Under the pieces are notes generated by a model. It searched no databases. It had not been told where the DNA came from and was given only the letters and a program-made list of their open reading frames with translations. The translations under genes and the position numbers were made by a program. Shown here piece after piece: positions 1 to 64,000 of a stretch of DNA of 64,000 nucleotides. The stretch lies in contig JAFWQC010000122.1 of the NCBI GenBank assembly GCA_017509245.1, positions 1 to 64,000 of the forward strand, read 5' to 3'. How positions within the stretch are numbered: position 1 is the first letter of the stretch; each line of letters opens with the position of its first letter. The DNA is from Clostridiales bacterium (lineage in GTDB: Bacteria; Bacillota; Clostridia; Saccharofermentanales; Saccharofermentanaceae).

Positions 1-20
1 CCTCCGCCAAACGGCAGAGG
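1..20 (-). terminator. Possible terminator stem at window edge
   Basis: Read on the minus strand this is an 8-bp stem, CCTCTGCC/GGCGGAGG with one G-U pair and a GTTT loop, downstream of the small gene at 94-204. Any T tract lies beyond the window edge, so termination cannot be confirmed. Confidence 0.3.
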
Positions 21-93
21 GCCTGTAAAAGTTAATCTGAATTATTTACCCGATCATCAGCCTTCATTCATTTCTTCAATCGGCGTACCGTTT

Positions 94-204
94 TCACTCG
101 TTTATTCCTTCTTGCGGCGTACCGTTACTCGTTACGATAACGTCCTCTGAAGCGAATGTGATCACGTCTAACTCAACTGTTTTGTAAAGTTCTTTATGTT
201 CCAT
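94..204 (-). CDS. Small 36-residue peptide, unknown function
   Basis: A 36-codon gene begins at an ATG preceded by a strong AAGGAGA ribosome binding site at good spacing, only 10 bases past the stop of the LRR protein gene, so it is probably its operon partner. The peptide is acidic, starts MEHKELYKTVELDV and contains EDVIVTSNGTP. It has no signal peptide, membrane segment or cysteine. From memory, similar short peptides (tyrosine near the N-terminus, then an EDVI-x-TS core) recur in gut Clostridia near secreted proteins, some in peptide-precursor contexts; I cannot verify that here. Just after the stop the DNA repeats the last codons in another frame (NGTP-like, then EEMNEG and stop), suggesting that the 3' end was duplicated or frameshifted. 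Confidence 0.6.
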   Translation of the reverse strand: MEHKELYKTVELDVITFASEDVIVTSNGTPQEGINE

Positions 205-214
205 GCCTATCTCC

Positions 215-2836
215 TTATAAGATTTCACAGTATTCAATTGATTTCTGATAGAACAGTACATATGCACTGATGTCCAGCTTCAATGCCTCTGTTCTGGTGG
301 CGGTTATTTCTCTGCTGATGACATTGTAACAGTAGTTCATAGGGCTGTAGGTAATTGAACCTGCATAGCCTGTGCCTTCGTAAACATCGATATTGAAGTC
401 ATTATTTATGAAGTGGATCGGGATATTCCTGATCGTTACTTTCGCGATCGTCTTGCCGGTGCCGTCATCAGAGAATGTGCAGGGGAGAACCTTGCCTTCT
501 TCAGTTCCGTCATTAATCTTGAAGTTCAAGTGATCACAGCCCTCAACGCCCGTGAAATAGAGATTCAGCACTGTCTCCGACTCGAGCTCGAGGTTGGCGC
601 TCCTAAGCGTAAGGCCGCAGGGACCTACCACCGTGCTGCCGGAGAATGCTCTGAGCTCGGATACATCGATAATGGATACCTGCTGCTCGGCCTCATCCAT
701 GACTGAATTTGCAAGATTATCAAGATTGTAATTGAAATAAAGCTGAGAGTATGCGCCATAGTTGAGCATGGCTTTTACGACATCCTGTTCATCAGTATAT
801 TCATCTGCATGGTCAAGAATATACTTTGCGTAGTCCTGAACTGAGTATGTATAGACAAGACCCTTTTTGTCTCCGCAGACCATCTGTGCCGTTATTTCGG
901 ATGTCATTTCCTTGGCAGCCACTCTGCATTCGAAAATAAAGAAATCGCCGTCTAAATATGCACAAGGTACATTCTCGTCAGCCTGGTCGTTGACATAGAC
1001 CTCCTGGGTTCTTGTCTTCGTGCCGTCAAGGCTTCTAATGGTAAATACCATCTTTGCATCTTCGCTGGCTGCGGTTACATCGTCCAATCTCATATAGAAG
1101 TCGACACCGATATCACCTTCAAGGCTTAATGAATAACCGTAGAGGTGCTCGCCGATACCCATGTCAATAACGTCAAGGTCACCAGCGTAGGTTACGTTAA
1201 CATCATCATGAAGTGATTCGTAGTCATCCAGGAATCTGAACGGAACATGGCAGACCGTCTTGTCACCATTAGTTATAAATTCCGCATTGTGAACCCTCCA
1301 GATAAGATTCTCCGGATTGGCATAACAATAAATATCTTTGCATTTGCAACCGAAGAAACTGTCAACTCCGATAGATTCGACACTGGCCGGTATTGTAATC
1401 GTTTTAAGCTTGGAACAATTCTCAAAAGCATTGCCCTTAATCTTTGTCAGACCTTCGGGGAGTATGACCGTTTCAAGCTTGTCACAGGCATAAAAAGTCT
1501 TGACATTGATCTCTGTAACACCGGACGGAATTGTGACTTCGGTAAGATCAGTAAAAGAGAATGCCCAACCTCCGATATAAGTGACACTGTCAGGAATATT
1601 AATTGAAGTTATCGGACATGATTGAAATGCGTTGTAATCAATGCTATCCAAACCATCAGGGAGTGTAATGGAACTCAACGAGTAACAATTCAGGAAAGCA
1701 TTTTCGCGGATTACCTTAACACCCTCAGGGATCGTTATAGGAGATGACAGGTCTGCACAATATGAGAACGCGTTCGGACCAATCTCAGTCACGGAACCGG
1801 GAATATTGATAGTCTGAAGATCCTCACAAGAAGAAAAAGCGTGTTTGCCGATGGAAACTAACGTATCAGGCAGAGAAATTGTTTTCACAGCCTGACAGAG
1901 CGAGAATGAATAGTCACCTATTTTCTTGACACTTGAAGCGATGCTGACACTCTCCATTGAACGGTTTGTATAGAAGGCATAATCACCAACGGAAGTGATA
2001 CCTTCACCGATAACGACGGATTTGATCTTTGACCTTAAGTGAGCCCACGGGATACTAAAATACATTTCATCTTCGTGCGAATAGTCAGGCATGTTGCCTG
2101 TACCGGTAATGGTTAATGTTCCATTGCTGTCAAGTGACCAGTCAATGCCGTTTCCGCAGCTGCCATACTCCAGGATACTGCCATCCGAATGGTCAGGAAC
2201 CGTAACTGTCACAGTAATGGAACCGGAACCGCCTGCGTATGAACAAGGGGTGCCATTGATATCGCTGTCAAAACTATATCCGGTCCATGTGCTTGTATAA
2301 TTCAGTGTTCCCGTATATGTTCCGGGTTCAGCAGCGTCAAAATCAGAAGGAATAATAAAAACGGAGAATGAGAACGGGTAGGTCTCTTCAAAACCATTGC
2401 TCTCATTTATTGTGCCGTCAAAAGGTCCTACGGTAAAACCGCTGCCGGGGAATGCTGCCAGACCATGATCACTGCAAACGCCAAAATCAAGGGAGTGTCC
2501 ATTTCCGTCGGAAAGTGTTCCGCCCTCCATGCTTATCGACACTTTGTCAACCAGGATCCATTCGCCTTCATTCTCGTAAGATCTCATCCTTCCGGGCTTA
2601 AGCTCAGTGAAGCTGGTCTTCAGATCAGTGTAAGCAGAATGAGTAAGCGTTATGTCGGAAAGCGCCAGGCTGTATGATGCGTCAGGAAGCTTCTCGAATT
2701 CTGCGATCATCTCCTCATTTGTGCGTGGTACGTAGCCCTCAGGAACAGCCAGAACAGTCACGCCGCTAAACGCTACTACGGCAGCAATGACAACTGAAAG
2801 TGTGAGCATTGTGCCCAAAAGACTTCTCTTTTTCAT
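215..2836 (-). CDS. Secreted leucine-rich repeat (LRR_5/BspA-type) surface protein
   Basis: This 873-residue exported protein has a signal peptide at residues 1-30 (MKKR start, hydrophobic core). An uncharacterised N-terminal domain covers about 31-215. The segment around 222-252 has the GSCGNGIDWSL and LTITGTGNMPDY signatures that usually open BspA-type LRR regions. About ten LRR_5 repeats follow at 270-505, with recurring IPxSVxxIGxxAF units. The C-terminal 350 residues are not LRR and I do not recognise them. No dockerin, LPXTG or choline-binding repeats are visible, so the attachment mode is unknown. The family is typical of surface proteins of host-associated Clostridia that bind host or microbial ligands. 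The start is supported by GGGGAG 8 bases upstream. Confidence 0.85.
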   Translation of the reverse strand: MKKRSLLGTMLTLSVVIAAVVAFSGVTVLAVPEGYVPRTNEEMIAEFEKLPDASYSLALSDITLTHSAYTDLKTSFTELKPGRMRSYENEGEWILVDKVSISMEGGTLSDGNGHSLDFGVCSDHGLAAFPGSGFTVGPFDGTINESNGFEETYPFSFSVFIIPSDFDAAEPGTYTGTLNYTSTWTGYSFDSDINGTPCSYAGGSGSITVTVTVPDHSDGSILEYGSCGNGIDWSLDSNGTLTITGTGNMPDYSHEDEMYFSIPWAHLRSKIKSVVIGEGITSVGDYAFYTNRSMESVSIASSVKKIGDYSFSLCQAVKTISLPDTLVSIGKHAFSSCEDLQTINIPGSVTEIGPNAFSYCADLSSPITIPEGVKVIRENAFLNCYSLSSITLPDGLDSIDYNAFQSCPITSINIPDSVTYIGGWAFSFTDLTEVTIPSGVTEINVKTFYACDKLETVILPEGLTKIKGNAFENCSKLKTITIPASVESIGVDSFFGCKCKDIYCYANPENLIWRVHNAEFITNGDKTVCHVPFRFLDDYESLHDDVNVTYAGDLDVIDMGIGEHLYGYSLSLEGDIGVDFYMRLDDVTAASEDAKMVFTIRSLDGTKTRTQEVYVNDQADENVPCAYLDGDFFIFECRVAAKEMTSEITAQMVCGDKKGLVYTYSVQDYAKYILDHADEYTDEQDVVKAMLNYGAYSQLYFNYNLDNLANSVMDEAEQQVSIIDVSELRAFSGSTVVGPCGLTLRSANLELESETVLNLYFTGVEGCDHLNFKINDGTEEGKVLPCTFSDDGTGKTIAKVTIRNIPIHFINNDFNIDVYEGTGYAGSITYSPMNYCYNVISREITATRTEALKLDISAYVLFYQKSIEYCEIL

Positions 2837-2900
2837 GTGATGTCTCCCCGTTAAATATATGATTAATCCCTAAAACCAAGGATTTCCCTCAGTAAATATT

Positions 2901-2906
2901 ATTATA
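2901..2906 (-). promoter_or_regulatory. Possible -10 element for the LRR protein gene
   Basis: TATAAT on the minus strand, about 65 bases before the LRR gene start. No good -35 is seen at 16-18 bases. It lies close to the divergent promoter at 2931-2958. Confidence 0.35.
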
Positions 2907-2930
2907 ATGCCCGCGAAAACAATATGTTTC

Positions 2931-2958
2931 TTAACTTTTTGTCACGATTTTGTATAAT
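2931..2958 (+). promoter_or_regulatory. Sigma-A-type promoter for the phosphoesterase gene
   Basis: TTAACT at 2931-2936 and a perfect TATAAT at 2953-2958, separated by 16 bases, 35 bases before the ATG at 2994. Confidence 0.55.
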
Positions 2959-2993
2959 TTGTCCTAACACCAAAGGAATCAGGGAGAATCAGG

Positions 2994-3536
2994 ATGCGCA
3001 TACTCATCATCAGCGACTCGCACGGCTACAATGATCCGCTCAGGACAGTAATACAAAGAGAAAAGCCGGACATGATGATTCATCTTGGAGACAGCCAGTA
3101 TTCACAGACAGAGATCGCGAAGTGGGCAGGTGCTCCCAAGACGCCCTGCGTTTTCGTCAGAGGCAACTGCGATACGGACTGTGACCCGGAACTTGTCAGG
3201 GACGCCGCTGTTTTCGAGCTCAAAGGACACAAATTCTACTGCGCTCACGGACACCGCGAGCATATAGACATGGGACTTTTAAGGATATCTCTCGCGGCAC
3301 AGGAACTCGGGTGCGACATATGCATGTTCGGCCATACACATGTGCCTTACGACAGCTTCGGTGAAGCGGTATCAAAGTTCAACCGCTTCTATGGCGGTGA
3401 CGGCAGCGCTTCGTGGCCGCGCCTTCTGAACCCCGGCTCGATCTCGATTCCCAGGGGCGGCTCCGGAAACAGTTATATGATCATGGAGATGGAGGATGAC
3501 GGCAGATATGAGGTTAAGTTCTGCCTTCTGAACTGA
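2994..3536 (+). CDS. YfcE/MJ0936-family metallophosphoesterase
   Basis: A soluble 180-residue protein with the full calcineurin-like metal-binding motif set in order: DSHG near residue 8, LGDS near 32, GNCD near 57, HGH near 82 and GHTH near 112, followed by NPGSIS, typical of the YfcE/MJ0936 branch. Members hydrolyse phosphodiester model substrates with Mn or similar divalent metals; the physiological substrate is usually unknown. Length is normal for the family. The start is set by AGGGAG about 10 bases before the ATG. The stop codon directly abuts the stop of the convergent glycerophosphodiesterase gene, with no bases or terminator between them. A phosphate-metabolism neighbourhood fits, but a link is inference. 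Confidence 0.9.
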   Translation: MRILIISDSHGYNDPLRTVIQREKPDMMIHLGDSQYSQTEIAKWAGAPKTPCVFVRGNCDTDCDPELVRDAAVFELKGHKFYCAHGHREHIDMGLLRISLAAQELGCDICMFGHTHVPYDSFGEAVSKFNRFYGGDGSASWPRLLNPGSISIPRGGSGNSYMIMEMEDDGRYEVKFCLLN

Positions 3537-5447
3537 TCACTTATCCATGTCGGCAATGATACGCATGAATATGTGGAACGCTCTCGAAAATCCTCCGGAG
3601 CAGTCCGCCTTATCAACGGCATTGCTTATCAATATTGGGTTATCCGTACCGATAACATCGACATCACAGCTCACAAGATACTGTACCGTGTCGTCGAGAT
3701 CGACCGTCCAGCAGAATACCTTCTTGCCCTGCTCGTGAAAATGGCGTACGAGTTCAGGCGTGACATTCGTCTCTTCAACAGTGATATTGTCCGTGTATTC
3801 GATATCCTCAGGGTGGCCGAGAGCAAGGAATACACAGTATCCCTTCGTTATTGCAGGATCGATCTCCATCACGCGCTTCATGCGTGAAGCGTCCTGGGAG
3901 ATGACCATGACATTGTCGTGCATTCCTGTATCGTTTATGACCTTGAGAACATTTTCCTCAAAGTTCTTATCGTACGGACTGCCCTTGAGCTCGACCTGGA
4001 CATTAAGCCCGCTTTCCTTTGCAAAGGTAAGGGCCTCCTCAAGAGTCGGGATGGTCACATGTTCGTAGTTGCCCGGCATCCACGAACCGTATTCGACGCT
4101 CTTCAGCTCTTCAAAGGTATGGTCATGGATCGCAAGGTTCTGCCCTGAGACTCTCTGGATGGTCGAATCGTGATTGCATACGATCACGCCGTCAGAGGTC
4201 TGGTGAACATCAAGCTCGATCCATTCAAGGCCTTCGCTTGCCGCAAGTTCAAAAGCCTCCATGGTATTCTCGGGCGCATTTACGTTATCGCCTCTGTGGG
4301 CGCAGACCAACGGCTTATCAACATCCTCCATGAGATATGAATATCTGTGGATGAGGAAGATCCCGGCGGCCGTAAACAGTGTTGCCATGACGGCAATGAA
4401 TATTATGACCGTCTTTTTCGATGCCTTTCCGGACTTGAAAGTATCGCTCGATAAGGTCTTCAGCATGTCCTTTGCATCGATCTGGCGGTAGAAAAGCACC
4501 GCAAGCGCGGCATTGTTTACCGCGGGCGAGACAAAGCTCTTTAAGATCTGTCTCAAAACGTATGTGTATGTGCCGACGTCCTCGGATTTTAATACGACGT
4601 TTGCACTGTTTTTCTTGATGAAAGATATTACTTCATTGCAGTTTACGACCACTACCGATGAGACCGAATTGATCACAAAGTTAAGCAGTATGGTAAGGAG
4701 CAGGAGCGTCAGGAATGTCTCGAGATAATGCCCTTTGCCGAGTCTTCTTGATTCTGAGCAGCTCTTGATAAAAGACGTCTTCTGCATTACAAAGCTGTTG
4801 ATCGAGAAGATATAGATCGTCAGGAATGAGACTAGAATAAAATATATGCATGAATAAAGGATCGAAAGGCTCCTTGTATAGTCTATGGTCTGATTGACAA
4901 AGCCCGGAAGGATGATCTTGAATGTCGACGTGGAAAGCGGCAGCACCTTGGTAAGCGGAAACAGAACAAGGATGAAGACGATAATGAGCCAGTTCTTCGG
5001 ATGTAAAGCCTTCCTGCATGCTCTTAAGCCTGCCATGAACATGCTCGTCAGATTGGTTCCCCTGCCCACCTGCGCCATCGAAAATGCATTCAGAAGACCC
5101 GCGATCTCAAACAGCGAGAAGAAAGTGATGATGATCGAGAAGACTATGATCATAAGGACCGACAGCGGATTGAGCAGCACGGTCTTCAAATTGGCCGGAA
5201 CGATATATGTGACGCCGCTGACCTTCATCATGCCCTTTATCAGGACTTCCTTGAGAAGTGATGTCGCAATGGTGGTGAATGTCGAGCAGAACAGTATGAA
5301 GATCATTACCTCTTTGAAGTTCTGCTTAAAGAGGATCCAGACATTCTTCAGGAAAGAACGGAATCCCGCAAAAAAGCCGGAAACTGTGCTCTTTATCCTG
5401 CTGAAAATATTTTCTGTAGATTTAGGTTCCGACATCGCCTTCGCCAC
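3537..5447 (-). CDS. Membrane glycerophosphodiester phosphodiesterase
   Basis: A 636-residue protein with two parts. Residues 1-370 hold about eight hydrophobic segments and match the membrane region seen in GlpQ-type enzymes of Bacillota. Residues 378-620 form a GDPD TIM-barrel with catalytic HRG (near 384), PENTM, the E-x-D-x-H metal site in WIELDVH, and CNHD. The enzyme hydrolyses glycerophosphodiesters to glycerol-3-phosphate plus an alcohol, probably on the outer face of the membrane. It lies 31 bases downstream of a Na/Pi symporter gene on the same strand, which suggests phospholipid or teichoic acid turnover coupled to phosphate uptake. The start is uncertain: the GTG at 5447 has only a weak ribosome site and an in-frame ATG lies at 5435. 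Confidence 0.9.
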   Translation of the reverse strand: MAKAMSEPKSTENIFSRIKSTVSGFFAGFRSFLKNVWILFKQNFKEVMIFILFCSTFTTIATSLLKEVLIKGMMKVSGVTYIVPANLKTVLLNPLSVLMIIVFSIIITFFSLFEIAGLLNAFSMAQVGRGTNLTSMFMAGLRACRKALHPKNWLIIVFILVLFPLTKVLPLSTSTFKIILPGFVNQTIDYTRSLSILYSCIYFILVSFLTIYIFSINSFVMQKTSFIKSCSESRRLGKGHYLETFLTLLLLTILLNFVINSVSSVVVVNCNEVISFIKKNSANVVLKSEDVGTYTYVLRQILKSFVSPAVNNAALAVLFYRQIDAKDMLKTLSSDTFKSGKASKKTVIIFIAVMATLFTAAGIFLIHRYSYLMEDVDKPLVCAHRGDNVNAPENTMEAFELAASEGLEWIELDVHQTSDGVIVCNHDSTIQRVSGQNLAIHDHTFEELKSVEYGSWMPGNYEHVTIPTLEEALTFAKESGLNVQVELKGSPYDKNFEENVLKVINDTGMHDNVMVISQDASRMKRVMEIDPAITKGYCVFLALGHPEDIEYTDNITVEETNVTPELVRHFHEQGKKVFCWTVDLDDTVQYLVSCDVDVIGTDNPILISNAVDKADCSGGFSRAFHIFMRIIADMDK

Positions 5448-5478
5448 GTCCGTAAAAGATTATCAGCGGAAGAAAACA

Positions 5479-7230
5479 TCAGGCATTGTACTTCTTGACG
5501 TACTCCTGGTACTTCTTCTCGTCCTTGTCCTTCCTCTGCTTAAAGTCGTGCATGTATGTATCCGCGTTGCTGCGTCTTGAAGACTTGAATCTGTACGCGA
5601 TCGCCGCAATGTTAAGACTGTGCTCCGCGATCCTGACGCAGCTGTAAAGGATGTCGTTGAATACGAATCCCTGCTCCGTCGTGCATGAGCCCGTTGCAAG
5701 TCTTTCGACGTGATTTGCCTTGAACTTATCGCACATCTCACTGATGACGATCCTCAAGGGTCCGATGTTGTCTGCATTTACAGCATTATCTGAAAGATAG
5801 CATTCAAGAGCCATCGTATAGATATCGTGAACGGCCGGAATGACTCTTCTGAGTTCGTCCTTCGCCGCGTCTGAAAATTCAAGATGCTTGGTCGCTATCT
5901 CTTCCGCGGAATCCGACAGGTAATTGGCATGGTCGGCAATACGCTCAACTTCACCGATCGCCTGCAGCATCCTCGATGACCGGTTCTTATCCTCAACACT
6001 CAGGTGCTGTGTGGTTGTGAGCTTCATGAGATACGAACCGAGAAGGTCCTCGTAACCGTCGACCTTTTCCTCATTCTTCTTGATGAAGTCGAAGTCATTG
6101 GTGTTGTATCCGTTGATCATCATGTCCATAGATTTATCAAGGCCTTCTTTTGCCTTGTTGACCATCTTGACCATCATGTTGCGGCACTCACCGACAGCAA
6201 CTGCAGGAGTAAGCATGAGACGCTCGTCGAGCTTGAATTCCTGCTCTTCGTCTGTCTCTTTGACAATGAAATGTGCGAGTTTGACGAGAAGTCTCGAAAA
6301 CGGGAACAGCAGGATAGTATTTGCAATATTGAATACAGAGTGGATCGCAGCAACACCGACGATGTTTACCGGGCTGTTCATGAAATCAAAATCCACTATG
6401 GCATTGATGCTGTAGAAAACAACAAGCCATACGACCGTGCCGATGAGCTTAATTGCAACGTGAATGACCGTAACCCTCTTAGCGTCCCTGTTAACGCCGA
6501 TGGACGAAAGGATCGCGGTCATGCAGGTTCCGATATTGGCACCCATGACAAGCGGGATAGCCATGCCGTATGTAAGCTGACCTGTCATTGAGATACTCTG
6601 GAGGATACCGATAGCAGCCGCGGAGCTCTGGATGATGCCTGTTACAACTGCACCGGACAGAACGCCCAGAATAGGATTCTTAAAGGCTGTCATGATGGAT
6701 ACGAAGCTGTCCATCTCCTTGAGAGGCTCCATTGAGGAGGACATCATGGTCATACCCTGCATGAGGATGGAGAATCCAAGAAGCATAGAGCCGATATCCT
6801 TGTTGCGCTGCTTCTTGGCAACCATTATGAGTATTATGCCGAGGAGCGCGAAAATAAGGGAGAAGCAGGACGGCTTTAAAAGCTTAAGGAATATGTTGTC
6901 ACCGCTGTCGATACCTGCAAGTGACAGGATCCACGCAGTAAGTGTGGTTCCGATATCAGATCCGAAGATGACACCCACGGTCTGTGACAGATCCATGATG
7001 CCTGAGTTAACGAAACCTACGAGCATGACCGTCATTGCAGACGAGGACTGGATGGCTATAGTAATCAGCGCGCCTATTGTAAGGCCCTTGAACTTATTGT
7101 CAGTTGCTTTGTTGAGTAACTTTTCAAGTCTTCCGCCGGCAGTCTTTTTCAACGATTCGGAAAGCAGTCTCATTCCATAAAGGAAGAATGCCAGACCGCC
7201 AAATAAAGTAATAAACGACAGTATATCCAT
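5479..7230 (-). CDS. Na/Pi cotransporter (NptA-type) with PhoU-like C-terminus
   Basis: The 583-residue protein has two repeated Na_Pi_cotrans halves at about residues 10-150 and 170-310. Each carries the diagnostic glutamine/serine-rich motif (AIQSSSAMT near 59 and IIQSSAAAIG near 200) and GANIGTC/GSDIGTT. The C-terminal 230 residues form a helical PhoU-like domain with repeated IADHANYLSDSAEE-type helices. The family imports inorganic phosphate with sodium, and the PhoU part probably regulates it. About nine membrane segments are expected. GGAG lies 10 bases before the ATG. It is the first gene of a likely two-gene unit with the glycerophosphodiesterase, an arrangement that would recover released phosphate. 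Confidence 0.92.
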   Translation of the reverse strand: MDILSFITLFGGLAFFLYGMRLLSESLKKTAGGRLEKLLNKATDNKFKGLTIGALITIAIQSSSAMTVMLVGFVNSGIMDLSQTVGVIFGSDIGTTLTAWILSLAGIDSGDNIFLKLLKPSCFSLIFALLGIILIMVAKKQRNKDIGSMLLGFSILMQGMTMMSSSMEPLKEMDSFVSIMTAFKNPILGVLSGAVVTGIIQSSAAAIGILQSISMTGQLTYGMAIPLVMGANIGTCMTAILSSIGVNRDAKRVTVIHVAIKLIGTVVWLVVFYSINAIVDFDFMNSPVNIVGVAAIHSVFNIANTILLFPFSRLLVKLAHFIVKETDEEQEFKLDERLMLTPAVAVGECRNMMVKMVNKAKEGLDKSMDMMINGYNTNDFDFIKKNEEKVDGYEDLLGSYLMKLTTTQHLSVEDKNRSSRMLQAIGEVERIADHANYLSDSAEEIATKHLEFSDAAKDELRRVIPAVHDIYTMALECYLSDNAVNADNIGPLRIVISEMCDKFKANHVERLATGSCTTEQGFVFNDILYSCVRIAEHSLNIAAIAYRFKSSRRSNADTYMHDFKQRKDKDEKKYQEYVKKYNA

Positions 7231-7380
7231 ATGTTTTCAGCTCCGGATCATGTGTGTGTTCTCTCTTAAGATAAACATATTTTATAACCAAACCGGGCGT
7301 TAATAAAGTATAAAAAATAAACAAAACGCGATACATAGACGGGCATCTATATATTGATCAGAGAGACGTCTCACAGCCGG

Positions 7381-7507
7381 ATTCACGGCGTTTTCACGGC
7401 TATGCCGGGATTTTGCCGTGAATAATACTGTAAAACGATAATAATCACGGCGTTTTCACGGCTATGCCGTGAATTTGCCGTGAATAATACTGTAAAACGC
7501 CGTGATT
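7381..7507. repeat. Two tandem CACGGC hairpin repeats (62-bp period)
   Basis: Two copies about 62 bases apart share the architecture CACGGC-spacer-CACGGC-TAT-GCCGTG-spacer-GCCGTG. In the first, ATTCACGGC (7381-7389) pairs with GCCGTGAAT (7414-7422). In the second, a 13-bp outer arm at 7444-7456 is perfectly complementary to 7495-7507. No coding potential is evident. The preceding bases 7231-7380 hold the upstream region of the Na/Pi gene with no clear promoter. Confidence 0.8.
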
Positions 7508-7545
7508 CCAGAGGTATGAAAAAGGCGTTGCCCGCCCTGACAAAC

Positions 7546-7670
7546 TTCCGGTAATTCTTCCGGCTATAGCCGGAACTTTTACCGGAAAAACAAGCAAAAA
7601 CTGCAAAAGTTCCGGTATTTTTTCCGGCTATTGCCGGAACTTTTACCGGAAAAACAGCCAGAATTACCGG
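7546..7670. repeat. Two tandem TTCCGG hairpin repeats (64-bp period)
   Basis: Two copies starting at 7546 and 7610 have the form TTCCGGTA-spacer-TTCCGGCTAT-GCCGGAA-CTTTTACCGGAA. The layout matches the CACGGC repeats just upstream, but the stem sequence is different, as if only the folding pattern is conserved. A further TTACCGGAA lies at 7664-7672. Confidence 0.8.
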
Positions 7671-7734
7671 AAAAATACCCGGGCAAATACCAATGACACA
7701 TTCCGGAACTGAAAATAGATCTTAAAACAACAAA

Positions 7735-7767
7735 TAAGGCGATGCCGTACTTTCCGGCACCGCCTTA
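7735..7767 (-). terminator. Terminator of the ABC exporter operon
   Basis: On the minus strand a stem of TAAGGCG plus TGCCG pairs with CGGCA plus CGCCTTA across one mismatch, followed by a short T-rich stretch, 25 bases after the permease stop. Confidence 0.7.
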
Positions 7768-7791
7768 GAAAAATAGCATTTAAAGCTTTAT

Positions 7792-9483
7792 TTATTTCCT
7801 TCCCAGGAGCTTCGGGAGGATGGGTGATAATGCGAATCCTATGCCGATGTTGATCGCTGCGCCTATCAGGATCGCCGGAATAAGATGGCCGGTAAAGAAA
7901 CCGACGAGCACTGCCGAAGCAGAAGGTGTTATTCCGAAATAGAAGAAGATCATTTGAACGACCATGGATAATGTGGGCGCCTGATCCTTGGGAAGCGAGA
8001 GTGAAATGATCGTGCCAACCACTGTTGCAAAGAAGCTTACTGACAGGATGAAAATAAGCCATGCGATAACGCTCAAAGGATTGGAGCCGAGTATAACTGC
8101 AGCTGCGATCATCGGAATAATAAGATCTATCGCAGTAACGGCAATGCTTCCGAGCAGTGAATAGAGGATCTTGGAATAATGCTTTTCGGGCACGAGGAAG
8201 AAGAAATCACGTGTTGTGTCTTCTCTTATCGGATCGCCGAGTGTTCTGTAGAAAGCAGCTACTCCGAGTACGACCGCAGGAATGAAGTACGGATCCATGT
8301 CAGTATATTGTCTTGCGAACCATGCGGATACACCGGCAATGATCGTGTAGACGATCGTTGTTGTCGACAAGATCTTGAGCTTCGCAAATCTGAATCTGTT
8401 ATAAACTGCTTTAAAGAAGAAAACGTTTGCACCTCTTCCGTAGTGATAGCCTTCTCTGTCGATCGCGCCCTTGCGCTCCTTCTCTCTGGTAACGACAGCA
8501 CCTTTGGCAGCATTTCTGACACTCTCGAGCTGTTCAGCCTTGTGCTCAGCAGCGAACATTGCATCCTCGTAAAAGTCAGCCTTCAACTTCCAGATCACGA
8601 GAACAAGCACACCGCAAGACACGATAAAGAGTCCGAGGTACATAAGGGACAATGCCGAATCACCTGTGACTGCATAATAGGAGATGCCTCTGAGCCAGCC
8701 CCAGAAAGGAACCCAGTGTGTTTTGGGATTTGCAAAATAGCCGTATGCGCCTTTCACAAAATCAAGCTTATTGATAAATGTGTAAGCTGCAAATCCGATA
8801 AAGACAGCTCCGTAAACAAAAGCAAGGAAATTCTTGATGTTGCCTGTGCCGGTCTTCATCTTGGATGTGATCGTATAGAAGACGACCTGTACCAGTGTGC
8901 TGAATACGAGGATCAGTGAATAAACAACGATCAGCGATACTGCAGCCCAGAATCCGAATCCGACATTGATTATCAGATTAGGCAGCTGGAAGAGCATGAA
9001 GACCGATACGAGAAGTGACGAACCCAAAGTGCAAAGCAGCCTGAACATCAGTACTGACTGCGGTCTCATCGGAGATGAGAACAGCATCGGCACGTCTGCA
9101 GGCAGGAAGATCTTGCTCGAATTCTGTGCATTTAAGATATTCGTTGCAAGAATGATGAGAAAAACAGCAGATATCACGATATCCGTTGTCTGTTCACGGC
9201 TCAGACCGTGCTTCTTCATGAATTGTGTAATACCGCCGTCTTCCTTATTTTCCTTGGCGGAACCGTCTGAAGAGTTCTCACCGCCAACGCCGGATTCCAC
9301 CTGTTCAATAGTGGTCTCAGATGTTGACTTGCCGCCTTTCTTGGAGGAAGCAAAAGCATTGGATATAAGGCCCACCGCAAATCCGAAGACTAACATGATG
9401 ATGATTGCGGCGACCCACGTCTTCATCAGCTTTTTAATCGTGTTAAAAAGCGAGTGGGAAATATAGTAAAGGAACAGTCTCAT
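7792..9483 (-). CDS. Putative ABC exporter permease
   Basis: A 563-residue integral membrane protein with an N-terminal membrane helix (about 17-40), an exposed Ser/Glu/Gly-rich segment (about 45-85), then some ten more hydrophobic helices. Layout and length fit the large putative ABC exporter permeases of Clostridia. Its ATG overlaps the stop of the ATPase gene (TAATG), so the two are translationally coupled and form one two-gene exporter. The substrate cannot be told from sequence. A minus-strand terminator follows at 7735-7767. Confidence 0.75.
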   Translation of the reverse strand: MRLFLYYISHSLFNTIKKLMKTWVAAIIIMLVFGFAVGLISNAFASSKKGGKSTSETTIEQVESGVGGENSSDGSAKENKEDGGITQFMKKHGLSREQTTDIVISAVFLIILATNILNAQNSSKIFLPADVPMLFSSPMRPQSVLMFRLLCTLGSSLLVSVFMLFQLPNLIINVGFGFWAAVSLIVVYSLILVFSTLVQVVFYTITSKMKTGTGNIKNFLAFVYGAVFIGFAAYTFINKLDFVKGAYGYFANPKTHWVPFWGWLRGISYYAVTGDSALSLMYLGLFIVSCGVLVLVIWKLKADFYEDAMFAAEHKAEQLESVRNAAKGAVVTREKERKGAIDREGYHYGRGANVFFFKAVYNRFRFAKLKILSTTTIVYTIIAGVSAWFARQYTDMDPYFIPAVVLGVAAFYRTLGDPIREDTTRDFFFLVPEKHYSKILYSLLGSIAVTAIDLIIPMIAAAVILGSNPLSVIAWLIFILSVSFFATVVGTIISLSLPKDQAPTLSMVVQMIFFYFGITPSASAVLVGFFTGHLIPAILIGAAINIGIGFALSPILPKLLGRK

Positions 9484-10217
9484 TATGCGTTCTCCCCTTC
9501 TCCGCTTACGGATGATTTGTCGATACCTTCCGTAACTTCGAAGAACAGATCCTCGAGTGATTTTCCGCTTCCTTCAATCTCACTTCTTGTGACATTGGCG
9601 CGGATCTGTCCCTTCTGCATGATTATCGTTCTGTCCCAGAGCATGTCGACACTGTCGATGATGTGCGTACTGATCAGCATCGTCTTGCCGGCCTGGCGCA
9701 TCTCTTCGATGTAATTCTTTAGTTCCTTGATGGCGTGAGGATCAAGACCTAACAGCGGCTCATCAAGGAGGATGATGTCGGGATCAGGCAAAAGGCCAAG
9801 GCAGAGATTCAGTTTCTGCTGCATACCCTTGGAGAGCTCATCTCCGAACTTCTTGCGCTTGTCATCGAGTTCGAAGCGCTCGAGAAGCATATTTACCCTG
9901 TCTTTGTAATTGGTAAGCTTATATGCTCTTGCGATGAATTCCATGTGCTCTGTTACCGTAAGTGTCGGGTAGAGCGACGGCATCTCGGGAATATAGCCCA
10001 GGATCTTACGTGCTTCAACTGACTTGTTGATCTTGCCGTTAACGGTAATAGATCCGTCATACTTAAGGAATCCGATTATCGATTTGATGATCGTACTCTT
10101 GCCGGCACCGTTAGGTCCCAGAAGAACCGTTAATGTGCCCGGCTCGAGAGTGAATGACACATCGTCACATGCAACATTTTTACCGTAACGCTTTGTTACG
10201 TTCTTGACTTCTAACAT
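9483..10217 (-). CDS. ABC transporter ATP-binding protein
   Basis: The 244-residue ATPase has all nucleotide-binding motifs: Walker A GPNGAGKST (about 34-42), a Q-loop region, an LSKGMQQKL signature (a variant of LSGGQ, common in this exporter group), Walker B IILLDEPLLGLD and the H-loop STHI. It powers the permease encoded immediately downstream. GGGGG lies 9 bases before the ATG. The 222 bases upstream up to the divergent regulator gene hold no obvious operator. The closest group is the CcmA/NatA-like export ATPases. Confidence 0.92.
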   Translation of the reverse strand: MLEVKNVTKRYGKNVACDDVSFTLEPGTLTVLLGPNGAGKSTIIKSIIGFLKYDGSITVNGKINKSVEARKILGYIPEMPSLYPTLTVTEHMEFIARAYKLTNYKDRVNMLLERFELDDKRKKFGDELSKGMQQKLNLCLGLLPDPDIILLDEPLLGLDPHAIKELKNYIEEMRQAGKTMLISTHIIDSVDMLWDRTIIMQKGQIRANVTRSEIEGSGKSLEDLFFEVTEGIDKSSVSGEGENA

Positions 10218-10439
10218 AAACTATTACCCCCTAAAAATTCCTGAACTTGGATAAGTTTGCCATTTAAGTTTTTGCTTTGCAATAATACCAAATCAACGTT
10301 AAGGAAGTGTTAAGGAAACTGTGGCAAGTGAGTAAAAATCTATTTTCGCGCAATAAAATAAACAGCAAAGAAAAGTGATATTTTTCTATGCTATTATTTA
10401 CAAGTGCTTTAACTTGACAGTCGGGAGAGAGAGACGCAT

Positions 10440-12800
10440 ATGGCCAAGTGGATCATTGTCGTAGATGATGACACTGCCAATCTTAAAATGGCAGGTCACA
10501 TCCTGAGTAAGAACAATATGCGCGTCACGGCTCTTAAATCAGGCAGTTCATTTCTTGAGTATGTGGATTCCAATGGTGTTCCGGATCTGGTACTTCTTGA
10601 TATCAAGATGCCTGTTATGGACGGATTCGAGACGCTCGGAAAACTCAGGCAGATGGAACAGATGAAGGGTCTGATGAAGACACCTGTTATCTTCCTTACA
10701 GCAGATGAGGATGCGGATACCGAGACCAAGGGTTTTGAGGTCGGTGTATCAGACTTTATCAGAAAACCTTTTAATCCGGATGTTCTGCTCCGTAGGATCA
10801 ATAACATCATGTCGAATTCGCAGGAGATCCACGACCTCAAGAGCGAAGCGACCATAGATAAATTAACAGGACTCTTTAACAAGGGTGCCACCTCGGTCGA
10901 GTTATCCAGGATGTGTTCCGAGAAATCAGGGTGCCTCATGATGATCGACCTGGATTCATTTAAGCTCGTAAACGATCTATACGGACATGAGATGGGCGAT
11001 AAGATCCTCACCTCATTCTCTGACATCATACGTGAATCACTGCCTGAGGGAAGCAAGTGCGGCAGGATCGGCGGAGACGAATTCGTTGCTTTTGCATCAG
11101 GTGTCAATTCCGATCTGCTGATTGCCGAGATATCAAGGAAGATCAATGAAGATCTCGTCAGATCCGCGAAGGACCTCATGGGCGAGGATAACGGAATCCC
11201 GCTCGGAGTTTCTATCGGCGGTATTTTTGTGCCCAGACACGGAAACGACTACAATTCACTCTTAAAACTTGCGGATAAAGCCCTTTATTCAGTCAAGAAA
11301 AACGGCAAGCACGGTTACAATCTCTACAGCGACGAGGCCGAAGACGATGAGTCTTCATCCGTTTCCGACATAAAGGCCATATCTGAGATCCTGGGCGAGC
11401 GTTCTGTCCACAATGTTGCACTTCAGCTTGATAAGGATTCGTTCTCGTCCGTATACCGTTATATCGTCAGATACATAATGCGCCATCATATCAACGCATG
11501 TAAGCTCCTGTTCACCCTCTCGCCCGCTGACGGCAGGGCCGATACGGAATACTATGACAGTGTTGACGAATTCGGCAATCACATAAGAGAGTCCCTGCGC
11601 AAGTCGGACATCTTCATGAGGAACAACAAGAACCAGTACTTCGTATTCCTCACGGACATAAGGGCTGATTCGGTAGACAAGGTCATCGCCCACATCATGA
11701 AAGACTGGAATAAGAAGGGCATAACCAATCTCGCGATCAGTCATGAATCTGAATTCATAGGAGAGCCGCAGAATCTTGCTTCGTATGCCATGACGAAGAA
11801 GGTCGCTGTGGTCGATGACGATATCATCAATCTTCACGTTGCAAGCAAGATATTGAGTTCAGGCGGCATCAACGCCGTTACGCTCAAGTCGGGGGAAGAA
11901 CTTTTCGAGTACCTGGAGAAGGAAACAGATCTTCCGAACCTGATACTTCTAGACGTAAAGATGCCCGGAATGAGCGGCTTTGACACGATCAGGAAGCTTC
12001 ATTCCCTTGAGACATGCGCTGCCAAGATCCCTGTAATATTCCTTACCGCGGATGAGAGCGAGGGAGCTGAGCGCGAAGGCCTCTCTCTTGGCGCGATGGA
12101 CTTTATCAGGAAGCCTTTCGTACCTGAAGTCCTTCTCATGCGCATTAATAACCTTATCGAACTCGTTACGCTGCAAAAGCAGCTCTACTTTGAGATCGAG
12201 CAGAAGACGAGAGAGAATAAGTCTCTTTTCCTGCAGGTCGTAAGCAGTCTCGCGGCTGCGGTCGATACAAAAGACGTTTATGCCAAGGGTCATTCGAACC
12301 GTGTTGCCATATATTCGAAAATGATAGCCAGGAGACTCGGCTTCTCCGATGCCAGACAGGACGAGATCTACATGCTGGGGCTCCTTCACGATGTAGGCAA
12401 GATCGGCATCCACTCCTCCGTGCTCAACAAGCCCGGAGCCCTCACAGACGAGGAATTTGAACAGATAAAGAAGCATTCGGTAACGGGTGCTTCCATCCTT
12501 GAGAATATTGAGGCGAACCCCAAGTTCGCATTATGTGCAAAACATCATCATGAGAGATACGACGGTTCAGGTTATCCTTCGGGACTTAAAGGAAATGACA
12601 TTCCTGAGGAAGCGAGGATCATAGCTGTCGCTGATGCTTATGATGCGATGTCAAGTGACAGAAATTACAGGCCCCACCTGTCTCAGGAAAAAATCAAAGA
12701 GGAGCTCAGGACCGGGAAGGGAACTCAATTCGACCCGAACCTCGCTGAGGTAATGCTCGCGATCGTGGAAGAAGATAAAGACTACAGACTCAAGGGTTAA
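10440..12800 (+). CDS. Dual c-di-GMP response regulator REC-GGDEF-REC-HD-GYP
   Basis: A soluble 786-residue protein with two receiver domains and two opposing c-di-GMP enzymes. REC1 covers 1-125 (phospho-acceptor Asp54). A diguanylate cyclase at 135-295 has an intact GGDEF at 211-215 but no RxxD inhibitory site. Residues 325-445 look like a second, degenerate GGDEF fold in which the motif reads KNQYF. REC2 covers 452-575 (Asp505) and closely resembles REC1. A C-terminal HD-GYP phosphodiesterase covers 590-775 (His650-Asp651; GYP at 711-713, preceded by HHHERYDGSG). It may therefore make or degrade c-di-GMP according to which receiver is phosphorylated (inference). Two hybrid kinases follow directly and are its likely partners. 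Confidence 0.92.
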   Translation: MAKWIIVVDDDTANLKMAGHILSKNNMRVTALKSGSSFLEYVDSNGVPDLVLLDIKMPVMDGFETLGKLRQMEQMKGLMKTPVIFLTADEDADTETKGFEVGVSDFIRKPFNPDVLLRRINNIMSNSQEIHDLKSEATIDKLTGLFNKGATSVELSRMCSEKSGCLMMIDLDSFKLVNDLYGHEMGDKILTSFSDIIRESLPEGSKCGRIGGDEFVAFASGVNSDLLIAEISRKINEDLVRSAKDLMGEDNGIPLGVSIGGIFVPRHGNDYNSLLKLADKALYSVKKNGKHGYNLYSDEAEDDESSSVSDIKAISEILGERSVHNVALQLDKDSFSSVYRYIVRYIMRHHINACKLLFTLSPADGRADTEYYDSVDEFGNHIRESLRKSDIFMRNNKNQYFVFLTDIRADSVDKVIAHIMKDWNKKGITNLAISHESEFIGEPQNLASYAMTKKVAVVDDDIINLHVASKILSSGGINAVTLKSGEELFEYLEKETDLPNLILLDVKMPGMSGFDTIRKLHSLETCAAKIPVIFLTADESEGAEREGLSLGAMDFIRKPFVPEVLLMRINNLIELVTLQKQLYFEIEQKTRENKSLFLQVVSSLAAAVDTKDVYAKGHSNRVAIYSKMIARRLGFSDARQDEIYMLGLLHDVGKIGIHSSVLNKPGALTDEEFEQIKKHSVTGASILENIEANPKFALCAKHHHERYDGSGYPSGLKGNDIPEEARIIAVADAYDAMSSDRNYRPHLSQEKIKEELRTGKGTQFDPNLAEVMLAIVEEDKDYRLKG

Positions 12801-12805
12801 GCACT

Positions 12806-15358
12806 ATGACTACAACTAAAGACATCAAAGACCTGTTTCAGACCTCGAACCTGACGCTGCTTATAAGTTATACGGTCTTTGCCGTGATCCTGATGGCCGA
12901 ATCACTCCTCATGGGGTGGGAGACATGGGCTGTATGCCTTATTCTCGTAAGCGTCATTATCTGCTGGGTCATGCACATCAGGCACAACACCTCCGAAGAG
13001 ATCCGCATTTGGACCACAGCCGGTCTCATGATGGTATGCTTCTTCTTTTACGGAACGCATGAGACAAGCACATTTGACCTCGCCCTGGTAATCTCAGCGA
13101 TCATTGTCCTCAATACGATGACCGGAAAGAAATCGCTTATCACGATGAGTCAGGTAACCTACTACGTCACGATGGCTTATGCGATATACGTCTTGGTGGT
13201 TAATAAAACGGAATTCGATCCTCTCATGATAAGCCGTCTCGCACTTCACCTTGCAATGGTATTTGCCGTAGGCAAGTTCGCGAAAATCATAATCGACAAG
13301 TGGGTCGATGTATTAAGCAGTTCCAAGGACGAAGTCATCCAGCTCAAGGACGCGACCGAGCGCTTGAATGACTTCCTTGCAAACGTATCACACGAATTAA
13401 GAACTCCTGTTAACGCCATCATCGGACTTACCAGCCTTTGCATCGACAAGTCCAGAAACCGCGAGGTCGAGGGTGACCTTATCGCGGTAAGGGATGCGGG
13501 ACGCAAGGTTGCCGAACAGATCGGCGACATCCTCGATTATTCCGAGATCGACCGTCACAAGGCGGTCTGCAACAACGAAGACTACATGCTTTCTTCCGTT
13601 CTTCACGATCTCGTTACTGACATTAAGCAGTATAAATCCAGAAATGTTGAGCTCGTTATCGATGTCGATCCCTCGATCCCCGCGGTAATGAACTCCGACG
13701 TAGGCAAGATCAAGAAAGTCCTAAAGGCCCTTATAACAAACGGTCTCAAGTACACGCAAAAAGGCGGTGTCTACGTAAGGATCTCCTCCATTGCCCAGGA
13801 TTACGGCGTCAACCTCTGCATTGAGGTCACGGACACAGGTAAGGGCATGACGGAATATGAGCTCGAGAAAGTATATGACAGCTTCTATCAGGCAGATTCC
13901 GGACGTGCGCGCCAGGGCGGCGGCTTAGGTCTGGGTCTTGCCATCGCTTCAGGCTTCGTATCCCTCCTCAAGGGCTTCATGACGATCGAGAGTACGCCTG
14001 ATGTAGGCACCACGGTCAATGTAAGCATCCCCCAGAGGGTCGTCGATCCATTGAGCTGCATGTCGGTAGCCAACCCCGACAAGCTCTGCCTCGGTGCTTT
14101 CCTCCATTTTGAGAAATACGAGAGCCCTGCCGTTAGAGACTACTATAACAACATGGTACTCAACATCGTTAAGGGCTTAGGAGTCCAGATGCACCGCGTT
14201 AACAACGCCGAGAACTTAAAGCTCCTGCATAACTCCATTCACATGACCCACCTCTTTATCGCAGAGGAGGAATATAACGATAACGTTAAGCTCATCGAAG
14301 AGCTTGCCAGGGAAATGGTAGTTGCAGTCGTCGCCAATGAAGGAATCGTTCTTCCTAAGAATACGAATGTTAAGGTGCTTGAAAAGCCTTTCTACTGCTT
14401 CCCTGTCGTTTCAATTCTGAATTCCACTATAGGCGATAAGGAAGAGCACAAGAAGAAACTGCGCTGCGAAGGCGTCAGGGCACTCGTTGTTGATGATGAG
14501 TCGATGAACCTCGTCGTCGCAAGGAGCATTTTCGAGCGCTACGGAATGAAGGTAGTCACCGCAACATCAGGACAGGAATCCATCGATATCTGCCGTGAAA
14601 GGGTTTTCGATATCGTATTCATGGACCACATGATGAGCGGAATGGACGGCGTTGAAGCAATGAAGAGGATCAGGACAGACGTATCCGGACTTAACGGTTC
14701 GATCCCGATCGTCGCGCTCACCGCGAATGCAATGAGCTCTGCCAAGCAGATGTTCCTCAAGGAAGGCTTTGACGGCTTCGTCAGCAAGCCTATCGAGATA
14801 GAGGAACTCGAGCGTGTCATGAAGCAGGTGCTCCCCAAATCCTCCATATCATTTATCGACGCCGAAGCGGAAAAGGAGATCATCGCAATTAACGAAGCCG
14901 TTCCTGAACCGGAACCCGAACCCGGGTCCGAAAAGGACGTTATCGCAGTACTTAAAAAGAGCGGCATCGACACTGACGCAGGAATCAAATACTGCGTAGG
15001 TGATACGGATTTCTACAAATCGCTCCTGATGCAGTTCGCTTCAGAAGCAACCGATAAGATAGCTTCAATGAAGCAGTATTTCCTGATCCACGACTGGCAC
15101 AATTACGAGATACTCGTGCACGCCCTGAAGAGCACGTCCAAGATGATCGGCGTGGCTGATCTGTCCGAAAAGGCAAAGGCTCTCGAGATGGCGGCAAAGG
15201 CAAACGATGAGGAATTCATCCTTGATAATCACAATTTGATGATACAGGATTACGGGCGCATCTCCGGCAACATCAGGGAGCATCTCCTTGGAGACGGGAA
15301 TGACGATGAGGAAGTGTTCGAATTCGAACCTGAAAATGACGGAGGTGATGAGGTATGA
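12806..15358 (+). CDS. Hybrid histidine kinase with receiver and HPt domains
   Basis: An 850-residue membrane kinase. Five to six hydrophobic segments lie in residues 15-165, with no large external sensor. HisKA carries His196 (NVSHELRTP) and HATPase_c covers about 290-410 (DTGKGM, GGGLGLGLA). Residues 425-540 look like a degenerate receiver without the phospho-acceptor Asp. A genuine receiver follows at 555-675 (Asp607, FMDHMMSGMDG), then a Pro/Glu linker and an HPt domain at about 710-830 (His772, HALKSTSKM). The whole phosphorelay is thus in one chain. The gene starts 5 bases after the c-di-GMP regulator and overlaps the next kinase by 4 bases (ATGA), so the three are one operon. Confidence 0.92.
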   Translation: MTTTKDIKDLFQTSNLTLLISYTVFAVILMAESLLMGWETWAVCLILVSVIICWVMHIRHNTSEEIRIWTTAGLMMVCFFFYGTHETSTFDLALVISAIIVLNTMTGKKSLITMSQVTYYVTMAYAIYVLVVNKTEFDPLMISRLALHLAMVFAVGKFAKIIIDKWVDVLSSSKDEVIQLKDATERLNDFLANVSHELRTPVNAIIGLTSLCIDKSRNREVEGDLIAVRDAGRKVAEQIGDILDYSEIDRHKAVCNNEDYMLSSVLHDLVTDIKQYKSRNVELVIDVDPSIPAVMNSDVGKIKKVLKALITNGLKYTQKGGVYVRISSIAQDYGVNLCIEVTDTGKGMTEYELEKVYDSFYQADSGRARQGGGLGLGLAIASGFVSLLKGFMTIESTPDVGTTVNVSIPQRVVDPLSCMSVANPDKLCLGAFLHFEKYESPAVRDYYNNMVLNIVKGLGVQMHRVNNAENLKLLHNSIHMTHLFIAEEEYNDNVKLIEELAREMVVAVVANEGIVLPKNTNVKVLEKPFYCFPVVSILNSTIGDKEEHKKKLRCEGVRALVVDDESMNLVVARSIFERYGMKVVTATSGQESIDICRERVFDIVFMDHMMSGMDGVEAMKRIRTDVSGLNGSIPIVALTANAMSSAKQMFLKEGFDGFVSKPIEIEELERVMKQVLPKSSISFIDAEAEKEIIAINEAVPEPEPEPGSEKDVIAVLKKSGIDTDAGIKYCVGDTDFYKSLLMQFASEATDKIASMKQYFLIHDWHNYEILVHALKSTSKMIGVADLSEKAKALEMAAKANDEEFILDNHNLMIQDYGRISGNIREHLLGDGNDDEEVFEFEPENDGGDEV

Positions 15359-18078
15359 AAGACATGTTAAGATATCTGTTCAAACCGTCAAGCAACGATC
15401 CGGAAGCAATAAAGTCGGCATACTATGAATCGGTCGGCCCGACTTATGTAACGATGCTCATCTCGCTTACCGCGGCGGTCATCTTCCTGGTCCTCACATT
15501 CGTATATCCTGCATTTTTCGGCGGAACCACCGTACTCTACCACCAGCTTTGCTACATTTGGCTCATGGCAGTCGTATTGATATGGTGCCTCGGTGCGCAT
15601 CACGCGATGAAGGATTATGCGACCAGATATAAGAACGTCTATGTCCTTAACCACTTCATGGGCATCTCTTTGTATATCTGGGTAATATTACTTGTTATCG
15701 TTAACTCGATCGCAAGAGGCACGGTCGACACCACGCTGTTCATGACCGTTGCCCTGATCGTCCCTTTGTGCGTATATTTCAACCCGATAGCATACGTGCT
15801 CATCGCTCTGTCATCCAGCGCGGTCATGCTCGCTTTCCTGTATTACATGTCACATCACGGCTCGGTCGAGACGAACGAAGTCGCAAACTTCATGATCTTC
15901 TCGGTATTCCAGGTCGTAATGGGCATCATCATGTCCTACACGAGATTCAGGCTTAACGAGCAACTCGTAAAGGCGGAGAACCAGAGAAGAGAGATCGAGA
16001 TGCTCAACAAGGCCCAGAACAGTTTCTTCTCCAACATGAGCCACGAGATCAGAACACCTATCAACACGATAATCGGCCTCAACGAGATGATCTTGAGAGA
16101 GGATGTAAGTGAGGAAGTAATCGAGGATGCGGTAAACATTAAGGCTGCCGGCAAACTCCTTCTTAACCTCATCAACGATATCCTCGACATGAGCAAATTC
16201 CAGTCAGGCCGTATGCAGCTCCTTATCGAGCCTTATCATTCAGGCGACATGCTCTCTGATATCGTCGGCATGCTCTGGATCAGGGCAAAGGATAAGAAGC
16301 TCGACTTCAACGTTGACGTATCTCCCGATATCCCCGCTGAACTCGTCGGTGACGAAGTCCGCATCAAGCAGATCCTCATCAACGTCATAAACAACGCAAT
16401 CAAATACACAAATGAAGGTTCCGTCTCACTGACCGTCCAGTGCGAGATGAAGGAAGACAAGATGTGCAACATGATCTACAGCGTCTCCGACACCGGTATC
16501 GGTATCAAGTCAGAGGATATCCCCTACCTGTTCTCCGCATTCAAGCGTGTCGACGAGACAGTCAACAAGCATATCGAAGGTACGGGCTTAGGCCTTTCGA
16601 TCGTTAAGCAGCTTGTAGACCTCATGGGTGGTAAGATCGCCGTCAACAGCGTCTACAAGAAGGGCACGACCTTCATCATTGAGATCCCTCAGAGAGTCGA
16701 GCGCGAAGGTTCTGTCGGAGAATACGATTTCTCCAAGGCAGGCACTGCCGCACAAAGGAAGGAATATCTTCCCAAGTTCGAAGCTCCTGAAGCAAGGATC
16801 CTTGTAGTCGACGACAACGAAGCAAACCTCATGGTCGTAAGCAAGCTCCTGCGCGACACCAAGGTCCGTATCGACACAGCCACAAGAGGCGATGAGGCTT
16901 TGAGAAAGACCCTCAACATCAAGTACGATGTCATCTTCATGGATCACCTCATGCCTGAGATGGACGGTGTCGAGTGCAGAAGGAAGATCAAGGACCAGAC
17001 CGGCGGAAGATGCCGTGAAACTCCTATCGTCATCCTTACCGCAAATGCCGACGAAGACAACAGAGCCCTTTACGCGCGCGAAAATTTTGACGGCTACCTT
17101 GTAAAACCCGTCTCAGGCGAAGCCCTTGAGAATGAACTCTATGTCCATCTCCCCAAGGAGGTTGTCCGTATCACAGGCAACAGAAGCGAGATCGCTGAAG
17201 AATCGATCTCCTGGATGAACGGTTCAAAGAAGCGTAAGAGCATCGTCATCACAACCGAGAGCGTTGCCGATCTGTCACCCGAGATAATCACGAAATACGG
17301 CATCGGTGTCCTGCCCCATAAGGTCCGCACCGAGGAAGGTATCTTCAAAGACGGCAAGGAGATCGAGACCCTTGGTGTCCTCAAGTATATGGAAGATCCG
17401 GATAACGTCGTTCTCCCTGTAGGTCCTACGGTAAGAGAAGCTGAGGAGTTCTTTGCAAAGCAGCTCGCTTATGCAAACAATGTCATCCACATCTCCATCT
17501 CGAGCAAGATCGAGCACAGCGGTTACAAGCCCGCTCTCGATGCTGCAAGATCCTTCGACAACGTATTCGTCATCGACTCATCCCACCTGTCAAGCGGCCA
17601 GGGCATCATGGCCATCGTTGCATGCAGAATGGCAGAGGCCGGCCTTGCGCCCGAGCAGATCGTTAAGGAACTCGAGTTCGTCAAGAAGAAGATCCACACG
17701 AGCTTCATCGTAGATAATCTCGACTTCCTCGCACGCGCCAACCAGGTCGGAAACAGCATAGCCAACATCGTTAAGTCCCTCATGGGCCGTCCCGTCTTAA
17801 AGCTCCGCAAGGGTAAGATGGGTGTCGGCATGACCTACTTCGGCACAAGGGAGAGTGCATGGAAGGCTTATATCGCCTCCACCCTGTCTCATTCCAACAT
17901 CGATACGAGAATACTCTGCGTAACCTATGTAGGAATCAACAAGCACGATCTTGACTGGATCCGCGAGCAGATCGAAAAGCGCATGAAGTTCGATGAGATC
18001 TACTTCAAGCAGGCATCCCCTGCCATCGCCGTTAACTGCGGTGCCGGCACCTTCGGATTGCTGTTTATGGAGAAATAA
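15355..18078 (+). CDS. Hybrid histidine kinase-receiver fused to a DegV domain
   Basis: A 907-residue protein. Residues 30-200 contain six membrane segments. HisKA has His230 (NMSHEIRTP), HATPase_c covers about 300-450 (DTGIGI, GTGLGLS), and a receiver covers 480-600 (Asp530). From about 628 to the end is a complete DegV domain of about 280 residues: ITTESVADLS at the start, ISISSKIEHSGY near 713 and VIDSSHLSSGQG near 739, matching the conserved positions of fatty-acid-binding DegV proteins. DegV proteins normally stand alone and present fatty acids to FakA kinase. A fusion to a kinase-receiver chain suggests sensing of fatty-acid status or control of lipid binding by phosphorylation (inference). 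The reading frame is continuous, with no frameshift signs at the joint. Confidence 0.9.
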   Translation: MKDMLRYLFKPSSNDPEAIKSAYYESVGPTYVTMLISLTAAVIFLVLTFVYPAFFGGTTVLYHQLCYIWLMAVVLIWCLGAHHAMKDYATRYKNVYVLNHFMGISLYIWVILLVIVNSIARGTVDTTLFMTVALIVPLCVYFNPIAYVLIALSSSAVMLAFLYYMSHHGSVETNEVANFMIFSVFQVVMGIIMSYTRFRLNEQLVKAENQRREIEMLNKAQNSFFSNMSHEIRTPINTIIGLNEMILREDVSEEVIEDAVNIKAAGKLLLNLINDILDMSKFQSGRMQLLIEPYHSGDMLSDIVGMLWIRAKDKKLDFNVDVSPDIPAELVGDEVRIKQILINVINNAIKYTNEGSVSLTVQCEMKEDKMCNMIYSVSDTGIGIKSEDIPYLFSAFKRVDETVNKHIEGTGLGLSIVKQLVDLMGGKIAVNSVYKKGTTFIIEIPQRVEREGSVGEYDFSKAGTAAQRKEYLPKFEAPEARILVVDDNEANLMVVSKLLRDTKVRIDTATRGDEALRKTLNIKYDVIFMDHLMPEMDGVECRRKIKDQTGGRCRETPIVILTANADEDNRALYARENFDGYLVKPVSGEALENELYVHLPKEVVRITGNRSEIAEESISWMNGSKKRKSIVITTESVADLSPEIITKYGIGVLPHKVRTEEGIFKDGKEIETLGVLKYMEDPDNVVLPVGPTVREAEEFFAKQLAYANNVIHISISSKIEHSGYKPALDAARSFDNVFVIDSSHLSSGQGIMAIVACRMAEAGLAPEQIVKELEFVKKKIHTSFIVDNLDFLARANQVGNSIANIVKSLMGRPVLKLRKGKMGVGMTYFGTRESAWKAYIASTLSHSNIDTRILCVTYVGINKHDLDWIREQIEKRMKFDEIYFKQASPAIAVNCGAGTFGLLFMEK

Positions 18079-18143
18079 GCGGGGACTTCAAAAGGCACGC
18101 GGAAGTGATTCGTCTCATTTTCGCGCAAATAAAAACACAAACT

Positions 18144-18173
18144 AAGGGCTGCCTCACACCGGAGACAGCCCTT
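18144..18173. terminator. Bidirectional terminator
   Basis: AAGGGCTG-x-CTC pairs with GAG-x-CAGCCCTT. It lies between the convergent signalling operon (+) and the rubrerythrin gene (-), with T-rich flanks on both sides. Confidence 0.75.
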
Positions 18174-18197
18174 ATTGATTTACTTAAGATCGGGAGA

Positions 18198-19412
18198 TCA
18201 ATAGTTCTCTGCGTTGATCTCGAAATAGCTCTGGGGATGAGCGCAAACAGGGCACATCTCAGGTGCCTTCTCACCAACTACGATGTGACCGCAGTTTCTG
18301 CACTCCCAAACCTTGACTTCGCTCTTTGCGAAAACTTCCTGAGCCTCAACGTTCTTAAGGAGAGCTCTGTATCTCTCTTCATGATGCTTCTCGATAGCGC
18401 CGACCATTCTGAACTTAGCTGCGAGTGCCGGGAAGCCCTCTTCTTCAGCAGTCTTTGCGAATCCTTCGTACATGTCTGTCCACTCGTAGTTCTCGCCGTC
18501 AGCAGCTGCTGCGAGGTTCTCAGCTGTTGTGCCGATGCCCTCAAGCTCCTTGAACCACATCTTAGCGTGTTCTTTCTCGTTGTCAGCTGTCTTGAGGAAG
18601 AGAGCTGCAATCTGCTCGTAGCCTTCCTTCTTAGCCTTTGATGCGAAGTAGGTGTACTTATTTCTGGCCTGCGATTCACCTGCGAATGCTGCCTGAAGAT
18701 TCTTCTCTGTCTGTGTACCTGCGTACTTGCTCATTTTTGATTCCTCCTGTGTCTTTGTTATGGTATTTTCTTTTGTTGACTCTTTTGCAGGCGCCGTGCC
18801 CTCGAGCGGAATGAAGTAGCTTGCGTCATGCTTGCACCACGGGCAGATAAAATCTCCGGGGAGCGTATCACCTTCGTAGATATACCCGCAAACCGTGCAG
18901 ATAAAGCCCTTCTTCGCAGGTGCGTCTGCTGCCGCGGCAGGCTTCTGCTTAATGTATTTCTGGTAGAAAGCATAAGTGACCGAAGAACCATCCGACAATA
19001 CTTCGCCGTCAGTGACGTCAGCAAGGAACAGCGTGTGCGTTCCGAGATCAGTCTCGCTTACCACCTTTGCGGAGAGGAATGCGTTGGTCTCGTCAGTAAT
19101 GTACGCAATGCCGTTGGAAGCTCTCTTAAATTCAATGGCTTCCATCTTGTCGATGTCCCTGCCGGACTGGAAACCAAAGTGCTTGAAGGTCTCAAACTTC
19201 GAACCTTCGGTAAGGATCGAGACATTGAACTCGCCTGTCTTATGGATCATGTCATGCGTGAAGTTAAGCTTGTTAACAGCAACGCAGATCCTGTTAGGCT
19301 CAGTCGTGACCTGGGATACCGTGTTAACTATGCAGCCGTTGTCCTTCGCACCATCCTTAGCCGTCAGGATAAAGAGGCCGTATGTCAGGTTGTACATGGC
19401 TTTGCTGTCCAT
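18198..19412 (-). CDS. Flavin reductase-rubredoxin-rubrerythrin fusion
   Basis: A 404-residue oxygen-defence protein. Residues 1-155 form an FMN-binding flavin reductase-like domain. A rubredoxin follows at about 168-205 (CTVCGYIY and CPWC). Residues 227-404 are a full rubrerythrin with a diiron four-helix domain ([21 protein letters not shown]) and a C-terminal rubredoxin-like site (CRNCGH, CPVC). The parts resemble high-molecular-weight rubredoxin plus rubrerythrin, which pass electrons from NAD(P)H through flavin and iron to peroxide or oxygen. Carrying them in one chain is uncommon. A strong ribosome site precedes an in-frame internal ATG at 18734, so free rubrerythrin may also be made. 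The main start has AAGGGGGG at 6-7 bases. Confidence 0.9.
18732..18748 (-). promoter_or_regulatory. Internal ribosome binding site inside the fusion gene
   Basis: On the minus strand AGGAGG (18748-18743) lies 8 bases before an in-frame ATG (18734-18732) exactly at the start of the rubrerythrin domain (residue 227). Initiation here would yield a 178-residue free rubrerythrin (18734-18198). Confidence 0.7.
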
Positions 19413-19527
19413 ATCATTCCCCCCTTCTTAAATGCATAAATATATTATAGAGTATCCGGGCAGTTTTTTGTGTGTGAAAATAAATGAATTCTGACATATC
19501 GCGGTTGAGGGGCTTGATGGGTGGCAT

Positions 19528-19604
19528 AGTAACTGCTTAGTAAATGCTCAGTAAATGCTTAGTAACTGCTCAGTAACTGCTCAGTAAATGCTTAGTAACT
19601 GCTC
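19528..19604. repeat. 11-bp tandem repeat, seven copies
   Basis: Seven head-to-tail units of AGTAA[AC]TGCT[TC] with no spacers, in the non-coding stretch upstream of the rubrerythrin fusion. Confidence 0.9.
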
Positions 19605-19613
19605 AGTCCCGGC

Positions 19614-19708
19614 ATTTTGATACTTAACCCCATAAAAATGCCCTTTGGTATCAAAATTTCCGGTTTTTTGATACCTGACCTCGAAAATTAGGCCCTTTGG
19701 TATCAAAA
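19614..19708. repeat. Two TTTTGATAC hairpins in tandem
   Basis: ATTTTGATAC (19614-19623) pairs with GTATCAAAAT (19648-19657). A second copy pairs TTTTGATACC (19666-19675) with GGTATCAAAA (19699-19708). Loops of 23-24 bases both end in GGCCCTTTG- or TGCCCTTTG-like sequence. Confidence 0.8.
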
Positions 19709-19735
19709 TGTGCACGAGACATAAATAGCCGGGAG

Positions 19736-20030
19736 TAAAATCGTACTTTTTTCGAGTGTGAAAAAGTACGATATGAGGTCTCGCACGGAGCGAAGGGTAA
19801 AATCGTACTTTTTTCGGGTGCGAAAAAGTACGATTGAAGTCTCGCACGAAGGGTAAAATCGTACTTTTTTCGGGTGTAAAAAAGTACGATATGAGGCCTC
19901 GCACGGAGCGAAGGGTAAAATCGTACTTTTTTCGGGTGTAAAAAAGTACGGTTTTGTTATGCTGCGCTTCATTTGAACTCGTCGAAAACAGATTGACGCT
20001 GAGTGTGACGTTTTTGCCCTGATATCGTCA
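19736..20030 (+). repeat. Hairpin-array element, copy 1 (four units plus conserved tail)
   Basis: Four units begin at 19736, 19798, 19854 and 19916, with a 62-base period (one unit is 56). Each holds a perfect inverted repeat, ATCGTACTTTTT/AAAAAGTACGAT, around a short GGGTGT-type loop, then a linker with GTCTCGCACGGAGCGAAGGG. The last unit ends in GTACGG and runs into an 80-base tail (about 19949-20030) that recurs at 36209-36290 with three mismatches. Another copy in reverse orientation is at 63893-64000. There is no transposase or open frame. Open frames across it are by-products of the repeats. Confidence 0.85.
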
Positions 20031-20120
20031 CCGTTTTTGTCAATTCTTAGTCTACCTTCAGCCTGTTTTGACGATTTGTGTGACGTTTTCAGGCGGTTTT
20101 CGTCATTTTTTCGTCAACTC

Positions 20121-20299
20121 GGAAATCAACGCGGAAACCGACACTGGAAATCAACCCTGGAAACCAACACCAGAAACCAACACCGGAACCCAACGCGGAA
20201 ACCAACACCAGAAACCAACACCGGAACCCAACGCGGAAATCAACACCGGAAACCAACACCAGAAACCAACACCAGAAACCAACACCGGAAATCAACGCG
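20121..20299. repeat. 12-13 bp minisatellite
   Basis: About fourteen units of the type GAAACCAACACCR, some 12-base variants GGAACCCAACGC. The reading frame shifts between 12- and 13-base units, so it is not a protein repeat. It sits between the hairpin array and a terminator. Confidence 0.85.
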
Positions 20300-20310
20300 A
20301 AAATAGCCAC

Positions 20311-20340
20311 AAAAAAGGCGGCGCCAACTGACACCGCCTT
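20311..20340 (-). terminator. Terminator of the large ABC transporter gene
   Basis: On the minus strand AAGGCGG...CCGCCTT forms a stem followed by six T, 24 bases after the stop at 20364. Confidence 0.85.
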
Positions 20341-20363
20341 CAAAAACCGATCATTATCAACTT

Positions 20364-23300
20364 TTACTCCGTCCTCAACGCCGTGACAGGATCCTGTCTT
20401 GATGCTGACTTTGACGGGATCAAGCCTCCGATCAGGGTCAGTATGACACTTAAGACAATGAGAATTATGCCCGCTGCCCACGGCAGGATCGCGCTTACAT
20501 CTGTTGATTCGGCGAGTTTGTGGATCAGGGCATTGATCGGAATGAGCAGGAGCAGTGATATTCCGACACCCAGGATGCCCGCGAGGAATCCGGTGATGAC
20601 GGTCTCTGCGTTGAAGACCTGTGCGACGTTGTGCTTTGACGCACCCATGGCGCGCAGGATGCCGATCTCCTTACGGCGCTCGAGAACACTGATGTATGTG
20701 ATGACACCTATCATGATCGAGGATACGATGAGCGATATCGCAACGAAAGCTATGAGCACGTATGAGATCGTGTTGATGATCTTGGTAACGGACTTCATGA
20801 GGGCACCGACGATGTCTGTGTAGACGATGCTCTTCTCTTCCTCGCCTGCATCTTCGACCATCTTGTTGTAGTCCTTAAGGATCTGCGTGATCTGGTCTTT
20901 GGATTCAAAGTCCTTGGGGTAGATGGTGATCGACTGGAGATCGTCCTTGTCGCAGTAGCCGAAGGCATAAAGATTGCCTTCCGCGGAAGAACTGCCGCCG
21001 CCCATCATCTCGTTCATGAAGGACTGAAGCTCGCTCTCGCCCATGTTGAACTTGAAGGCTTCCGCGAATGCATCCTGGTCTATTGTCAGTGCGCTTCCGA
21101 AGTCTTCGAATGTGTCTTTCAGAGCATTTGTCATATTGGCTGCAAGACGCTCAACGACCATCGTGATGGCGTTCTGGATGCCGTCAGCGATCTGGCTTGT
21201 CATCTGTGCCGTCATGCCTGAGACGTTCTTCATTACGGCACCGACGATCTCATCCGTATTGATCGATGTGGTGATCGTATATGTGACAAGCTGCTTTGCC
21301 CTGTCGGTATCCATATATTCCTTGAGGGAATCAAGAAGTGCCTTGGGATTCGGCAGACCGTTCTCTTCTGCGTATTCGCTGTATCCGTCAAGCAGGGCCT
21401 GCGCGACCTCCTGAGCCTGTTCGGGAGTGATGTCGACCTTGGATGTGACCTCAGCCATGATGACCTCAGACTGTTCGTCCAAAGCCTTCTGACCCTCCTC
21501 ACTCTCCAGATATGTCTGGAAATATTCCGAATAGCGTTCCTGGTCAGTAAGGTCCATTCCGTGTGTGAAGGCATATGCCCAGAAACCCTGCATGAGCTTG
21601 CTCAGGGCGCCGTTGACGATGTCCTGGTCGATGTTTGTCGCACCGCTCTCCAGGAGGATCTTGATAAGCTGCTCTCTTAAGACCTTGCTGCCGGCAGGAG
21701 AGGAAATGTAATTGGACATTGAGTCCGGAAGCTTCTCGTAATCCGTCGTGGGATTTGCCGAAGCATAGTCTATATAATCCGTGAAGATGGCCTGCAGTCC
21801 GACACCCAGGGCATCGGTATCGACCTTGAAGTCGACGCCCTTAAGGAGTCCCTGGAGTTGGTCGTTGGACATGTTGGGCATGGCACTTCCGAACGCGCCG
21901 GAGAGATCCATTCCGCTCATGTCGCCGAAAGCATCCTCGTCGAAATTCAGCTTGTCCTCATCGAACTTGAATGCATCCTGAATGGCATCCTCATCGATCG
22001 AGAAAAGCTTGTTCATGTCAAAATCAGATTCCTCCTCATCGAACCTCTCGCCTGTCAGGATGTTAACTTCGCGGTCTGCAAGCTGAGCCTTTACGATGTC
22101 GGAATTCTCCGCTGCATTTCTTAATTCCTCAACAAGATTCTCACCGTAGTAAATGCCTGAATCGAGCATCCAGATGTCCTCGCCGGGCTTGGGCTGGACG
22201 ATGCCGACGATCTTGAGGTCCTGAGCTTCATTTAAGAGATCTCTCATGTAGTCCTTGCTCTTCCTCATGTCGGTGTAGATCTTGTTCTCGCCGTCGTATT
22301 TATAGAACTTAAAGGCAGGGATGACCTTGAATGTCATGCCCATGAAGTCCTCATAATGCCATGTGTAGTACTCCTGATCGGAAACGACTTCAATACCGTT
22401 GCTGAAGTCCCTGATCATCTTGTCGAGTTCCTCGGTATCCCTTAAACCGAATGCATAGATGATGTAGTCCGTGACGGCGCCGTTCTGTGTCAGGACAAGG
22501 ACGGCCTCGCTTGAGTTCTCGGGCCATCTTCCTGCCTTGATGCTGTACTGGTCGATGTATAAAGATTCATTTTCGGGCATCTCGAAAAATACATTCATGC
22601 TGTATGCGGAAGAGAAAACACTCGATGAGGAAAGGCCCATCGAAGCAAAATCCTCATTTGGATTGACCTGTCTGTAGTCGCCGGTTCCCCTGTTGTAATA
22701 GAAGATGTAGGGCGAAAGGCCATATGTATATTCGACGCCGTTTGCAAGATCATAGATGCCTGTATTGCCGTTGTCGAAGTACTCCTTAAGAGATATCAGG
22801 TCATTGGTCCTTACCGTGGAAAGAAGCTGGCTTACGGAAGGGACTTCGGTGACTTCGCCTTCCTTTGCGGGCTCCCAGGTCTCAGTAGAGACCATCATCA
22901 TGGACATGAACGAGACCGATGAGCGCTCGATGGACAGCGGGTACTGTGACAATGTCTGCGATTCTATACGGTTGATGTATGTGTTTACACCGTTTGAAAG
23001 CGACAGGATGAGCGCGATGCCGATGATGCCGATGGAACCTGCAAAAGCGACCAGAATGGTCCTGGTCTTCTTTGTCCAGAGGTTATTAAAACTCAGGGCA
23101 AGTGCAGTAATAAAGCTCATGGAAGCCTTGCCGAGATTCTTGTGAATTGGATTCAGAGTGCCTGCGTTCTCTTCGGGTTCAAAAGGATCGCTGTCATTGG
23201 TGATCCTTCCGTCTCTGAGCTTTACGATCCTCGTCGCGTACTGCTCTGCAAGTTCGGGGTTGTGCGTAACCATTACGACAAGGCGGTCTTTCGCGACCTC

Positions 23301-23855
23301 CTTTAGAAGATCCATTACCTGGATGCTGGTCTCCGTATCAAGTGCGCCGGTGGGCTCGTCGGCCAGGAGGATATCAGGGTCATTTACGAGAGCTCTCGCG
23401 ATGGCAACTCTCTGCATCTGGCCGCCGGACATCTGATTCGGCTTCTTGTGCGCCTGTTCGCGGAGTCCGACTTTGTCGAGAGCATCCATCGCTCTCTGCT
23501 TGCGTTCCCTTTTGGAAATGCCCGATATGGTGAGGGCGAGTTCAACGTTGGAAAGGACCGTCTGGTGAGGGATCAGGTTGTAGCTCTGGAATACGAAGCC
23601 GATCGTGTGGTTTCTGTATGAATCCCAGTCCCTGTCCTTATACCGCTTGGTCGAGACACCATTGATAATGAGGTCTCCCGTATCGTAACGGTCAAGACCT
23701 CCGATAATGTTAAGGAGCGTCGTCTTGCCCGATCCTGAAGGTCCCAGGATCGCAACAAACTCATTATCCCTGAGATTCAGGGACACTCCGTCAAGCGCCT
23801 TTTGAACAAGGCTGCCCGTTTTGTATTCCTTATGTATTTCTCTGATCTGAAGCAT
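20364..23855 (-). CDS. MacB/FtsX-type ABC transporter, fused ATPase-permease
   Basis: The 1163-residue protein begins with an ATPase of the LolD/MacB class (Walker A GPSGSGKT at 38-45, MSGGQMQRVAIARA signature, LLADEPTGALD). The first membrane helix is at about 255-280. A very large external region of some 700 residues follows, then three C-terminal helices of the FtsX fold (about 1030-1150). MacB-like transporters use mechanotransmission to move substrates such as peptides or lipoproteins without passing them through a channel. Gram-positive members often act in peptide resistance or envelope maintenance. The substrate is unknown. No clear ribosome site precedes the ATG, and a TAGAAT -10-like box lies only 11 bases upstream, so the mRNA may be nearly leaderless (inference). 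Confidence 0.88.
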   Translation of the reverse strand: MLQIREIHKEYKTGSLVQKALDGVSLNLRDNEFVAILGPSGSGKTTLLNIIGGLDRYDTGDLIINGVSTKRYKDRDWDSYRNHTIGFVFQSYNLIPHQTVLSNVELALTISGISKRERKQRAMDALDKVGLREQAHKKPNQMSGGQMQRVAIARALVNDPDILLADEPTGALDTETSIQVMDLLKEVAKDRLVVMVTHNPELAEQYATRIVKLRDGRITNDSDPFEPEENAGTLNPIHKNLGKASMSFITALALSFNNLWTKKTRTILVAFAGSIGIIGIALILSLSNGVNTYINRIESQTLSQYPLSIERSSVSFMSMMMVSTETWEPAKEGEVTEVPSVSQLLSTVRTNDLISLKEYFDNGNTGIYDLANGVEYTYGLSPYIFYYNRGTGDYRQVNPNEDFASMGLSSSSVFSSAYSMNVFFEMPENESLYIDQYSIKAGRWPENSSEAVLVLTQNGAVTDYIIYAFGLRDTEELDKMIRDFSNGIEVVSDQEYYTWHYEDFMGMTFKVIPAFKFYKYDGENKIYTDMRKSKDYMRDLLNEAQDLKIVGIVQPKPGEDIWMLDSGIYYGENLVEELRNAAENSDIVKAQLADREVNILTGERFDEEESDFDMNKLFSIDEDAIQDAFKFDEDKLNFDEDAFGDMSGMDLSGAFGSAMPNMSNDQLQGLLKGVDFKVDTDALGVGLQAIFTDYIDYASANPTTDYEKLPDSMSNYISSPAGSKVLREQLIKILLESGATNIDQDIVNGALSKLMQGFWAYAFTHGMDLTDQERYSEYFQTYLESEEGQKALDEQSEVIMAEVTSKVDITPEQAQEVAQALLDGYSEYAEENGLPNPKALLDSLKEYMDTDRAKQLVTYTITTSINTDEIVGAVMKNVSGMTAQMTSQIADGIQNAITMVVERLAANMTNALKDTFEDFGSALTIDQDAFAEAFKFNMGESELQSFMNEMMGGGSSSAEGNLYAFGYCDKDDLQSITIYPKDFESKDQITQILKDYNKMVEDAGEEEKSIVYTDIVGALMKSVTKIINTISYVLIAFVAISLIVSSIMIGVITYISVLERRKEIGILRAMGASKHNVAQVFNAETVITGFLAGILGVGISLLLLIPINALIHKLAESTDVSAILPWAAGIILIVLSVILTLIGGLIPSKSASRQDPVTALRTE

Positions 23856-24066
23856 ATTGAAGCAAATTCTAACACGCGCGTGATGAACAATCCTTACTAA
23901 ATCTGTTAAATATCAGAAAAATCCGAGTAAACAGGAGGGTTATTAATCCGGACCCTTAGCGCGTGTTTTCTCCCTTATTCCATTATCAAAGGAGTGCGGA
24001 TCTTCTAACCTTTATGCCGTTCTTTTCGTCGTTCCTTACTTCAAAAACAGCTCAAACAATATGTTG

Positions 24067-25530
24067 TCACTTCATGTACAGCCAGGTCGCCTTTTTCGCG
24101 AAATCATCCTGCTGGGGAAGCTTGCTGTAGTGCAGGAACTGGACCTTCTTGATCTCCTTGAGAACAGGTCTTACTGCATCGGCAAGCGCCTTGCATTCGG
24201 CTTCGATCGAACGGTCGGGACAATCAACGATGCAGAGATATGTCTTGTCTGCACTGTTGTTCTCGGGCTCAGATACAAGGATCATGACCTTCTCGATATC
24301 AGTATGGTCTTTGCAGAAGTCCTTTACCGTCTTCTCGATCTCAAGAAATTCCGGCGTTTCCGTGGGATTCTTGATTATGATCCTTTGCATTCCCGGAACA
24401 TCGGGGCCGCCCTTTGCATTGGATCCGTCAATACCACTGTTGCCCTGACCGCCCAGAGCGAAGGCTACTCTGTCTCCGGCACCCTCGCCGAATCTCTCCT
24501 TGAATGTCCTTGTCTGGACCAGTTCATCAATGAGAGGCTTGGGGATCGTAATGGTAACGGGGCCGCCCGGATTGATAATGAAGCCCTGGTTGTTATTATC
24601 TCTTCCGATGGCTGCTGCCTGGGCAAAGTTCAAAGGAACAGTCTGGTTTGATCCGCTGTTCCTGCCGAAAGTGTTCTTCTGGGCGATTTTCGCGAGCTTG
24701 AGATCGGTAAAGACAGGAAGGTAAGTCACGTTGGGCTCCCTCTTTGTCTTGATGGACATAAAGCCCACCTGACTCTTGCCGTTCTTCGAATTTCCAACTC
24801 TTGCGAGCGTCATGAACTCAGCTGTGATGACACTGTCCATCAGTGAGCCGAAAAAGGTGTTCTCCTCAGTATATTTGCCGTACTCGCAGAGCATTGCGAT
24901 GGTTCTCGGGTTGCCTGCAGCAGCAAGTCCCTTGCTTGAAGGATCCTTTGTATTCTCGATTCCCTTGTCGTCCGTAAGGACTGCGAATCTCTGAACAGGT
25001 CTTGAAGCATCCTCATCAGGATCTGTCGGCATGGGGATATCGCCTCTCGTTATCTCGATCTCGGCTCTCTCGTCCTTAGCCTCGTCAACGAATTCCCTGT
25101 TGTCGTTCCTGATCTTCTCGACAGTAACGCAGAACCTGTCACCGTGTCCCTGGTAAAGGTAAACTTCCATGCCGGTCCTGACCGTTCCTCTGATGGTGCC
25201 GCGGACTATTATGTTTCCTTCCTTCTCAGGCATCGCGCCGATCGGGATCTCGTCACAGACTACGAAGAATGTCATTCCTTCAGGCTTTGCGTGTCCGCTG
25301 AGCACGTTCTTCGAAGCCTGGGCAACCTGCTGCTCGAGCTTATCGTTCTCCTTGTTGAACTTTTCCTGGATCTGCTGTCTTTCCTCAGCTCTTGCCTGGC
25401 GCTCCTGCTGTTCCTCCTCGCGCGCGGCGAGTATTACCTTCATCTCATCAGAGATGGAACTGCTTGATTTATTTTCAGCGGCGCTTTTTTCCTGCGCGTC
25501 CGCATTCTTTTTCTTTCCGAACAAAGCCAT
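24067..25530 (-). CDS. SseB-domain protein with an EF-Tu domain-2-like barrel
   Basis: A soluble 487-residue protein. Residues 1-85 are charged and helical (coiled coil, Glu/Gln-rich, 35-80). Residues 85-190 resemble the beta-barrel domain 2 of translation GTPases (GTIRGTVRTGMEV and later AEIEITRGDI). The middle part, about 205-345, matches the SseB N-terminal domain (YLPVFTDLKLA, LNFAQAAAIG, GFIINPGG). The C-terminal 110 residues resemble SseB_C (IEKVMILVSEP, KKVQFLHYSK). SseB was named for serine sensitivity in E. coli and its biochemical role is unclear. The EF-Tu-like part is my reading of pattern, not a search result. It is transcribed divergently from the 25709 gene across 178 bases. 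Confidence 0.65.
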   Translation of the reverse strand: MALFGKKKNADAQEKSAAENKSSSSISDEMKVILAAREEEQQERQARAEERQQIQEKFNKENDKLEQQVAQASKNVLSGHAKPEGMTFFVVCDEIPIGAMPEKEGNIIVRGTIRGTVRTGMEVYLYQGHGDRFCVTVEKIRNDNREFVDEAKDERAEIEITRGDIPMPTDPDEDASRPVQRFAVLTDDKGIENTKDPSSKGLAAAGNPRTIAMLCEYGKYTEENTFFGSLMDSVITAEFMTLARVGNSKNGKSQVGFMSIKTKREPNVTYLPVFTDLKLAKIAQKNTFGRNSGSNQTVPLNFAQAAAIGRDNNNQGFIINPGGPVTITIPKPLIDELVQTRTFKERFGEGAGDRVAFALGGQGNSGIDGSNAKGGPDVPGMQRIIIKNPTETPEFLEIEKTVKDFCKDHTDIEKVMILVSEPENNSADKTYLCIVDCPDRSIEAECKALADAVRPVLKEIKKVQFLHYSKLPQQDDFAKKATWLYMK

Positions 25531-25708
25531 CTTAGGTGTTCTCCTTCACTAATTCTTTATCCGACAAAAGATTATAGCATATCCGGCACTGTTTTTTCCT
25601 TATGTAACGCGCGCGAAAACCGTATCTTTAACTTTCGCAACCTTTACAGCAGACGCCATACGGGAATACAATAGCGCCATAAACCAACTTCTTTGAAAGG
25701 CTGACCCA

Positions 25709-26341
25709 ATGGAAAGCTACGACAGACAGGACATATTGGATAAGGCTGCACAGGCTTACGATCACGCCGAATCGACTATCAGGGCGATGGATAACGTTTT
25801 CCGGAACGTTACGGGAAGCAGCTACGATGCCGAACTGACGCTTGCACAGTTTGATATGATCCTGCAGGGAGTCCTTTTGAGCGTGGCATGCGCGGACGGG
25901 GTTTTCGATCCCCTGGAACAGGACTTCATAAGACAGTTCGCAATGCACGGGGACCTTTTGGAGTACATCAGATCTGATACCAACGGTGAGGTCGACCTCT
26001 CTTGGGACATTATCGCCGGACTTCCGAAGGATCTTACATCAGACCTTCTGCGCGTACTGCCTTCGGTCCTTGACGACCAGTGCGAGAGCTTCATTTATCC
26101 GCTCGCCGCAGTGGATTTCTCATACAGCCAGTATGGCGGAGTCGTAACAACACCGGGTGATTTCCTTAAGTCGATCGAGACTGACATGATACGTATAGCA
26201 GGGCTTCTGGCTTTCGTTGATTCGGACGGAACTGAGGACGAGATAAGCGCCGCAGTATCAATGATCTACGAACTCGAAGGCAAGCACTGGAGAGACCTCC
26301 TGTCAGGCAGGGCTCTCGGTTCAGGGCAGGAGATAACCTGA
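25709..26341 (+). CDS. Hypothetical protein, possibly TerB-like
   Basis: A 210-residue acidic helical protein without signal peptide or membrane segment. Two segments, SVACADGVFDPLEQDF (about 58-73) and LAFVDSDGTEDEIS (about 175-188), look like the paired D-G-x-x-x-x-E metal sites of TerB-type tellurite-resistance domains, which is the only hint of identity. GAAAGG lies 8 bases before the ATG. Its stop directly abuts the stop of the convergent glycosyltransferase gene (TGA|TCA). Function unknown. Confidence 0.55.
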   Translation: MESYDRQDILDKAAQAYDHAESTIRAMDNVFRNVTGSSYDAELTLAQFDMILQGVLLSVACADGVFDPLEQDFIRQFAMHGDLLEYIRSDTNGEVDLSWDIIAGLPKDLTSDLLRVLPSVLDDQCESFIYPLAAVDFSYSQYGGVVTTPGDFLKSIETDMIRIAGLLAFVDSDGTEDEISAAVSMIYELEGKHWRDLLSGRALGSGQEIT

Positions 26342-28153
26342 TCAGCTGCCGCTCTTATAGATAAGGAATTCCCATGGCAGTGAATACTGCTTAAATGGAA
26401 CGTAGTACATCAATACCAGCAGGACAAAGACGATAATTACGGCCTCAAGGGCAATGGACATTACCCTCAACGCCTTGTCATTCCTGTTCTCTTCACTCAT
26501 CTTTATGACGCTGCCGCTCCAGAAGGCCGCCGGAACGAGTACGGGAGCTATATATCTGAAGCTCTGCGTGCAGACAACGGGATTTGTGAAGCAGAATACT
26601 ATCTCCGGGATCACGAGAACTGCCGCCATTATCCAGAGCGCCGTATTTGCGGGATTCGAGAAGATGCTTCGGCCGTTTGCCTTAGCTCTTTTTAATGCGC
26701 CGGTTACCGCGCAGACAACCACGATCAGCACGAAAATGAAAGCTGCGGCGATCATTATCTGTCCAACGCGGATCAGATACGTGTCAAGCGATCTTCTCTC
26801 GTCGAAAAGTCCCGTCTTTATGAGTGCAAGTGGAATATTGTAATCGTTTACCTGTCCGCCTTCCCTTAAGAACGGCAGTCTCAAAAGCTCTTTTGAAGGA
26901 ACGAGGAATCTCTGCCGGAGAGAATACATCCATACATCCTGCATAGCAGAGGAATCTATCTCGTAGACGTAAGTTATGGGCGTTCCGTATAAAATGAGAT
27001 TGCGCAGAGGGAACCACATTCCCAGCGGGAAGACCGTGACTGCAAACAGGGCATACTGCTTTATGAGATCCTTTATCCTGTTCTTTTTCCTGGCGCCCCT
27101 CTCCTTTGACTCCTTCGAAGCTTTCAGGGTTTCAATAAGCTTTGCAAGGAACAGGAAGCCTACAGGGAATGCGATAAAGCCTATTGAAAGCTTTGTCATC
27201 ATGCCGCATCCAATGGCGAGTGCCAGGAAGATTATGGTCGTAAGTTCAGGCTTTGAATACCATTTGAGGGCAACAAAGAATGAAGCAACAAACAACATGA
27301 GCGCAAGGGCATCGTTATTTACCTGGATGGAAAGGAAGATCATCTGAGGGCAAAATACTATCATCGCGAGCGCGAAAACAAGAGCCTTCCCTTTGAGTTC
27401 AAACCACTCCAGTATCTTTAATGCGAACAGGACAAGATAAGATGTCCAGAGCATCGGCAGCATCTTAAGGCCGTTGATGTCGGCACTGAACCTGACAGGA
27501 AGGATGTTCTGGATCCTTAACAGCACGGCGCTGACAAGATAATGAAGCGGCGGATGGTAGAACATTCCGTAATCCCTTACATCTCCGTCCGGAAGCGCGA
27601 AATGACTGCTGATAAACAATATATAATCGTCGTGGAAACAGTCGCCGCCGCCCTCAAAATTCGAGACATCGTGCTGGTAGAAATTAAGAGGTGTAAACAG
27701 GACCATCACGGCACGCATGACAAAACCTGCGCAAAGAACGGCAACAACGGTATCCTTAGCGGTCAGTTTGTGTTCTAAAAGAAGCACGGCAACGGATACA
27801 ATGACCGTTCCGAGGCCGCCCCACATCATGACCATTTCCATCGCATTAAGGCAGAGCAGGGTCTGTCTGCCGACAGCGTTGAAGGTAAAGCGCAATATCA
27901 GAAAATAAAGCCCGAATGCCGGGAACGCCGATAAGAGCGACAGGTACTTTTTCGCTGAATTATTAAAGACATTTGCAACGTAAAAGATACAGCAGGCAGT
28001 ATATACAGCCATAAGAACGGATGCATGAAGCTCTCTCATGTTAACGGCATTCATGCCTGTCATGAGATACAAAAAGATGACGGCTGCCGTGCAAACGCCA
28101 AAGCCGCAGGCTATTTTCCTGAAATCCATACCTTCCGTTTTACTGCTTACCAT
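26342..28153 (-). CDS. PMT/GT39-like membrane glycosyltransferase (second copy)
   Basis: A 603-residue protein with about 12 membrane helices. An early external loop (about 160-200) contains Asp-rich motifs (NFEGGGDCFHDDY) and is followed by MFYHPPLHY, a pattern typical of the GT-C fold of dolichyl-phosphate-mannose protein mannosyltransferases and ArnT-like enzymes. These use polyprenyl-phosphate sugars outside the membrane. The paralogous gene upstream overlaps it by 7 bases and shares the GQFYHPPFHY-type motif. The start is uncertain: the ATG at 28153 has little ribosome site, while an in-frame ATG at 28129 has GGAAGG very close. The acceptor may be the CAP-domain protein encoded first in the operon (inference). 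Confidence 0.8.
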   Translation of the reverse strand: MVSSKTEGMDFRKIACGFGVCTAAVIFLYLMTGMNAVNMRELHASVLMAVYTACCIFYVANVFNNSAKKYLSLLSAFPAFGLYFLILRFTFNAVGRQTLLCLNAMEMVMMWGGLGTVIVSVAVLLLEHKLTAKDTVVAVLCAGFVMRAVMVLFTPLNFYQHDVSNFEGGGDCFHDDYILFISSHFALPDGDVRDYGMFYHPPLHYLVSAVLLRIQNILPVRFSADINGLKMLPMLWTSYLVLFALKILEWFELKGKALVFALAMIVFCPQMIFLSIQVNNDALALMLFVASFFVALKWYSKPELTTIIFLALAIGCGMMTKLSIGFIAFPVGFLFLAKLIETLKASKESKERGARKKNRIKDLIKQYALFAVTVFPLGMWFPLRNLILYGTPITYVYEIDSSAMQDVWMYSLRQRFLVPSKELLRLPFLREGGQVNDYNIPLALIKTGLFDERRSLDTYLIRVGQIMIAAAFIFVLIVVVCAVTGALKRAKANGRSIFSNPANTALWIMAAVLVIPEIVFCFTNPVVCTQSFRYIAPVLVPAAFWSGSVIKMSEENRNDKALRVMSIALEAVIIVFVLLVLMYYVPFKQYSLPWEFLIYKSGS

Positions 28154-29718
28154 GCCGGATCAACCACCTGAACATCGCCCTTAACATAAGTCCAAAGTAT
28201 CGTATAGAAGAGGATCGCGAGCACAAAGAAAGCCGCGCCGAGGACCCTGCCGAGCTTTTGCGGCAGTTCTTTTCGAAGACCCGGTATCTTAATGCCTCCC
28301 GCTCCGGTATAAAAGATTGTACCGCAAAGGATAAGCGGCGTGCTGTATCTGAAATTCATTGAGCAGATGTGAGGATATTTCAAAGAGAACGATATTACCG
28401 AGATGATGCCGGTAACCGCAAGGATCAGCATGGAGATATCTTCCCACGTATTGCCCCTCTTTTTGATCGTGACGGTCATGTAGATCATCCCGGCAAAAGC
28501 GGCAATGATCATGACAAGGAAGACCAGGAGCAGCACATAACCTGCCATGCTCATTGTCAGGTCATCCCTGTAATTCTCCTCTCCGAAGAGTGCCGTCTTG
28601 ACCATCGTTATGAAGATGTTGTAGTCCTGCTCGCCGTCTGAGCCGAGATTGATGTAATAGTCCTCAATCGGGAATCCGTAGAAACCGAAAAGCCTCTGAA
28701 CGGGTGTAAACCTGCTGATATCCTGATAGGTGTTGTCCGATCTTAATACATATCCGAGAGGCACGCCGAATTTCAGGTAATTCCTTACTTCATACCAGAG
28801 TCCCAAAGGCGCGCATGTCACTCCAAAGGCCGCAAGCTGCAGGAATCCCCTGAAGCCGGCCTTTTTATCTGTTTTATTCTTCAGTTCCTTTATGAGCCTT
28901 ACCACGAAGATCGCTCCCAAAGGGAATGCGATCATGCCGACGGAGAGCTTCGTCATCATTCCGAAGCCGATCGCCAATGCTGAGATCATGATGTCTTTCC
29001 AGGAACCTTCCTTAAACCATCTGATACCGAAATAGAATCCCGCGAAATACAAAAAGACCGACAGGATATCGTTATTGATCGAGCCCGACAGGAGCGTGAA
29101 TACAGGGAAAGCGGAAATAATCAAAGCTGCGGTCACATGGTCTTCCTTCTTTATTCCGAGCAGCTTTACAGTCTTGTAGAGCATTAACAGTGCAAACTGC
29201 GACCAGAGCAGGGACAGCGCCTGGAGGCTCTCATAGTTATGCGTTCCTTTGGGAAGGAATAACTCATAAACTTTAAGAAATACCGCGCAGACGAAATAGT
29301 GGAACGGCGGATGGTAGAACTGCCCGAACTGACTTACGTCAAAGTCAGGCACCGTGAACCTGTCGCGCATGAAAAGGATATATCCCGAATGGAAGATGTT
29401 ATATTCACCCTCACGGAATACCCCGATGTCATTCTGTCTTACATCGATGCCCGTATATAGCACATATCCGAGTCTTAATACGAAGCCGGCCGCGAAAATA
29501 AGCACCACAAGCGATTCGTCTGTCAGCTTTTTCGCGTTCCTGAGATAAATTCCGTATCCGGCGATCAAAAGATAACCTGAGACCATAATGCAGCAGACAG
29601 CGATATTATTCCCGATCTGCATCCCTGTGGTGATAAGAACAACCAGAACAAGAAGCACCGTAATCAAAAACGGATGCTTTGCCAAAACTCCGGTAACTTT
29701 ATCATTCCTGAGACTCAA
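28147..29718 (-). CDS. PMT/GT39-like membrane glycosyltransferase (first copy)
   Basis: A 523-residue polytopic GT-C-type enzyme similar to its downstream neighbour, with the acidic first loop (GIDVRQNDIGVFREGE) and FGQFYHPPFHYFV. It starts at TTG 29718, which overlaps the stop of the CAP gene (TTGA), with GAGG 10 bases upstream. An in-frame ATG is not available nearby, so TTG initiation with translational coupling is likely. Members transfer a sugar from a lipid carrier to protein, glycan or lipid. The adjacent paralogous pair suggests two successive sugars or two acceptors, but which is unknown. Confidence 0.82.
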   Translation of the reverse strand: MSLRNDKVTGVLAKHPFLITVLLVLVVLITTGMQIGNNIAVCCIMVSGYLLIAGYGIYLRNAKKLTDESLVVLIFAAGFVLRLGYVLYTGIDVRQNDIGVFREGEYNIFHSGYILFMRDRFTVPDFDVSQFGQFYHPPFHYFVCAVFLKVYELFLPKGTHNYESLQALSLLWSQFALLMLYKTVKLLGIKKEDHVTAALIISAFPVFTLLSGSINNDILSVFLYFAGFYFGIRWFKEGSWKDIMISALAIGFGMMTKLSVGMIAFPLGAIFVVRLIKELKNKTDKKAGFRGFLQLAAFGVTCAPLGLWYEVRNYLKFGVPLGYVLRSDNTYQDISRFTPVQRLFGFYGFPIEDYYINLGSDGEQDYNIFITMVKTALFGEENYRDDLTMSMAGYVLLLVFLVMIIAAFAGMIYMTVTIKKRGNTWEDISMLILAVTGIISVISFSLKYPHICSMNFRYSTPLILCGTIFYTGAGGIKIPGLRKELPQKLGRVLGAAFFVLAILFYTILWTYVKGDVQVVDPAW

Positions 29719-31145
29719 TAGCCGAATTCCTCGATCCAGTAATATCTGTATCCGCTGTCCGTTGTAAAGACTGCCGCGCCGAATGTCCTGTAATCAGGAT
29801 TCATCATGTTCTTGTAATGGCCCTCCGACGCGATCCAGGCATTGAAGACCTCCTGTGCGGATGTCTGGCCGTAAGCGATATTCTCGGCATACATCGGGCT
29901 GTTGTCATCCGTGTAACCGTTGACCGTGTACCACGGCTGTCCGTTCGGTCTCTGGTGATTGCTGTTCTGTGAATCGGAGAGAAGCGGAAGCTCTGCAGCT
30001 CTTGCCTTTGCGCAGCTTGCAAGTGTGTCAGACCATGTAAGAGGCGAAAGCCCTGCTTCCGCGCGCTTGGCATTTGTCATATCCAGAAGTTCCTTTGCAT
30101 ATGAGACAGAACCGGAGACGGAAGGAGTATCTCCCGAAGAATCTCCGGAACCGGACTGGCCGGATGAGTCGCCCGACGAAGATCCGCCTCCATCCGTGCT
30201 TCCTTCATCACCAGAACCTGTCCCTGAATCTCCGCTGTTCTCAGGAGCCGTCTCCGCACCGGCAGCCGCAGCGCTTGATGCGGCATCGGCAGAACCCGCG
30301 GGAGCATAACCGGTATTGTCGGCGATCTCCACATCAGGATTCTCTTCGATAAAGACTTCTCTGGGAGTCAGATAACTCAATACATAATATTCGGCATTCA
30401 TGTAGATGATCTTGAACCAGTTGCCGCCCTTTGCAACGACTATTACTCTTTCACCTTCCTGAAGGTCAACGTAATTGCCGCTGCTCATGACGTCAGGAAG
30501 ACTGAATGCCCTGGTATTCATTGAGACAACATATTCGATATCATCGGCAGCACTCGGGGTAAAGAATCTGATCCCCTGTGTATCCTCGGGCTCCGTGTGT
30601 TCATCAGAGGCATCCGCGGGCGCTTCCGTCTTTACGATGTCGGCACTCTTGACGAAATATCTCTCGCCGCCGAACTTTACTGCAGCCCATCCGTTCCTGC
30701 TGAAACCCATGACCTCAAAGACTGTCGTACCGTCAAATGAAGGCCTTGAACCGTCAGTATCCTTAGGCTCGGCATAGAGAATGAGCCTGCCGTCGTCAGA
30801 CTTGTATTTATAGTAATTGTCACCGGCTTTGGCTGTCGTGAAGACCAGGATGTCATCATGAATACTGATACTTTCGGAGACAGGATCCGCATCACCCTGC
30901 AGCTCATCAGATGTCTCGTCCGTCCCGTCATCCGGGCGGGTCTCTCTTACTTCAACTTCGATAAGCACAGTGCCGTCGGTATTCTCGTCCGATGTGCCGA
31001 TGCCCTCTAAAGCCTGACCCGATTTAATGTAACCCGTGATCTTATATATCGTGAAAGCGCTGAGGCAGAGCAAAATAACCAGGATCCCTGCGATCAGGAA
31101 TTCGTATTTGGCCTTAAAATCTGTATTGTTCCTGTTCTCGGTCAT
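29715..31145 (-). CDS. Membrane-anchored CAP (SCP/PR-1) domain protein
   Basis: A 476-residue protein. An uncleaved N-terminal membrane helix lies at about 14-34. Two SH3-like segments are visible (around 95-170 and 195-265; FFTPS, YVVSMNTRAFSLPD, GNWFKI). A linker rich in Ser, Gly, Thr and Asp follows at about 285-350. The C-terminal CAP domain covers about 350-476 (NAKRAEAGLSPL, AENIAYG, GHYKNMMNPDY, FTTDSGYRYYW), close to the SpoIV-linked YkwD branch of bacteria. CAP proteins are secreted or surface proteins with few known activities. It starts an operon with two PMT-like glycosyltransferases, for which the Ser/Thr-rich linker is a natural candidate acceptor (inference). Confidence 0.88.
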   Translation of the reverse strand: MTENRNNTDFKAKYEFLIAGILVILLCLSAFTIYKITGYIKSGQALEGIGTSDENTDGTVLIEVEVRETRPDDGTDETSDELQGDADPVSESISIHDDILVFTTAKAGDNYYKYKSDDGRLILYAEPKDTDGSRPSFDGTTVFEVMGFSRNGWAAVKFGGERYFVKSADIVKTEAPADASDEHTEPEDTQGIRFFTPSAADDIEYVVSMNTRAFSLPDVMSSGNYVDLQEGERVIVVAKGGNWFKIIYMNAEYYVLSYLTPREVFIEENPDVEIADNTGYAPAGSADAASSAAAAGAETAPENSGDSGTGSGDEGSTDGGGSSSGDSSGQSGSGDSSGDTPSVSGSVSYAKELLDMTNAKRAEAGLSPLTWSDTLASCAKARAAELPLLSDSQNSNHQRPNGQPWYTVNGYTDDNSPMYAENIAYGQTSAQEVFNAWIASEGHYKNMMNPDYRTFGAAVFTTDSGYRYYWIEEFGY

Positions 31146-31315
31146 TACAACCTGCTTCTTTCGGGCCTTCTTCCAGACCTTTTCAGAGTCTGCCCTTCTT
31201 GAAGAATGCCCTCTCCTCTTAAATAATATTAATATTACACGGGTTTGTTTTCAAGCGCCGCAGGTTCCGGCACATCAGGAGAGCCCTTGCAGGGCGAGCC
31301 TTATCGCGCGTTGTA

Positions 31316-31324
31316 TGTTATACT
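31316..31324 (+). promoter_or_regulatory. Extended -10 promoter for the 31358 gene
   Basis: TGTTATACT (TGn plus TATACT) lies 34 bases before the ATG. No standard -35 is seen at 17 bases. Confidence 0.5.
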
Positions 31325-31357
31325 TTTTTTACATTTGAGCAAATGGAGGGATCTCAT

Positions 31358-32887
31358 ATGGATAAGAAGAAGTCGCTTATCATCGGTGTCTCTGTAGGAG
31401 GAGCACTTCTGCTCGCTCTTATCGTTGTTTCCGTAGTGCTTGCCAACAGACCGTCCGCCCTGATCGCAAGGGCAACTGCCAATACACTGGCAGATGCCGA
31501 GAGATTTGAGGCTGTGCGCGTCGCTGAAGATGTTGCCAACGGCGGATCGGTAGCCATCTCTGCAAATCTCGATAAGTATGCAAAAGACGACCTGGTAGTC
31601 CAGGCAAAATACTATTCTGATGCGCAGAAGTTAAAAGGTGCATTTGAGATGAGTCTGTTAGAGGATGACGATGTCGTTCTCAGGCCGAGACTTCTCTACA
31701 ATCAGGACAGCATCGCATTCTCCTGCCCCGAGATCCTTGACGAGGTCTACGGCATTAATATCAAGCACCTGGAAAAGAATCTCGAAGGTTCGATTTTCGA
31801 TCCCGACGAAGAGACAGACTATTCCCTGACCGAAGAGCAGTTCGATTACTTCCTGAACCTTAAGAACACGTTGAAGAAGGATTCCAGCCTTCAGTACGAT
31901 ATCGAAAAGGTTTCTTCAAGATACACCAGGCTCGCCACGGAAAAGCTCATCAAGTATTCCGATGTCAAAAGATCGGGCAAGACTATAACAGTTGGCGGCG
32001 AGAAGATCCCCTGCACGCTCATCACGATCTCCGTTGACGAGGACAGCATCGCGCTCATCGCAGAGGATCTCATCGACTATGCAAACGATGACGAGGAATT
32101 AGAGGATCTGCTCTACCGCTTCGCATCCAACGCTTCTGTTTACGATGATCCCGATGAGATGGTCGATGAATTCTATGATAATCTCGATGAGATCGAAGAT
32201 AAACTCGATGATCTTGAAGATATTGAGATCACTCTCGAATTCTATATCACCAAGTCAGGCAGAAGACTTGCCCAGCTTGACGGCGAGATCGAGATCGACG
32301 ATGAGGGCTGTGATTTCTCCCTCGTGATCGGCAGAAATATCACCAAGTCCAAGGAGATCAGCTTCACATACGAGGAGAAGGGCTCCAAGGAAGGTTATGC
32401 CCTGACCTATTCCGTAAAGGAAAACAGCTCCCGTCTCTATGAGGCCGAGATCAAGATAGAGGAGAGCAACGTCCGCCGCAACTACTACGATTACGACTGG
32501 GATTACGGCTGGGACGACTGGTCAGATCCGGGTTACGACGAGAAGCTTGAGACTGAGACAACGACCATCAAGATCGAATGGGACAAAAAGGACGGGGATC
32601 TCACCATAAAGTACAAGGGTGATTGGTATGACTACGTCATTAAGGGCAACCTCCTCAAAAAGGGTGATAAGTATACCTTCGTTCTTACAAATATCAAGTC
32701 GGACGGCACACCTGTCTCGAGCGTCAAGTCGCTTGGGCTTACGGTTACTATCGACAGACACGATCCCGCACCTAACGTTCCGGGCCGTTATACCGATATC
32801 ACAAAGATGAGCGAGCGTGATTTCAAGCACTTCACGAAAGACCTCGAAGAGGGTTTTGAAGACATCTGGAAAGAGTATTTCCGTTAA
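31358..32887 (+). CDS. Membrane-anchored extracytoplasmic protein, unknown function
   Basis: A 509-residue protein starting MDKKKSL with one N-terminal membrane helix (about 7-29) and a large, acidic external part, very rich in Asp and Glu. There is no cysteine lipobox. A Tyr/Asp/Trp cluster (NYYDYDWDYGWDDW) is at about 376-389. The start was moved from an in-frame ATG at 31343 to 31358 because GGAGGG (31345-31350) sits 7 bases before it and overlaps the earlier ATG. The organisation resembles lipoprotein-like envelope proteins of Clostridia, but I recognise no domain. A terminator follows at 32941. The gene is single, between divergent neighbours. Confidence 0.75.
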   Translation: MDKKKSLIIGVSVGGALLLALIVVSVVLANRPSALIARATANTLADAERFEAVRVAEDVANGGSVAISANLDKYAKDDLVVQAKYYSDAQKLKGAFEMSLLEDDDVVLRPRLLYNQDSIAFSCPEILDEVYGINIKHLEKNLEGSIFDPDEETDYSLTEEQFDYFLNLKNTLKKDSSLQYDIEKVSSRYTRLATEKLIKYSDVKRSGKTITVGGEKIPCTLITISVDEDSIALIAEDLIDYANDDEELEDLLYRFASNASVYDDPDEMVDEFYDNLDEIEDKLDDLEDIEITLEFYITKSGRRLAQLDGEIEIDDEGCDFSLVIGRNITKSKEISFTYEEKGSKEGYALTYSVKENSSRLYEAEIKIEESNVRRNYYDYDWDYGWDDWSDPGYDEKLETETTTIKIEWDKKDGDLTIKYKGDWYDYVIKGNLLKKGDKYTFVLTNIKSDGTPVSSVKSLGLTVTIDRHDPAPNVPGRYTDITKMSERDFKHFTKDLEEGFEDIWKEYFR

Positions 32888-32940
32888 GTTTTGCCCGCGC
32901 GAAAACAGGATAAACGGCAAAAATTAAATTTTATTTAAAT

Positions 32941-32976
32941 AAAGTCCCGCCCTTTAAATTGGCGGGGCTTTGTTTT
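32941..32976 (+). terminator. Rho-independent terminator after the 31358 gene
   Basis: An 11-bp stem, AAAGTCCCGCC/GGCGGGGCTTT with one T-G pair, and a TGTTTT tail. Confidence 0.85.
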
Positions 32977-33044
32977 ATACTTGGAAAGTTAGCGTGTAGA
33001 TTTCTTATCTATTTCCTACAATTCTAGTCAGAAGAGGTGTGCAA

Positions 33045-34172
33045 ATGAAGAAAGTTCTGGTATGCAAGGAAAGTCTGCCTGCCGAGACCCGAGTTGCCCT
33101 TATCCCCGACGACATCAAGAAGCTCACAGGCATGGGCTTTGAGTTTACGGTCGTAAGCGGAGCAGGTCTCAAGAGCGGCTTTAAAGATGCGGATTACGAA
33201 CAAGCAGGCGCTAAGATCGTTAGTACTGAGAAAGACGGTCTTGCGGACGCCGAGATTGTTGTCAGGATCCTCAAGCCTGATTCAGCTGACGGCATGAACC
33301 CCGATACGGTTCACATCAGCTTCTTAGATCCCTTTAACGAGAAGGATCTCCTCAATGGATTCGCTAAAAACAACATTCAGGCTGTTTCCCTCGAGATGAT
33401 CCCCAGAACGACACTCGCCCAGAAGATGGACGTACAGTCTTCACAGACATCTCTTGCAGGCTATGTTGCAGTACTCAACGCTGCGGCACATATGCCCAAG
33501 ATCCTCCCGATGATGGTTACGCCTGCAGGAACGATCAATCCTGCAAGAGTATTCGTTATCGGCGTAGGCGTTGCAGGCCTTCAGGCTATCGCAACCGCAA
33601 AGAGACTCGGCGCACGTGTTGACGCATTCGATACAAGACCGGTCGTAGAAGAGCAGGTCAAGTCCCTTGGCGCAAACTTCGTCAAGATCGACCTGGGCGA
33701 GATGGGCCAGACAGCTCAGGGCTACGCAAAAGAATTAACTCCCGAGCAGATCGCAAAGCAGCAGGAAGCTCAGGCTAAGGTCTGCGAGAAGGCTAATATC
33801 GTTATCACGACAGCCAAGGTCTTCGGCCGCAAGGCTCCCGTCCTCATCAAGAAGGATGTTATCGAGAGAATGCAGCCCGGTTCTATAATCGTAGATATGG
33901 CGGTTTCTACAGGCGGTAACGTCGAAGGTTCCGATCCCGCAAAGGAAGTTGTCACAGACAACGGCGTAATCATTATGCCCGGTGACGAACTCCAGCGTCA
34001 GGTACCCTGGGATGCATCCAAGATGCTCTCCGGCAACATCTCTGCTTTCCTTACCCACTTCTACAACAAGGAGACAAAGGAATTCGAGGTCAAGTTGTCC
34101 GATGAGATCATGAAGGGCTGCCTCCTCACACAGGGCGGCGCCATCATCCACGAGAGATTTAAGGAGGCTTAA
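33045..34172 (+). CDS. pntAA: NAD(P) transhydrogenase subunit alpha part 1
   Basis: A 375-residue soluble NAD(H)-binding subunit (domain I). The alanine-dehydrogenase-like N-terminal half begins CKESLPAETRVAL. The Rossmann motif GVGVAGLQA is near 173-181, followed by an acidic DTRP. Length matches the split-subunit form of bacteria such as Rhodospirillum. The start is at ATG 33045, not GTG 33039, because GAAGAGG lies 7 bases upstream of the ATG and one base from the GTG. It forms the transhydrogenase with pntAB and pntB: a proton-translocating enzyme exchanging hydride between NADH and NADPH. The gene is 6 bases from pntAB. Confidence 0.96.
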   Translation: MKKVLVCKESLPAETRVALIPDDIKKLTGMGFEFTVVSGAGLKSGFKDADYEQAGAKIVSTEKDGLADAEIVVRILKPDSADGMNPDTVHISFLDPFNEKDLLNGFAKNNIQAVSLEMIPRTTLAQKMDVQSSQTSLAGYVAVLNAAAHMPKILPMMVTPAGTINPARVFVIGVGVAGLQAIATAKRLGARVDAFDTRPVVEEQVKSLGANFVKIDLGEMGQTAQGYAKELTPEQIAKQQEAQAKVCEKANIVITTAKVFGRKAPVLIKKDVIERMQPGSIIVDMAVSTGGNVEGSDPAKEVVTDNGVIIMPGDELQRQVPWDASKMLSGNISAFLTHFYNKETKEFEVKLSDEIMKGCLLTQGGAIIHERFKEA

Positions 34173-34178
34173 TACATT

Positions 34179-34487
34179 ATGGAAATGGATACAATTATGC
34201 TCTTGATCTTCGTATTCATAATCGCGGCATATTTAGGTGTCGAGCTTATCTCGAAGGTCCCTTCACAGCTTCATACCCCTCTCATGAGCGGTACGAACGC
34301 AATCTCCGGCATCACGATCGTCGGTGCCATCGCTGCTACGGCTCTTAATGCTTCAGGCAACAAAGTCCTCGGCATCGTCCTCGGAGCTATCGCTATCTTC
34401 TTTGCAACTGTTAACGTTATCGGCGGTTATTTCGTAACCGACAGAATGCTCGCAATGTTCAAGAAGAAGGAGGCACCTAAGAAATGA
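34179..34487 (+). CDS. pntAB: NAD(P) transhydrogenase subunit alpha part 2
   Basis: A 102-residue hydrophobic protein with three to four membrane helices and the domain II signature ELISKVPSQLHTPLMSGTNA (about 22-41), followed by SGITIVGA. It supplies part of the membrane proton channel. AAGGAGG at the end of pntAA serves as the ribosome site 11 bases upstream. The stop overlaps pntB by 4 bases (ATGA). Length agrees with split bacterial pntAB. Confidence 0.95.
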   Translation: MEMDTIMLLIFVFIIAAYLGVELISKVPSQLHTPLMSGTNAISGITIVGAIAATALNASGNKVLGIVLGAIAIFFATVNVIGGYFVTDRMLAMFKKKEAPKK

Positions 34488-35875
34488 GTGATTATATTTG
34501 CATAGTACTCTACATGATTTCTTGTGTCCTCTTCATCATGGGCATCAAGAAACTCGGAAAAGCAGATACCGCACGTAAAGGTAACCTTTATTCTTCCGTC
34601 GGTATGCTTATCGCAGTTATTTCCGTCCTTATCTCACAGGACGTCATCGACGGCGGATGGCTCAGCTATCTCCTTATCGTCGTTGCTATCGCAGGCGGAA
34701 GCGTCGTAGGCTTCATCTGGTCCAAGAAGGTCGAGATGACAGGAATGCCACAGCTCGTTGCACTCTTTAACGGCTTCGGCGGACTTTCCTCAATGCTCGT
34801 CGCTATCTCCCAGTACACAGCCGACATAACTAGTGATGCTTTCTCTGCACTTACACTTGGTCTTACGATCCTCATCGGTGCCGTAGCCTTCACAGGTTCA
34901 CTCATCGCATGGGGTAAGCTTGCGGGACTTAAGATGTTCAAGAAGAATATCTCTATCCCCGGCAAGAACTTCATCAACGCAGGCATTCTTGTTATTGCAG
35001 CTCTCGGAATCATCTTCATCTGCATCTCTCCTGACTCAGGTCTCGGACTTGCAGGCGTCATCATCACAACAGTAGCTTCATTGATCTTAGGCGTTACGCT
35101 CGTTATCACTATCGGCGGCGGCGATATGCCTGTTATCATCTCTTTCCTCAACGCTCTCTCCGGTCTTGCCGCAGCATTTGCAGGATTCCCTATCGGCAAC
35201 ACGGTCCTCATCGTATCCGGCTGTCTCGTAGGTGCTTCCGGTGTCATCCTTACACTCATCATGTGCAAGGCTATGAACAAGACATTTGCTTCTCTCCTCT
35301 TCAAGACAACGAAGAAGAAGTCATCTGCAGCTACAGGCGAGCAGAAGGAACCCAAGTCTATGTCCGTTGAGGACGCATTCCTTATCCTTGAGGCAGCTAA
35401 GAGCGTCGTATTCGTACCAGGTTACGGTATGGCTGTTGCCCAGGCACAGCACGCTGTTAAGGAGCTCTGCGACGTATTGGAAGAGAACGGCTGCGAAGTC
35501 AACTTCGCTATCCACCCCGTTGCAGGACGTATGCCCGGTCACATGAACGTTCTCCTTGCTGAAGCTAATGTTCCTTACGAGCAGCTCAAGACTGCAGACG
35601 AGATGAATCCCCAGATGCCTAACACAGACATCGCTATCGTCATCGGTGCTAACGACGTTGTTAACCCCGCGGCTATCAACGACGAATCATCACCTATCTA
35701 CGGAATGCCTATCGTAAACGCTTACGAGGCACGCACGGTATTCGTTCTCAAGCGTGGTCAGGGTACAGGCTTCTCCGGAATCGAGAACCCGCTCTTTACA
35801 ATGGACAACACGGTAATGATCTACGGCGACGCAAAGCAGACCGTATCACAGCTCGTTGTCGAGTTCGAGAACTAA
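34484..35875 (+). CDS. pntB: NAD(P) transhydrogenase subunit beta
   Basis: A 463-residue subunit. About nine membrane helices (residues 1-265; the proton channel) are followed by the NADP(H)-binding domain III: GYGMAVAQAQHAVKEL near 305, HPVAGRMPGHMNVLLAEA near 341, GANDVVNPAA near 383 and GMPIVNAYEARTVFVLKRG near 408. All conserved binding-site motifs are present. The enzyme balances NADH and NADPH using the proton gradient. A terminator follows at 35901. Confidence 0.96.
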   Translation: MSDYICIVLYMISCVLFIMGIKKLGKADTARKGNLYSSVGMLIAVISVLISQDVIDGGWLSYLLIVVAIAGGSVVGFIWSKKVEMTGMPQLVALFNGFGGLSSMLVAISQYTADITSDAFSALTLGLTILIGAVAFTGSLIAWGKLAGLKMFKKNISIPGKNFINAGILVIAALGIIFICISPDSGLGLAGVIITTVASLILGVTLVITIGGGDMPVIISFLNALSGLAAAFAGFPIGNTVLIVSGCLVGASGVILTLIMCKAMNKTFASLLFKTTKKKSSAATGEQKEPKSMSVEDAFLILEAAKSVVFVPGYGMAVAQAQHAVKELCDVLEENGCEVNFAIHPVAGRMPGHMNVLLAEANVPYEQLKTADEMNPQMPNTDIAIVIGANDVVNPAAINDESSPIYGMPIVNAYEARTVFVLKRGQGTGFSGIENPLFTMDNTVMIYGDAKQTVSQLVVEFEN

Positions 35876-35900
35876 GGTTTATAACAATTTATTTTTGCAA

Positions 35901-35935
35901 AAGGGCTGTCTCAAAATGAGGCAGCTCTTTCATAT
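35901..35935 (+). terminator. Terminator of the pnt operon
   Basis: A 12-bp stem, AAGGGCTGTCTC/GAGGCAGCTCTT with two wobble pairs, followed by a T-rich tail. It resembles the stem at 18144-18173. Confidence 0.75.
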
Positions 35936-35979
35936 TTGGACAGGAAGAGCAACAGAATTGAAGGTCATGCTGAACGCAC

Positions 35980-36290
35980 GGAGCGACGGGTAAAATCGTA
36001 CTTTTTTGGGGTATGAAAAAGTACGATATGAGGTCTCGCACAGAGCGACAGGCAAAATCGTACTTTTTTGGGGTGTGAAAAAGTACGATATGAGGCCTCG
36101 CACGGAGCGACGGGCAAAATCGTACTTTTTGGGGGTGTGAAAAAGTACATATGAGGTCTCGCACAGAGCGACAGGTAAAATCATACTTTTTTCGAGTGTA
36201 AAAAAGTACGGTTTTGTTATGCTGCACTTCATTTGAACTCGTCGAAAACAGATTGACGCTGAGTGTGACGATTTTGCCCAGATATCGTCA
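35980..36290 (+). repeat. Hairpin-array element, copy 2
   Basis: Four hairpin units begin at 35991, 36053, 36115 and 36176 (periods 62, 62, 61). Each holds TCGTACTTTTT.../...AAAAAGTAC around a GGGGTGT-type loop. The linker reads GAGGTCTCGCACAGAGCGACAGG. Some stems carry compensating or weakening changes (36116-36150: ATCGTACTTTTT opposite AAAAAGTACAT). The tail from 36209 to 36290 matches copy 1 (19949-20030) except for three bases. Bases 36291-36392 after it hold a weak dyad CCAAC...GTTGG and no gene. Confidence 0.85.
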
Positions 36291-36392
36291 TCCAACTTCG
36301 CGTCCAACATTTCGGGACTGAAAAGTTGGACAATGAGTTGAACATCAAATGGGAGCGGACTGAATATAGACGTTCCGCATGACATGCAGCAA

Positions 36393-36425
36393 AAAAGGCG
36401 ATGTCTTTTTGAGACAACGCCTTTT
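36393..36425 (-). terminator. Terminator of the zinc-ribbon/SBP gene
   Basis: On the minus strand AAGGCGTTGTCT pairs with AGACATCGCCTT with one mismatch, followed by six T. Confidence 0.85.
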
Positions 36426-36446
36426 GTTATTACGCTGATCAATTAT

Positions 36447-39083
36447 TTAAAAAGCAATGTCGTCCATGACATTCACTCTAAAGGAGTCATATACCCCATC
36501 ACGGTCAAGTTCTCCTCTGGCATAGAGATCAACAACCTCGTCCCAGTAGTTTACTATCCTGGAATCGTATTCCGTCACATATTGGGCACTTGTATATGCG
36601 TTGCAGTCAGCGAAAACAGGGGCAAGATCCTGGCCGCCGCAAAGAGCTGAACGCCATACACTCGTGCGCATTACGGTATTCGAGGCAACGGCACAACCTT
36701 CGTTGTACATGATCAGGCCGTTGGCATAGAGATACTGGCAGCCTGTTTCAGAGCAGTCCAGCGTTACCCAGTCGAGGAACTCTGCCACAGCAGAGGCATA
36801 AACCGTATCCTTGTTGGCAAGGATCCATGTGCCGCCCCAGTTAAAGCCTGCAGGAGGTCTGCAGACTCTCCAGTCACCGAATGTTCCGGAGTTTGAATCA
36901 TAGCTGCCGCCGCAATTGTTCCTCAGCATATAGTTGATAAACCAGGAAGGACCGAAGAAGCAGAACGCGTTGCGGGTAGTGGTACCGTTCATATCGCCGT
37001 ACCATTCCTTGGACCAGGTATATCCGTCTTTGTCCCAGTAGTTGTCTCTGAGTTCTTTGGAAAGATCCAGGTATTCATCTCTTTCGGGAGAAATAACCAG
37101 TTCGCCGTCACGTACCCATGGTTCAGAAGTAGTATCCTGGATAACATTCCAGAGGTCGTCATTAGTCGAGACAATAGGATATCCCGCATCTCCGAGTTTG
37201 GCTGCAGCTTCCATGAATTTGTCCCAGCTGCCCGAACCTGCACCGATGATCTTTTCGATCTCGGCAGGGTCATCTGTTCCAAATACTTCTCTTGCTATCG
37301 ATGCCCTGTAGATCATTGCTCCGCTGCAGGATTCATAAGACAGTCCCACGATCTCTCCGTCACGGGTTCCGATATCGAGAATATATGGAGCGATCTCAGC
37401 TTCTTTGACCTTATTATCAACATCCAGGCCGAGGTCTTTATAGGCAGCAGCAAATCTTGAGAGATCGCCCTGTGTGTATTTGTATGCAAAATCCTCATCG
37501 ACCACATAGATATCGGGAGCGTCGTCTCCGCCTGCAACAAGAGCCTGGTCGAGTTCTGCCTGGTATGCCCCGTAATCTGTTTCGGTTATCTTGCAGTAGA
37601 CCGTGTATCTCTCCCCGAATTCAGGGTGGAGCCTCATATATTCGCCGACAAGCATGGGAACGTCAGATGAATATGTCCAGAGATTAATGCGCTCCTGACC
37701 TGAACCGTAGGTTATGATGAATGTATTATCATCGTCCGGTACAAGAGGATCCGTGGGAACGGTATAAGTCATATCAGGAGTAGGCACAGGCGTTGTGTTT
37801 GTATCGTTAACCTTATACAAGGTGCTGTCAACATCAAGTCCGCTGAAGAACCTTCTGCTATAGCCTGTATCACTTAGAGCAAGAATTCCGTCATCGGTAA
37901 TGAACTTTTCGTTCCTCGCATCGACCTCAAAATAAACATAATACTTATAGATGGTAATGCTTCCGTCCTCGTTGACAATGGCCATGTAACGTTCAGCACC
38001 TTCAGGAGTGATCACGACCTGGTCCACATTTTTACTGAGATGGATCGTAAATTCTATCTCCTCGAATGTAACTTCGGTTCCGGAATCAATGCCGAAATAA
38101 GACGGAGTCTCCTGTATGTAGTAGCCGTCGCTTGCCTCGGAATTCTGAAATTCTCTCGTATCAAAGTAATTGTCTAAATCATCACTGAGTTTAATGGTGA
38201 ACGTCTTAGTCTGCTCGCCGACATGCATGAGCTTGATGCCGTCTACTGAATTCACATCAATATGGTTATTATCCGGATCCCCGTCCCAATACCATGTAAT
38301 AGCCGAGCCTTTATTAGATTCCTCATAAGATTTGAGTTTGACAAGGAAATCCCCGTGAAGATCTTCCTTCCCTAAATAAGCATCGGTCTCTTCCGCAATG
38401 GCGCCGCCGATCAGAGCAGCAAGGCCAACCACAGCAGCAAGAATTATTGTTAACACTAACGTAATTGCTTCGCCCACGGCAGAAACTATTATGCCGGCAA
38501 GTCCCAATCCCCAGAGTTTTCTCTTCTTTTTCTTTGCGGAAACAAGTCCGACTATAGAGATGATCAGTGAGGCCAGGAAAACAACGATCGAGATCACGAA
38601 CGCTATGCCCCATATCGCTGACACCATAATATTCTCACTTGCAGAACTCCAGATGCCCAGGCATATATCTAACAATGCCATCAAACCCGCAATACTGAAT
38701 CCAATGATGCATGCAAGACTGAGTTTCTTTTGGGAAGCAGCTTTTTCATGCTCTGTCTGTGATTTTTGAACCATAACAGAACCGCTTTGCGCCGGTGCGG
38801 CCGCAGGAACAGGCTGCACTATAGGAGCAGGCTGTACTACAGGTGCAGGAGCTGGTGCAGGAGCTGGCTGCACAACAGGCTGTACTACAGGTGCCGGAGC
38901 AGGTGCAGGAGCTGGCTGCACAACAGGCTGTACTACAGGTGCAGGTGCAGGTGCAGGCTGCACTATAGGAGCGGGCGCCGGTTCAGCCTCTGGCGCAGCA
39001 GGCAGAACATAGCCGCACCAACAGCAAAATCTATCACCGTTTTCGAGTTTTCCACTACAATTCGGACAGTTCTTCATAAGCAT
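36447..39083 (-). CDS. Zinc-ribbon, membrane and solute-binding-protein fusion
   Basis: An 878-residue protein with an unusual arrangement. A zinc ribbon is at residues 5-26 (CPNCSG and CCWCGY). A Pro-Ala-Val-Gln repeat (PAPAPVVQP units) covers about 32-95. Three to four membrane helices lie at about 120-235. An external domain covers 235-465. Residues 470-878 form an extracellular solute-binding fold (SBP type 1, as in sugar transporters: INLWTYSSDVP, PDIYVVDEDFA, LSYESCSGAMIYR, WDKFMEAAAKL). Solute-binding proteins are normally free lipoproteins; here the domain sits on a membrane protein with a cytoplasmic-type zinc ribbon and no transporter genes beside it. AGGGGG precedes the ATG by 5 bases. 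A sensor role is possible (inference). Confidence 0.8.
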   Translation of the reverse strand: MLMKNCPNCSGKLENGDRFCCWCGYVLPAAPEAEPAPAPIVQPAPAPAPVVQPVVQPAPAPAPAPVVQPVVQPAPAPAPAPVVQPAPIVQPVPAAAPAQSGSVMVQKSQTEHEKAASQKKLSLACIIGFSIAGLMALLDICLGIWSSASENIMVSAIWGIAFVISIVVFLASLIISIVGLVSAKKKKRKLWGLGLAGIIVSAVGEAITLVLTIILAAVVGLAALIGGAIAEETDAYLGKEDLHGDFLVKLKSYEESNKGSAITWYWDGDPDNNHIDVNSVDGIKLMHVGEQTKTFTIKLSDDLDNYFDTREFQNSEASDGYYIQETPSYFGIDSGTEVTFEEIEFTIHLSKNVDQVVITPEGAERYMAIVNEDGSITIYKYYVYFEVDARNEKFITDDGILALSDTGYSRRFFSGLDVDSTLYKVNDTNTTPVPTPDMTYTVPTDPLVPDDDNTFIITYGSGQERINLWTYSSDVPMLVGEYMRLHPEFGERYTVYCKITETDYGAYQAELDQALVAGGDDAPDIYVVDEDFAYKYTQGDLSRFAAAYKDLGLDVDNKVKEAEIAPYILDIGTRDGEIVGLSYESCSGAMIYRASIAREVFGTDDPAEIEKIIGAGSGSWDKFMEAAAKLGDAGYPIVSTNDDLWNVIQDTTSEPWVRDGELVISPERDEYLDLSKELRDNYWDKDGYTWSKEWYGDMNGTTTRNAFCFFGPSWFINYMLRNNCGGSYDSNSGTFGDWRVCRPPAGFNWGGTWILANKDTVYASAVAEFLDWVTLDCSETGCQYLYANGLIMYNEGCAVASNTVMRTSVWRSALCGGQDLAPVFADCNAYTSAQYVTEYDSRIVNYWDEVVDLYARGELDRDGVYDSFRVNVMDDIAF

Positions 39084-39143
39084 CTTTCCCCCTCACTTAT
39101 GAAGAGCCAAAAGGCTCATATCCCTATAACCTAAACATGTACT

Positions 39144-39152
39144 ATTATACCA
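39144..39152 (-). promoter_or_regulatory. Extended -10 promoter for the zinc-ribbon/SBP gene
   Basis: TGGTATAAT on the minus strand, 61 bases before the start. No convincing -35. Confidence 0.5.
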
Positions 39153-39205
39153 CGAATAAGGCTGCTGCCTTTTAAGCAGTTCGAAAACTGTATTTCAGAG
39201 AAAGA

Positions 39206-39889
39206 TCACTCTGCTCTTTGAGCCGTCTCTTCCGGCTTTTTCAAAGGCTTGATGACGAAGCAGATAATGATGAATACGGGTATGAACAGAACAATGCCTG
39301 CTATAACATCGATTATTGAATGCTGCTTGATGAATACCGTGGAAAGGATGATGAGAAGTGTCAGAAGGTCACTTGCCGCAAGAAGAACTTTCTTCTCCGG
39401 GAATGCCAGATAAAGTCCGCCTGCAACGACTATGGCATTATAAACATGAAGGCTCGGAAGGACATCTGTCGGTGTGTCGATGGCATGAAGATATGAGATC
39501 CAGTCGATGAATATATTTTCGCGGCCGGGAATAGCGGCACGGAGTTCAAGCGCATTGGGATAAACAAGTGAGACGACAATGAACAAAGACATGCCGGTCA
39601 TGAGCATATAAGATGTTTTGCGCGAGATCTTGCGGCTTTTTATGGCGATCGCGATCATGCCTGCAACGAGGTACGGAAGCCAGAGCACATAAGGAACTAT
39701 GAATGCCTCAACGACGGGGATCATGTCGTCTATTGAAGTGTGGATAATGTGGAAACCGCCTGCAGGTTCAAGGCTCTCCACCCAGAAGAACACGGGCATG
39801 TAAACAACCATATATATGGCCATCGGAAGCAATGTCACGATGACGCAGAGTATCTTCTTTGCAAGGCTTTTGTTTCCGGACGTCTCCAT
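39206..39889 (-). CDS. PAP2-superfamily membrane phosphatase/phosphotransferase
   Basis: A 227-residue polytopic protein with about six helices. PAP2 motifs are present: LPSLHVYNA (about 147, the PSxH element) and KQHSIIDVIAG (about 192, the H-x3-D element). The His pair and Asp needed for the phospho-enzyme mechanism are there. The spacing suits the inositolphosphorylceramide-synthase-like branch of PAP2 rather than BacA-type enzymes. It probably dephosphorylates or transfers lipid phosphates. GGAG precedes the ATG by 7 bases. A -10 with an operator-like dyad lies just upstream. Confidence 0.8.
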   Translation of the reverse strand: METSGNKSLAKKILCVIVTLLPMAIYMVVYMPVFFWVESLEPAGGFHIIHTSIDDMIPVVEAFIVPYVLWLPYLVAGMIAIAIKSRKISRKTSYMLMTGMSLFIVVSLVYPNALELRAAIPGRENIFIDWISYLHAIDTPTDVLPSLHVYNAIVVAGGLYLAFPEKKVLLAASDLLTLLIILSTVFIKQHSIIDVIAGIVLFIPVFIIICFVIKPLKKPEETAQRAE

Positions 39890-39908
39890 AGCATCTCTCC
39901 TAAAATTA

Positions 39909-39945
39909 ATATGCGGAGCATGTCTTACACACTCCGCATATTATA
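39909..39945 (-). promoter_or_regulatory. -10 element with overlapping 10-bp dyad (possible operator)
   Basis: TATAAT on the minus strand (39945-39940) overlaps a perfect 10-bp inverted repeat, ATATGCGGAG (39909-39918) and CTCCGCATAT (39932-39941), spanning the expected transcription start of the PAP2 gene. It could be an operator, or a weak terminator of the serpin gene. Confidence 0.5.
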
Positions 39946-40025
39946 ACCCGTGGAAGGCTTTATTCAGGATTGATTTTTAATACAGTTTTTTAATCAGTCT
40001 TTATACACTGTCTATAATGTTTGCC

Positions 40026-41333
40026 TTAAACCTGGTTTACCGTTCCGATGAAGATCGGTGCTTCCGACTCCATGTCGATTATGGCATAGGCAAAAGGTCT
40101 GTCACATTCGACAAAACACATCTCTTTAGAAACGGGCTGCGCACCTGCTGCGTTGAGTGAGACGGCAGTAACCGCAGCCGCTTTGGTGCCCTCGGTATCG
40201 ACTTCGATGTGAGTCTTGTGGATCACCTTGGATACATAAAGATCACCGGGCTCGCCCGTAATTCCGGAAAGGTCTGCTGTCGCGCTATGGAAAACATTGC
40301 CGGCGCCCATATTTTCGATGGTGTCATTCAATGTGAATTCGAAATCATATTTAAATACAGGGAGCTTAGTTACCACTTCATATTCGATTGATTTACTATC
40401 GATAAATGCCTCATAATCTTCTGCGGTAAAACCCCTGATGAACTCGTTGGCGCTTATTGTCTCGTTCGTGGGAAGGATGGCGAGGAATGCATACTGGCCG
40501 CCCTCGTATTCCTTCATGAAGCCTGTTGCCTTCTCTGTCTCGAAATATGTGAACTCCATGCCGTGAAGGAAATCAACATTCTGTGTTGTGCCGTCATACT
40601 TAGTGAACCCGCCCTCACTTACCTGGCTCTCTTCATATTTGCGTTCCCACTTGCCGTCAAATGCGATCGCATTTACGAGCACCATAACCGTCTCGGGATC
40701 AAGTTCATCTATGGCTTTCTCGATCATGTGGTCCGTATGATTGCCGGTCCACTGGTTGATCTCATCGGGAGTCTTTTTGGTAAAGCCATCGACAGTATAT
40801 TCTGCTCCGAAAGTGTTCTTCACGTAATCGACGTACTCGGTATTTACACTGTCTCCGAGGATATCCTTGTTGCTCCAGATGGCATTGGCGCAGGAGAACT
40901 TGATCTTCTCCGACTCGTTGATCTTTTTCATAAGATCGGCCGCATATGCCTGCTGTGTGAGCGGTCCCTGGCCCTCCGCGAAAAGATCCGTAAGCTGCCT
41001 TAACGAATCGCCCTTGGCGCCTGCAGATACCATATCAAGTGCCATCATGATGGACGCGGGCGAGATCATGATGTTCTCGTCTCCGCCGTAATCCCTGACC
41101 GTCTGGCTGAAGATATCGCAGCAGTATTTTCTGTAGAGCTTATCCATATCGGGCTTGATATACCCTGTGTTGGACACCTCGCTGAGTTCGATCTCCGTCC
41201 TGGCCTTCGACTGATTCTTGAGGATCTTGCCGGTGTTTTCCTCCCTTATATCGGCATTGCATCCTCCGAGCAGTGACACGGCCGCAAGAATGCCCGCCAT
41301 GACCTTTATATCTTTCTTTGAACAGATCTTCAT
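40026..41333 (-). CDS. Lipoprotein serpin (serine protease inhibitor)
   Basis: A 435-residue serpin with a lipoprotein signal (lipobox LLGGC near residue 25). The serpin fold begins near residue 60 (MISPASIMMALDMVSAGAKG) and ends with PFAYAIIDMES and IFIGTVNQV. The hinge EGTKAAAVTA, rich in small residues, shows that it should be inhibitory. Counting from the hinge, P1 falls near an Ala-Ala-Gly stretch, pointing to an elastase- or subtilisin-like target (approximate). Bacterial serpins are uncommon and found in gut and rumen anaerobes, where they shield the cell from host or competing proteases. The start is ATG 41333, 9 bases after GGAGG, rather than the in-frame start at 41357. Confidence 0.9.
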   Translation of the reverse strand: MKICSKKDIKVMAGILAAVSLLGGCNADIREENTGKILKNQSKARTEIELSEVSNTGYIKPDMDKLYRKYCCDIFSQTVRDYGGDENIMISPASIMMALDMVSAGAKGDSLRQLTDLFAEGQGPLTQQAYAADLMKKINESEKIKFSCANAIWSNKDILGDSVNTEYVDYVKNTFGAEYTVDGFTKKTPDEINQWTGNHTDHMIEKAIDELDPETVMVLVNAIAFDGKWERKYEESQVSEGGFTKYDGTTQNVDFLHGMEFTYFETEKATGFMKEYEGGQYAFLAILPTNETISANEFIRGFTAEDYEAFIDSKSIEYEVVTKLPVFKYDFEFTLNDTIENMGAGNVFHSATADLSGITGEPGDLYVSKVIHKTHIEVDTEGTKAAAVTAVSLNAAGAQPVSKEMCFVECDRPFAYAIIDMESEAPIFIGTVNQV

Positions 41334-41504
41334 GTATATAAACCTCCAAATGATCAAGCTTTAAATTTGCTTTCTGCCCTTAAAACAGTTCAGCCCCGGA
41401 AAATGTTGCAAAGCGGTTTTGCCGGCCTGTCTCCACGGGTATGCGGGAGCTTCTTTTTTCGATACATGCGCGAAAATATACCTTATAAATAACATACAAC
41501 AAAA

Positions 41505-41535
41505 ACGGCGGAAAGCCCTGAAAGCCCTCCGCCGT
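41505..41535 (-). terminator. Terminator of the SPFH operon
   Basis: On the minus strand ACGGCGGA/TCCGCCGT encloses GGGCTTT-CAGGGCTT, then TTTT. It closely resembles the stem at 43844-43872. Confidence 0.85.
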
Positions 41536-41558
41536 CAACGTTTGTAACAATGTTAAGA

Positions 41559-42842
41559 TCAGCCGACCGGTCTTGCTGCACCGCAGTCAGGACAGAATCT
41601 TGAGGTGATTCCTGTCTTGCCGCAATTAGGGCAGTTCCATGCGCCCTCAGCAGCAGGAACTGAAGGAGCAGTGCCGCCGCCAACGCCGCCGTTAACCACG
41701 TTGCCGAAGCCTTCGCCGATCTTCTGGGACTCACCCATAATGGGAGCCATTGCATCCTTTGTCATGTTGATAACGCCGCCCATCGCACCCAATGTGACGC
41801 CGAGGGAAGCAACATCGCCGATACCGCCGGAAGCTCCGCCACCGCCATTGCCGGTGATGCCGTTCTGCATGGCTTCGAGGCCGACCTGACGTGCTGTCTC
41901 GTCTCTGTATGTGTAGCCCTTCATCTGCATCTCCTGAGCCTCTGCCTGAGCCTGCATCCTGTATGCATCTGCTTCAGCCTGAGCCTTGATGCGGAGAGCT
42001 TCTGCTTCACCCTGGGCGCTTACAGCCTTGAGCTGAGCCTCAGTCTGGGCTTCAACGATCTTTCTCTGCTGGGCAGCTTCTGCCTCTGCCTTCTTAGCTT
42101 CCTCTTCACGGACTTTAAGAGTCTTGTCAGCAAACTGCTGCTTGAGGCGTACGAAATTCGGATCGTCGTCAGGTGTAACGATGGATGTTACATAGAACTC
42201 GGGCATCGTGAGACCGTATTCATCCAAAGTTGCATTGATATCAAGCATGAGCTTTGAGGAAATAACATCAAGGTATGCGTCGATCTCAAGGATGTTGAGG
42301 TTATTTTCCTTGATGATGCGTGCGAGATTAGCCTTAACCTTGTTAACGATCAAAGCCTTGAACATGCCTGTACCGTAGGACTTGCCCTCGCCCGTAACGT
42401 CACTCTGCATGAGTCCGTCTGTTGTTCCGACGAGCTTTAAGATGAGCTTGGCAGAGTCAGTAACTCTCATATTGAAGTTACCGGATGCGCCGATCTCAAC
42501 GTGGAGTCCGGATGCAGGATCGAAAAGTCTTACCTTGCTGTCAGTGCCCCATCTGATACCCATCTGGGTAACCATGTTGATGAAGTAGACTTCGCAATGG
42601 AAAACGTTGATGCCGCCGGTGCCGAGCTTCATGTAGTCACGAACCTTAGGAATGTTGTTCGTAACAAGCGTGTGTCTGCCGGCCTTGAACTGATCGAAGA
42701 TCTTACCGTCACGGAAGAATAAAGCTTCCTGGGTCTCATGGACGATCAGCTGCGAACCGATCGTAAAGTCTTCTTTCTCGTGCTTGTGTGCAAGGACTTC
42801 ATTACTGCCTTCGTACTTGATTACACTAATAGCTTCAACCAT
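41559..42842 (-). CDS. SPFH-domain protein with C-terminal zinc ribbon
   Basis: A 427-residue protein. The SPFH (stomatin/prohibitin-like) region covers about 25-235 and resembles B. subtilis YdjI (VIKYEGSNEVLAHKH start, GTDSKVRLFD). An Ala/Glu/Gln coiled coil follows at 240-305, with heptads of QAEA type, then a Gly-rich region (330-390). A zinc ribbon ends the chain (CPNCGKTG and CPDCGAARP). YdjI-type proteins act with YdjP-like flotillins or bind membranes under envelope stress. Membrane recruitment probably occurs without a transmembrane helix. The partner gene upstream, 18 bases away on the same strand, encodes a zinc-ribbon membrane protein. Confidence 0.85.
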   Translation of the reverse strand: MVEAISVIKYEGSNEVLAHKHEKEDFTIGSQLIVHETQEALFFRDGKIFDQFKAGRHTLVTNNIPKVRDYMKLGTGGINVFHCEVYFINMVTQMGIRWGTDSKVRLFDPASGLHVEIGASGNFNMRVTDSAKLILKLVGTTDGLMQSDVTGEGKSYGTGMFKALIVNKVKANLARIIKENNLNILEIDAYLDVISSKLMLDINATLDEYGLTMPEFYVTSIVTPDDDPNFVRLKQQFADKTLKVREEEAKKAEAEAAQQRKIVEAQTEAQLKAVSAQGEAEALRIKAQAEADAYRMQAQAEAQEMQMKGYTYRDETARQVGLEAMQNGITGNGGGGASGGIGDVASLGVTLGAMGGVINMTKDAMAPIMGESQKIGEGFGNVVNGGVGGGTAPSVPAAEGAWNCPNCGKTGITSRFCPDCGAARPVG

Positions 42843-42860
42843 TTCTGCAATCTCCCTTTC

Positions 42861-43685
42861 TTAATTCTTTTTATTCGTAAATACCGATAATTGTTCTGTT
42901 GCGCTCGCGAAAAGAATAAACAGTGCGATCGGCGCTCCTATTGCGACAATGACCGAGATCCAGGTCGGCACATGGAATGCGTATGCCAGAATGGAGAATG
43001 TTATGATCGGTCCTGCCGCAAGGAAAGAAAGTATCTTGATTATTACCGATGCCACTCCTCCCCTGTAAAGGACATACCCCAACCCTGCAGAACCCGCCAG
43101 AAATAACAGAATGCAGACAACCCACGGCCAGCTTAACTGTTCACGGAAAAATAAACTTACGGCAGCCGGAAGCGGAAGACTGAAGATAACCGCCCACGGA
43201 ATATCTTTTTTGCGCTTCTTCTCGATCTCCTCTTTGCAGATCTCGATCATGGCACCGGCATCTCTGAAGTCCTTAACCTTCGTCAATGTTGACAGAGCGC
43301 TGTTATAACTTTGCTTATCGAAAAAGCCTTTGCCCTTAAGGTAGACTGCAAGGAGATCAGCCTTCTTCTGCCCTTCCTCACAGATCCTGATAAGATCGGA
43401 AGAGACTGCATCGTTGAGCGCTGAACACTCGATGACGGCTGTCTTAAAAAGAAGTTTGGCCTCATTGGCAGATCCGACATTCGAATCGCCTTCCACGATG
43501 CTGTTTGCTTTGGTGATGCTTGCAATAATGCGTGAATACTTCGCATAATCGGGAACCATGTCAGCAACAGACCATCTGTTTCCGCAGTTCGCACACATGG
43601 AAGTACCGGCAAGATAATCATTAACAATATCTCCGCCGCAGATTTTGCATTTGAGTGAAATCGGTGTAACGTTTATCCCTGACAT
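42861..43685 (-). CDS. Zinc-ribbon membrane protein
   Basis: A 274-residue protein. An N-terminal TFIIB-type zinc ribbon (CKICGG and CANCGNRW, about residues 15-40) is followed by a helical region (50-165; the motif AGAMIEICKEEIEKKRKK suggests a coiled region) and three to four membrane helices in the last 100 residues. This layout resembles the YdjH-type partner of SPFH proteins. It lies directly upstream of the SPFH gene and probably recruits it or works with it on the membrane (inference). Confidence 0.72.
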   Translation of the reverse strand: MSGINVTPISLKCKICGGDIVNDYLAGTSMCANCGNRWSVADMVPDYAKYSRIIASITKANSIVEGDSNVGSANEAKLLFKTAVIECSALNDAVSSDLIRICEEGQKKADLLAVYLKGKGFFDKQSYNSALSTLTKVKDFRDAGAMIEICKEEIEKKRKKDIPWAVIFSLPLPAAVSLFFREQLSWPWVVCILLFLAGSAGLGYVLYRGGVASVIIKILSFLAAGPIITFSILAYAFHVPTWISVIVAIGAPIALFILFASATEQLSVFTNKKN

Positions 43686-43843
43686 CTTCTATCCCTTTAC
43701 ATCGAATTCTGACGGGTGATTTCCGGGCACGCCGCTAATATGGATTATACAAATTATTTTTATGTTTTTCTATATAAATCAAAGAAGTTCCGTATGTTTC
43801 CGTTCACAGAGATTTCTCCAATGCCGCGTTCCCGGAAATATCA

Positions 43844-43872
43844 ACGGCGGAAAGCCTGAAGCCTTCCGCCGT
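43844..43872 (-). terminator. Terminator of the 43908 gene
   Basis: ACGGCGGAA (43844-43852) pairs with TTCCGCCGT (43864-43872). The tail on the minus strand is not a clean T tract (TTGATATTTCC). Confidence 0.65.
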
Positions 43873-43907
43873 CGTATTTAAGTAATCTCTATAAGCTTTT
43901 AGAAAAC

Positions 43908-44726
43908 TCAGAACGAGAAGTAACCTGCTAACACACCTGTTACCGCAAATACGGCTACAAGTACGAATGCCTTCTTGTTGCCTGTAAGCTTTGTCTCTGC
44001 GCTCATGCCCTCATAGAGCATTACGATGTAGTACAGATAAGCTGTAACGCTGATAAGTGAACCGAATCTTACGTAAGGGATAAGATCGAGGTATGTTGCG
44101 AGCAGAGCACTTACCAGATAAGCCGGAGCTGCTGCCAATGAAGCAACTGTAAGAAGTCTTGCAAAAGACCACTTCTCCTTCACGATCGTTCCGGCGAGCA
44201 GGAACAGACCTGCCATACCGAAGGTACGGATTCCGTAATAGATGAACGGATAGAAGATATCCTTGAGGATCGTTCCGGGAACGCTGGCATAATAATATTT
44301 CCCGAGCTTGACCATCTGAGCGATATCAACAGACAGTGACGTAAGGCAGCCGACTACACTCAGGATAACAACAACGATTCCTGCAAGCATAATAGCGTTG
44401 CCGATCTTATCATACTGTTTTGTAACTTCAGGAATGCCTGTAACCGGATGAATGGCTACATGGAAGATATTCTTAAAATGCTGACCGAACGGGAGCGAGT
44501 CAGAAGGCTGCTTAGGCTGTGCCTGAGGCTGGGGCTGTGCAGCAGCGGGTTGTGCAGCGGCAGGCTGAGGTGCTGCAGGAGCTTCTGCTGCAGGTTCTGC
44601 AACAGGTGCGGGCTGGGGCTGTACAGGAGCAGCCGGTGCTGCTGCCGCAGCGGCTAATGACGTACCGCATCCACCACAAAAAGCTACGCCGTCGGGAACT
44701 TCTTTACCACAATTAGGACAAAACAT
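43908..44726 (-). CDS. Zinc-ribbon protein with Ala/Pro-rich linker and Yip1-like membrane domain
   Basis: A 272-residue protein. A zinc ribbon is at residues 3-22 (CPNCGKEV and CGGCGTSL). An Ala/Pro/Gln-rich linker with PAAPQPAAAQ-type repeats covers about 25-80. Five hydrophobic segments follow (110-270; ITKGI/NAIMLAG, PGTILKDIFYPF, FARLLTVASLA), typical of Yip1-like domains. The start is ATG 44726 after AAAGGG with 7-base spacing. An upstream in-frame start at 44777 has no ribosome site. Four zinc-ribbon proteins within 8 kb may act together in the envelope (inference). Confidence 0.75.
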   Translation of the reverse strand: MFCPNCGKEVPDGVAFCGGCGTSLAAAAAAPAAPVQPQPAPVAEPAAEAPAAPQPAAAQPAAAQPQPQAQPKQPSDSLPFGQHFKNIFHVAIHPVTGIPEVTKQYDKIGNAIMLAGIVVVILSVVGCLTSLSVDIAQMVKLGKYYYASVPGTILKDIFYPFIYYGIRTFGMAGLFLLAGTIVKEKWSFARLLTVASLAAAPAYLVSALLATYLDLIPYVRFGSLISVTAYLYYIVMLYEGMSAETKLTGNKKAFVLVAVFAVTGVLAGYFSF

Positions 44727-44883
44727 ACGGACACCCTTTCTCCGGGCATAAATGCCCGATAAACAAGATATTTTCATTGTAACACATGAAAAACCTTAAT
44801 AAGTCAACTAAATTCAACGGGAATGCCGTTTTTACTGGGACTTTCCGGCTCCGGTCTAAGAACGGGGAATTTCTTCTAAAAGA

Positions 44884-45819
44884 TCAGACTACGTCAGCGA
44901 CTCCGTAGATCACGTCTGATACCTGCGGATCAGAGAAGACGAGCAGGTAAACATTGCCGTTTCTCATAAGGAGCGCAGCATTCACTTCAGATGATGTCTC
45001 GCCCTTGGCAAGAGCCTTAACGTTTCCGAATACGACACGGTAAAGCTTTACGGCAGTGCCTGCGTGAGTTACACCCTCAGTGTATGTGCCGTCGTTGGTA
45101 GGATCGAATGCCTTAACAAGATCAATGCCTTCGGGAGCCTTAAGGAGCAATACCTTCTGGCCGCCGACGCCGATGAAGACTTCCTGTGAAATGCTGTTGG
45201 AGAATGTTCCGGTACCGGATCCCTTGATGTCGAACGGAAGTTCACCGCTGATGTTATCGAGGCGGACATCGCCCATTCCCTCGCTCGCGTCTGTCGATTT
45301 ATATGTGTAGGTTATGTTCTCGTCTGAATCAGGATCAGTCAGTGTGACATGGGAATCCGGTCTGGCATAATTGAATTCTCCGCCCTGACCTTCTCCGCTG
45401 GTAAGCGACTCCGTTCTTGTTTCCGCTGCGGTCGTCGTCTCGGCAGATCCGGCAAAGTAGTTGATATCCAGACCTATTTCACTTTCAACAGGCGCTTCTG
45501 CAGTATCATAAGCCTTGTTATTTGCACGCTCTGTATCATAGCTTATATTCGAAGCGGATTTTTCTCCCATGCCTCTCATGATGAACAGGACACCTGCGAT
45601 AACAAGGATGCCGGCAGCGATAGACGAGATGATGATGATCGGTGTTCTCCTGGCTTTTCTTCTTACCGGCTGTTCATCTTCCTCATCGAAAATATCCGTA
45701 ACGGCTGCCTCTTCAGGCGGCTCCTTAATAGCGGCAGACACAGCAGTCATGATCCTGGCCTTCATCTCAGGATCGACTGTTACGTTACTCATGATTTCGT
45801 TATACTTATTCAAAATCAT
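44884..45819 (-). CDS. Anti-sigma factor-like membrane protein
   Basis: A 311-residue single-pass protein with a short cytoplasmic part (1-60), a membrane helix (about 62-82) and a long external domain. The cytoplasmic region is short and lacks a classic zinc anti-sigma (ZAS) motif. It overlaps the ECF sigma gene by 14 bases on the same strand, the standard sigma/anti-sigma arrangement. External residues 95-311 hold a DUF4367-like segment (TYKSTDASEGMG, AGTAVKLYRVVFGNVKAL). AGGAGG is 3 bases before the ATG. It probably sequesters the sigma factor until an envelope signal releases it (inference). Confidence 0.72.
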   Translation of the reverse strand: MILNKYNEIMSNVTVDPEMKARIMTAVSAAIKEPPEEAAVTDIFDEEDEQPVRRKARRTPIIIISSIAAGILVIAGVLFIMRGMGEKSASNISYDTERANNKAYDTAEAPVESEIGLDINYFAGSAETTTAAETRTESLTSGEGQGGEFNYARPDSHVTLTDPDSDENITYTYKSTDASEGMGDVRLDNISGELPFDIKGSGTGTFSNSISQEVFIGVGGQKVLLLKAPEGIDLVKAFDPTNDGTYTEGVTHAGTAVKLYRVVFGNVKALAKGETSSEVNAALLMRNGNVYLLVFSDPQVSDVIYGVADVV

Positions 45820-46471
45820 CTGCCTCCTTAAGCAATTCCCTCAGCTTGTCCCTTGCGCGCTTCAAGTCTGAACGCACTGTGGCTTCACGCCTTCCGGTGA
45901 TCTGTGCGATCTCCGCGGTCTGATAACCTTCCTGATAGAAAAGGTGGATTGCTTCACGCTGGTGCATCGGCAATGCCAGTACGGCATCCCAGATGGCCTT
46001 GTATTCCTCTCCGCTGTCCAGGTCTTCCTGCACCTGCCCTGCGATCTCCTCGTTAAGTTCGAGAGTATCGCGGACGTTATTATAATCTATGCGGTTCTTT
46101 GCGAGATTTGATGCAACTCTCATGAGCCAGGCTTTTCTGTGTGTCTCGTTCTCGAAAAACGGTCTCACGGTTACGAACTTGATCATGGTCTCCTGCAAAA
46201 TGTCTTCCGCATCCTCCTTGTTGTGCAGGTAAGAGAGTGCAAGACGCAGGATGGAATTACCATGAAGGTCCAGTATCTCTTCCGCTTCCTTCTCTATCTG
46301 CTCGTCAGACTTCCTTGCGCCCTCTTCAAAAGAGCCTCCGAAATCCTCTGATGCTTCACTGACGGATACATCCGGCGCCCCGTCAAAGGAGTCGCCGCCC
46401 AAACCCGTAACAGCAAGCATTATTGCGAGCTTTCGTAAAAGCGGTAGATTAGCCTCGTAAGTCAGTTCCAT
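45806..46471 (-). CDS. ECF RNA polymerase sigma factor
   Basis: A 221-residue sigma-70-family protein. Region 2 is at about 78-145 (SYLHNKEDAEDILQETMIK; typical D-A-E-D-x-x-Q). Region 4 is at about 160-218 (LPMHQREAIHLFYQEGYQ, TAEIAQITGRREATVRSD). There are about 75 extra N-terminal residues, more than the usual ECF length. It should direct transcription of envelope-stress genes and be held by the anti-sigma factor encoded next to it. AAGGG precedes the start. A promoter-like TATAAT lies 70 bases upstream. Confidence 0.88.
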   Translation of the reverse strand: MELTYEANLPLLRKLAIMLAVTGLGGDSFDGAPDVSVSEASEDFGGSFEEGARKSDEQIEKEAEEILDLHGNSILRLALSYLHNKEDAEDILQETMIKFVTVRPFFENETHRKAWLMRVASNLAKNRIDYNNVRDTLELNEEIAGQVQEDLDSGEEYKAIWDAVLALPMHQREAIHLFYQEGYQTAEIAQITGRREATVRSDLKRARDKLRELLKEADDFE

Positions 46472-46538
46472 TTAAACCCTTGATCTGTCTCCGCTTTCAC
46501 CCTATATACAGATGAGACGGAGCATTTGTTGCAGTTAG

Positions 46539-46567
46539 ATTATACGCATGCAAACAAATCAAAGCAA
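46539..46567 (-). promoter_or_regulatory. Promoter of the ECF sigma operon
   Basis: TATAAT on the minus strand (46544-46539) with TTGCTT 17 bases upstream. Confidence 0.45.
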
Positions 46568-46596
46568 ATTGTATTTATAACTGATAAAATACTACT

Positions 46597-46617
46597 GGCG
46601 CAGGGGGGGGACCCCCG
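46597..46617 (+). promoter_or_regulatory. G-tract hairpin just before the tcdA ribosome site
   Basis: Eight G in a row (46603-46610) followed by ACCCCC form a GC-GGGGG/CCCCC-GC stem. It ends next to AGGAG. A TAAAAT -10-like box is at 46585-46590, so the G tract lies in the first transcribed bases. Confidence 0.5.
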
Positions 46618-46634
46618 CAGGAGAGTAAAGACCG

Positions 46635-47339
46635 ATGGATTCAAGATTTGAACGGGAAGAACTGCTTATCGGACAGCAACAGCTGTCCGTGCTTTCGCGC
46701 GCAAAGGTTCTCCTGTTCGGCGTAGGCGGCGTTGGCGGATACGTTGCCGAATGCCTTGCAAGAGCAGGCGTCGGTCACATCACTCTCGTAGACGCTGACA
46801 AAGTGGACATCACGAACATCAACCGCCAGATACTTGCACTCGATTCGACTGTCGGAAGATATAAGGTCGACGTATGCAAAGAACGCATTCTCGATATCAA
46901 TCCGGGAGCCGAAGTTATCACAAAGCAGCTCTTCTATCTCCCTGAGACAAGTGATGAATTCAATTTCTATGCTTACGATTACATCGCAGACTGCATCGAT
47001 ACCGTAGCTGCCAAGATAGACATAATATGTAAGGCTAAAGAAGCCGGCACCCCCGTGATAAGCGCCATGGGCGCTGCGGGCAAACTCGAGCCCGCCCTCT
47101 TTACGGTAACGGATATTTCAAAGACACAGTACTGCCCTCTTGCAAAGGTCATGCGCCGTGAATTAAGGAAGCGCGGCATAAATCACCTTAAGGTGGTCTA
47201 TTCACCCGAGAGCCCCATTCCGCCCAAAGAAGGCAGACGCCCCGGGACCATATCATTCGTTCCCGCTTCATGCGGTATCACTCTGGCAGGAGCATTGATA
47301 AACGACCTGCTGCAGGGCGGCAATCAGGAAGGTATCTAA
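46635..47339 (+). CDS. tcdA: tRNA threonylcarbamoyladenosine dehydratase (TcdA/CsdL)
   Basis: A 234-residue ThiF/E1-like protein. The ATP site GVGGVGGYVAE is at 29-39, followed by an acidic VDADKVD and the NINRQ pattern (62-66), conserved in the family. DCIDTVAAKIDII precedes the conserved ALFTVTDIS. The protein catalyses ATP-dependent cyclisation of t6A37 in tRNA. Length and order of motifs agree with TcdA, not with ThiF or MoeB. It lies alone between the sigma operon and the GGDEF/EAL gene. The ribosome site AGGAG is 11 bases before the ATG. Confidence 0.9.
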   Translation: MDSRFEREELLIGQQQLSVLSRAKVLLFGVGGVGGYVAECLARAGVGHITLVDADKVDITNINRQILALDSTVGRYKVDVCKERILDINPGAEVITKQLFYLPETSDEFNFYAYDYIADCIDTVAAKIDIICKAKEAGTPVISAMGAAGKLEPALFTVTDISKTQYCPLAKVMRRELRKRGINHLKVVYSPESPIPPKEGRRPGTISFVPASCGITLAGALINDLLQGGNQEGI

Positions 47340-47406
47340 AGAATTAATAGTAATTTAAAAAGCGTGTAACACAATTCACATCGTAAACATAGGATAATAG
47401 GGGCGT

Positions 47407-49242
47407 ATGAGAAGCAATGACAACAGACTGTTCATCAAAAACGATGCGGCTTATGTCGTATGTGTTTTCGCGAGCGTCCTGCTCTTCATAGGACTGATCG
47501 CACTTCAGCTCTTCTCGGGAATAACCGCGACCAAGATCTTCGTCGGTGTCGGTCTGTTATTCCTTTCTGTTCTGATGAACGTATTTGAGGGCAAGTTCGG
47601 CTTCTACATCGCGTTCGCCCTGAATTTCGTCCAGTTCATGCTCTACACATATGAATACATAATCATGAAGAGCGATGCGGCTCCCGTGCTCCTTGCCATT
47701 ACTTTTGTCACGATGGTAATCGACATGCTGATCCAGTATTACGTGATCAGGATCGCGGGCAAGATCCAGCACATCGAGGATTCAAAGCGCAATGAGCGCG
47801 GCAATGCCATCCGCAAGGAACTTGAAGACGAGATGTTCTCCCGTACGAGCCTCATAGTAAACCACGAGGTAATGGGAAGCCACCAGCGCCTGAGCGAGGC
47901 CATCGGTAAAAACCTCACTACATCCATCGACCCTCTGACAACACTTCCGGGACGCGACATGATATCCGAGCGTGCCGACAAACTCATAAGAGAAGACATC
48001 GCTAACATGCAGACGAGCGAATCGCCGGACAAGGCATGCCGCCCGTTTACCGTGATCTATCTTGCACTTGACCGTTTCGACAGCATAACGAGATCGATCG
48101 GTCATAAGTCCATGGATCTTTTCATCCAGAATATGGCTCACCGTCTCCGTGAAGCTGCAGACCCTACGGACATGGTTGCAAGGATCGATGATGCTGATTT
48201 CGTCATACTCTTCAGAAGAGGCTTAACGGAAGAGGCGGAGATAAAGTATGCCGACAAGCTTGCAAGGGAAGCTTCCAGGGCATTCGCGGCTGGTCTTGAT
48301 TCTATGAACGCGAAGATCTTCTACGGATTTGCACATTACCCTTCCGATTCACGCCATGCAGGCGAACTTATCGCCAAAGCCGAGGAGCGCATGAGCATAG
48401 CAGCCGCTGAAGCTTCCGGAACCAACGGCAAGACCATTGAGCAGACCGTACTCTCCGGTGAGGAAGTATTTAAGGATAAGACCAAGGACGAGATCGTCAC
48501 GATTTTCGAGCGCGCAATGGCAGACGGAAGCATCCGCATGACATACCAGCCGTGCTTCACTTATGAGAAGGAACTCTGCGGCTTCGAAGCCTTCTTAAGG
48601 TTTGAGAAGGACGGCAAGGTGATATCTCCCCAGGTATTCCTCGCTGCTGCCGAGAATGCCGGATACATGCGCAGGATCGGCGGTTATTCGATGGAGAATT
48701 CGCTGAACGCTCTTGCGGCGGTAAACAGGATCGATCCGAAGCTGACGATGAATATCAACATTTCGACCAATCAGCTCAGAGAGCCCGATTTCATCCAGGA
48801 CTTCTCGAACATCGTCTCGGCTTCTGACTGCGACGTTAATAACGTAATCCTGGATCTTCAGGAGGAAAGCCTTAAGACCAGCCTTCCGGATATCAGGATG
48901 ACGATAGAAGAACTTGCCACCACTGGCGTAAAGATGGCTCTGGATAATTTCGGAAGAGGTTATTCCTCATTCAACGCCATCCCGCTGCTCCCGGTATCGA
49001 TCTTAAAGCTTGACGGCAACTTCACATCAAGCCTTGCAACGGATGCGACGGTAAGGATCCTTACACGTTCCGCGATCTCGCTCATGCACGATATCGACAT
49101 CACTGTCACGGCCACGGGCGTAGGTCAGGAAGACCAGTTTGAGATCCTCGCAGGCAGCGGATGTGACAGATTCCAGGGACGTTTCCTGGGACAGGCAATA
49201 TCCACTGATGAACTCGAAGAGTACATCAGAAATCAACGTTGA
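47407..49242 (+). CDS. Degenerate GGDEF-EAL membrane protein
   Basis: A 611-residue protein with four to five N-terminal membrane helices (about 15-120), a degenerate GGDEF domain (about 175-330) and a degenerate EAL domain (350-605). The catalytic GGDEF is replaced by DDADF. In the EAL domain the first Glu (FEAF) remains, but LEITES reads LDLQEES, the DDFG motif is DNFG and the EGVE motif is TGVG, so several metal-binding residues are missing. The protein therefore probably binds c-di-GMP or acts as a scaffold rather than making or breaking it (inference). AGGGG precedes the ATG. Confidence 0.88.
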   Translation: MRSNDNRLFIKNDAAYVVCVFASVLLFIGLIALQLFSGITATKIFVGVGLLFLSVLMNVFEGKFGFYIAFALNFVQFMLYTYEYIIMKSDAAPVLLAITFVTMVIDMLIQYYVIRIAGKIQHIEDSKRNERGNAIRKELEDEMFSRTSLIVNHEVMGSHQRLSEAIGKNLTTSIDPLTTLPGRDMISERADKLIREDIANMQTSESPDKACRPFTVIYLALDRFDSITRSIGHKSMDLFIQNMAHRLREAADPTDMVARIDDADFVILFRRGLTEEAEIKYADKLAREASRAFAAGLDSMNAKIFYGFAHYPSDSRHAGELIAKAEERMSIAAAEASGTNGKTIEQTVLSGEEVFKDKTKDEIVTIFERAMADGSIRMTYQPCFTYEKELCGFEAFLRFEKDGKVISPQVFLAAAENAGYMRRIGGYSMENSLNALAAVNRIDPKLTMNINISTNQLREPDFIQDFSNIVSASDCDVNNVILDLQEESLKTSLPDIRMTIEELATTGVKMALDNFGRGYSSFNAIPLLPVSILKLDGNFTSSLATDATVRILTRSAISLMHDIDITVTATGVGQEDQFEILAGSGCDRFQGRFLGQAISTDELEEYIRNQR

Positions 49243-49267
49243 TCTGCCGGGATATTTATAGTTATTC

Positions 49268-49867
49268 TCAGTTCTTTGCGATATTGATTATGATCTGCGC
49301 TGCTTTCTCAAAGCTCATGCAGCTTGTGTTGAGGCAGATGTCGTAGTGTGAAGCCAGTCCCCAGCTGTCATTTCCAAACTGGTCGTGATAAGCCGCACGT
49401 TCCTTATCTGCTTTGTTGATCATCTTGCGGGCAGCTTTCTCATCAAGGCCGTCGCGCTCCATGATCCTCTTTATGCGGTCTTCGGGACTTGCCGCGATGA
49501 AGACTTTAAGGAGATTGGGCTTGTCGCTCAGGATCTCATCGGCCCTTCTTCCGACGATGACGCAGGGACCCTCCTTCGCGATCTTCTCGATCACTTCACG
49601 CTGGGCGTTTGCGGCGATCTGTCTTACAGATGTGTATGCGGGTGTCATGAATCCGACCGACAGGTACAGTGCCGCATCGTTGATCTCTTTCTCATCGATC
49701 GATTCAAGATATTTCTCGGCAAGACCGCTCTTCTCGGCGGTCTCCTTTAAAATGTTCATATCGTAATATGGAATCTCCAGTGCATCCGATATGAGCTTGC
49801 CGACCGTTCTTCCGCCTGCGCCGTATGATCTTCCGATAGTTATGATCTTTGAAGTTTTTGCTGACAT
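49268..49867 (-). CDS. Cytidylate kinase-like protein
   Basis: A 199-residue soluble P-loop kinase. The motif GRSYGAGGRTVGK is at 12-24. It is followed by YYDMNILKETAEKSG and R-rich lid residues (EDRIKRIMERDG and DEKAARKMI). It belongs to the cytidylate-kinase-like family (AAK6-type), widespread in Clostridia and with uncertain substrate. Length is slightly shorter than Cmk and the N-terminal glycine pattern differs. GGGGAGG precedes the ATG. It converges on the degenerate GGDEF/EAL gene, separated by 25 bases. Confidence 0.8.
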   Translation of the reverse strand: MSAKTSKIITIGRSYGAGGRTVGKLISDALEIPYYDMNILKETAEKSGLAEKYLESIDEKEINDAALYLSVGFMTPAYTSVRQIAANAQREVIEKIAKEGPCVIVGRRADEILSDKPNLLKVFIAASPEDRIKRIMERDGLDEKAARKMINKADKERAAYHDQFGNDSWGLASHYDICLNTSCMSFEKAAQIIINIAKN

Positions 49868-49925
49868 ATCAGATACCTCCCCATCTATTACTGTTCTTAA
49901 GCACAGAATACCACAAATTCAAGTG

Positions 49926-49934
49926 TGTTATAAT
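49926..49934 (+). promoter_or_regulatory. Extended -10 promoter for the ABC-2 operon
   Basis: TGTTATAAT, 24 bases before the ATG of the ATPase. No standard -35. Confidence 0.55.
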
Positions 49935-49957
49935 CACCCTATTGTTAAAGGAGCGCA

Positions 49958-50605
49958 ATGAATATGGCCGATTCAATCGTTACTGTCGAGAACGTCTCGC
50001 TGAAATATAAGAAGACTGTCCTGACCAACGTTACAATAAGTGCCGGAAAGGGCGAGACGATCGGCCTTTTAGGACTCAACGGTTCAGGCAAATCCACTTT
50101 GCTCTCGGCCATTGCGGGCCTTCGAAAGCCTTCCTCCGGCACCATAAAGGTCAACGGAAAGGCTGGTTTTGTTACACAGGAGAACGCGCTCATTGAAGAG
50201 CTCACTGCCATGGACAACCTCAAGATGTGGACCCCCATGAGCAGGCAGGATATCCTTAAGGAACTTACTGAAACTGAGCTGTCGATCCTCAAGGTCTCTG
50301 ACTTTATCGATCTCAAGGTCAAGCGCATGTCCGGCGGCATGAAGAAGCGTCTGGCGATCGCGTCCGTCCTTCTTTCCAAGCCCGATATCCTTCTTATGGA
50401 TGAGCCCCTTGCAGCGCTCGACATCCCTGCCAAGAATGACATCATCAATTTCGTGGATTCCTTCAGCAAAAAAGGCGGCACCATAATCATCGCCAGCCAC
50501 AGCGAAGAACTCTTTAAGCATTGCTCGAAAATCTATCTCCTGAAGAAGGGAGTCTCCTCATTACTGCCGGCAGGCATCTCCCCCGCGGAGGCTCTTGATG
50601 ATTAA
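49958..50605 (+). CDS. ABC-2-type exporter ATPase
   Basis: A 215-residue ATPase with Walker A GLNGSGKS (39-46), MSGGMKKRLAIA signature (near 127), Walker B DILLMDEPLAALD and ASHS as H-loop. AAGGAG is 4 bases before ATG 49958; the next in-frame ATG (49964) is a less likely start. It is short for an ABC-2 ATPase but complete through the H-loop. It drives the two downstream permeases, its gene overlapping the first by 8 bases. Confidence 0.9.
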   Translation: MNMADSIVTVENVSLKYKKTVLTNVTISAGKGETIGLLGLNGSGKSTLLSAIAGLRKPSSGTIKVNGKAGFVTQENALIEELTAMDNLKMWTPMSRQDILKELTETELSILKVSDFIDLKVKRMSGGMKKRLAIASVLLSKPDILLMDEPLAALDIPAKNDIINFVDSFSKKGGTIIIASHSEELFKHCSKIYLLKKGVSSLLPAGISPAEALDD

Positions 50606-51689
50606 AGCATACTGCAAGAGAGTATTGCTTTTCCTTCCCTTTGTACTGTGCTATTTCCTGGTGCTCGGCCTTGCCATGCTGTCACTTGTCGTATATGCAT
50701 CGGAGTTTCTTTTCGAGAACAGGACAGACAGCATCGTATCAGTTGCGGTATACGTTCCCGACGAGGAGGCATACAGCAAACTGGGCCTTAATCTCGTAAA
50801 GCAGATGGACAGCGTCAAGCACACCATCGCCATCGATCAGGTAAAGACCAAGAGCAAGGTAGTACACCTCGTTGAAGACGGCGAGGCGGTTGCCGGCATC
50901 ATCGTACCCGAAGGCTTCATGGATACGATGGGAACGCCTGATGCGCTTCAGGTCCAGATAATCTACAGGGATGCCGACACGTTTGAGGAACACATAGTAA
51001 ATGACGTGGTCTACGCCATGAGCGATATCCTGGGCACGACCCAGTGCACGATACTGACCGCGGGCGAGTATGCAGAAGAATATCTAGGAATGGATTCCGG
51101 CGACGTTTATGACGTTGAGAGCTCCATATCCAATAATCTCTTCGACTATGTAATGGACCGCAAGACCGCATTCCGCAAGGTCAATCTCGATGACCTCGTC
51201 GCAAAATACAACGTCAAGCTTCAGCTTGCCGCTTCCTATACTCTCTACATCATCATGATGTCGGTCTTTGTCATATCATTCTTTTACAAGGGCAACAACG
51301 CCGTATTCCGGGCGCGCGCAAAGCTCTCCGGCATAGGAACATGGAAGCTGTTCCTCATAGAATCCGTGTGCGCCGCCGTAATGATGTATATCCTCTACGT
51401 GCTGATCTTTATCAGCGCAAGCTTTATCTTCGATTCCATGAAGGTCCTCTCACTGGTCACGATCATTCCGGTGATCCTCATCGTCGCACTGATAGGAACC
51501 GCGCTCTGCTACCTAGTCAAAAGCCCGGCCGCAGTCTCCTACATCATGTTCGGTGCGGGCACGAGCCTCATGTATCTTGCCGGAGGCCTTATACCTCTGG
51601 ACTTCATGCCGCGCTTCTTCCAGAATGCGGCTGCATTTAACCCGCTGCACTACCTGATCCTGTTCTTTATGAGGTCGATGTTCCTATGA
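50598..51689 (+). CDS. ABC-2-type permease
   Basis: A 363-residue membrane protein. A first helix is at about 12-38, an external region of about 165 residues follows, and four to five helices lie at about 205-360, the typical ABC2_membrane_3 (YhgE/DrrB-like) layout. The start is ATG 50598, 6 bases after GGAGG, in place of an in-frame TTG at 50595. Its stop overlaps the next gene by 4 bases. It probably pairs with the second permease. Confidence 0.82.
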   Translation: MIKAYCKRVLLFLPFVLCYFLVLGLAMLSLVVYASEFLFENRTDSIVSVAVYVPDEEAYSKLGLNLVKQMDSVKHTIAIDQVKTKSKVVHLVEDGEAVAGIIVPEGFMDTMGTPDALQVQIIYRDADTFEEHIVNDVVYAMSDILGTTQCTILTAGEYAEEYLGMDSGDVYDVESSISNNLFDYVMDRKTAFRKVNLDDLVAKYNVKLQLAASYTLYIIMMSVFVISFFYKGNNAVFRARAKLSGIGTWKLFLIESVCAAVMMYILYVLIFISASFIFDSMKVLSLVTIIPVILIVALIGTALCYLVKSPAAVSYIMFGAGTSLMYLAGGLIPLDFMPRFFQNAAAFNPLHYLILFFMRSMFL

Positions 51690-52723
51690 GATTATTTCTG
51701 AACAGATTATCGGTACTTGCCAAGCGGAGCCTGATCAACCCCGCGATGTATGTCATGAGCGGCGCCATCATCATCCTGGCACTGCTTGTCATTTTCGTTC
51801 CGGAGAAAGACACTTCGGTCTATATTCCCGTCGCAGTATTGAATGAGGATACTTCAGATGATACGGAAGAGATCGTAGACGATCTCTGCAGCTCAAATTC
51901 CATATTCCATTTCTATGAAGTGGACAGTGAGAAAGAGCTTTATAAAGATCTTGCTTCAGGCAAAGCCAATACAGCTTATATCTTCCCTAAGGGCTTCGTT
52001 GATCACCTTACTGAGAAGGGCTCCAAATATGACGTCAAGCAGGTCTATACGCCCGCTTCAAGTTTCCCCTTCCTCTCAAGGGAAGAGATATTCTGCCGCT
52101 TCTATTCCTACAGCTGCCGACGCATCATCTGCGACACCTTTGCAGAATACGGTTACGAGGTTGATGCTCACGATCCGGAACTCGAGAAGCTCTTCGGGAA
52201 ATACATTAAAGACCAGTCTCTCTTCGCGCTCGAAAATGTTGAGGGCGAGGTCTACAATGCCATCACCAAATCCGAGAAGATCCCCATCCCGCTTTACAAG
52301 TTCGCCGGATTCTTTATCTTCACGGCTGCCCTTCTCGGCACTCTCGCATTCTTAAACGACCAGGATAACAGGATCTATCTGAGGTTCAGACTTTTCGAGC
52401 GCATATACTTAGGACTCATACAGGTGGCGGTATTCACGCTGCCCGCGGCTATAGTTTCAGTGATCTGCTTCCTCGTCTCAAGGACGCAGTTCTCACCTCT
52501 TCATGTCCTTGTCTATACGCTGCTCGTAACATTCATCGCATTTGCCGCCGGAACCGTCATGACACTGATCCCCATCCGCACCGCACGCTCGAGGATCTTC
52601 TCGTCGATCCTGCCGGTATATCTCATCTTATCGTTCCTGTTCAGCGGCATCCTGATGGATCTTACAAACTTCGGAACGGCGCTTAAGACACTGGCAAGCT
52701 TCTTCCCGCCGTCAATGTTCTAA
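51686..52723 (+). CDS. ABC-2-type permease, second subunit
   Basis: A 345-residue protein with one N-terminal helix (20-40), an external domain (45-205) and five C-terminal helices. The same layout as the previous permease suggests that the two form a heterodimer. The start overlaps the previous stop (ATGA). It ends early in the fold, at SFFPPSMF without a final charged tail; compared with the sister subunit (FMRSMFL end) this is normal. A terminator follows at 52735. The exported substrate is unknown. Confidence 0.82.
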   Translation: MRLFLNRLSVLAKRSLINPAMYVMSGAIIILALLVIFVPEKDTSVYIPVAVLNEDTSDDTEEIVDDLCSSNSIFHFYEVDSEKELYKDLASGKANTAYIFPKGFVDHLTEKGSKYDVKQVYTPASSFPFLSREEIFCRFYSYSCRRIICDTFAEYGYEVDAHDPELEKLFGKYIKDQSLFALENVEGEVYNAITKSEKIPIPLYKFAGFFIFTAALLGTLAFLNDQDNRIYLRFRLFERIYLGLIQVAVFTLPAAIVSVICFLVSRTQFSPLHVLVYTLLVTFIAFAAGTVMTLIPIRTARSRIFSSILPVYLILSFLFSGILMDLTNFGTALKTLASFFPPSMF

Positions 52724-52734
52724 ACACAAACTTA

Positions 52735-52765
52735 AAGGGCCGCACCATTGAAAGGTACGGCCCTT
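52735..52765. terminator. Bidirectional terminator
   Basis: AAGGGCCG-x-ACC pairs with GGT-x-CGGCCCTT between the convergent ABC-2 operon and the lipoprotein gene. Confidence 0.8.
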
Positions 52766-52792
52766 GTCATTTACTTGGAAATCCTTTTCAAA

Positions 52793-53668
52793 TCAGAAAT
52801 CAAAGCTTCTTGTGTAGTACTTGAGGACATCACCGTAGTCATCCACGTAATCTTCGATCAACTCGTCAACGAGCTTCTCATCCATAGGTACCTTAACAGG
52901 GTTTGCAGCAGCGCCGAATGAGCTTACGAAAGAATTGAGCACTGTTGCCTTGGTGTTGAGCGAACCGCCTGCAATGATGAAGAGGTTGGAGCCGTTGATC
53001 TCGACGGAGATAGCGACGTCACCCTTGAGCTGCTTGCAGAGATCCTCGAAATCATCCTCATCGTAAACAGAATCTACGAAATCCATGACATCGTCATTGT
53101 TGAGAAGGATCTTAGCGAGTTTTGCAACATCGATGTGGAATCTGAAGTAACCCTCATTCTTTGAAGCATAGAACTCTTTGTTTGTGAGATCCTTTTCGTC
53201 GATTCCTGCTGTATCGAGCATGTCCTCAACGAACTCCATGAAATCTTCCGCATAGTTATCGTCAAGTGAGAGCTGGAGTGCGAAAGCGCCGTCTACCTTA
53301 AGATCTGCGAGCTCCTCAGGATCCTCGAGGTCGTCAAAATCCTCAAGACCGATGCACTTTGCCGCAAGAGCCATGGACTTAACGTCATCAGCATCGATAA
53401 CCTCGGAAAGGCCGAGCTGACGGAGGAAATATTCAACCTCATCAGGCTCATCCTCAATGAGATCCTCGTCTGCATATGCATAGATACCGTCTTCAAGATC
53501 GTCGATCTCCGGTCCGTCATCTTCAAGTTCGAATTCCTCGAGCTTCAGCTTCTCGCAGGCCTTAACAAACTTCTCTGAGGTGATCGTGGTAGTCTTTCCG
53601 CATCCTGCGAAAAGAACACTAAGCATAGTTACTGCAACCAGGCACGCCATAACCTTAATCTTCTTCAT
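52793..53668 (-). CDS. Lipoprotein, unknown function
   Basis: A 291-residue acidic lipoprotein. The signal peptide ends in lipobox LFAGC (about 19-23). The start was placed at ATG 53668 because GGAGGGAG lies upstream at proper spacing; the in-frame codon at 53716 would add 16 residues before the signal. The mature protein is rich in Asp, Glu and Leu (EELADLKVDGAFAL, DDEDDFEDL-like stretches) with no domain I recognise. It is monocistronic, convergent with the ABC-2 operon. Confidence 0.8.
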   Translation of the reverse strand: MKKIKVMACLVAVTMLSVLFAGCGKTTTITSEKFVKACEKLKLEEFELEDDGPEIDDLEDGIYAYADEDLIEDEPDEVEYFLRQLGLSEVIDADDVKSMALAAKCIGLEDFDDLEDPEELADLKVDGAFALQLSLDDNYAEDFMEFVEDMLDTAGIDEKDLTNKEFYASKNEGYFRFHIDVAKLAKILLNNDDVMDFVDSVYDEDDFEDLCKQLKGDVAISVEINGSNLFIIAGGSLNTKATVLNSFVSSFGAAANPVKVPMDEKLVDELIEDYVDDYGDVLKYYTRSFDF

Positions 53669-53889
53669 AATTAATCTCCCTCCAAGTGAAATTAAGGTGA
53701 TTATACTACAAATCATAATTATTTGACTTGTCCCGCAGATTAAAATCGCCCTGATATATCTGTTTTTTTGTATATTTCGCGAAAATGGCCTCTAAATCAA
53801 GCCCGGTATTGTAAGAAATCGTCTTTTCGCGTAAACAAATGTCAAATGCCGTGATATCATTATTTCTAAATCAGAGGGGGTGTTTTCTC

Positions 53890-55428
53890 ATGCGCGAAAA
53901 ATGGTCATCCAGATCCGCTTTTATCCTTGCATCGATCGGTTCAGCCGTAGGTTTGGGCAACGCCTGGAGATTCCCGGGCCTGGCAGCAAAATACGGCGGC
54001 GGTGCTTTCCTTTTCGTTTACCTTGTAGCAATGCTCGTTATCGGCATTCCGCTTCTCATGATGGAGATCTCTGTCGCAAGATACACAAGACAGGGCGCTC
54101 CGGGCTCCATGCGTGCCATGAATAAAAAGATAGAGGGTGTCGGCTGGCTTGCAGTTTCAAACGGTATCGGCATCTCGATCTACTATGCGGCGGTTTTCGC
54201 GTGGGTAATACTGATGTTCGTCTTAAGCTTCAAGTTCTCCGACATGACCGGCAACACTGATGCGGCAAGCTCTCTCTGGGCCGAAACGATCAAGACCACC
54301 GGGACCACAACAGGCTTTACGACGATCTCATGGCCTGTTGTAGGAAGCCTTATCGCGGCATGGGCTCTTTGCTATGTCTGCATCCGCAACGGCACGACAT
54401 CAGTCGGCAAAGTCGTTAAGTTCACAGTAACCCTCCCCGTTATCTGCCTTCTTATCATGGCGATCAGGGGCATATCTCTTCCCGGCGCAATGCAGGGCTT
54501 TGCAAAGCTCTTCATCCCCGAATGGAAAGCTCTGGCAGATTCCAATCTCTGGGTAGATGCGATCGGCCAGGTCTTCTATTCACTCTCGACATCCATGGCG
54601 ATCATGTTCGCCTACGGCTCATTCCTTAATAAGGATTCCAACATCGTTGTCGACACAATAATCATCGCTTTCTCCGACATGTTCGTAAGCATCCTCGCCG
54701 GCATCGTTATGTTCACGACAATGGCAGGCGTCGGCATGCTCGACAACATGTCCGCATCCGGCATCGCAACGGCATTCATCATCTACCCGCAGGCAATAGT
54801 AAAGATTTCCAACAGCGGTATCTTCAACATGATCTTCGCCTTCATCTTCTACTTCTGCCTGATCACACTTGCGATAGACTCACTCTTCTCCATCATCGAA
54901 GGAATCTCAACTGCTCTGTCTGACAAGTTCAAGCTCGACAAAAAGAAGACGACACTCAGGATCTGCATCATCGAAGGCATCATCAGCCTTATCTACGTAA
55001 CAGGCGCAGGTCTCGCAGTCCTCGACATCGTCGACTACTTCATCAACAGCTACACATTGATCCTCACAGGCATCCTCGAGATGGTCGCTGCAGGCTGGTT
55101 CTTCAAGACAACAAAGATCCTGGACGAGCTCAACCGCAACACGGGTTCTTTCAAGATGCCAAAGTGGTGGTTCCTGCCTTCCATCAAGGTCATCTCCCCT
55201 GTCGTCCTCGCAGGCCTTTTCATCTGGAACCTTGTAAACCTCATCAAGGGCGGCGGCATCTACGGTGCTGCTGACGGTTACTCACTCAAGGCCAACATCA
55301 TCTTCGGCTGGGTACTCGTTGCCCTGATCCTCTGCTCCGGCCTCATCATCAAGCTCATCGTCAAGATCAAGTCCAAAGATGATTTCGAAGAAGACAACAG
55401 AACATGGGATGAACTGAAAGAGTCCTGA
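53890..55428 (+). CDS. NSS-family sodium-dependent amino acid symporter
   Basis: A 512-residue protein with about eleven membrane helices. The first helix carries the sodium-site signature SAVGLGNAWRFPGLAAKYGG, and helices 6-8 follow with SLSTSMAIMFAYGSF and FAFIFYFCLIT. It belongs to the neurotransmitter:sodium symporter family (LeuT/MhsT type); bacterial members import amino acids such as Trp or Leu. The start is ATG 53890, 9 bases after GAGGGGG; the in-frame start at 53839 has no ribosome site. The last residues, a soluble tail, are typical of 11-helix members. Confidence 0.92.
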   Translation: MREKWSSRSAFILASIGSAVGLGNAWRFPGLAAKYGGGAFLFVYLVAMLVIGIPLLMMEISVARYTRQGAPGSMRAMNKKIEGVGWLAVSNGIGISIYYAAVFAWVILMFVLSFKFSDMTGNTDAASSLWAETIKTTGTTTGFTTISWPVVGSLIAAWALCYVCIRNGTTSVGKVVKFTVTLPVICLLIMAIRGISLPGAMQGFAKLFIPEWKALADSNLWVDAIGQVFYSLSTSMAIMFAYGSFLNKDSNIVVDTIIIAFSDMFVSILAGIVMFTTMAGVGMLDNMSASGIATAFIIYPQAIVKISNSGIFNMIFAFIFYFCLITLAIDSLFSIIEGISTALSDKFKLDKKKTTLRICIIEGIISLIYVTGAGLAVLDIVDYFINSYTLILTGILEMVAAGWFFKTTKILDELNRNTGSFKMPKWWFLPSIKVISPVVLAGLFIWNLVNLIKGGGIYGAADGYSLKANIIFGWVLVALILCSGLIIKLIVKIKSKDDFEEDNRTWDELKES

Positions 55429-55451
55429 TATTTGTTAGCTTATGCTTCAAG

Positions 55452-55478
55452 CGCCTCCCGGAATGGGAGGCGTTTTTT
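55452..55478 (+). terminator. Terminator of the NSS symporter gene
   Basis: Perfect 8-bp stem CGCCTCCC/GGGAGGCG with a GGAAT loop and a run of six T. Confidence 0.92.
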
Positions 55479-55745
55479 ATGAGTGCGGAAATTGCCCCTC
55501 CCTTCATCTGAAATTGCCTGGAAATATGGTTCCCTGAATCTATAGTTTCTTGTCGGATGTTTGTATGGTTTTGTCGGCATTCTTGTCGGTTATCAAACAG
55601 AAATGACGACAATTTGCAGGTTTGATGTCGGTTTTGCCGGCTTAATTGCAGGTTATTAAAGTCAATTTTGCAGGTAAACTTATTTCATATGTTTCCGGAA
55701 ACATGCGAAATTAGCATCTGACGACGTCATCTTTTACATAGACCG
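55479..55745. other. Non-coding stretch with short direct repeats
   Basis: No gene is supported. It contains several TTGTCGG/TGTCGGTT copies (near 55549, 55571, 55582 and 55629) and three TTGCAGGT-type copies (near 55613, 55650 and 55670), but no clear dyad or promoter. Confidence 0.6.
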
Positions 55746-55885
55746 CCAATGACCGCAACCTGCCTGAACACCCAAAACAGATCAGACGTTGCAGTCAAGG
55801 ACGTAAGCATTCGCAAGAATGTGCCGAAGGCATCCTTGACGGCTTAAGGCTGATCTGTAAAACAAGCATGGACGGTTGCGGTTGG
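55746..55885. ncRNA. Candidate structured RNA or MITE-like element (four nested stems)
   Basis: Four stems nest inside one another. Outer ACCGCAACC (55752-55760) pairs with GGTTGCGGT (55874-55882). ACAGATCAG (55777-55785) pairs with CTGATCTGT (55850-55858). GTCAAGGA (55794-55801) pairs with TCCTTGAC (55833-55840). CATTC (55808-55812) pairs with GAATG (55817-55821), closing a GCAA (GNRA) tetraloop. The elongated structure would fold equally on either strand. It is not a terminator (no T tract) and matches no riboswitch I know. I cannot tell a non-coding RNA from a miniature inverted-repeat element by this alone. Confidence 0.55.
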
Positions 55886-55953
55886 TGTATTCCCAAAATA
55901 ATAAGGGTTTTGTATATGGGCCACCCGCTTTCTTTGAATTTCAAAACTTGTTG

Positions 55954-55959
55954 TATAAT
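55954..55959 (+). promoter_or_regulatory. -10 element for the glycolipid genes
   Basis: Perfect TATAAT, 40 bases before ATG 55999. The -35 is weak (TCTTTG at 17 bases). Confidence 0.45.
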
Positions 55960-55998
55960 AGGCGTGGCAAGGACAAGCATTTTTTTGTGGTGGGTGTA

Positions 55999-57162
55999 AT
56001 GAACGTTACTATCGTATGCGACGTGCTGGGCGAACCTAACAACGGCACCAGCGTGGCAGCTTACAATCTCATCAACCATTTAAAGTCGCAGGGACATAAT
56101 GTCCGCGTCGTTTGCTGTGATGCGGATAAGAAGGGTGAGAGCGGTTTTTGCATCGTGCCCACATTAAATCTCGGTCCTATCGTCAATGCTGCGCTTGCAC
56201 GCAATGAGGTCGTGGCGGCAAAGGCAGATCCCGCAATCCTGGAAGATGCGATCAAAGATGCTGATGTCGTGCATCTTCTCATGCCGTTCCCACTCTCGTG
56301 GAAAGCCGTAAAGATCTGCGAGAAATACGGTGTTCCGATGACGGCAAGCTTTCATGTCCAGGCTGAGAATTTCACATGTCATCTCGGCATGATGAAGTCC
56401 AACATCGCGACAAAGGAAGTCTATAAATATTTCTACAAAAAAGTTTACGACCACTGCACGCTGACACATTATCCGACTGAGTTCATCAAGGAGGATTTTG
56501 AGAGCAACATCAAAAAGCATGTACCTTCCAGAGTAATATCGAACGGTGTGAACGAATCATTTTTCGAGCCCGCGCCATTAGAAGCGATAATCAGGCAGAA
56601 GCAGAAGAATAACGATAAATTCACGATCGTGGTCGTCGGAAGATATTCCTCCGAGAAAGCCCAGCAGGTGCTGATCAAGGCGATTGCAAAATCCAAGTAT
56701 AAGGACAGGATCAAGCTCATAATGGCGGGCGAAGGTCCGAAGGGGCGCATGTACAGAAGGCTCGTTAAGAGGAACGGCGTCGACTGCGAGATGAGATTTA
56801 TCGAGCATAACGAACTCAAGGAAGTTCTTAATGCTGCCGACCTTTATGTCCACACGGCTTATGTTGAACTTGAATCGATCGCGTGCCTTGAGGCGATCGT
56901 AACGGGTCTTGTGCCTATCATTTGTGACTCCAAGAGAAGTGCCGCGAGATTTTTCGCGCAGGACGACAGATGCCTGTACCGCAAGTGGGATCCGGAAGAT
57001 CTTAAGAACAAGATCGAGTATTTCATGGACAACCCGGAAGAACTTAATGCTTGCAAGGAAAAATATAAGACCCAGGCTAATGTATCCAGGCTTGGCGAGT
57101 GCATGAACAAGATGGAAGAGATGCTGCAGGAAGCGGCAGGGATGCGCGAGAAAGAGGCCTGA
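55999..57162 (+). CDS. GT4-family glycosyltransferase (probably glycolipid)
   Basis: A 387-residue soluble or peripherally bound GT-B enzyme. The N-terminal half has NNGTSVAAYNLINHL; the donor-binding half has VVVGRYSSEKAQQVLI (near 213) and LIMAGEGPKG (near 243), and ELESIACLEAIVTG carries the E-x7-E element of GT4. Members of this branch use UDP-sugars to glycosylate diacylglycerol in Bacillota. The start is ATG 55999; in-frame codons further up would overlap the structured element and lack a ribosome site. The adjacent acyltransferase supports a membrane-lipid role. Confidence 0.85.
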   Translation: MNVTIVCDVLGEPNNGTSVAAYNLINHLKSQGHNVRVVCCDADKKGESGFCIVPTLNLGPIVNAALARNEVVAAKADPAILEDAIKDADVVHLLMPFPLSWKAVKICEKYGVPMTASFHVQAENFTCHLGMMKSNIATKEVYKYFYKKVYDHCTLTHYPTEFIKEDFESNIKKHVPSRVISNGVNESFFEPAPLEAIIRQKQKNNDKFTIVVVGRYSSEKAQQVLIKAIAKSKYKDRIKLIMAGEGPKGRMYRRLVKRNGVDCEMRFIEHNELKEVLNAADLYVHTAYVELESIACLEAIVTGLVPIICDSKRSAARFFAQDDRCLYRKWDPEDLKNKIEYFMDNPEELNACKEKYKTQANVSRLGECMNKMEEMLQEAAGMREKEA

Positions 57163-57165
57163 TCC

Positions 57166-57945
57166 ATGAAGGAGAAGACTGTCTACTATTCCGATCTGTT
57201 AAATGATGATTTCGCGGGCACTGACATCAATACTGTCGTGCTTCCCGAAGATTACAGATATTTCCCGAAGACGGCTATAAGGCGGGGCTTTGCGGGCGGA
57301 CTGAATTTTGCAATATCACCTCTTATCCTGCTGCTTCAGGAAGCTGTTTACGGCGAGAAGATCGTCGGCCGCGGAAAGCTTAAAGGCTACCGCAAAGACG
57401 GTTTTTACCTTTACGGCAATCACACAAGGACCATGGGCGACGCTTACTGCCCCGGGCTCCTCGCGTGGCCCAAGAAAGCTTATATCGTCGCAAGCGCAGA
57501 CTGCTTCTCGATCAAGGGCATAAGAAGGCTCGTCCAGGATCTGGGCGGGATCGCGCTTCCGAACAATCCCAAAGGCTTCAAGAATTATTCGCAGGCAATG
57601 AAGCAGCACGCCGAGATGAACCACATAATCACTTTGTATCCCGAGGCGCATATCTGGCCGCAATATACGGGGATCCGCCCTTTTAAGCCGTCGACGTTCC
57701 ACTATCCTGCTGAGACCGGAAAGCCCGTCTTCACTTTTACTACGACATGGCAAAAAAGAAAGATCCTGCCCGGCGCAAGGACTGTCGTCTACGTTGACGG
57801 GCCGTTCATTCCCGACATGGATCTTCCGATGGACAAGCGCAAGGAAATGCTCAGAAATGAAGCCCTCAAAGCCATGACTGAGAGCGCAAAGAATTCTAAC
57901 TACGAGAAGATACATTATGTATTCAGGCCCGGTAATGACGCTTGA
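57166..57945 (+). CDS. PlsC-like acyltransferase
   Basis: A 259-residue protein with motifs of the lysophosphatidate acyltransferase superfamily: NHTRTMGDAY (about 84-93, the N/H-H-x4-D box), and LYPEAHIWP (about 163), in place of FPEGTRS. One hydrophobic segment lies at about 45-62. The substrate may be a glycolipid or lysophospholipid, since the catalytic second motif differs from classic PlsC. The ATG lies 3 bases after the glycosyltransferase stop, with GAGG 8 bases upstream, so the two form an operon. Confidence 0.78.
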   Translation: MKEKTVYYSDLLNDDFAGTDINTVVLPEDYRYFPKTAIRRGFAGGLNFAISPLILLLQEAVYGEKIVGRGKLKGYRKDGFYLYGNHTRTMGDAYCPGLLAWPKKAYIVASADCFSIKGIRRLVQDLGGIALPNNPKGFKNYSQAMKQHAEMNHIITLYPEAHIWPQYTGIRPFKPSTFHYPAETGKPVFTFTTTWQKRKILPGARTVVYVDGPFIPDMDLPMDKRKEMLRNEALKAMTESAKNSNYEKIHYVFRPGNDA

Positions 57946-58000
57946 ATCCAAGGCTCTTGTGTATAATATGTAAAACTTCCACCCTTTAAGGAGCCTATTC

Positions 58001-58537
58001 TTGACCAAACCGGACCCCAAAAAACTCATTCCGCTTCTTCTGATGATCTATACCGTGGCCGGCATCATCGGCTTTATCTATGAGGAGATCTGCGGATATA
58101 TCAATGAGGGCGAATGGTTTAAGCGCGGCACGACTTATGGCCCCTGGATCCCCATCTACGGCTTCGGCGCTTTTCTGATATTCTTCCTTACCGTCAAGGT
58201 CAGGAAAAAAACTTTGCTCGTATTTCTCATCTCGTCACTTGCCTGCGGATTGTTCGAGCTGTCGGCGGGTTTCATTCTCGATAAGGTTTTTCACTTAAGA
58301 CTCTGGGATTATTCACAGGTTATCCTGAACTGGGGTCATGTCAATGGTTATATCTGTATCAGATCGGTCATCACCTGGGGCATCTTCGGACTGCTGCTCA
58401 TGATGGTGGTCCTGCCGCTTGTAGAGAAGTTCCAAAAGAGGCGCCCGAAGGCATTTAACATTGTTACAATCGCTCTGTTCAGCCTGTTCGTGCTGGATAT
58501 TATCTTAAGCCTCAGCATCAAATATATTGGTAAATAA
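58001..58537 (+). CDS. CmpB-like (putative ABC type IV) membrane protein, copy 1
   Basis: A 178-residue protein with five hydrophobic helices and the family pattern EGEWFKRGTTYGPWIPIYG (about 36-54), then LWDYSQ and NGYICIRS. It belongs to the putative ABC-transporter type IV / CmpB group (PF06541), small membrane proteins of Clostridia of unknown role. The start is TTG 58001, 7 bases after AAGGAG, and no ATG exists nearby. A very similar gene follows 33 bases later, so the pair arose by tandem duplication. TATAAT lies at 57962-57967. Confidence 0.78.
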   Translation: MTKPDPKKLIPLLLMIYTVAGIIGFIYEEICGYINEGEWFKRGTTYGPWIPIYGFGAFLIFFLTVKVRKKTLLVFLISSLACGLFELSAGFILDKVFHLRLWDYSQVILNWGHVNGYICIRSVITWGIFGLLLMMVVLPLVEKFQKRRPKAFNIVTIALFSLFVLDIILSLSIKYIGK

Positions 58538-58570
58538 CCGCCGGAAAATGCGGCCGTCAAGGAGATGAAC

Positions 58571-59107
58571 ATGGACAAAGCCTACCTCAGATCAAGATTT
58601 CCGATGCTGATGCTGGTTTTTGCTTTCGGCGGGATATTCGGGTTCGTTTATGAGGAGATCTTCTACAGATTCGACCTTGGCGAGTGGGTCAAGCGCGGCA
58701 CGACATTCGGTCCGTGGATCCCGATCTACGGCTTCGGCGCGATAATAATCCTCGGCATGACGTTCAAATTCAGGAAGAATCCTTTGCTGGTCTTTCTTTT
58801 CGCGACCATAGCATCAGGCGTCCTGGAACTCGTCACGGGCTGGGTGATCCTCAAATTCTTCGGCGTAAGGCTCTGGGATTACAACACCGAGATCTGGAAC
58901 TGGGGCAACATCAACGGCTTCGTGTGCCTGAGATCGGTCCTCTTCTTCGGCGTGTCCGGCGTTGTCCTGCAGTTCATCCTGATGCCTTTGTTCGCCAAGC
59001 TCGAAAATAAGCTGCCCCGCAAAGCATGGCTCGCGCTTTGCTTTATCCCGGCATGCATCTTCATCCTCGACATCGCAGTAAGCCTTATCTGCAAAGCCGT
59101 AAAATAA
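58571..59107 (+). CDS. CmpB-like (putative ABC type IV) membrane protein, copy 2
   Basis: A 178-residue paralogue of the preceding gene with the same core (GEWVKRGTTFGPWIPIYGFG, LWDYNTEIWNWGNINGF) and five helices. The ATG at 58571 is chosen over 58565 because AAGGAG (58559-58564) sits 6 bases before it and the earlier ATG overlaps that site. The identical length and motif order suggest that the two act together, for instance as a heterodimer (inference). Confidence 0.78.
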   Translation: MDKAYLRSRFPMLMLVFAFGGIFGFVYEEIFYRFDLGEWVKRGTTFGPWIPIYGFGAIIILGMTFKFRKNPLLVFLFATIASGVLELVTGWVILKFFGVRLWDYNTEIWNWGNINGFVCLRSVLFFGVSGVVLQFILMPLFAKLENKLPRKAWLALCFIPACIFILDIAVSLICKAVK

Positions 59108-59232
59108 GCGCGGGGCCCGAATCCCTTAGGTCAGGCATCTATACAAAATTATCCCAATTGTCCTGACACATAAACTTTTGGCGAATGTTATTATATTTGA
59201 AGATTTTCAAACATGAGGAAAGAGGAATGTTT

Positions 59233-60204
59233 ATGAACAGGATCGATATATGGCAGGACGGCGAATATAAATACCCACTGGCTTTTGAATTCAAGCCCAA
59301 TCTCAGATCCTATCTTCTTGATGACGGTCAGACACATCCCTGCATGATGGTCCTTCCGGGCGGCGGATATGCCGTCGTGGTCCCGCCTGAAGGCGAGCTC
59401 GTCGCAAAAGAGTTCAACAAACGCGGCTACAACTGCTTCGTCATGACATATACGACCAACCAGCTCATGAGAGAGCCTGTCCTGGACCAGGCTATGAAGG
59501 ATCTTGCAAGGGCCATAAGATTTGTAAGAAAGAATGCTTCACAATATCTGATCGACCCTTCAAAGCTTTACATTTGCGGGTTCTCCGCAGCAGCCCACGT
59601 TTGCGCTTCGGTCTGCGATTACTGGGATGAGATCAGCGATGAGAATCCAGAATATAAGGACATCTCATGCCGCCCTGACGCAGCGATACTTTCTTATCCG
59701 GTAATAACATCAGGCGAATATGCGCATCAGGATTCCTTCCGTTTCCTGTTGGGCGCTGACATCTACGACCGCGATGACGAAGAGGCGAAATATCTCCTTG
59801 ACCGCTTCTCGCTCGAAAAGCACGTTAAGGCGACCAATCCCCCCTGCTTCATCTGGCAGACGGAAACAGATAACCTCGTACCGGTTAAGAACAGCTACCT
59901 TTATGCCGAAGCACTGAAGGAAAAGGGCGTTCCTTATGAACACATAACATTCCCGGAAGGCTTCCACGGACTTTCGATCCCGAACGAAGACTGGGCAACC
60001 GGTAACCACGGCGAACCGTATACCGCAGAACAGAGCTTCGCGCTCGTAAATGCAATAAAGCAGGGTCTTATCGAGGCGCCTGAGGACGGCGCAAAGAGCC
60101 TTCTCAATTTCCTTATGCCGCCTCCGCCCGATTTCAAAGTACCTCAGGTTCCCGAAGTATGCATCTGGCCGGAAAAGGCAGACAGGTTTATTAAGAGTTT
60201 GTAA
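59233..60204 (+). CDS. Alpha/beta-hydrolase (esterase-like)
   Basis: A 323-residue soluble protein with oxyanion LPGGGYAVV (about 42-50), nucleophile elbow GFSAAAH (Ser near 116), acid near TETDNLVP and His in GFHGLS near 256. It resembles BD-FAE/axe-type carbohydrate esterases and lacks a signal peptide, so it acts inside the cell, possibly on imported acetylated sugars. The start is ATG 59233 with AGAGG 7 bases upstream; ATG 59227 is too close to the ribosome site. It is not obviously linked to the upstream membrane genes. Ester specificity cannot be assigned. Confidence 0.8.
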   Translation: MNRIDIWQDGEYKYPLAFEFKPNLRSYLLDDGQTHPCMMVLPGGGYAVVVPPEGELVAKEFNKRGYNCFVMTYTTNQLMREPVLDQAMKDLARAIRFVRKNASQYLIDPSKLYICGFSAAAHVCASVCDYWDEISDENPEYKDISCRPDAAILSYPVITSGEYAHQDSFRFLLGADIYDRDDEEAKYLLDRFSLEKHVKATNPPCFIWQTETDNLVPVKNSYLYAEALKEKGVPYEHITFPEGFHGLSIPNEDWATGNHGEPYTAEQSFALVNAIKQGLIEAPEDGAKSLLNFLMPPPPDFKVPQVPEVCIWPEKADRFIKSL

Positions 60205-60263
60205 GAAGGAAACGTGCTTGTACACCTCTGCCTAAATATATAAAACCCAATATAAACAGAAAA

Positions 60264-60595
60264 TCACAACTGGTTTATTTCATCAATAATAGATTGAGCT
60301 TCAGAAGAATGAGGCCCAATCTCATTGTCATAATTTATACTTGTATCATTATAAATCTCAACACTAAAAACTTTAATTACCGTGCCTTCTTCATAGTAAC
60401 CAAGGCCATCTATTTCGGTAAGCCTGTGCCTATGTTCTACACAATAAATAACGCCGGCAAATCCGCTTTTATACAAAACTGATCCACCATCTTTTATCTC
60501 ACTTTTCCTTGGGAAAAGAATTAATAATAAAAGCAGTACGGCAGTGAGAATAAATAACCATACGATGCTATTATGCTTTTTTTATTTTCTCTCAA
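60264..60595 (-). pseudogene. Frameshifted small membrane protein (paralogue 1)
   Basis: A TTG at 60595 with GGAG 8 bases upstream opens a frame reading MRENKK. In another frame the DNA continues KKHNSIVWLFILTAVLL, a membrane helix, then FPRKSEIKDGGSVLYKSGF and the body of the paralogous proteins to 60264. The switch occurs in a run of seven A (60583-60577 on the minus strand); eight A would restore one frame of 110 residues. It is either a pseudogene or is read by polymerase slippage on the A tract. The two intact relatives follow upstream at 60637 and 61016. Confidence 0.65.
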
Positions 60596-60636
60596 GAATA
60601 TAACTCCATATGCAATAACAGATTATTGTATTTAAT

Positions 60637-60969
60637 CTAATCTTCCCATTTAATACTACCCCCATTAATCAAATCGTTTACTGATTCAACTTCCGAAGAG
60701 TGAGTTCCTAACGTTACTTTGCTCTCATCAGAACTAGGAATATGAATTATATCTATTCCGAAAACAGAAATAACTGTTCCTGTCTCATAATATGTCTCGC
60801 CGTTTTTAATTGTCAGTCTGTTCCGGTTTTCAACAGTATATATGGTCATAAATCCTCTATAGCCGGTTGTACCACCGTCCAGCAGCTGAAATTTTCTCGG
60901 GAACAATACAAACACCGATAAAACTACCACTAGACTAATTATGAAGATCCTAACTGTTTTGTTTTTCAT
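60637..60969 (-). CDS. Small single-helix membrane protein (paralogue 2)
   Basis: A 110-residue protein with an N-terminal helix (about 5-24) followed by FPRKFQLLDGGTTGYRG, YTVENRNRLTIKNG, YYETGTVISVFGIDI and THSSEVES. The same four blocks occur in its two neighbours. The start is ATG 60969 with AAAGGA 4 bases upstream; the longer frame from 61008 is unsupported. The region is markedly AT-rich compared with the flanks. Function unknown. Confidence 0.7.
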   Translation of the reverse strand: MKNKTVRIFIISLVVVLSVFVLFPRKFQLLDGGTTGYRGFMTIYTVENRNRLTIKNGETYYETGTVISVFGIDIIHIPSSDESKVTLGTHSSEVESVNDLINGGSIKWED

Positions 60970-61015
60970 TTTTTCCTTTATTAATTTGTGGTTTTCCAAA
61001 AAGCACAACCTTTAT

Positions 61016-61363
61016 TTACTCTGTAGGAAAAAGTATGCTTTCAATTTCTTTGTCTAATTCATTAAACTCAGCATCATTTTTCTCAACAGCTAGATGACTG
61101 TAATCCACATGAACATTATTATATACCTCATGGCCAAAGATATAAATAACACAGCCTACTTGATAGAAAATATTACCTCCTTCATCATAGAAACTGTGAT
61201 AGTTGTCTATCTCATATATTAATCCTTTGCAAAAACTACAATACCGTGCTGAACCGCCATCTTTAACATATTGAGCACGCGGAAACAAAAGAAATACAGC
61301 AATCAAAACGAATAATACTATCCATACAAAAACAGTTTTCTTATGCTTCTTATTATTTTTCAT
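61016..61363 (-). CDS. Small single-helix membrane protein (paralogue 3)
   Basis: A 115-residue protein: Lys-rich N-terminus (MKNNKKHKK), membrane helix (about 10-28), then FPRAQYVKDGGSARYC, a CSFCKG pair, IFYQVGCVIYIFGHEVY and a helical end. It is the least similar of the three paralogues; the HSSE block is not conserved. The start is ATG 61363, with AAAGG 8 bases upstream. Function unknown; the tandem copies in an AT-rich patch suggest acquisition and duplication. Confidence 0.7.
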   Translation of the reverse strand: MKNNKKHKKTVFVWIVLFVLIAVFLLFPRAQYVKDGGSARYCSFCKGLIYEIDNYHSFYDEGGNIFYQVGCVIYIFGHEVYNNVHVDYSHLAVEKNDAEFNELDKEIESILFPTE

Positions 61364-61587
61364 GCACATCACCTTTATACAACTTTAAATTTCCAAGAAT
61401 TTTCTACAATATCTAAAATTGCCCTAATATACCAAAGGTTCAAATAAATCGACCAATACTGCTGGTGTTAATGATTTTTTGCTGCTCCTATTTTCGGGAT
61501 ATTGAAATTGAATTAAGAAAAACAAACCGAACAATCCGGCACCTGCGATATAATACTCAATATGTTTAACAAAACGAAGGACATAAT

Positions 61588-62379
61588 ATGGAAATAACCG
61601 ACAAGCGTATAGATGCCGGAAAAGCATTTGACTGGGGAAAGACATCTGAATATTACGCAAAATACAGGGATATCTATCCCGATATCTTCTACCGGAAAGT
61701 TGCTGACAGAGGACTTTGCGTAGAGGGCCAGAAGGTCCTGGATCTGGGAACCGGGACGGGCGTTCTGCCGCGCAACATGTATAAATACGGTGCGAAGTGG
61801 ACAGGAACCGATATCTCACCCGAGCAGATTGAACAGGCAAAAAGGCTTGCAACGGAAGCAGGGATGGATATTGATTTCAAAGTAGTTTCTGCGGAGGAAC
61901 TCGATTTTCCTGACGCTTCTTTTGATGTGATCACCGCATGCCAGTGCTTCTGGTATTTTGATCACGATAAGGTGATGCCTGAATTTTCGCGCCTGCTCAA
62001 AAAAGGCGGAAAGCTCGTGATACTTTACATGGCGTGGCTCCCTTTTGAAGATGAGATTGCAGGAAAGAGCGAAGAGCTGGTATTAAAGTACAGCCCGGAC
62101 TGGACTGGTGCGGGAAGCACGAGACGTCCTAACTGGGTGCCGGATGTGGCGTATGAGTTTTTCGATATGGAAGAACACGAGGAATACGATGTCATGGTGC
62201 CGTTCACAAGGGAATCCTGGCACGGGCGCATGATCGCATGCAGAGGAGTCGGAGCGTCTTTATCGCCTGAAGAACTCGCTTCGTGGGATAAGGAACACAG
62301 GGCGATGCTTGCTGATGTTCCTGATGAATTTGAGATCAAGCATTTTGCAGCAATAACAGTACTTAAAAAGAAGGTTTGA
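61588..62379 (+). CDS. Class I SAM-dependent methyltransferase
   Basis: A 263-residue soluble protein with motif I VLDLGTGTGVLPRN (about 50-63), GTDISPEQIEQAK (motif II, about 72-84), SAEELDFPDASFDVITA (about 100-116) and a FWYFDHDKVMPEFSRLLKKGG helix-strand pair. It matches methyltransferase type 11/25. The substrate is unknown. AAGGA precedes the ATG, and a TATAAT lies at 61549-61554. Three acetyltransferase genes follow closely, so they may be a transcription unit. Confidence 0.85.
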   Translation: MEITDKRIDAGKAFDWGKTSEYYAKYRDIYPDIFYRKVADRGLCVEGQKVLDLGTGTGVLPRNMYKYGAKWTGTDISPEQIEQAKRLATEAGMDIDFKVVSAEELDFPDASFDVITACQCFWYFDHDKVMPEFSRLLKKGGKLVILYMAWLPFEDEIAGKSEELVLKYSPDWTGAGSTRRPNWVPDVAYEFFDMEEHEEYDVMVPFTRESWHGRMIACRGVGASLSPEELASWDKEHRAMLADVPDEFEIKHFAAITVLKKKV

Positions 62380-62382
62380 CCA

Positions 62383-62841
62383 ATGACAGAATACAGGATC
62401 GCAACAGTTGAAGATATGGAGCTCCTGATGGAGAGCCGCCTTGAGATGCTGAAGGTCGTAAATAACCTGCCCGAAGATCACGTGTTTTCCGACCTGATCG
62501 TTGAAGAAAGCGAAGAGTATTTCAGAGACGGTGACCAGACTACCGTGCTTGCATTTGTTGACGGAAGGCTCGCCGGCTGCGCTTCGATCAGTTTCATAAG
62601 GATAATGCCGACATTCTCGCATCCGACGGGAAGGCGCGGACATCTGATGAACGTATATACGAGGAATGAATACCGCCGTCAGGGACTCGCAAGGAAGATG
62701 GTGGAGATGCTTATCGAAGACGCATGGAACAAGGGCGCGACGGAGATAAGCCTTGATGCAACGAAGCTTGGAAGACCCCTTTATGAAGCGCTTGGCTTTA
62801 AGGATTCAACTGAGTGCATGGTGCTTACGAGGGATATATGA
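62383..62841 (+). CDS. GNAT-family N-acetyltransferase (1)
   Basis: A 152-residue acetyltransferase with motif A NVYTRNEYRRQGLARKMVE (about 87-105; the R-x-x-G-x-A CoA loop) and the C-terminal LYEALGFKDS. It starts 3 bases after the methyltransferase stop and overlaps the next GNAT by 4 bases. The substrate is unknown. Confidence 0.85.
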   Translation: MTEYRIATVEDMELLMESRLEMLKVVNNLPEDHVFSDLIVEESEEYFRDGDQTTVLAFVDGRLAGCASISFIRIMPTFSHPTGRRGHLMNVYTRNEYRRQGLARKMVEMLIEDAWNKGATEISLDATKLGRPLYEALGFKDSTECMVLTRDI

Positions 62842-63305
62842 GCGTCACATTGCGGAAAGTTACAAAGGAAGATATCAGAACTGTCTGGGAAATGCAGATC
62901 GAAGCATTCAAGGACCTTCTTGCGGTCTATCAGGACTACGATATGAGTCCCGGAGCCGAGAGCATCGACAAGGTTGAAGCAAGATTCAATCAGCCGTGGA
63001 CAACCTATTTCTTCATTGTCGCCGATGATACCGATGTCGGTGTCATCCGTGTGGTCGACAAAAAGGACGGCTCCAGGAAACGCATCTCACCTTTATGGAT
63101 AATGAAGGAATTCCGCGGCCTAGGGTTTGCGCAGGAGGCAATACTTGCCGTCGAGAAGATCTACGGCTCTGACAACTGGTGTCTTGATACGATACTTCAG
63201 GAAAAGGGCAACTGTCACCTCTATGAGAAGATGGGATACCATCAGACAGGTAGGATCAACAACATAAATGAACGCATGGATATCGTTTACTACGAGAAGG
63301 ATTGA
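62838..63305 (+). CDS. GNAT-family N-acetyltransferase (2)
   Basis: A 155-residue protein beginning MSVTLRKVTKEDI. The ATG overlaps the previous stop (ATGA), so a longer in-frame start at 62814 is not used. The CoA loop reads FRGLGFAQEAI (about 95-105), and the C-terminus has CHLYEKMGY. It belongs to the GNAT family; substrate unknown. Confidence 0.82.
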   Translation: MSVTLRKVTKEDIRTVWEMQIEAFKDLLAVYQDYDMSPGAESIDKVEARFNQPWTTYFFIVADDTDVGVIRVVDKKDGSRKRISPLWIMKEFRGLGFAQEAILAVEKIYGSDNWCLDTILQEKGNCHLYEKMGYHQTGRINNINERMDIVYYEKD

Positions 63306-63307
63306 TT

Positions 63308-63805
63308 ATGAGATTAAGGGCTTACAGGACTGATGACGCCAGGATAATAACAAGCTGGGTAAGGAGTGAAGAGGAACTCTACAAGTGGTCTGCTGATAGA
63401 TTCAATGTCTATCCCCTTCCTCCCGAAGTGATCGACAAAAGTTACCAGGACCAGCTTAAGACAGGGCGCTTTATACCTCTCACCGCAGTTGATGAAGAGG
63501 AAAAAGTTGTCGGGCATTTCATCATCAGGTACCCTGATCCGAATAACGACTCATCGGTAAGATTCGGCTTCGTTATCGTTGATCCGGACATAAGGGGCAA
63601 GGTGTGCGGCCGTGAAATGCTCCGTTTGGGGATCTCATATGTGAAAGAGAATCTTACTGCGACCAGGATCGACCTGGGTGTTTTCGAGAACAACCCCAAA
63701 GCAAAGAGATGCTATGAATCTCTGGGATTCAAAGACTATGGTTCTCATGAGTTCCCTGCTCCGTATGGCACATGGAACTGCATTGACATGGAGCTGAATA
63801 TCTAA
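63308..63805 (+). CDS. GNAT-family N-acetyltransferase (3)
   Basis: A 165-residue protein of the RimJ/RimL-like branch: IVDPDIRGKVCGREMLRLG (CoA loop, about 93-111), LGVFENNPKAKRCYESLGF. The ATG at 63308 is 7-8 bases after AAGGA; an in-frame TTG at 63302 is nearer the ribosome site and less likely. It follows the second GNAT by 2 bases, and a repeat element begins after it. Confidence 0.85.
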   Translation: MRLRAYRTDDARIITSWVRSEEELYKWSADRFNVYPLPPEVIDKSYQDQLKTGRFIPLTAVDEEEKVVGHFIIRYPDPNNDSSVRFGFVIVDPDIRGKVCGREMLRLGISYVKENLTATRIDLGVFENNPKAKRCYESLGFKDYGSHEFPAPYGTWNCIDMELNI

Positions 63806-63892
63806 AGCCGGAAGCGGCAACCTCAAACAAAGAACGACCTGGCGGGGAATGTTGGCAGGAAGATATATTTTCGCGGTTCCGGGCAAGATCAT

Positions 63893-64000
63893 CCGGGCAA
63901 AACGTCACACTCAGCGTCACTGAAGTTTTCGACGAGTTCAATGAAGCGTAGTATAACAAAAACCGTACTTTTTCACATCCGAAAAAAGTACGATTTTGAC
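63893..64000 (-). repeat. Hairpin-array element, copy 3 (cut by window end)
   Basis: In reverse orientation to copies 1 and 2. On the minus strand it reads AAAATCGTACTTTTTTCGG, GTGAAAAAGTACGG, then the conserved tail with CTTCATTGAACTCGTCG and GACGCTGAGTGTGACG. Only one hairpin unit is visible; further units probably lie beyond the window. Bases 63806-63892 hold no gene. Confidence 0.8.

Follow-up and report, generated by a model that had tools for sequence, protein, structure and literature searches.

Does a hybrid histidine kinase that continues past its receiver into a complete DegV domain exist as one chain, and what would a member of a family described mainly as FakA fatty-acid carriers do in a phosphorelay? 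The question is raised by gene C, the third gene of an operon in the window, which is the whole stretch of 64,000 nucleotides of a Clostridiales draft genome that was analysed (Table 1). An earlier note on this DNA had described a hybrid kinase, a receiver and a full DegV domain in a single chain, placed in an operon with c-di-GMP enzymes, and both descriptions hold: gene C is one frame of 907 codons with the Pfam domains in that order, and Pfam finds the c-di-GMP domains in gene A.

Table 1. Operon genes, domains of gene C and replaced FakB sites of its DegV domain (positions of the window, or residues of the gene C protein)
Feature	Position	Strand	Basis
Gene A, REC-GGDEF-REC-HD-GYP, 786 aa	10440..12800	+	Pfam; GGDEF, HD, HHExxDG and both receiver Asp present
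Gene B, membrane HK-REC-Hpt hybrid kinase, 850 aa	12806..15358	+	Pfam; H-box, receiver Asp and Hpt His present
Gene C, HK-REC-DegV fusion, third operon gene	15355..18078	+	Pfam, orthologue alignment
Gene C N-terminal membrane region	15355..15975	+	About six predicted long helices, ~200 residues; no Pfam match
Gene C HisKA, residues 221-285	16015..16209	+	Pfam 1.4e-15; phospho-acceptor His230 in SHEIRTP
Gene C HATPase_c, residues 332-446	16348..16692	+	Pfam 2.4e-27; N, G1 and G2 boxes intact
Gene C Response_reg, residues 482-594	16798..17136	+	Pfam 3.2e-22; Asp530, Asp486/487, Lys584
Gene C REC-DegV linker, residues 601-629	17155..17241	+	Conserved SWM motif
Gene C DegV domain, residues 630-906	17242..18072	+	Pfam, model positions 2-279 of 280
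DegV replacements (FakB site)	Glu635 (D8), Pro688 (T62), Gln797 (R173)	+	Alignment
DegV replacements (FakB site)	Gly830 (R205), Asn894 (H270); Glu720 (S95, alignment uncertain)	+	Alignment

The HisKA histidine, the HATPase boxes and the receiver aspartate that mark a hybrid histidine kinase are all found in gene C, and His230, Asp530, Asp486/487 and Lys584 are invariant in 44 orthologues. The DegV domain is recognised by Pfam (E-value 1.3e-41) and by the NCBIfam DegV model TIGR00762 (150.7 bits, cut-off 99.7). Its dN/dS of 0.02-0.09, similar to that of the receiver, indicates purifying selection on the DegV part; the N-terminal membrane region (0.09-0.13) is the fastest-evolving large part of the gene. 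A degenerating passenger domain, considered as a candidate, is rejected on these receiver-like values. The full-length AF2 model (pTM 0.43) predicts the kinase core poorly and does not give the relative placement of the domains, and linker residues 608-625 have low model confidence.

The fusion is not a one-off. When 115 genomes of the source family were searched with the receiver-DegV stretch, 66 aligned over its full length (56-98% identity), and 63 of these have it in a single frame of at least 876 codons. Within the order the fusion is confined to two genera; in the rest of the class it occurs in a small share of a 391-genome sample, at 35-47% identity, and none was found beyond the class in a 398-genome phylum sample, which leaves its existence elsewhere possible. 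Carriers in the collection scan are Saccharofermentans-like, Lachnospiraceae and Ruminococcus records, mostly from rumen and gut, and they include the strain (non-MAG) records AB4001 (L060), YAD3003 (L085) and G41 (L118). The HK-REC-DegV architecture is thus widespread in rumen and gut Clostridia. A single-frame fusion in dozens of independent genomes, strains included, means that gene C is neither a chance nor an assembly join. An assembly artefact or a chance join of two genes has nothing to recommend it except the draft state of the source genome (123 contigs), and its probability is practically nil, given the identical single frame in more than 60 family genomes and in strain genomes and the residues conserved on either side of the junction and within the linker.

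Intact copies are the rule. The exception is a MAG (L086) in which the fusion gene is split into two overlapping frames (8166-9077 and 8999-10888), by a frameshift or a sequencing error. An apparent loss of the fusion is seen in genome G023 (contig C3, 126770-127192), where a DegV remnant with an internal stop lies in a species that keeps FakA.

The operon is conserved along with the fusion. Gene A is predicted to be a bifunctional c-di-GMP synthase/hydrolase with two receivers, and all phospho-transfer and c-di-GMP motifs are present in the operon of the window, where the ATG of gene C overlaps the stop of gene B by 4 nt. Across 80 related loci, gene B lies upstream of the fusion in 74 of the 75 with room for it and gene A in 68 of 69, and exactly the same 4 nt overlap of B and C recurs in 54. 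Some lineages have a shorter or divided gene A, with HD-GYP as a protein of its own (L127). Distant fusions retain the partner kinase while the Hpt domain changes place: at L168 it forms the C-terminus of the fusion itself (HK-REC-DegV-Hpt), none being found in the partner kinase of that locus, and at L170 it is carried by a separate REC-Hpt protein. Beside some distant fusions, plain REC proteins stand in the place of the c-di-GMP enzyme. An Hpt that moves between proteins while the kinase pair is kept would be expected if all parts form one relay.

Two further features of the operon were seen. Residues ~310-440 of gene A, between GGDEF and the second receiver, are conserved with no Pfam match, and short gene A forms that end near residue 440 retain them. 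In most of the loci L093-L107, those of the sister genus among them, an extra hybrid kinase of ~890 aa (~300-3100) stands before gene A, making a four-gene operon.

The DegV domain keeps the family fold. Modelled alone it reaches an AF2 pLDDT of 91.5; its best Foldseek match to solved fatty-acid-binding DegVs covers the whole length (5.6e-25), and it superposes on 2dt8 with a Z of 33.6 at 2.3 A over 275 residues. The best structural matches are fatty-acid-bound DegVs and FakBs, at Z 31-34 over ~270 residues with ~20-23% identity.

The residues that make a FakB are a different matter. In FakB1 the carboxylate is held by Thr62, Ser95, Ser171 and His270, catalysis requires Arg173, and binding to FakA requires Arg205 (PMC8892158). 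These sites (FakB1 numbering) were compared between 90 distinct fusions and 42 free DegVs. Arg173 is replaced in 89 of 90 fusions, by Gln in 84, and is Arg in 40 of 42 free DegVs; Thr62 is Pro in 66 fusions and kept in 17, against Thr in 39 of 42; Arg205 is Gly in all 90, against Arg kept in 31 of 42; His270 is Asn in 88, against His kept in 30 of 42; and D8 is Glu in 83 fusions. Ser171 varies everywhere, and Ser95 was left uncounted because it is kept if the alignment shifts by one residue (SSKIEHSGY vs SSGISGSY). The FakB carboxylate network is thus not matched in the fusions, Thr62 and His270 being mostly replaced. A few distant fusions deviate, such as L167, which keeps Arg173 and His270.

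A stricter control narrows the set of telling sites. The 32 FakA-type free DegVs compared here come from the same family, and the majority are encoded on the contig that also carries FakA. Among them, D8 (30 of the 30 aligned), Thr62 (32/32) and Arg173 (31/32) are kept, and His270 and Arg205 are kept in only 2 and 3 of 32, respectively (H270 changed in 30, Arg205 to Lys or Thr in 29). The fusions thus differ from free DegVs in general at sites 8, 62, 173 and 205, and from the FakA-type DegVs of their own family at 8, 62 and 173. Because both are also altered there, His270 and Arg205 are weak marks by themselves and were dropped as strong ones; Thr62, Arg173 and D8 are the sites that separate fusions from FakA-type DegVs in this lineage. 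The case against a FakB is therefore carried by these three residues together with independence from FakA.

The pocket itself has been altered at one end. Tail-tunnel sites 121, 162, 191 and 267 remain hydrophobic in the fusions; site 158 is polar, and in the loop with which FakB1 inserts into the membrane, sites 180 (W180 to Asn) and 184 (L184 to Ser) have likewise become polar. Thr32, Gln173, Gly205 and Asn270 (FakB1 numbers) are near-invariant in fusions and not in free DegVs. The simplest reading of these sites would be a retained pocket with a new headgroup end. The lipid binding that the earlier note had ascribed to the domain may or may not exist, with fold and hydrophobic tunnel sites kept and the polar carboxylate site changed.

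INDEPENDENCE from fatty-acid kinase is seen in the distribution of the two genes: of 69 fusion-bearing species, 33 also have FakA and 36 lack it. Half of these 36 species (18) have genomes at least 90% complete, and in nearly all of them the fusion is the only DegV. The two are mildly associated (Fisher P 0.005) over species that are non-independent samples, so the sole point to be taken from this count is that the fusion does not need FakA. Free DegVs behave otherwise: across 113 family genomes, all 42 with FakA also encode a free DegV, which otherwise occurs in two genomes only (Fisher P 5e-29), so that 42 of 44 free-DegV genomes contain FakA. In the source genome the FakA gene lies beside two free DegVs and a PlsX-family gene of fatty-acid/phospholipid synthesis. 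With key FakB residues replaced and 36 of 69 species lacking FakA, the fusion DegV domain is probably no carrier of FakA substrate. A canonical FakB was tried against both the residues and the co-occurrence with FakA and agrees with neither, and the earlier proposal of a FakB-kind fatty-acid carrier finds no support where Arg173 has become Gln and Arg205 Gly in nearly all fusions and half of the species have no FakA.

In three species that lack the fusion, an equivalent operon contains a related DegV that is not fused at all. In a maximum-likelihood tree the fusion DegVs form one clade (100/100) that includes the free DegVs of loci L175 and L177, whose exact placement within it is weakly supported (86/74); the row L091, although labelled free, is a fragment at a contig edge and so not a true free DegV. 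At L175 an HK-REC-Hpt kinase is followed by the free DegV, which starts one base past the region of the last coding base of the kinase. The L177 operon runs HK-REC-Hpt, REC-GGDEF, DegV, REC-HD-GYP, and L182 has the full L177 arrangement with a very similar DegV. A DegV is linked to such a phosphorelay both in cis and in trans, and the free operon DegVs are an independent link. Those of L177 and L182 have Gln173 and Gly205 as in the fusions, which ties the change more closely to the signalling context than to the act of fusion; that of L175 keeps Arg173. The free DegVs of L175 and L177 may derive from fission after fusion or from unfused ancestry, and one or several fusion origins both fit.

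In the free group that branches beside the fusion clade, one DegV (L176, genome G098, contig C15) also has Gly at the Arg205 site. G098 is the one sister-genus genome in which FakA was found.

With the architecture, its conservation, the operon, the residue changes and the independence from FakA observed directly, the reading preferred here, at a probability of roughly 0.6, is that the three genes form one c-di-GMP phosphorelay in which the DegV domain serves kinase C as a regulatory module that binds a ligand in the cytoplasm, and is not a FakA donor. Kinases B and C would pass phosphate through their own receivers and a shared Hpt to the receivers of gene A, and enzyme A would make and break c-di-GMP. 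The DegV domain would act as input, reporting to kinase C on a small ligand of the cytoplasm, lipid-like or otherwise, so that its ligand state would tune c-di-GMP turnover. Since fold and hydrophobic pocket are kept and the polar headgroup site is changed, such a report, with no fatty-acid handover to FakA, is the most likely role. The domain would come from a DegV branch separate from those that serve FakA, and would have entered the system either as an operon partner or by direct fusion. A wider proposal, that this clade of DegVs represents a new class of signal inputs, which recognise a non-FakB lipid-like metabolite or use a new headgroup chemistry and gate a c-di-GMP phosphorelay in cis or in trans, stands a little short of even odds.

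The most durable alternative makes the DegV domain an output: phosphorylation of the kinase C receiver would switch lipid or partner binding by DegV, which would be the chain's own effector for handling lipid. A domain behind a receiver is often an output rather than an input, which counts against the input model; DegV follows REC as the effector domain does in response regulators that have one, and the free operon DegVs of L175, L177 and L182 could equally be effectors. This alternative is nevertheless unlikely. Half of the species lack FakA, which leaves a carried fatty acid with no known acceptor there, the catalytic Arg173 is replaced, the residues of the FakB membrane-inserting loop are polar, and the operon already holds an output of the pathway in c-di-GMP.

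Less probable again is a structural or docking domain free of ligand, which would, for example, pair kinases C and B or position enzyme A. The altered headgroup site, the near-constant company of both kinases (74 of 75 loci with room) and the free DegV acting in trans in three operons suit such a role. The near-invariant Thr32, Gln173, Gly205 and Asn270 around the former headgroup site speak for a pocket that has been kept, as do the hydrophobic tunnel sites.

An ordinary FakB, tethered to a membrane kinase to serve the FakA of the cell or to sense fatty acids by the FakB mechanism, fits the data worst of these three and is very improbable. The complete DegV fold, whose closest solved structures bind fatty acids, and the FakA gene beside two free DegVs in the source genome agree with it; the replacement of Arg173 and Arg205 in 89 and 90 of 90 fusions, respectively, the retention of Thr62 in only 17 and the 36 fusion species without FakA do not.

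The phosphorelay reading preferred here has, by analogy, its nearest working parallel in RpfC/RpfG of Xanthomonas, where a membrane HK-REC-Hpt kinase and a REC-HD-GYP c-di-GMP hydrolase are encoded in one operon and respond to a fatty-acid signal (PMC3749722). Genes B and A match that pair of an HK-REC-Hpt kinase beside a REC-HD-GYP enzyme. The present operon differs in its second hybrid kinase with a C-terminal DegV, a domain absent from Rpf as described (PMC3749722), and in an enzyme A that also bears GGDEF and a second receiver. FakB/DegV proteins (S. aureus FakB1, T. maritima TM841, B. subtilis DegV) share the whole fold with the fusion domain (~22% identity, Z 31-34), which differs from them in being joined to a kinase, in having D8, T62, R173 and R205 replaced and in occurring without FakA. 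DhaQ and DhaK have a related fold (2iu4, Z 16.4). As co-activators of dihydroxyacetone operons they illustrate how a paralogue of a binding protein can be put to new use as a regulator that depends on its ligand. They act on a transcription factor and not on a kinase, with another ligand and from another family. In S. aureus, a Gram-positive bacterium in which FakAB is linked to SaeRS, fatty acids inhibit the SaeS kinase by a route not yet known (PMC5539427). The level of fatty acids there acts on a histidine kinase, but S. aureus FakB is not part of the kinase.

No system that combines DegV with a histidine kinase, two-component proteins or GGDEF was found in open-licence PMC text, in line with the earlier note, which had known of none of this type. 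The operon joins a known type of phosphorelay to a DegV domain for which no earlier description in signalling was found in that text, and gut and rumen Clostridia seem to have turned a lipid carrier to use in signalling. If this is correct, the DegV family is also a source of signalling domains, and c-di-GMP control in these bacteria receives direct input from lipid or metabolite status. Many DegV paralogues have no known role, and the Gln173/Gly205 subgroup that travels with phosphorelays offers a testable function; strain genomes such as AB4001, YAD3003 and G41 carry the operon, which makes it accessible to experiment.

Beyond the operon, an Rfam scan of the window gave zero matches, and no PilZ protein was found in the source draft genome (79% complete). 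A 514-aa frame at 31343-32887 (+) has no Pfam match. A separate GGDEF-EAL protein is encoded in the window at 47407-49242 (+). At 18198-19412 (-), a single chain combines a flavin reductase, a rubredoxin-like region and a rubrerythrin with a C-terminal rubredoxin domain, and this chain often lies directly downstream of the operon in related genomes.
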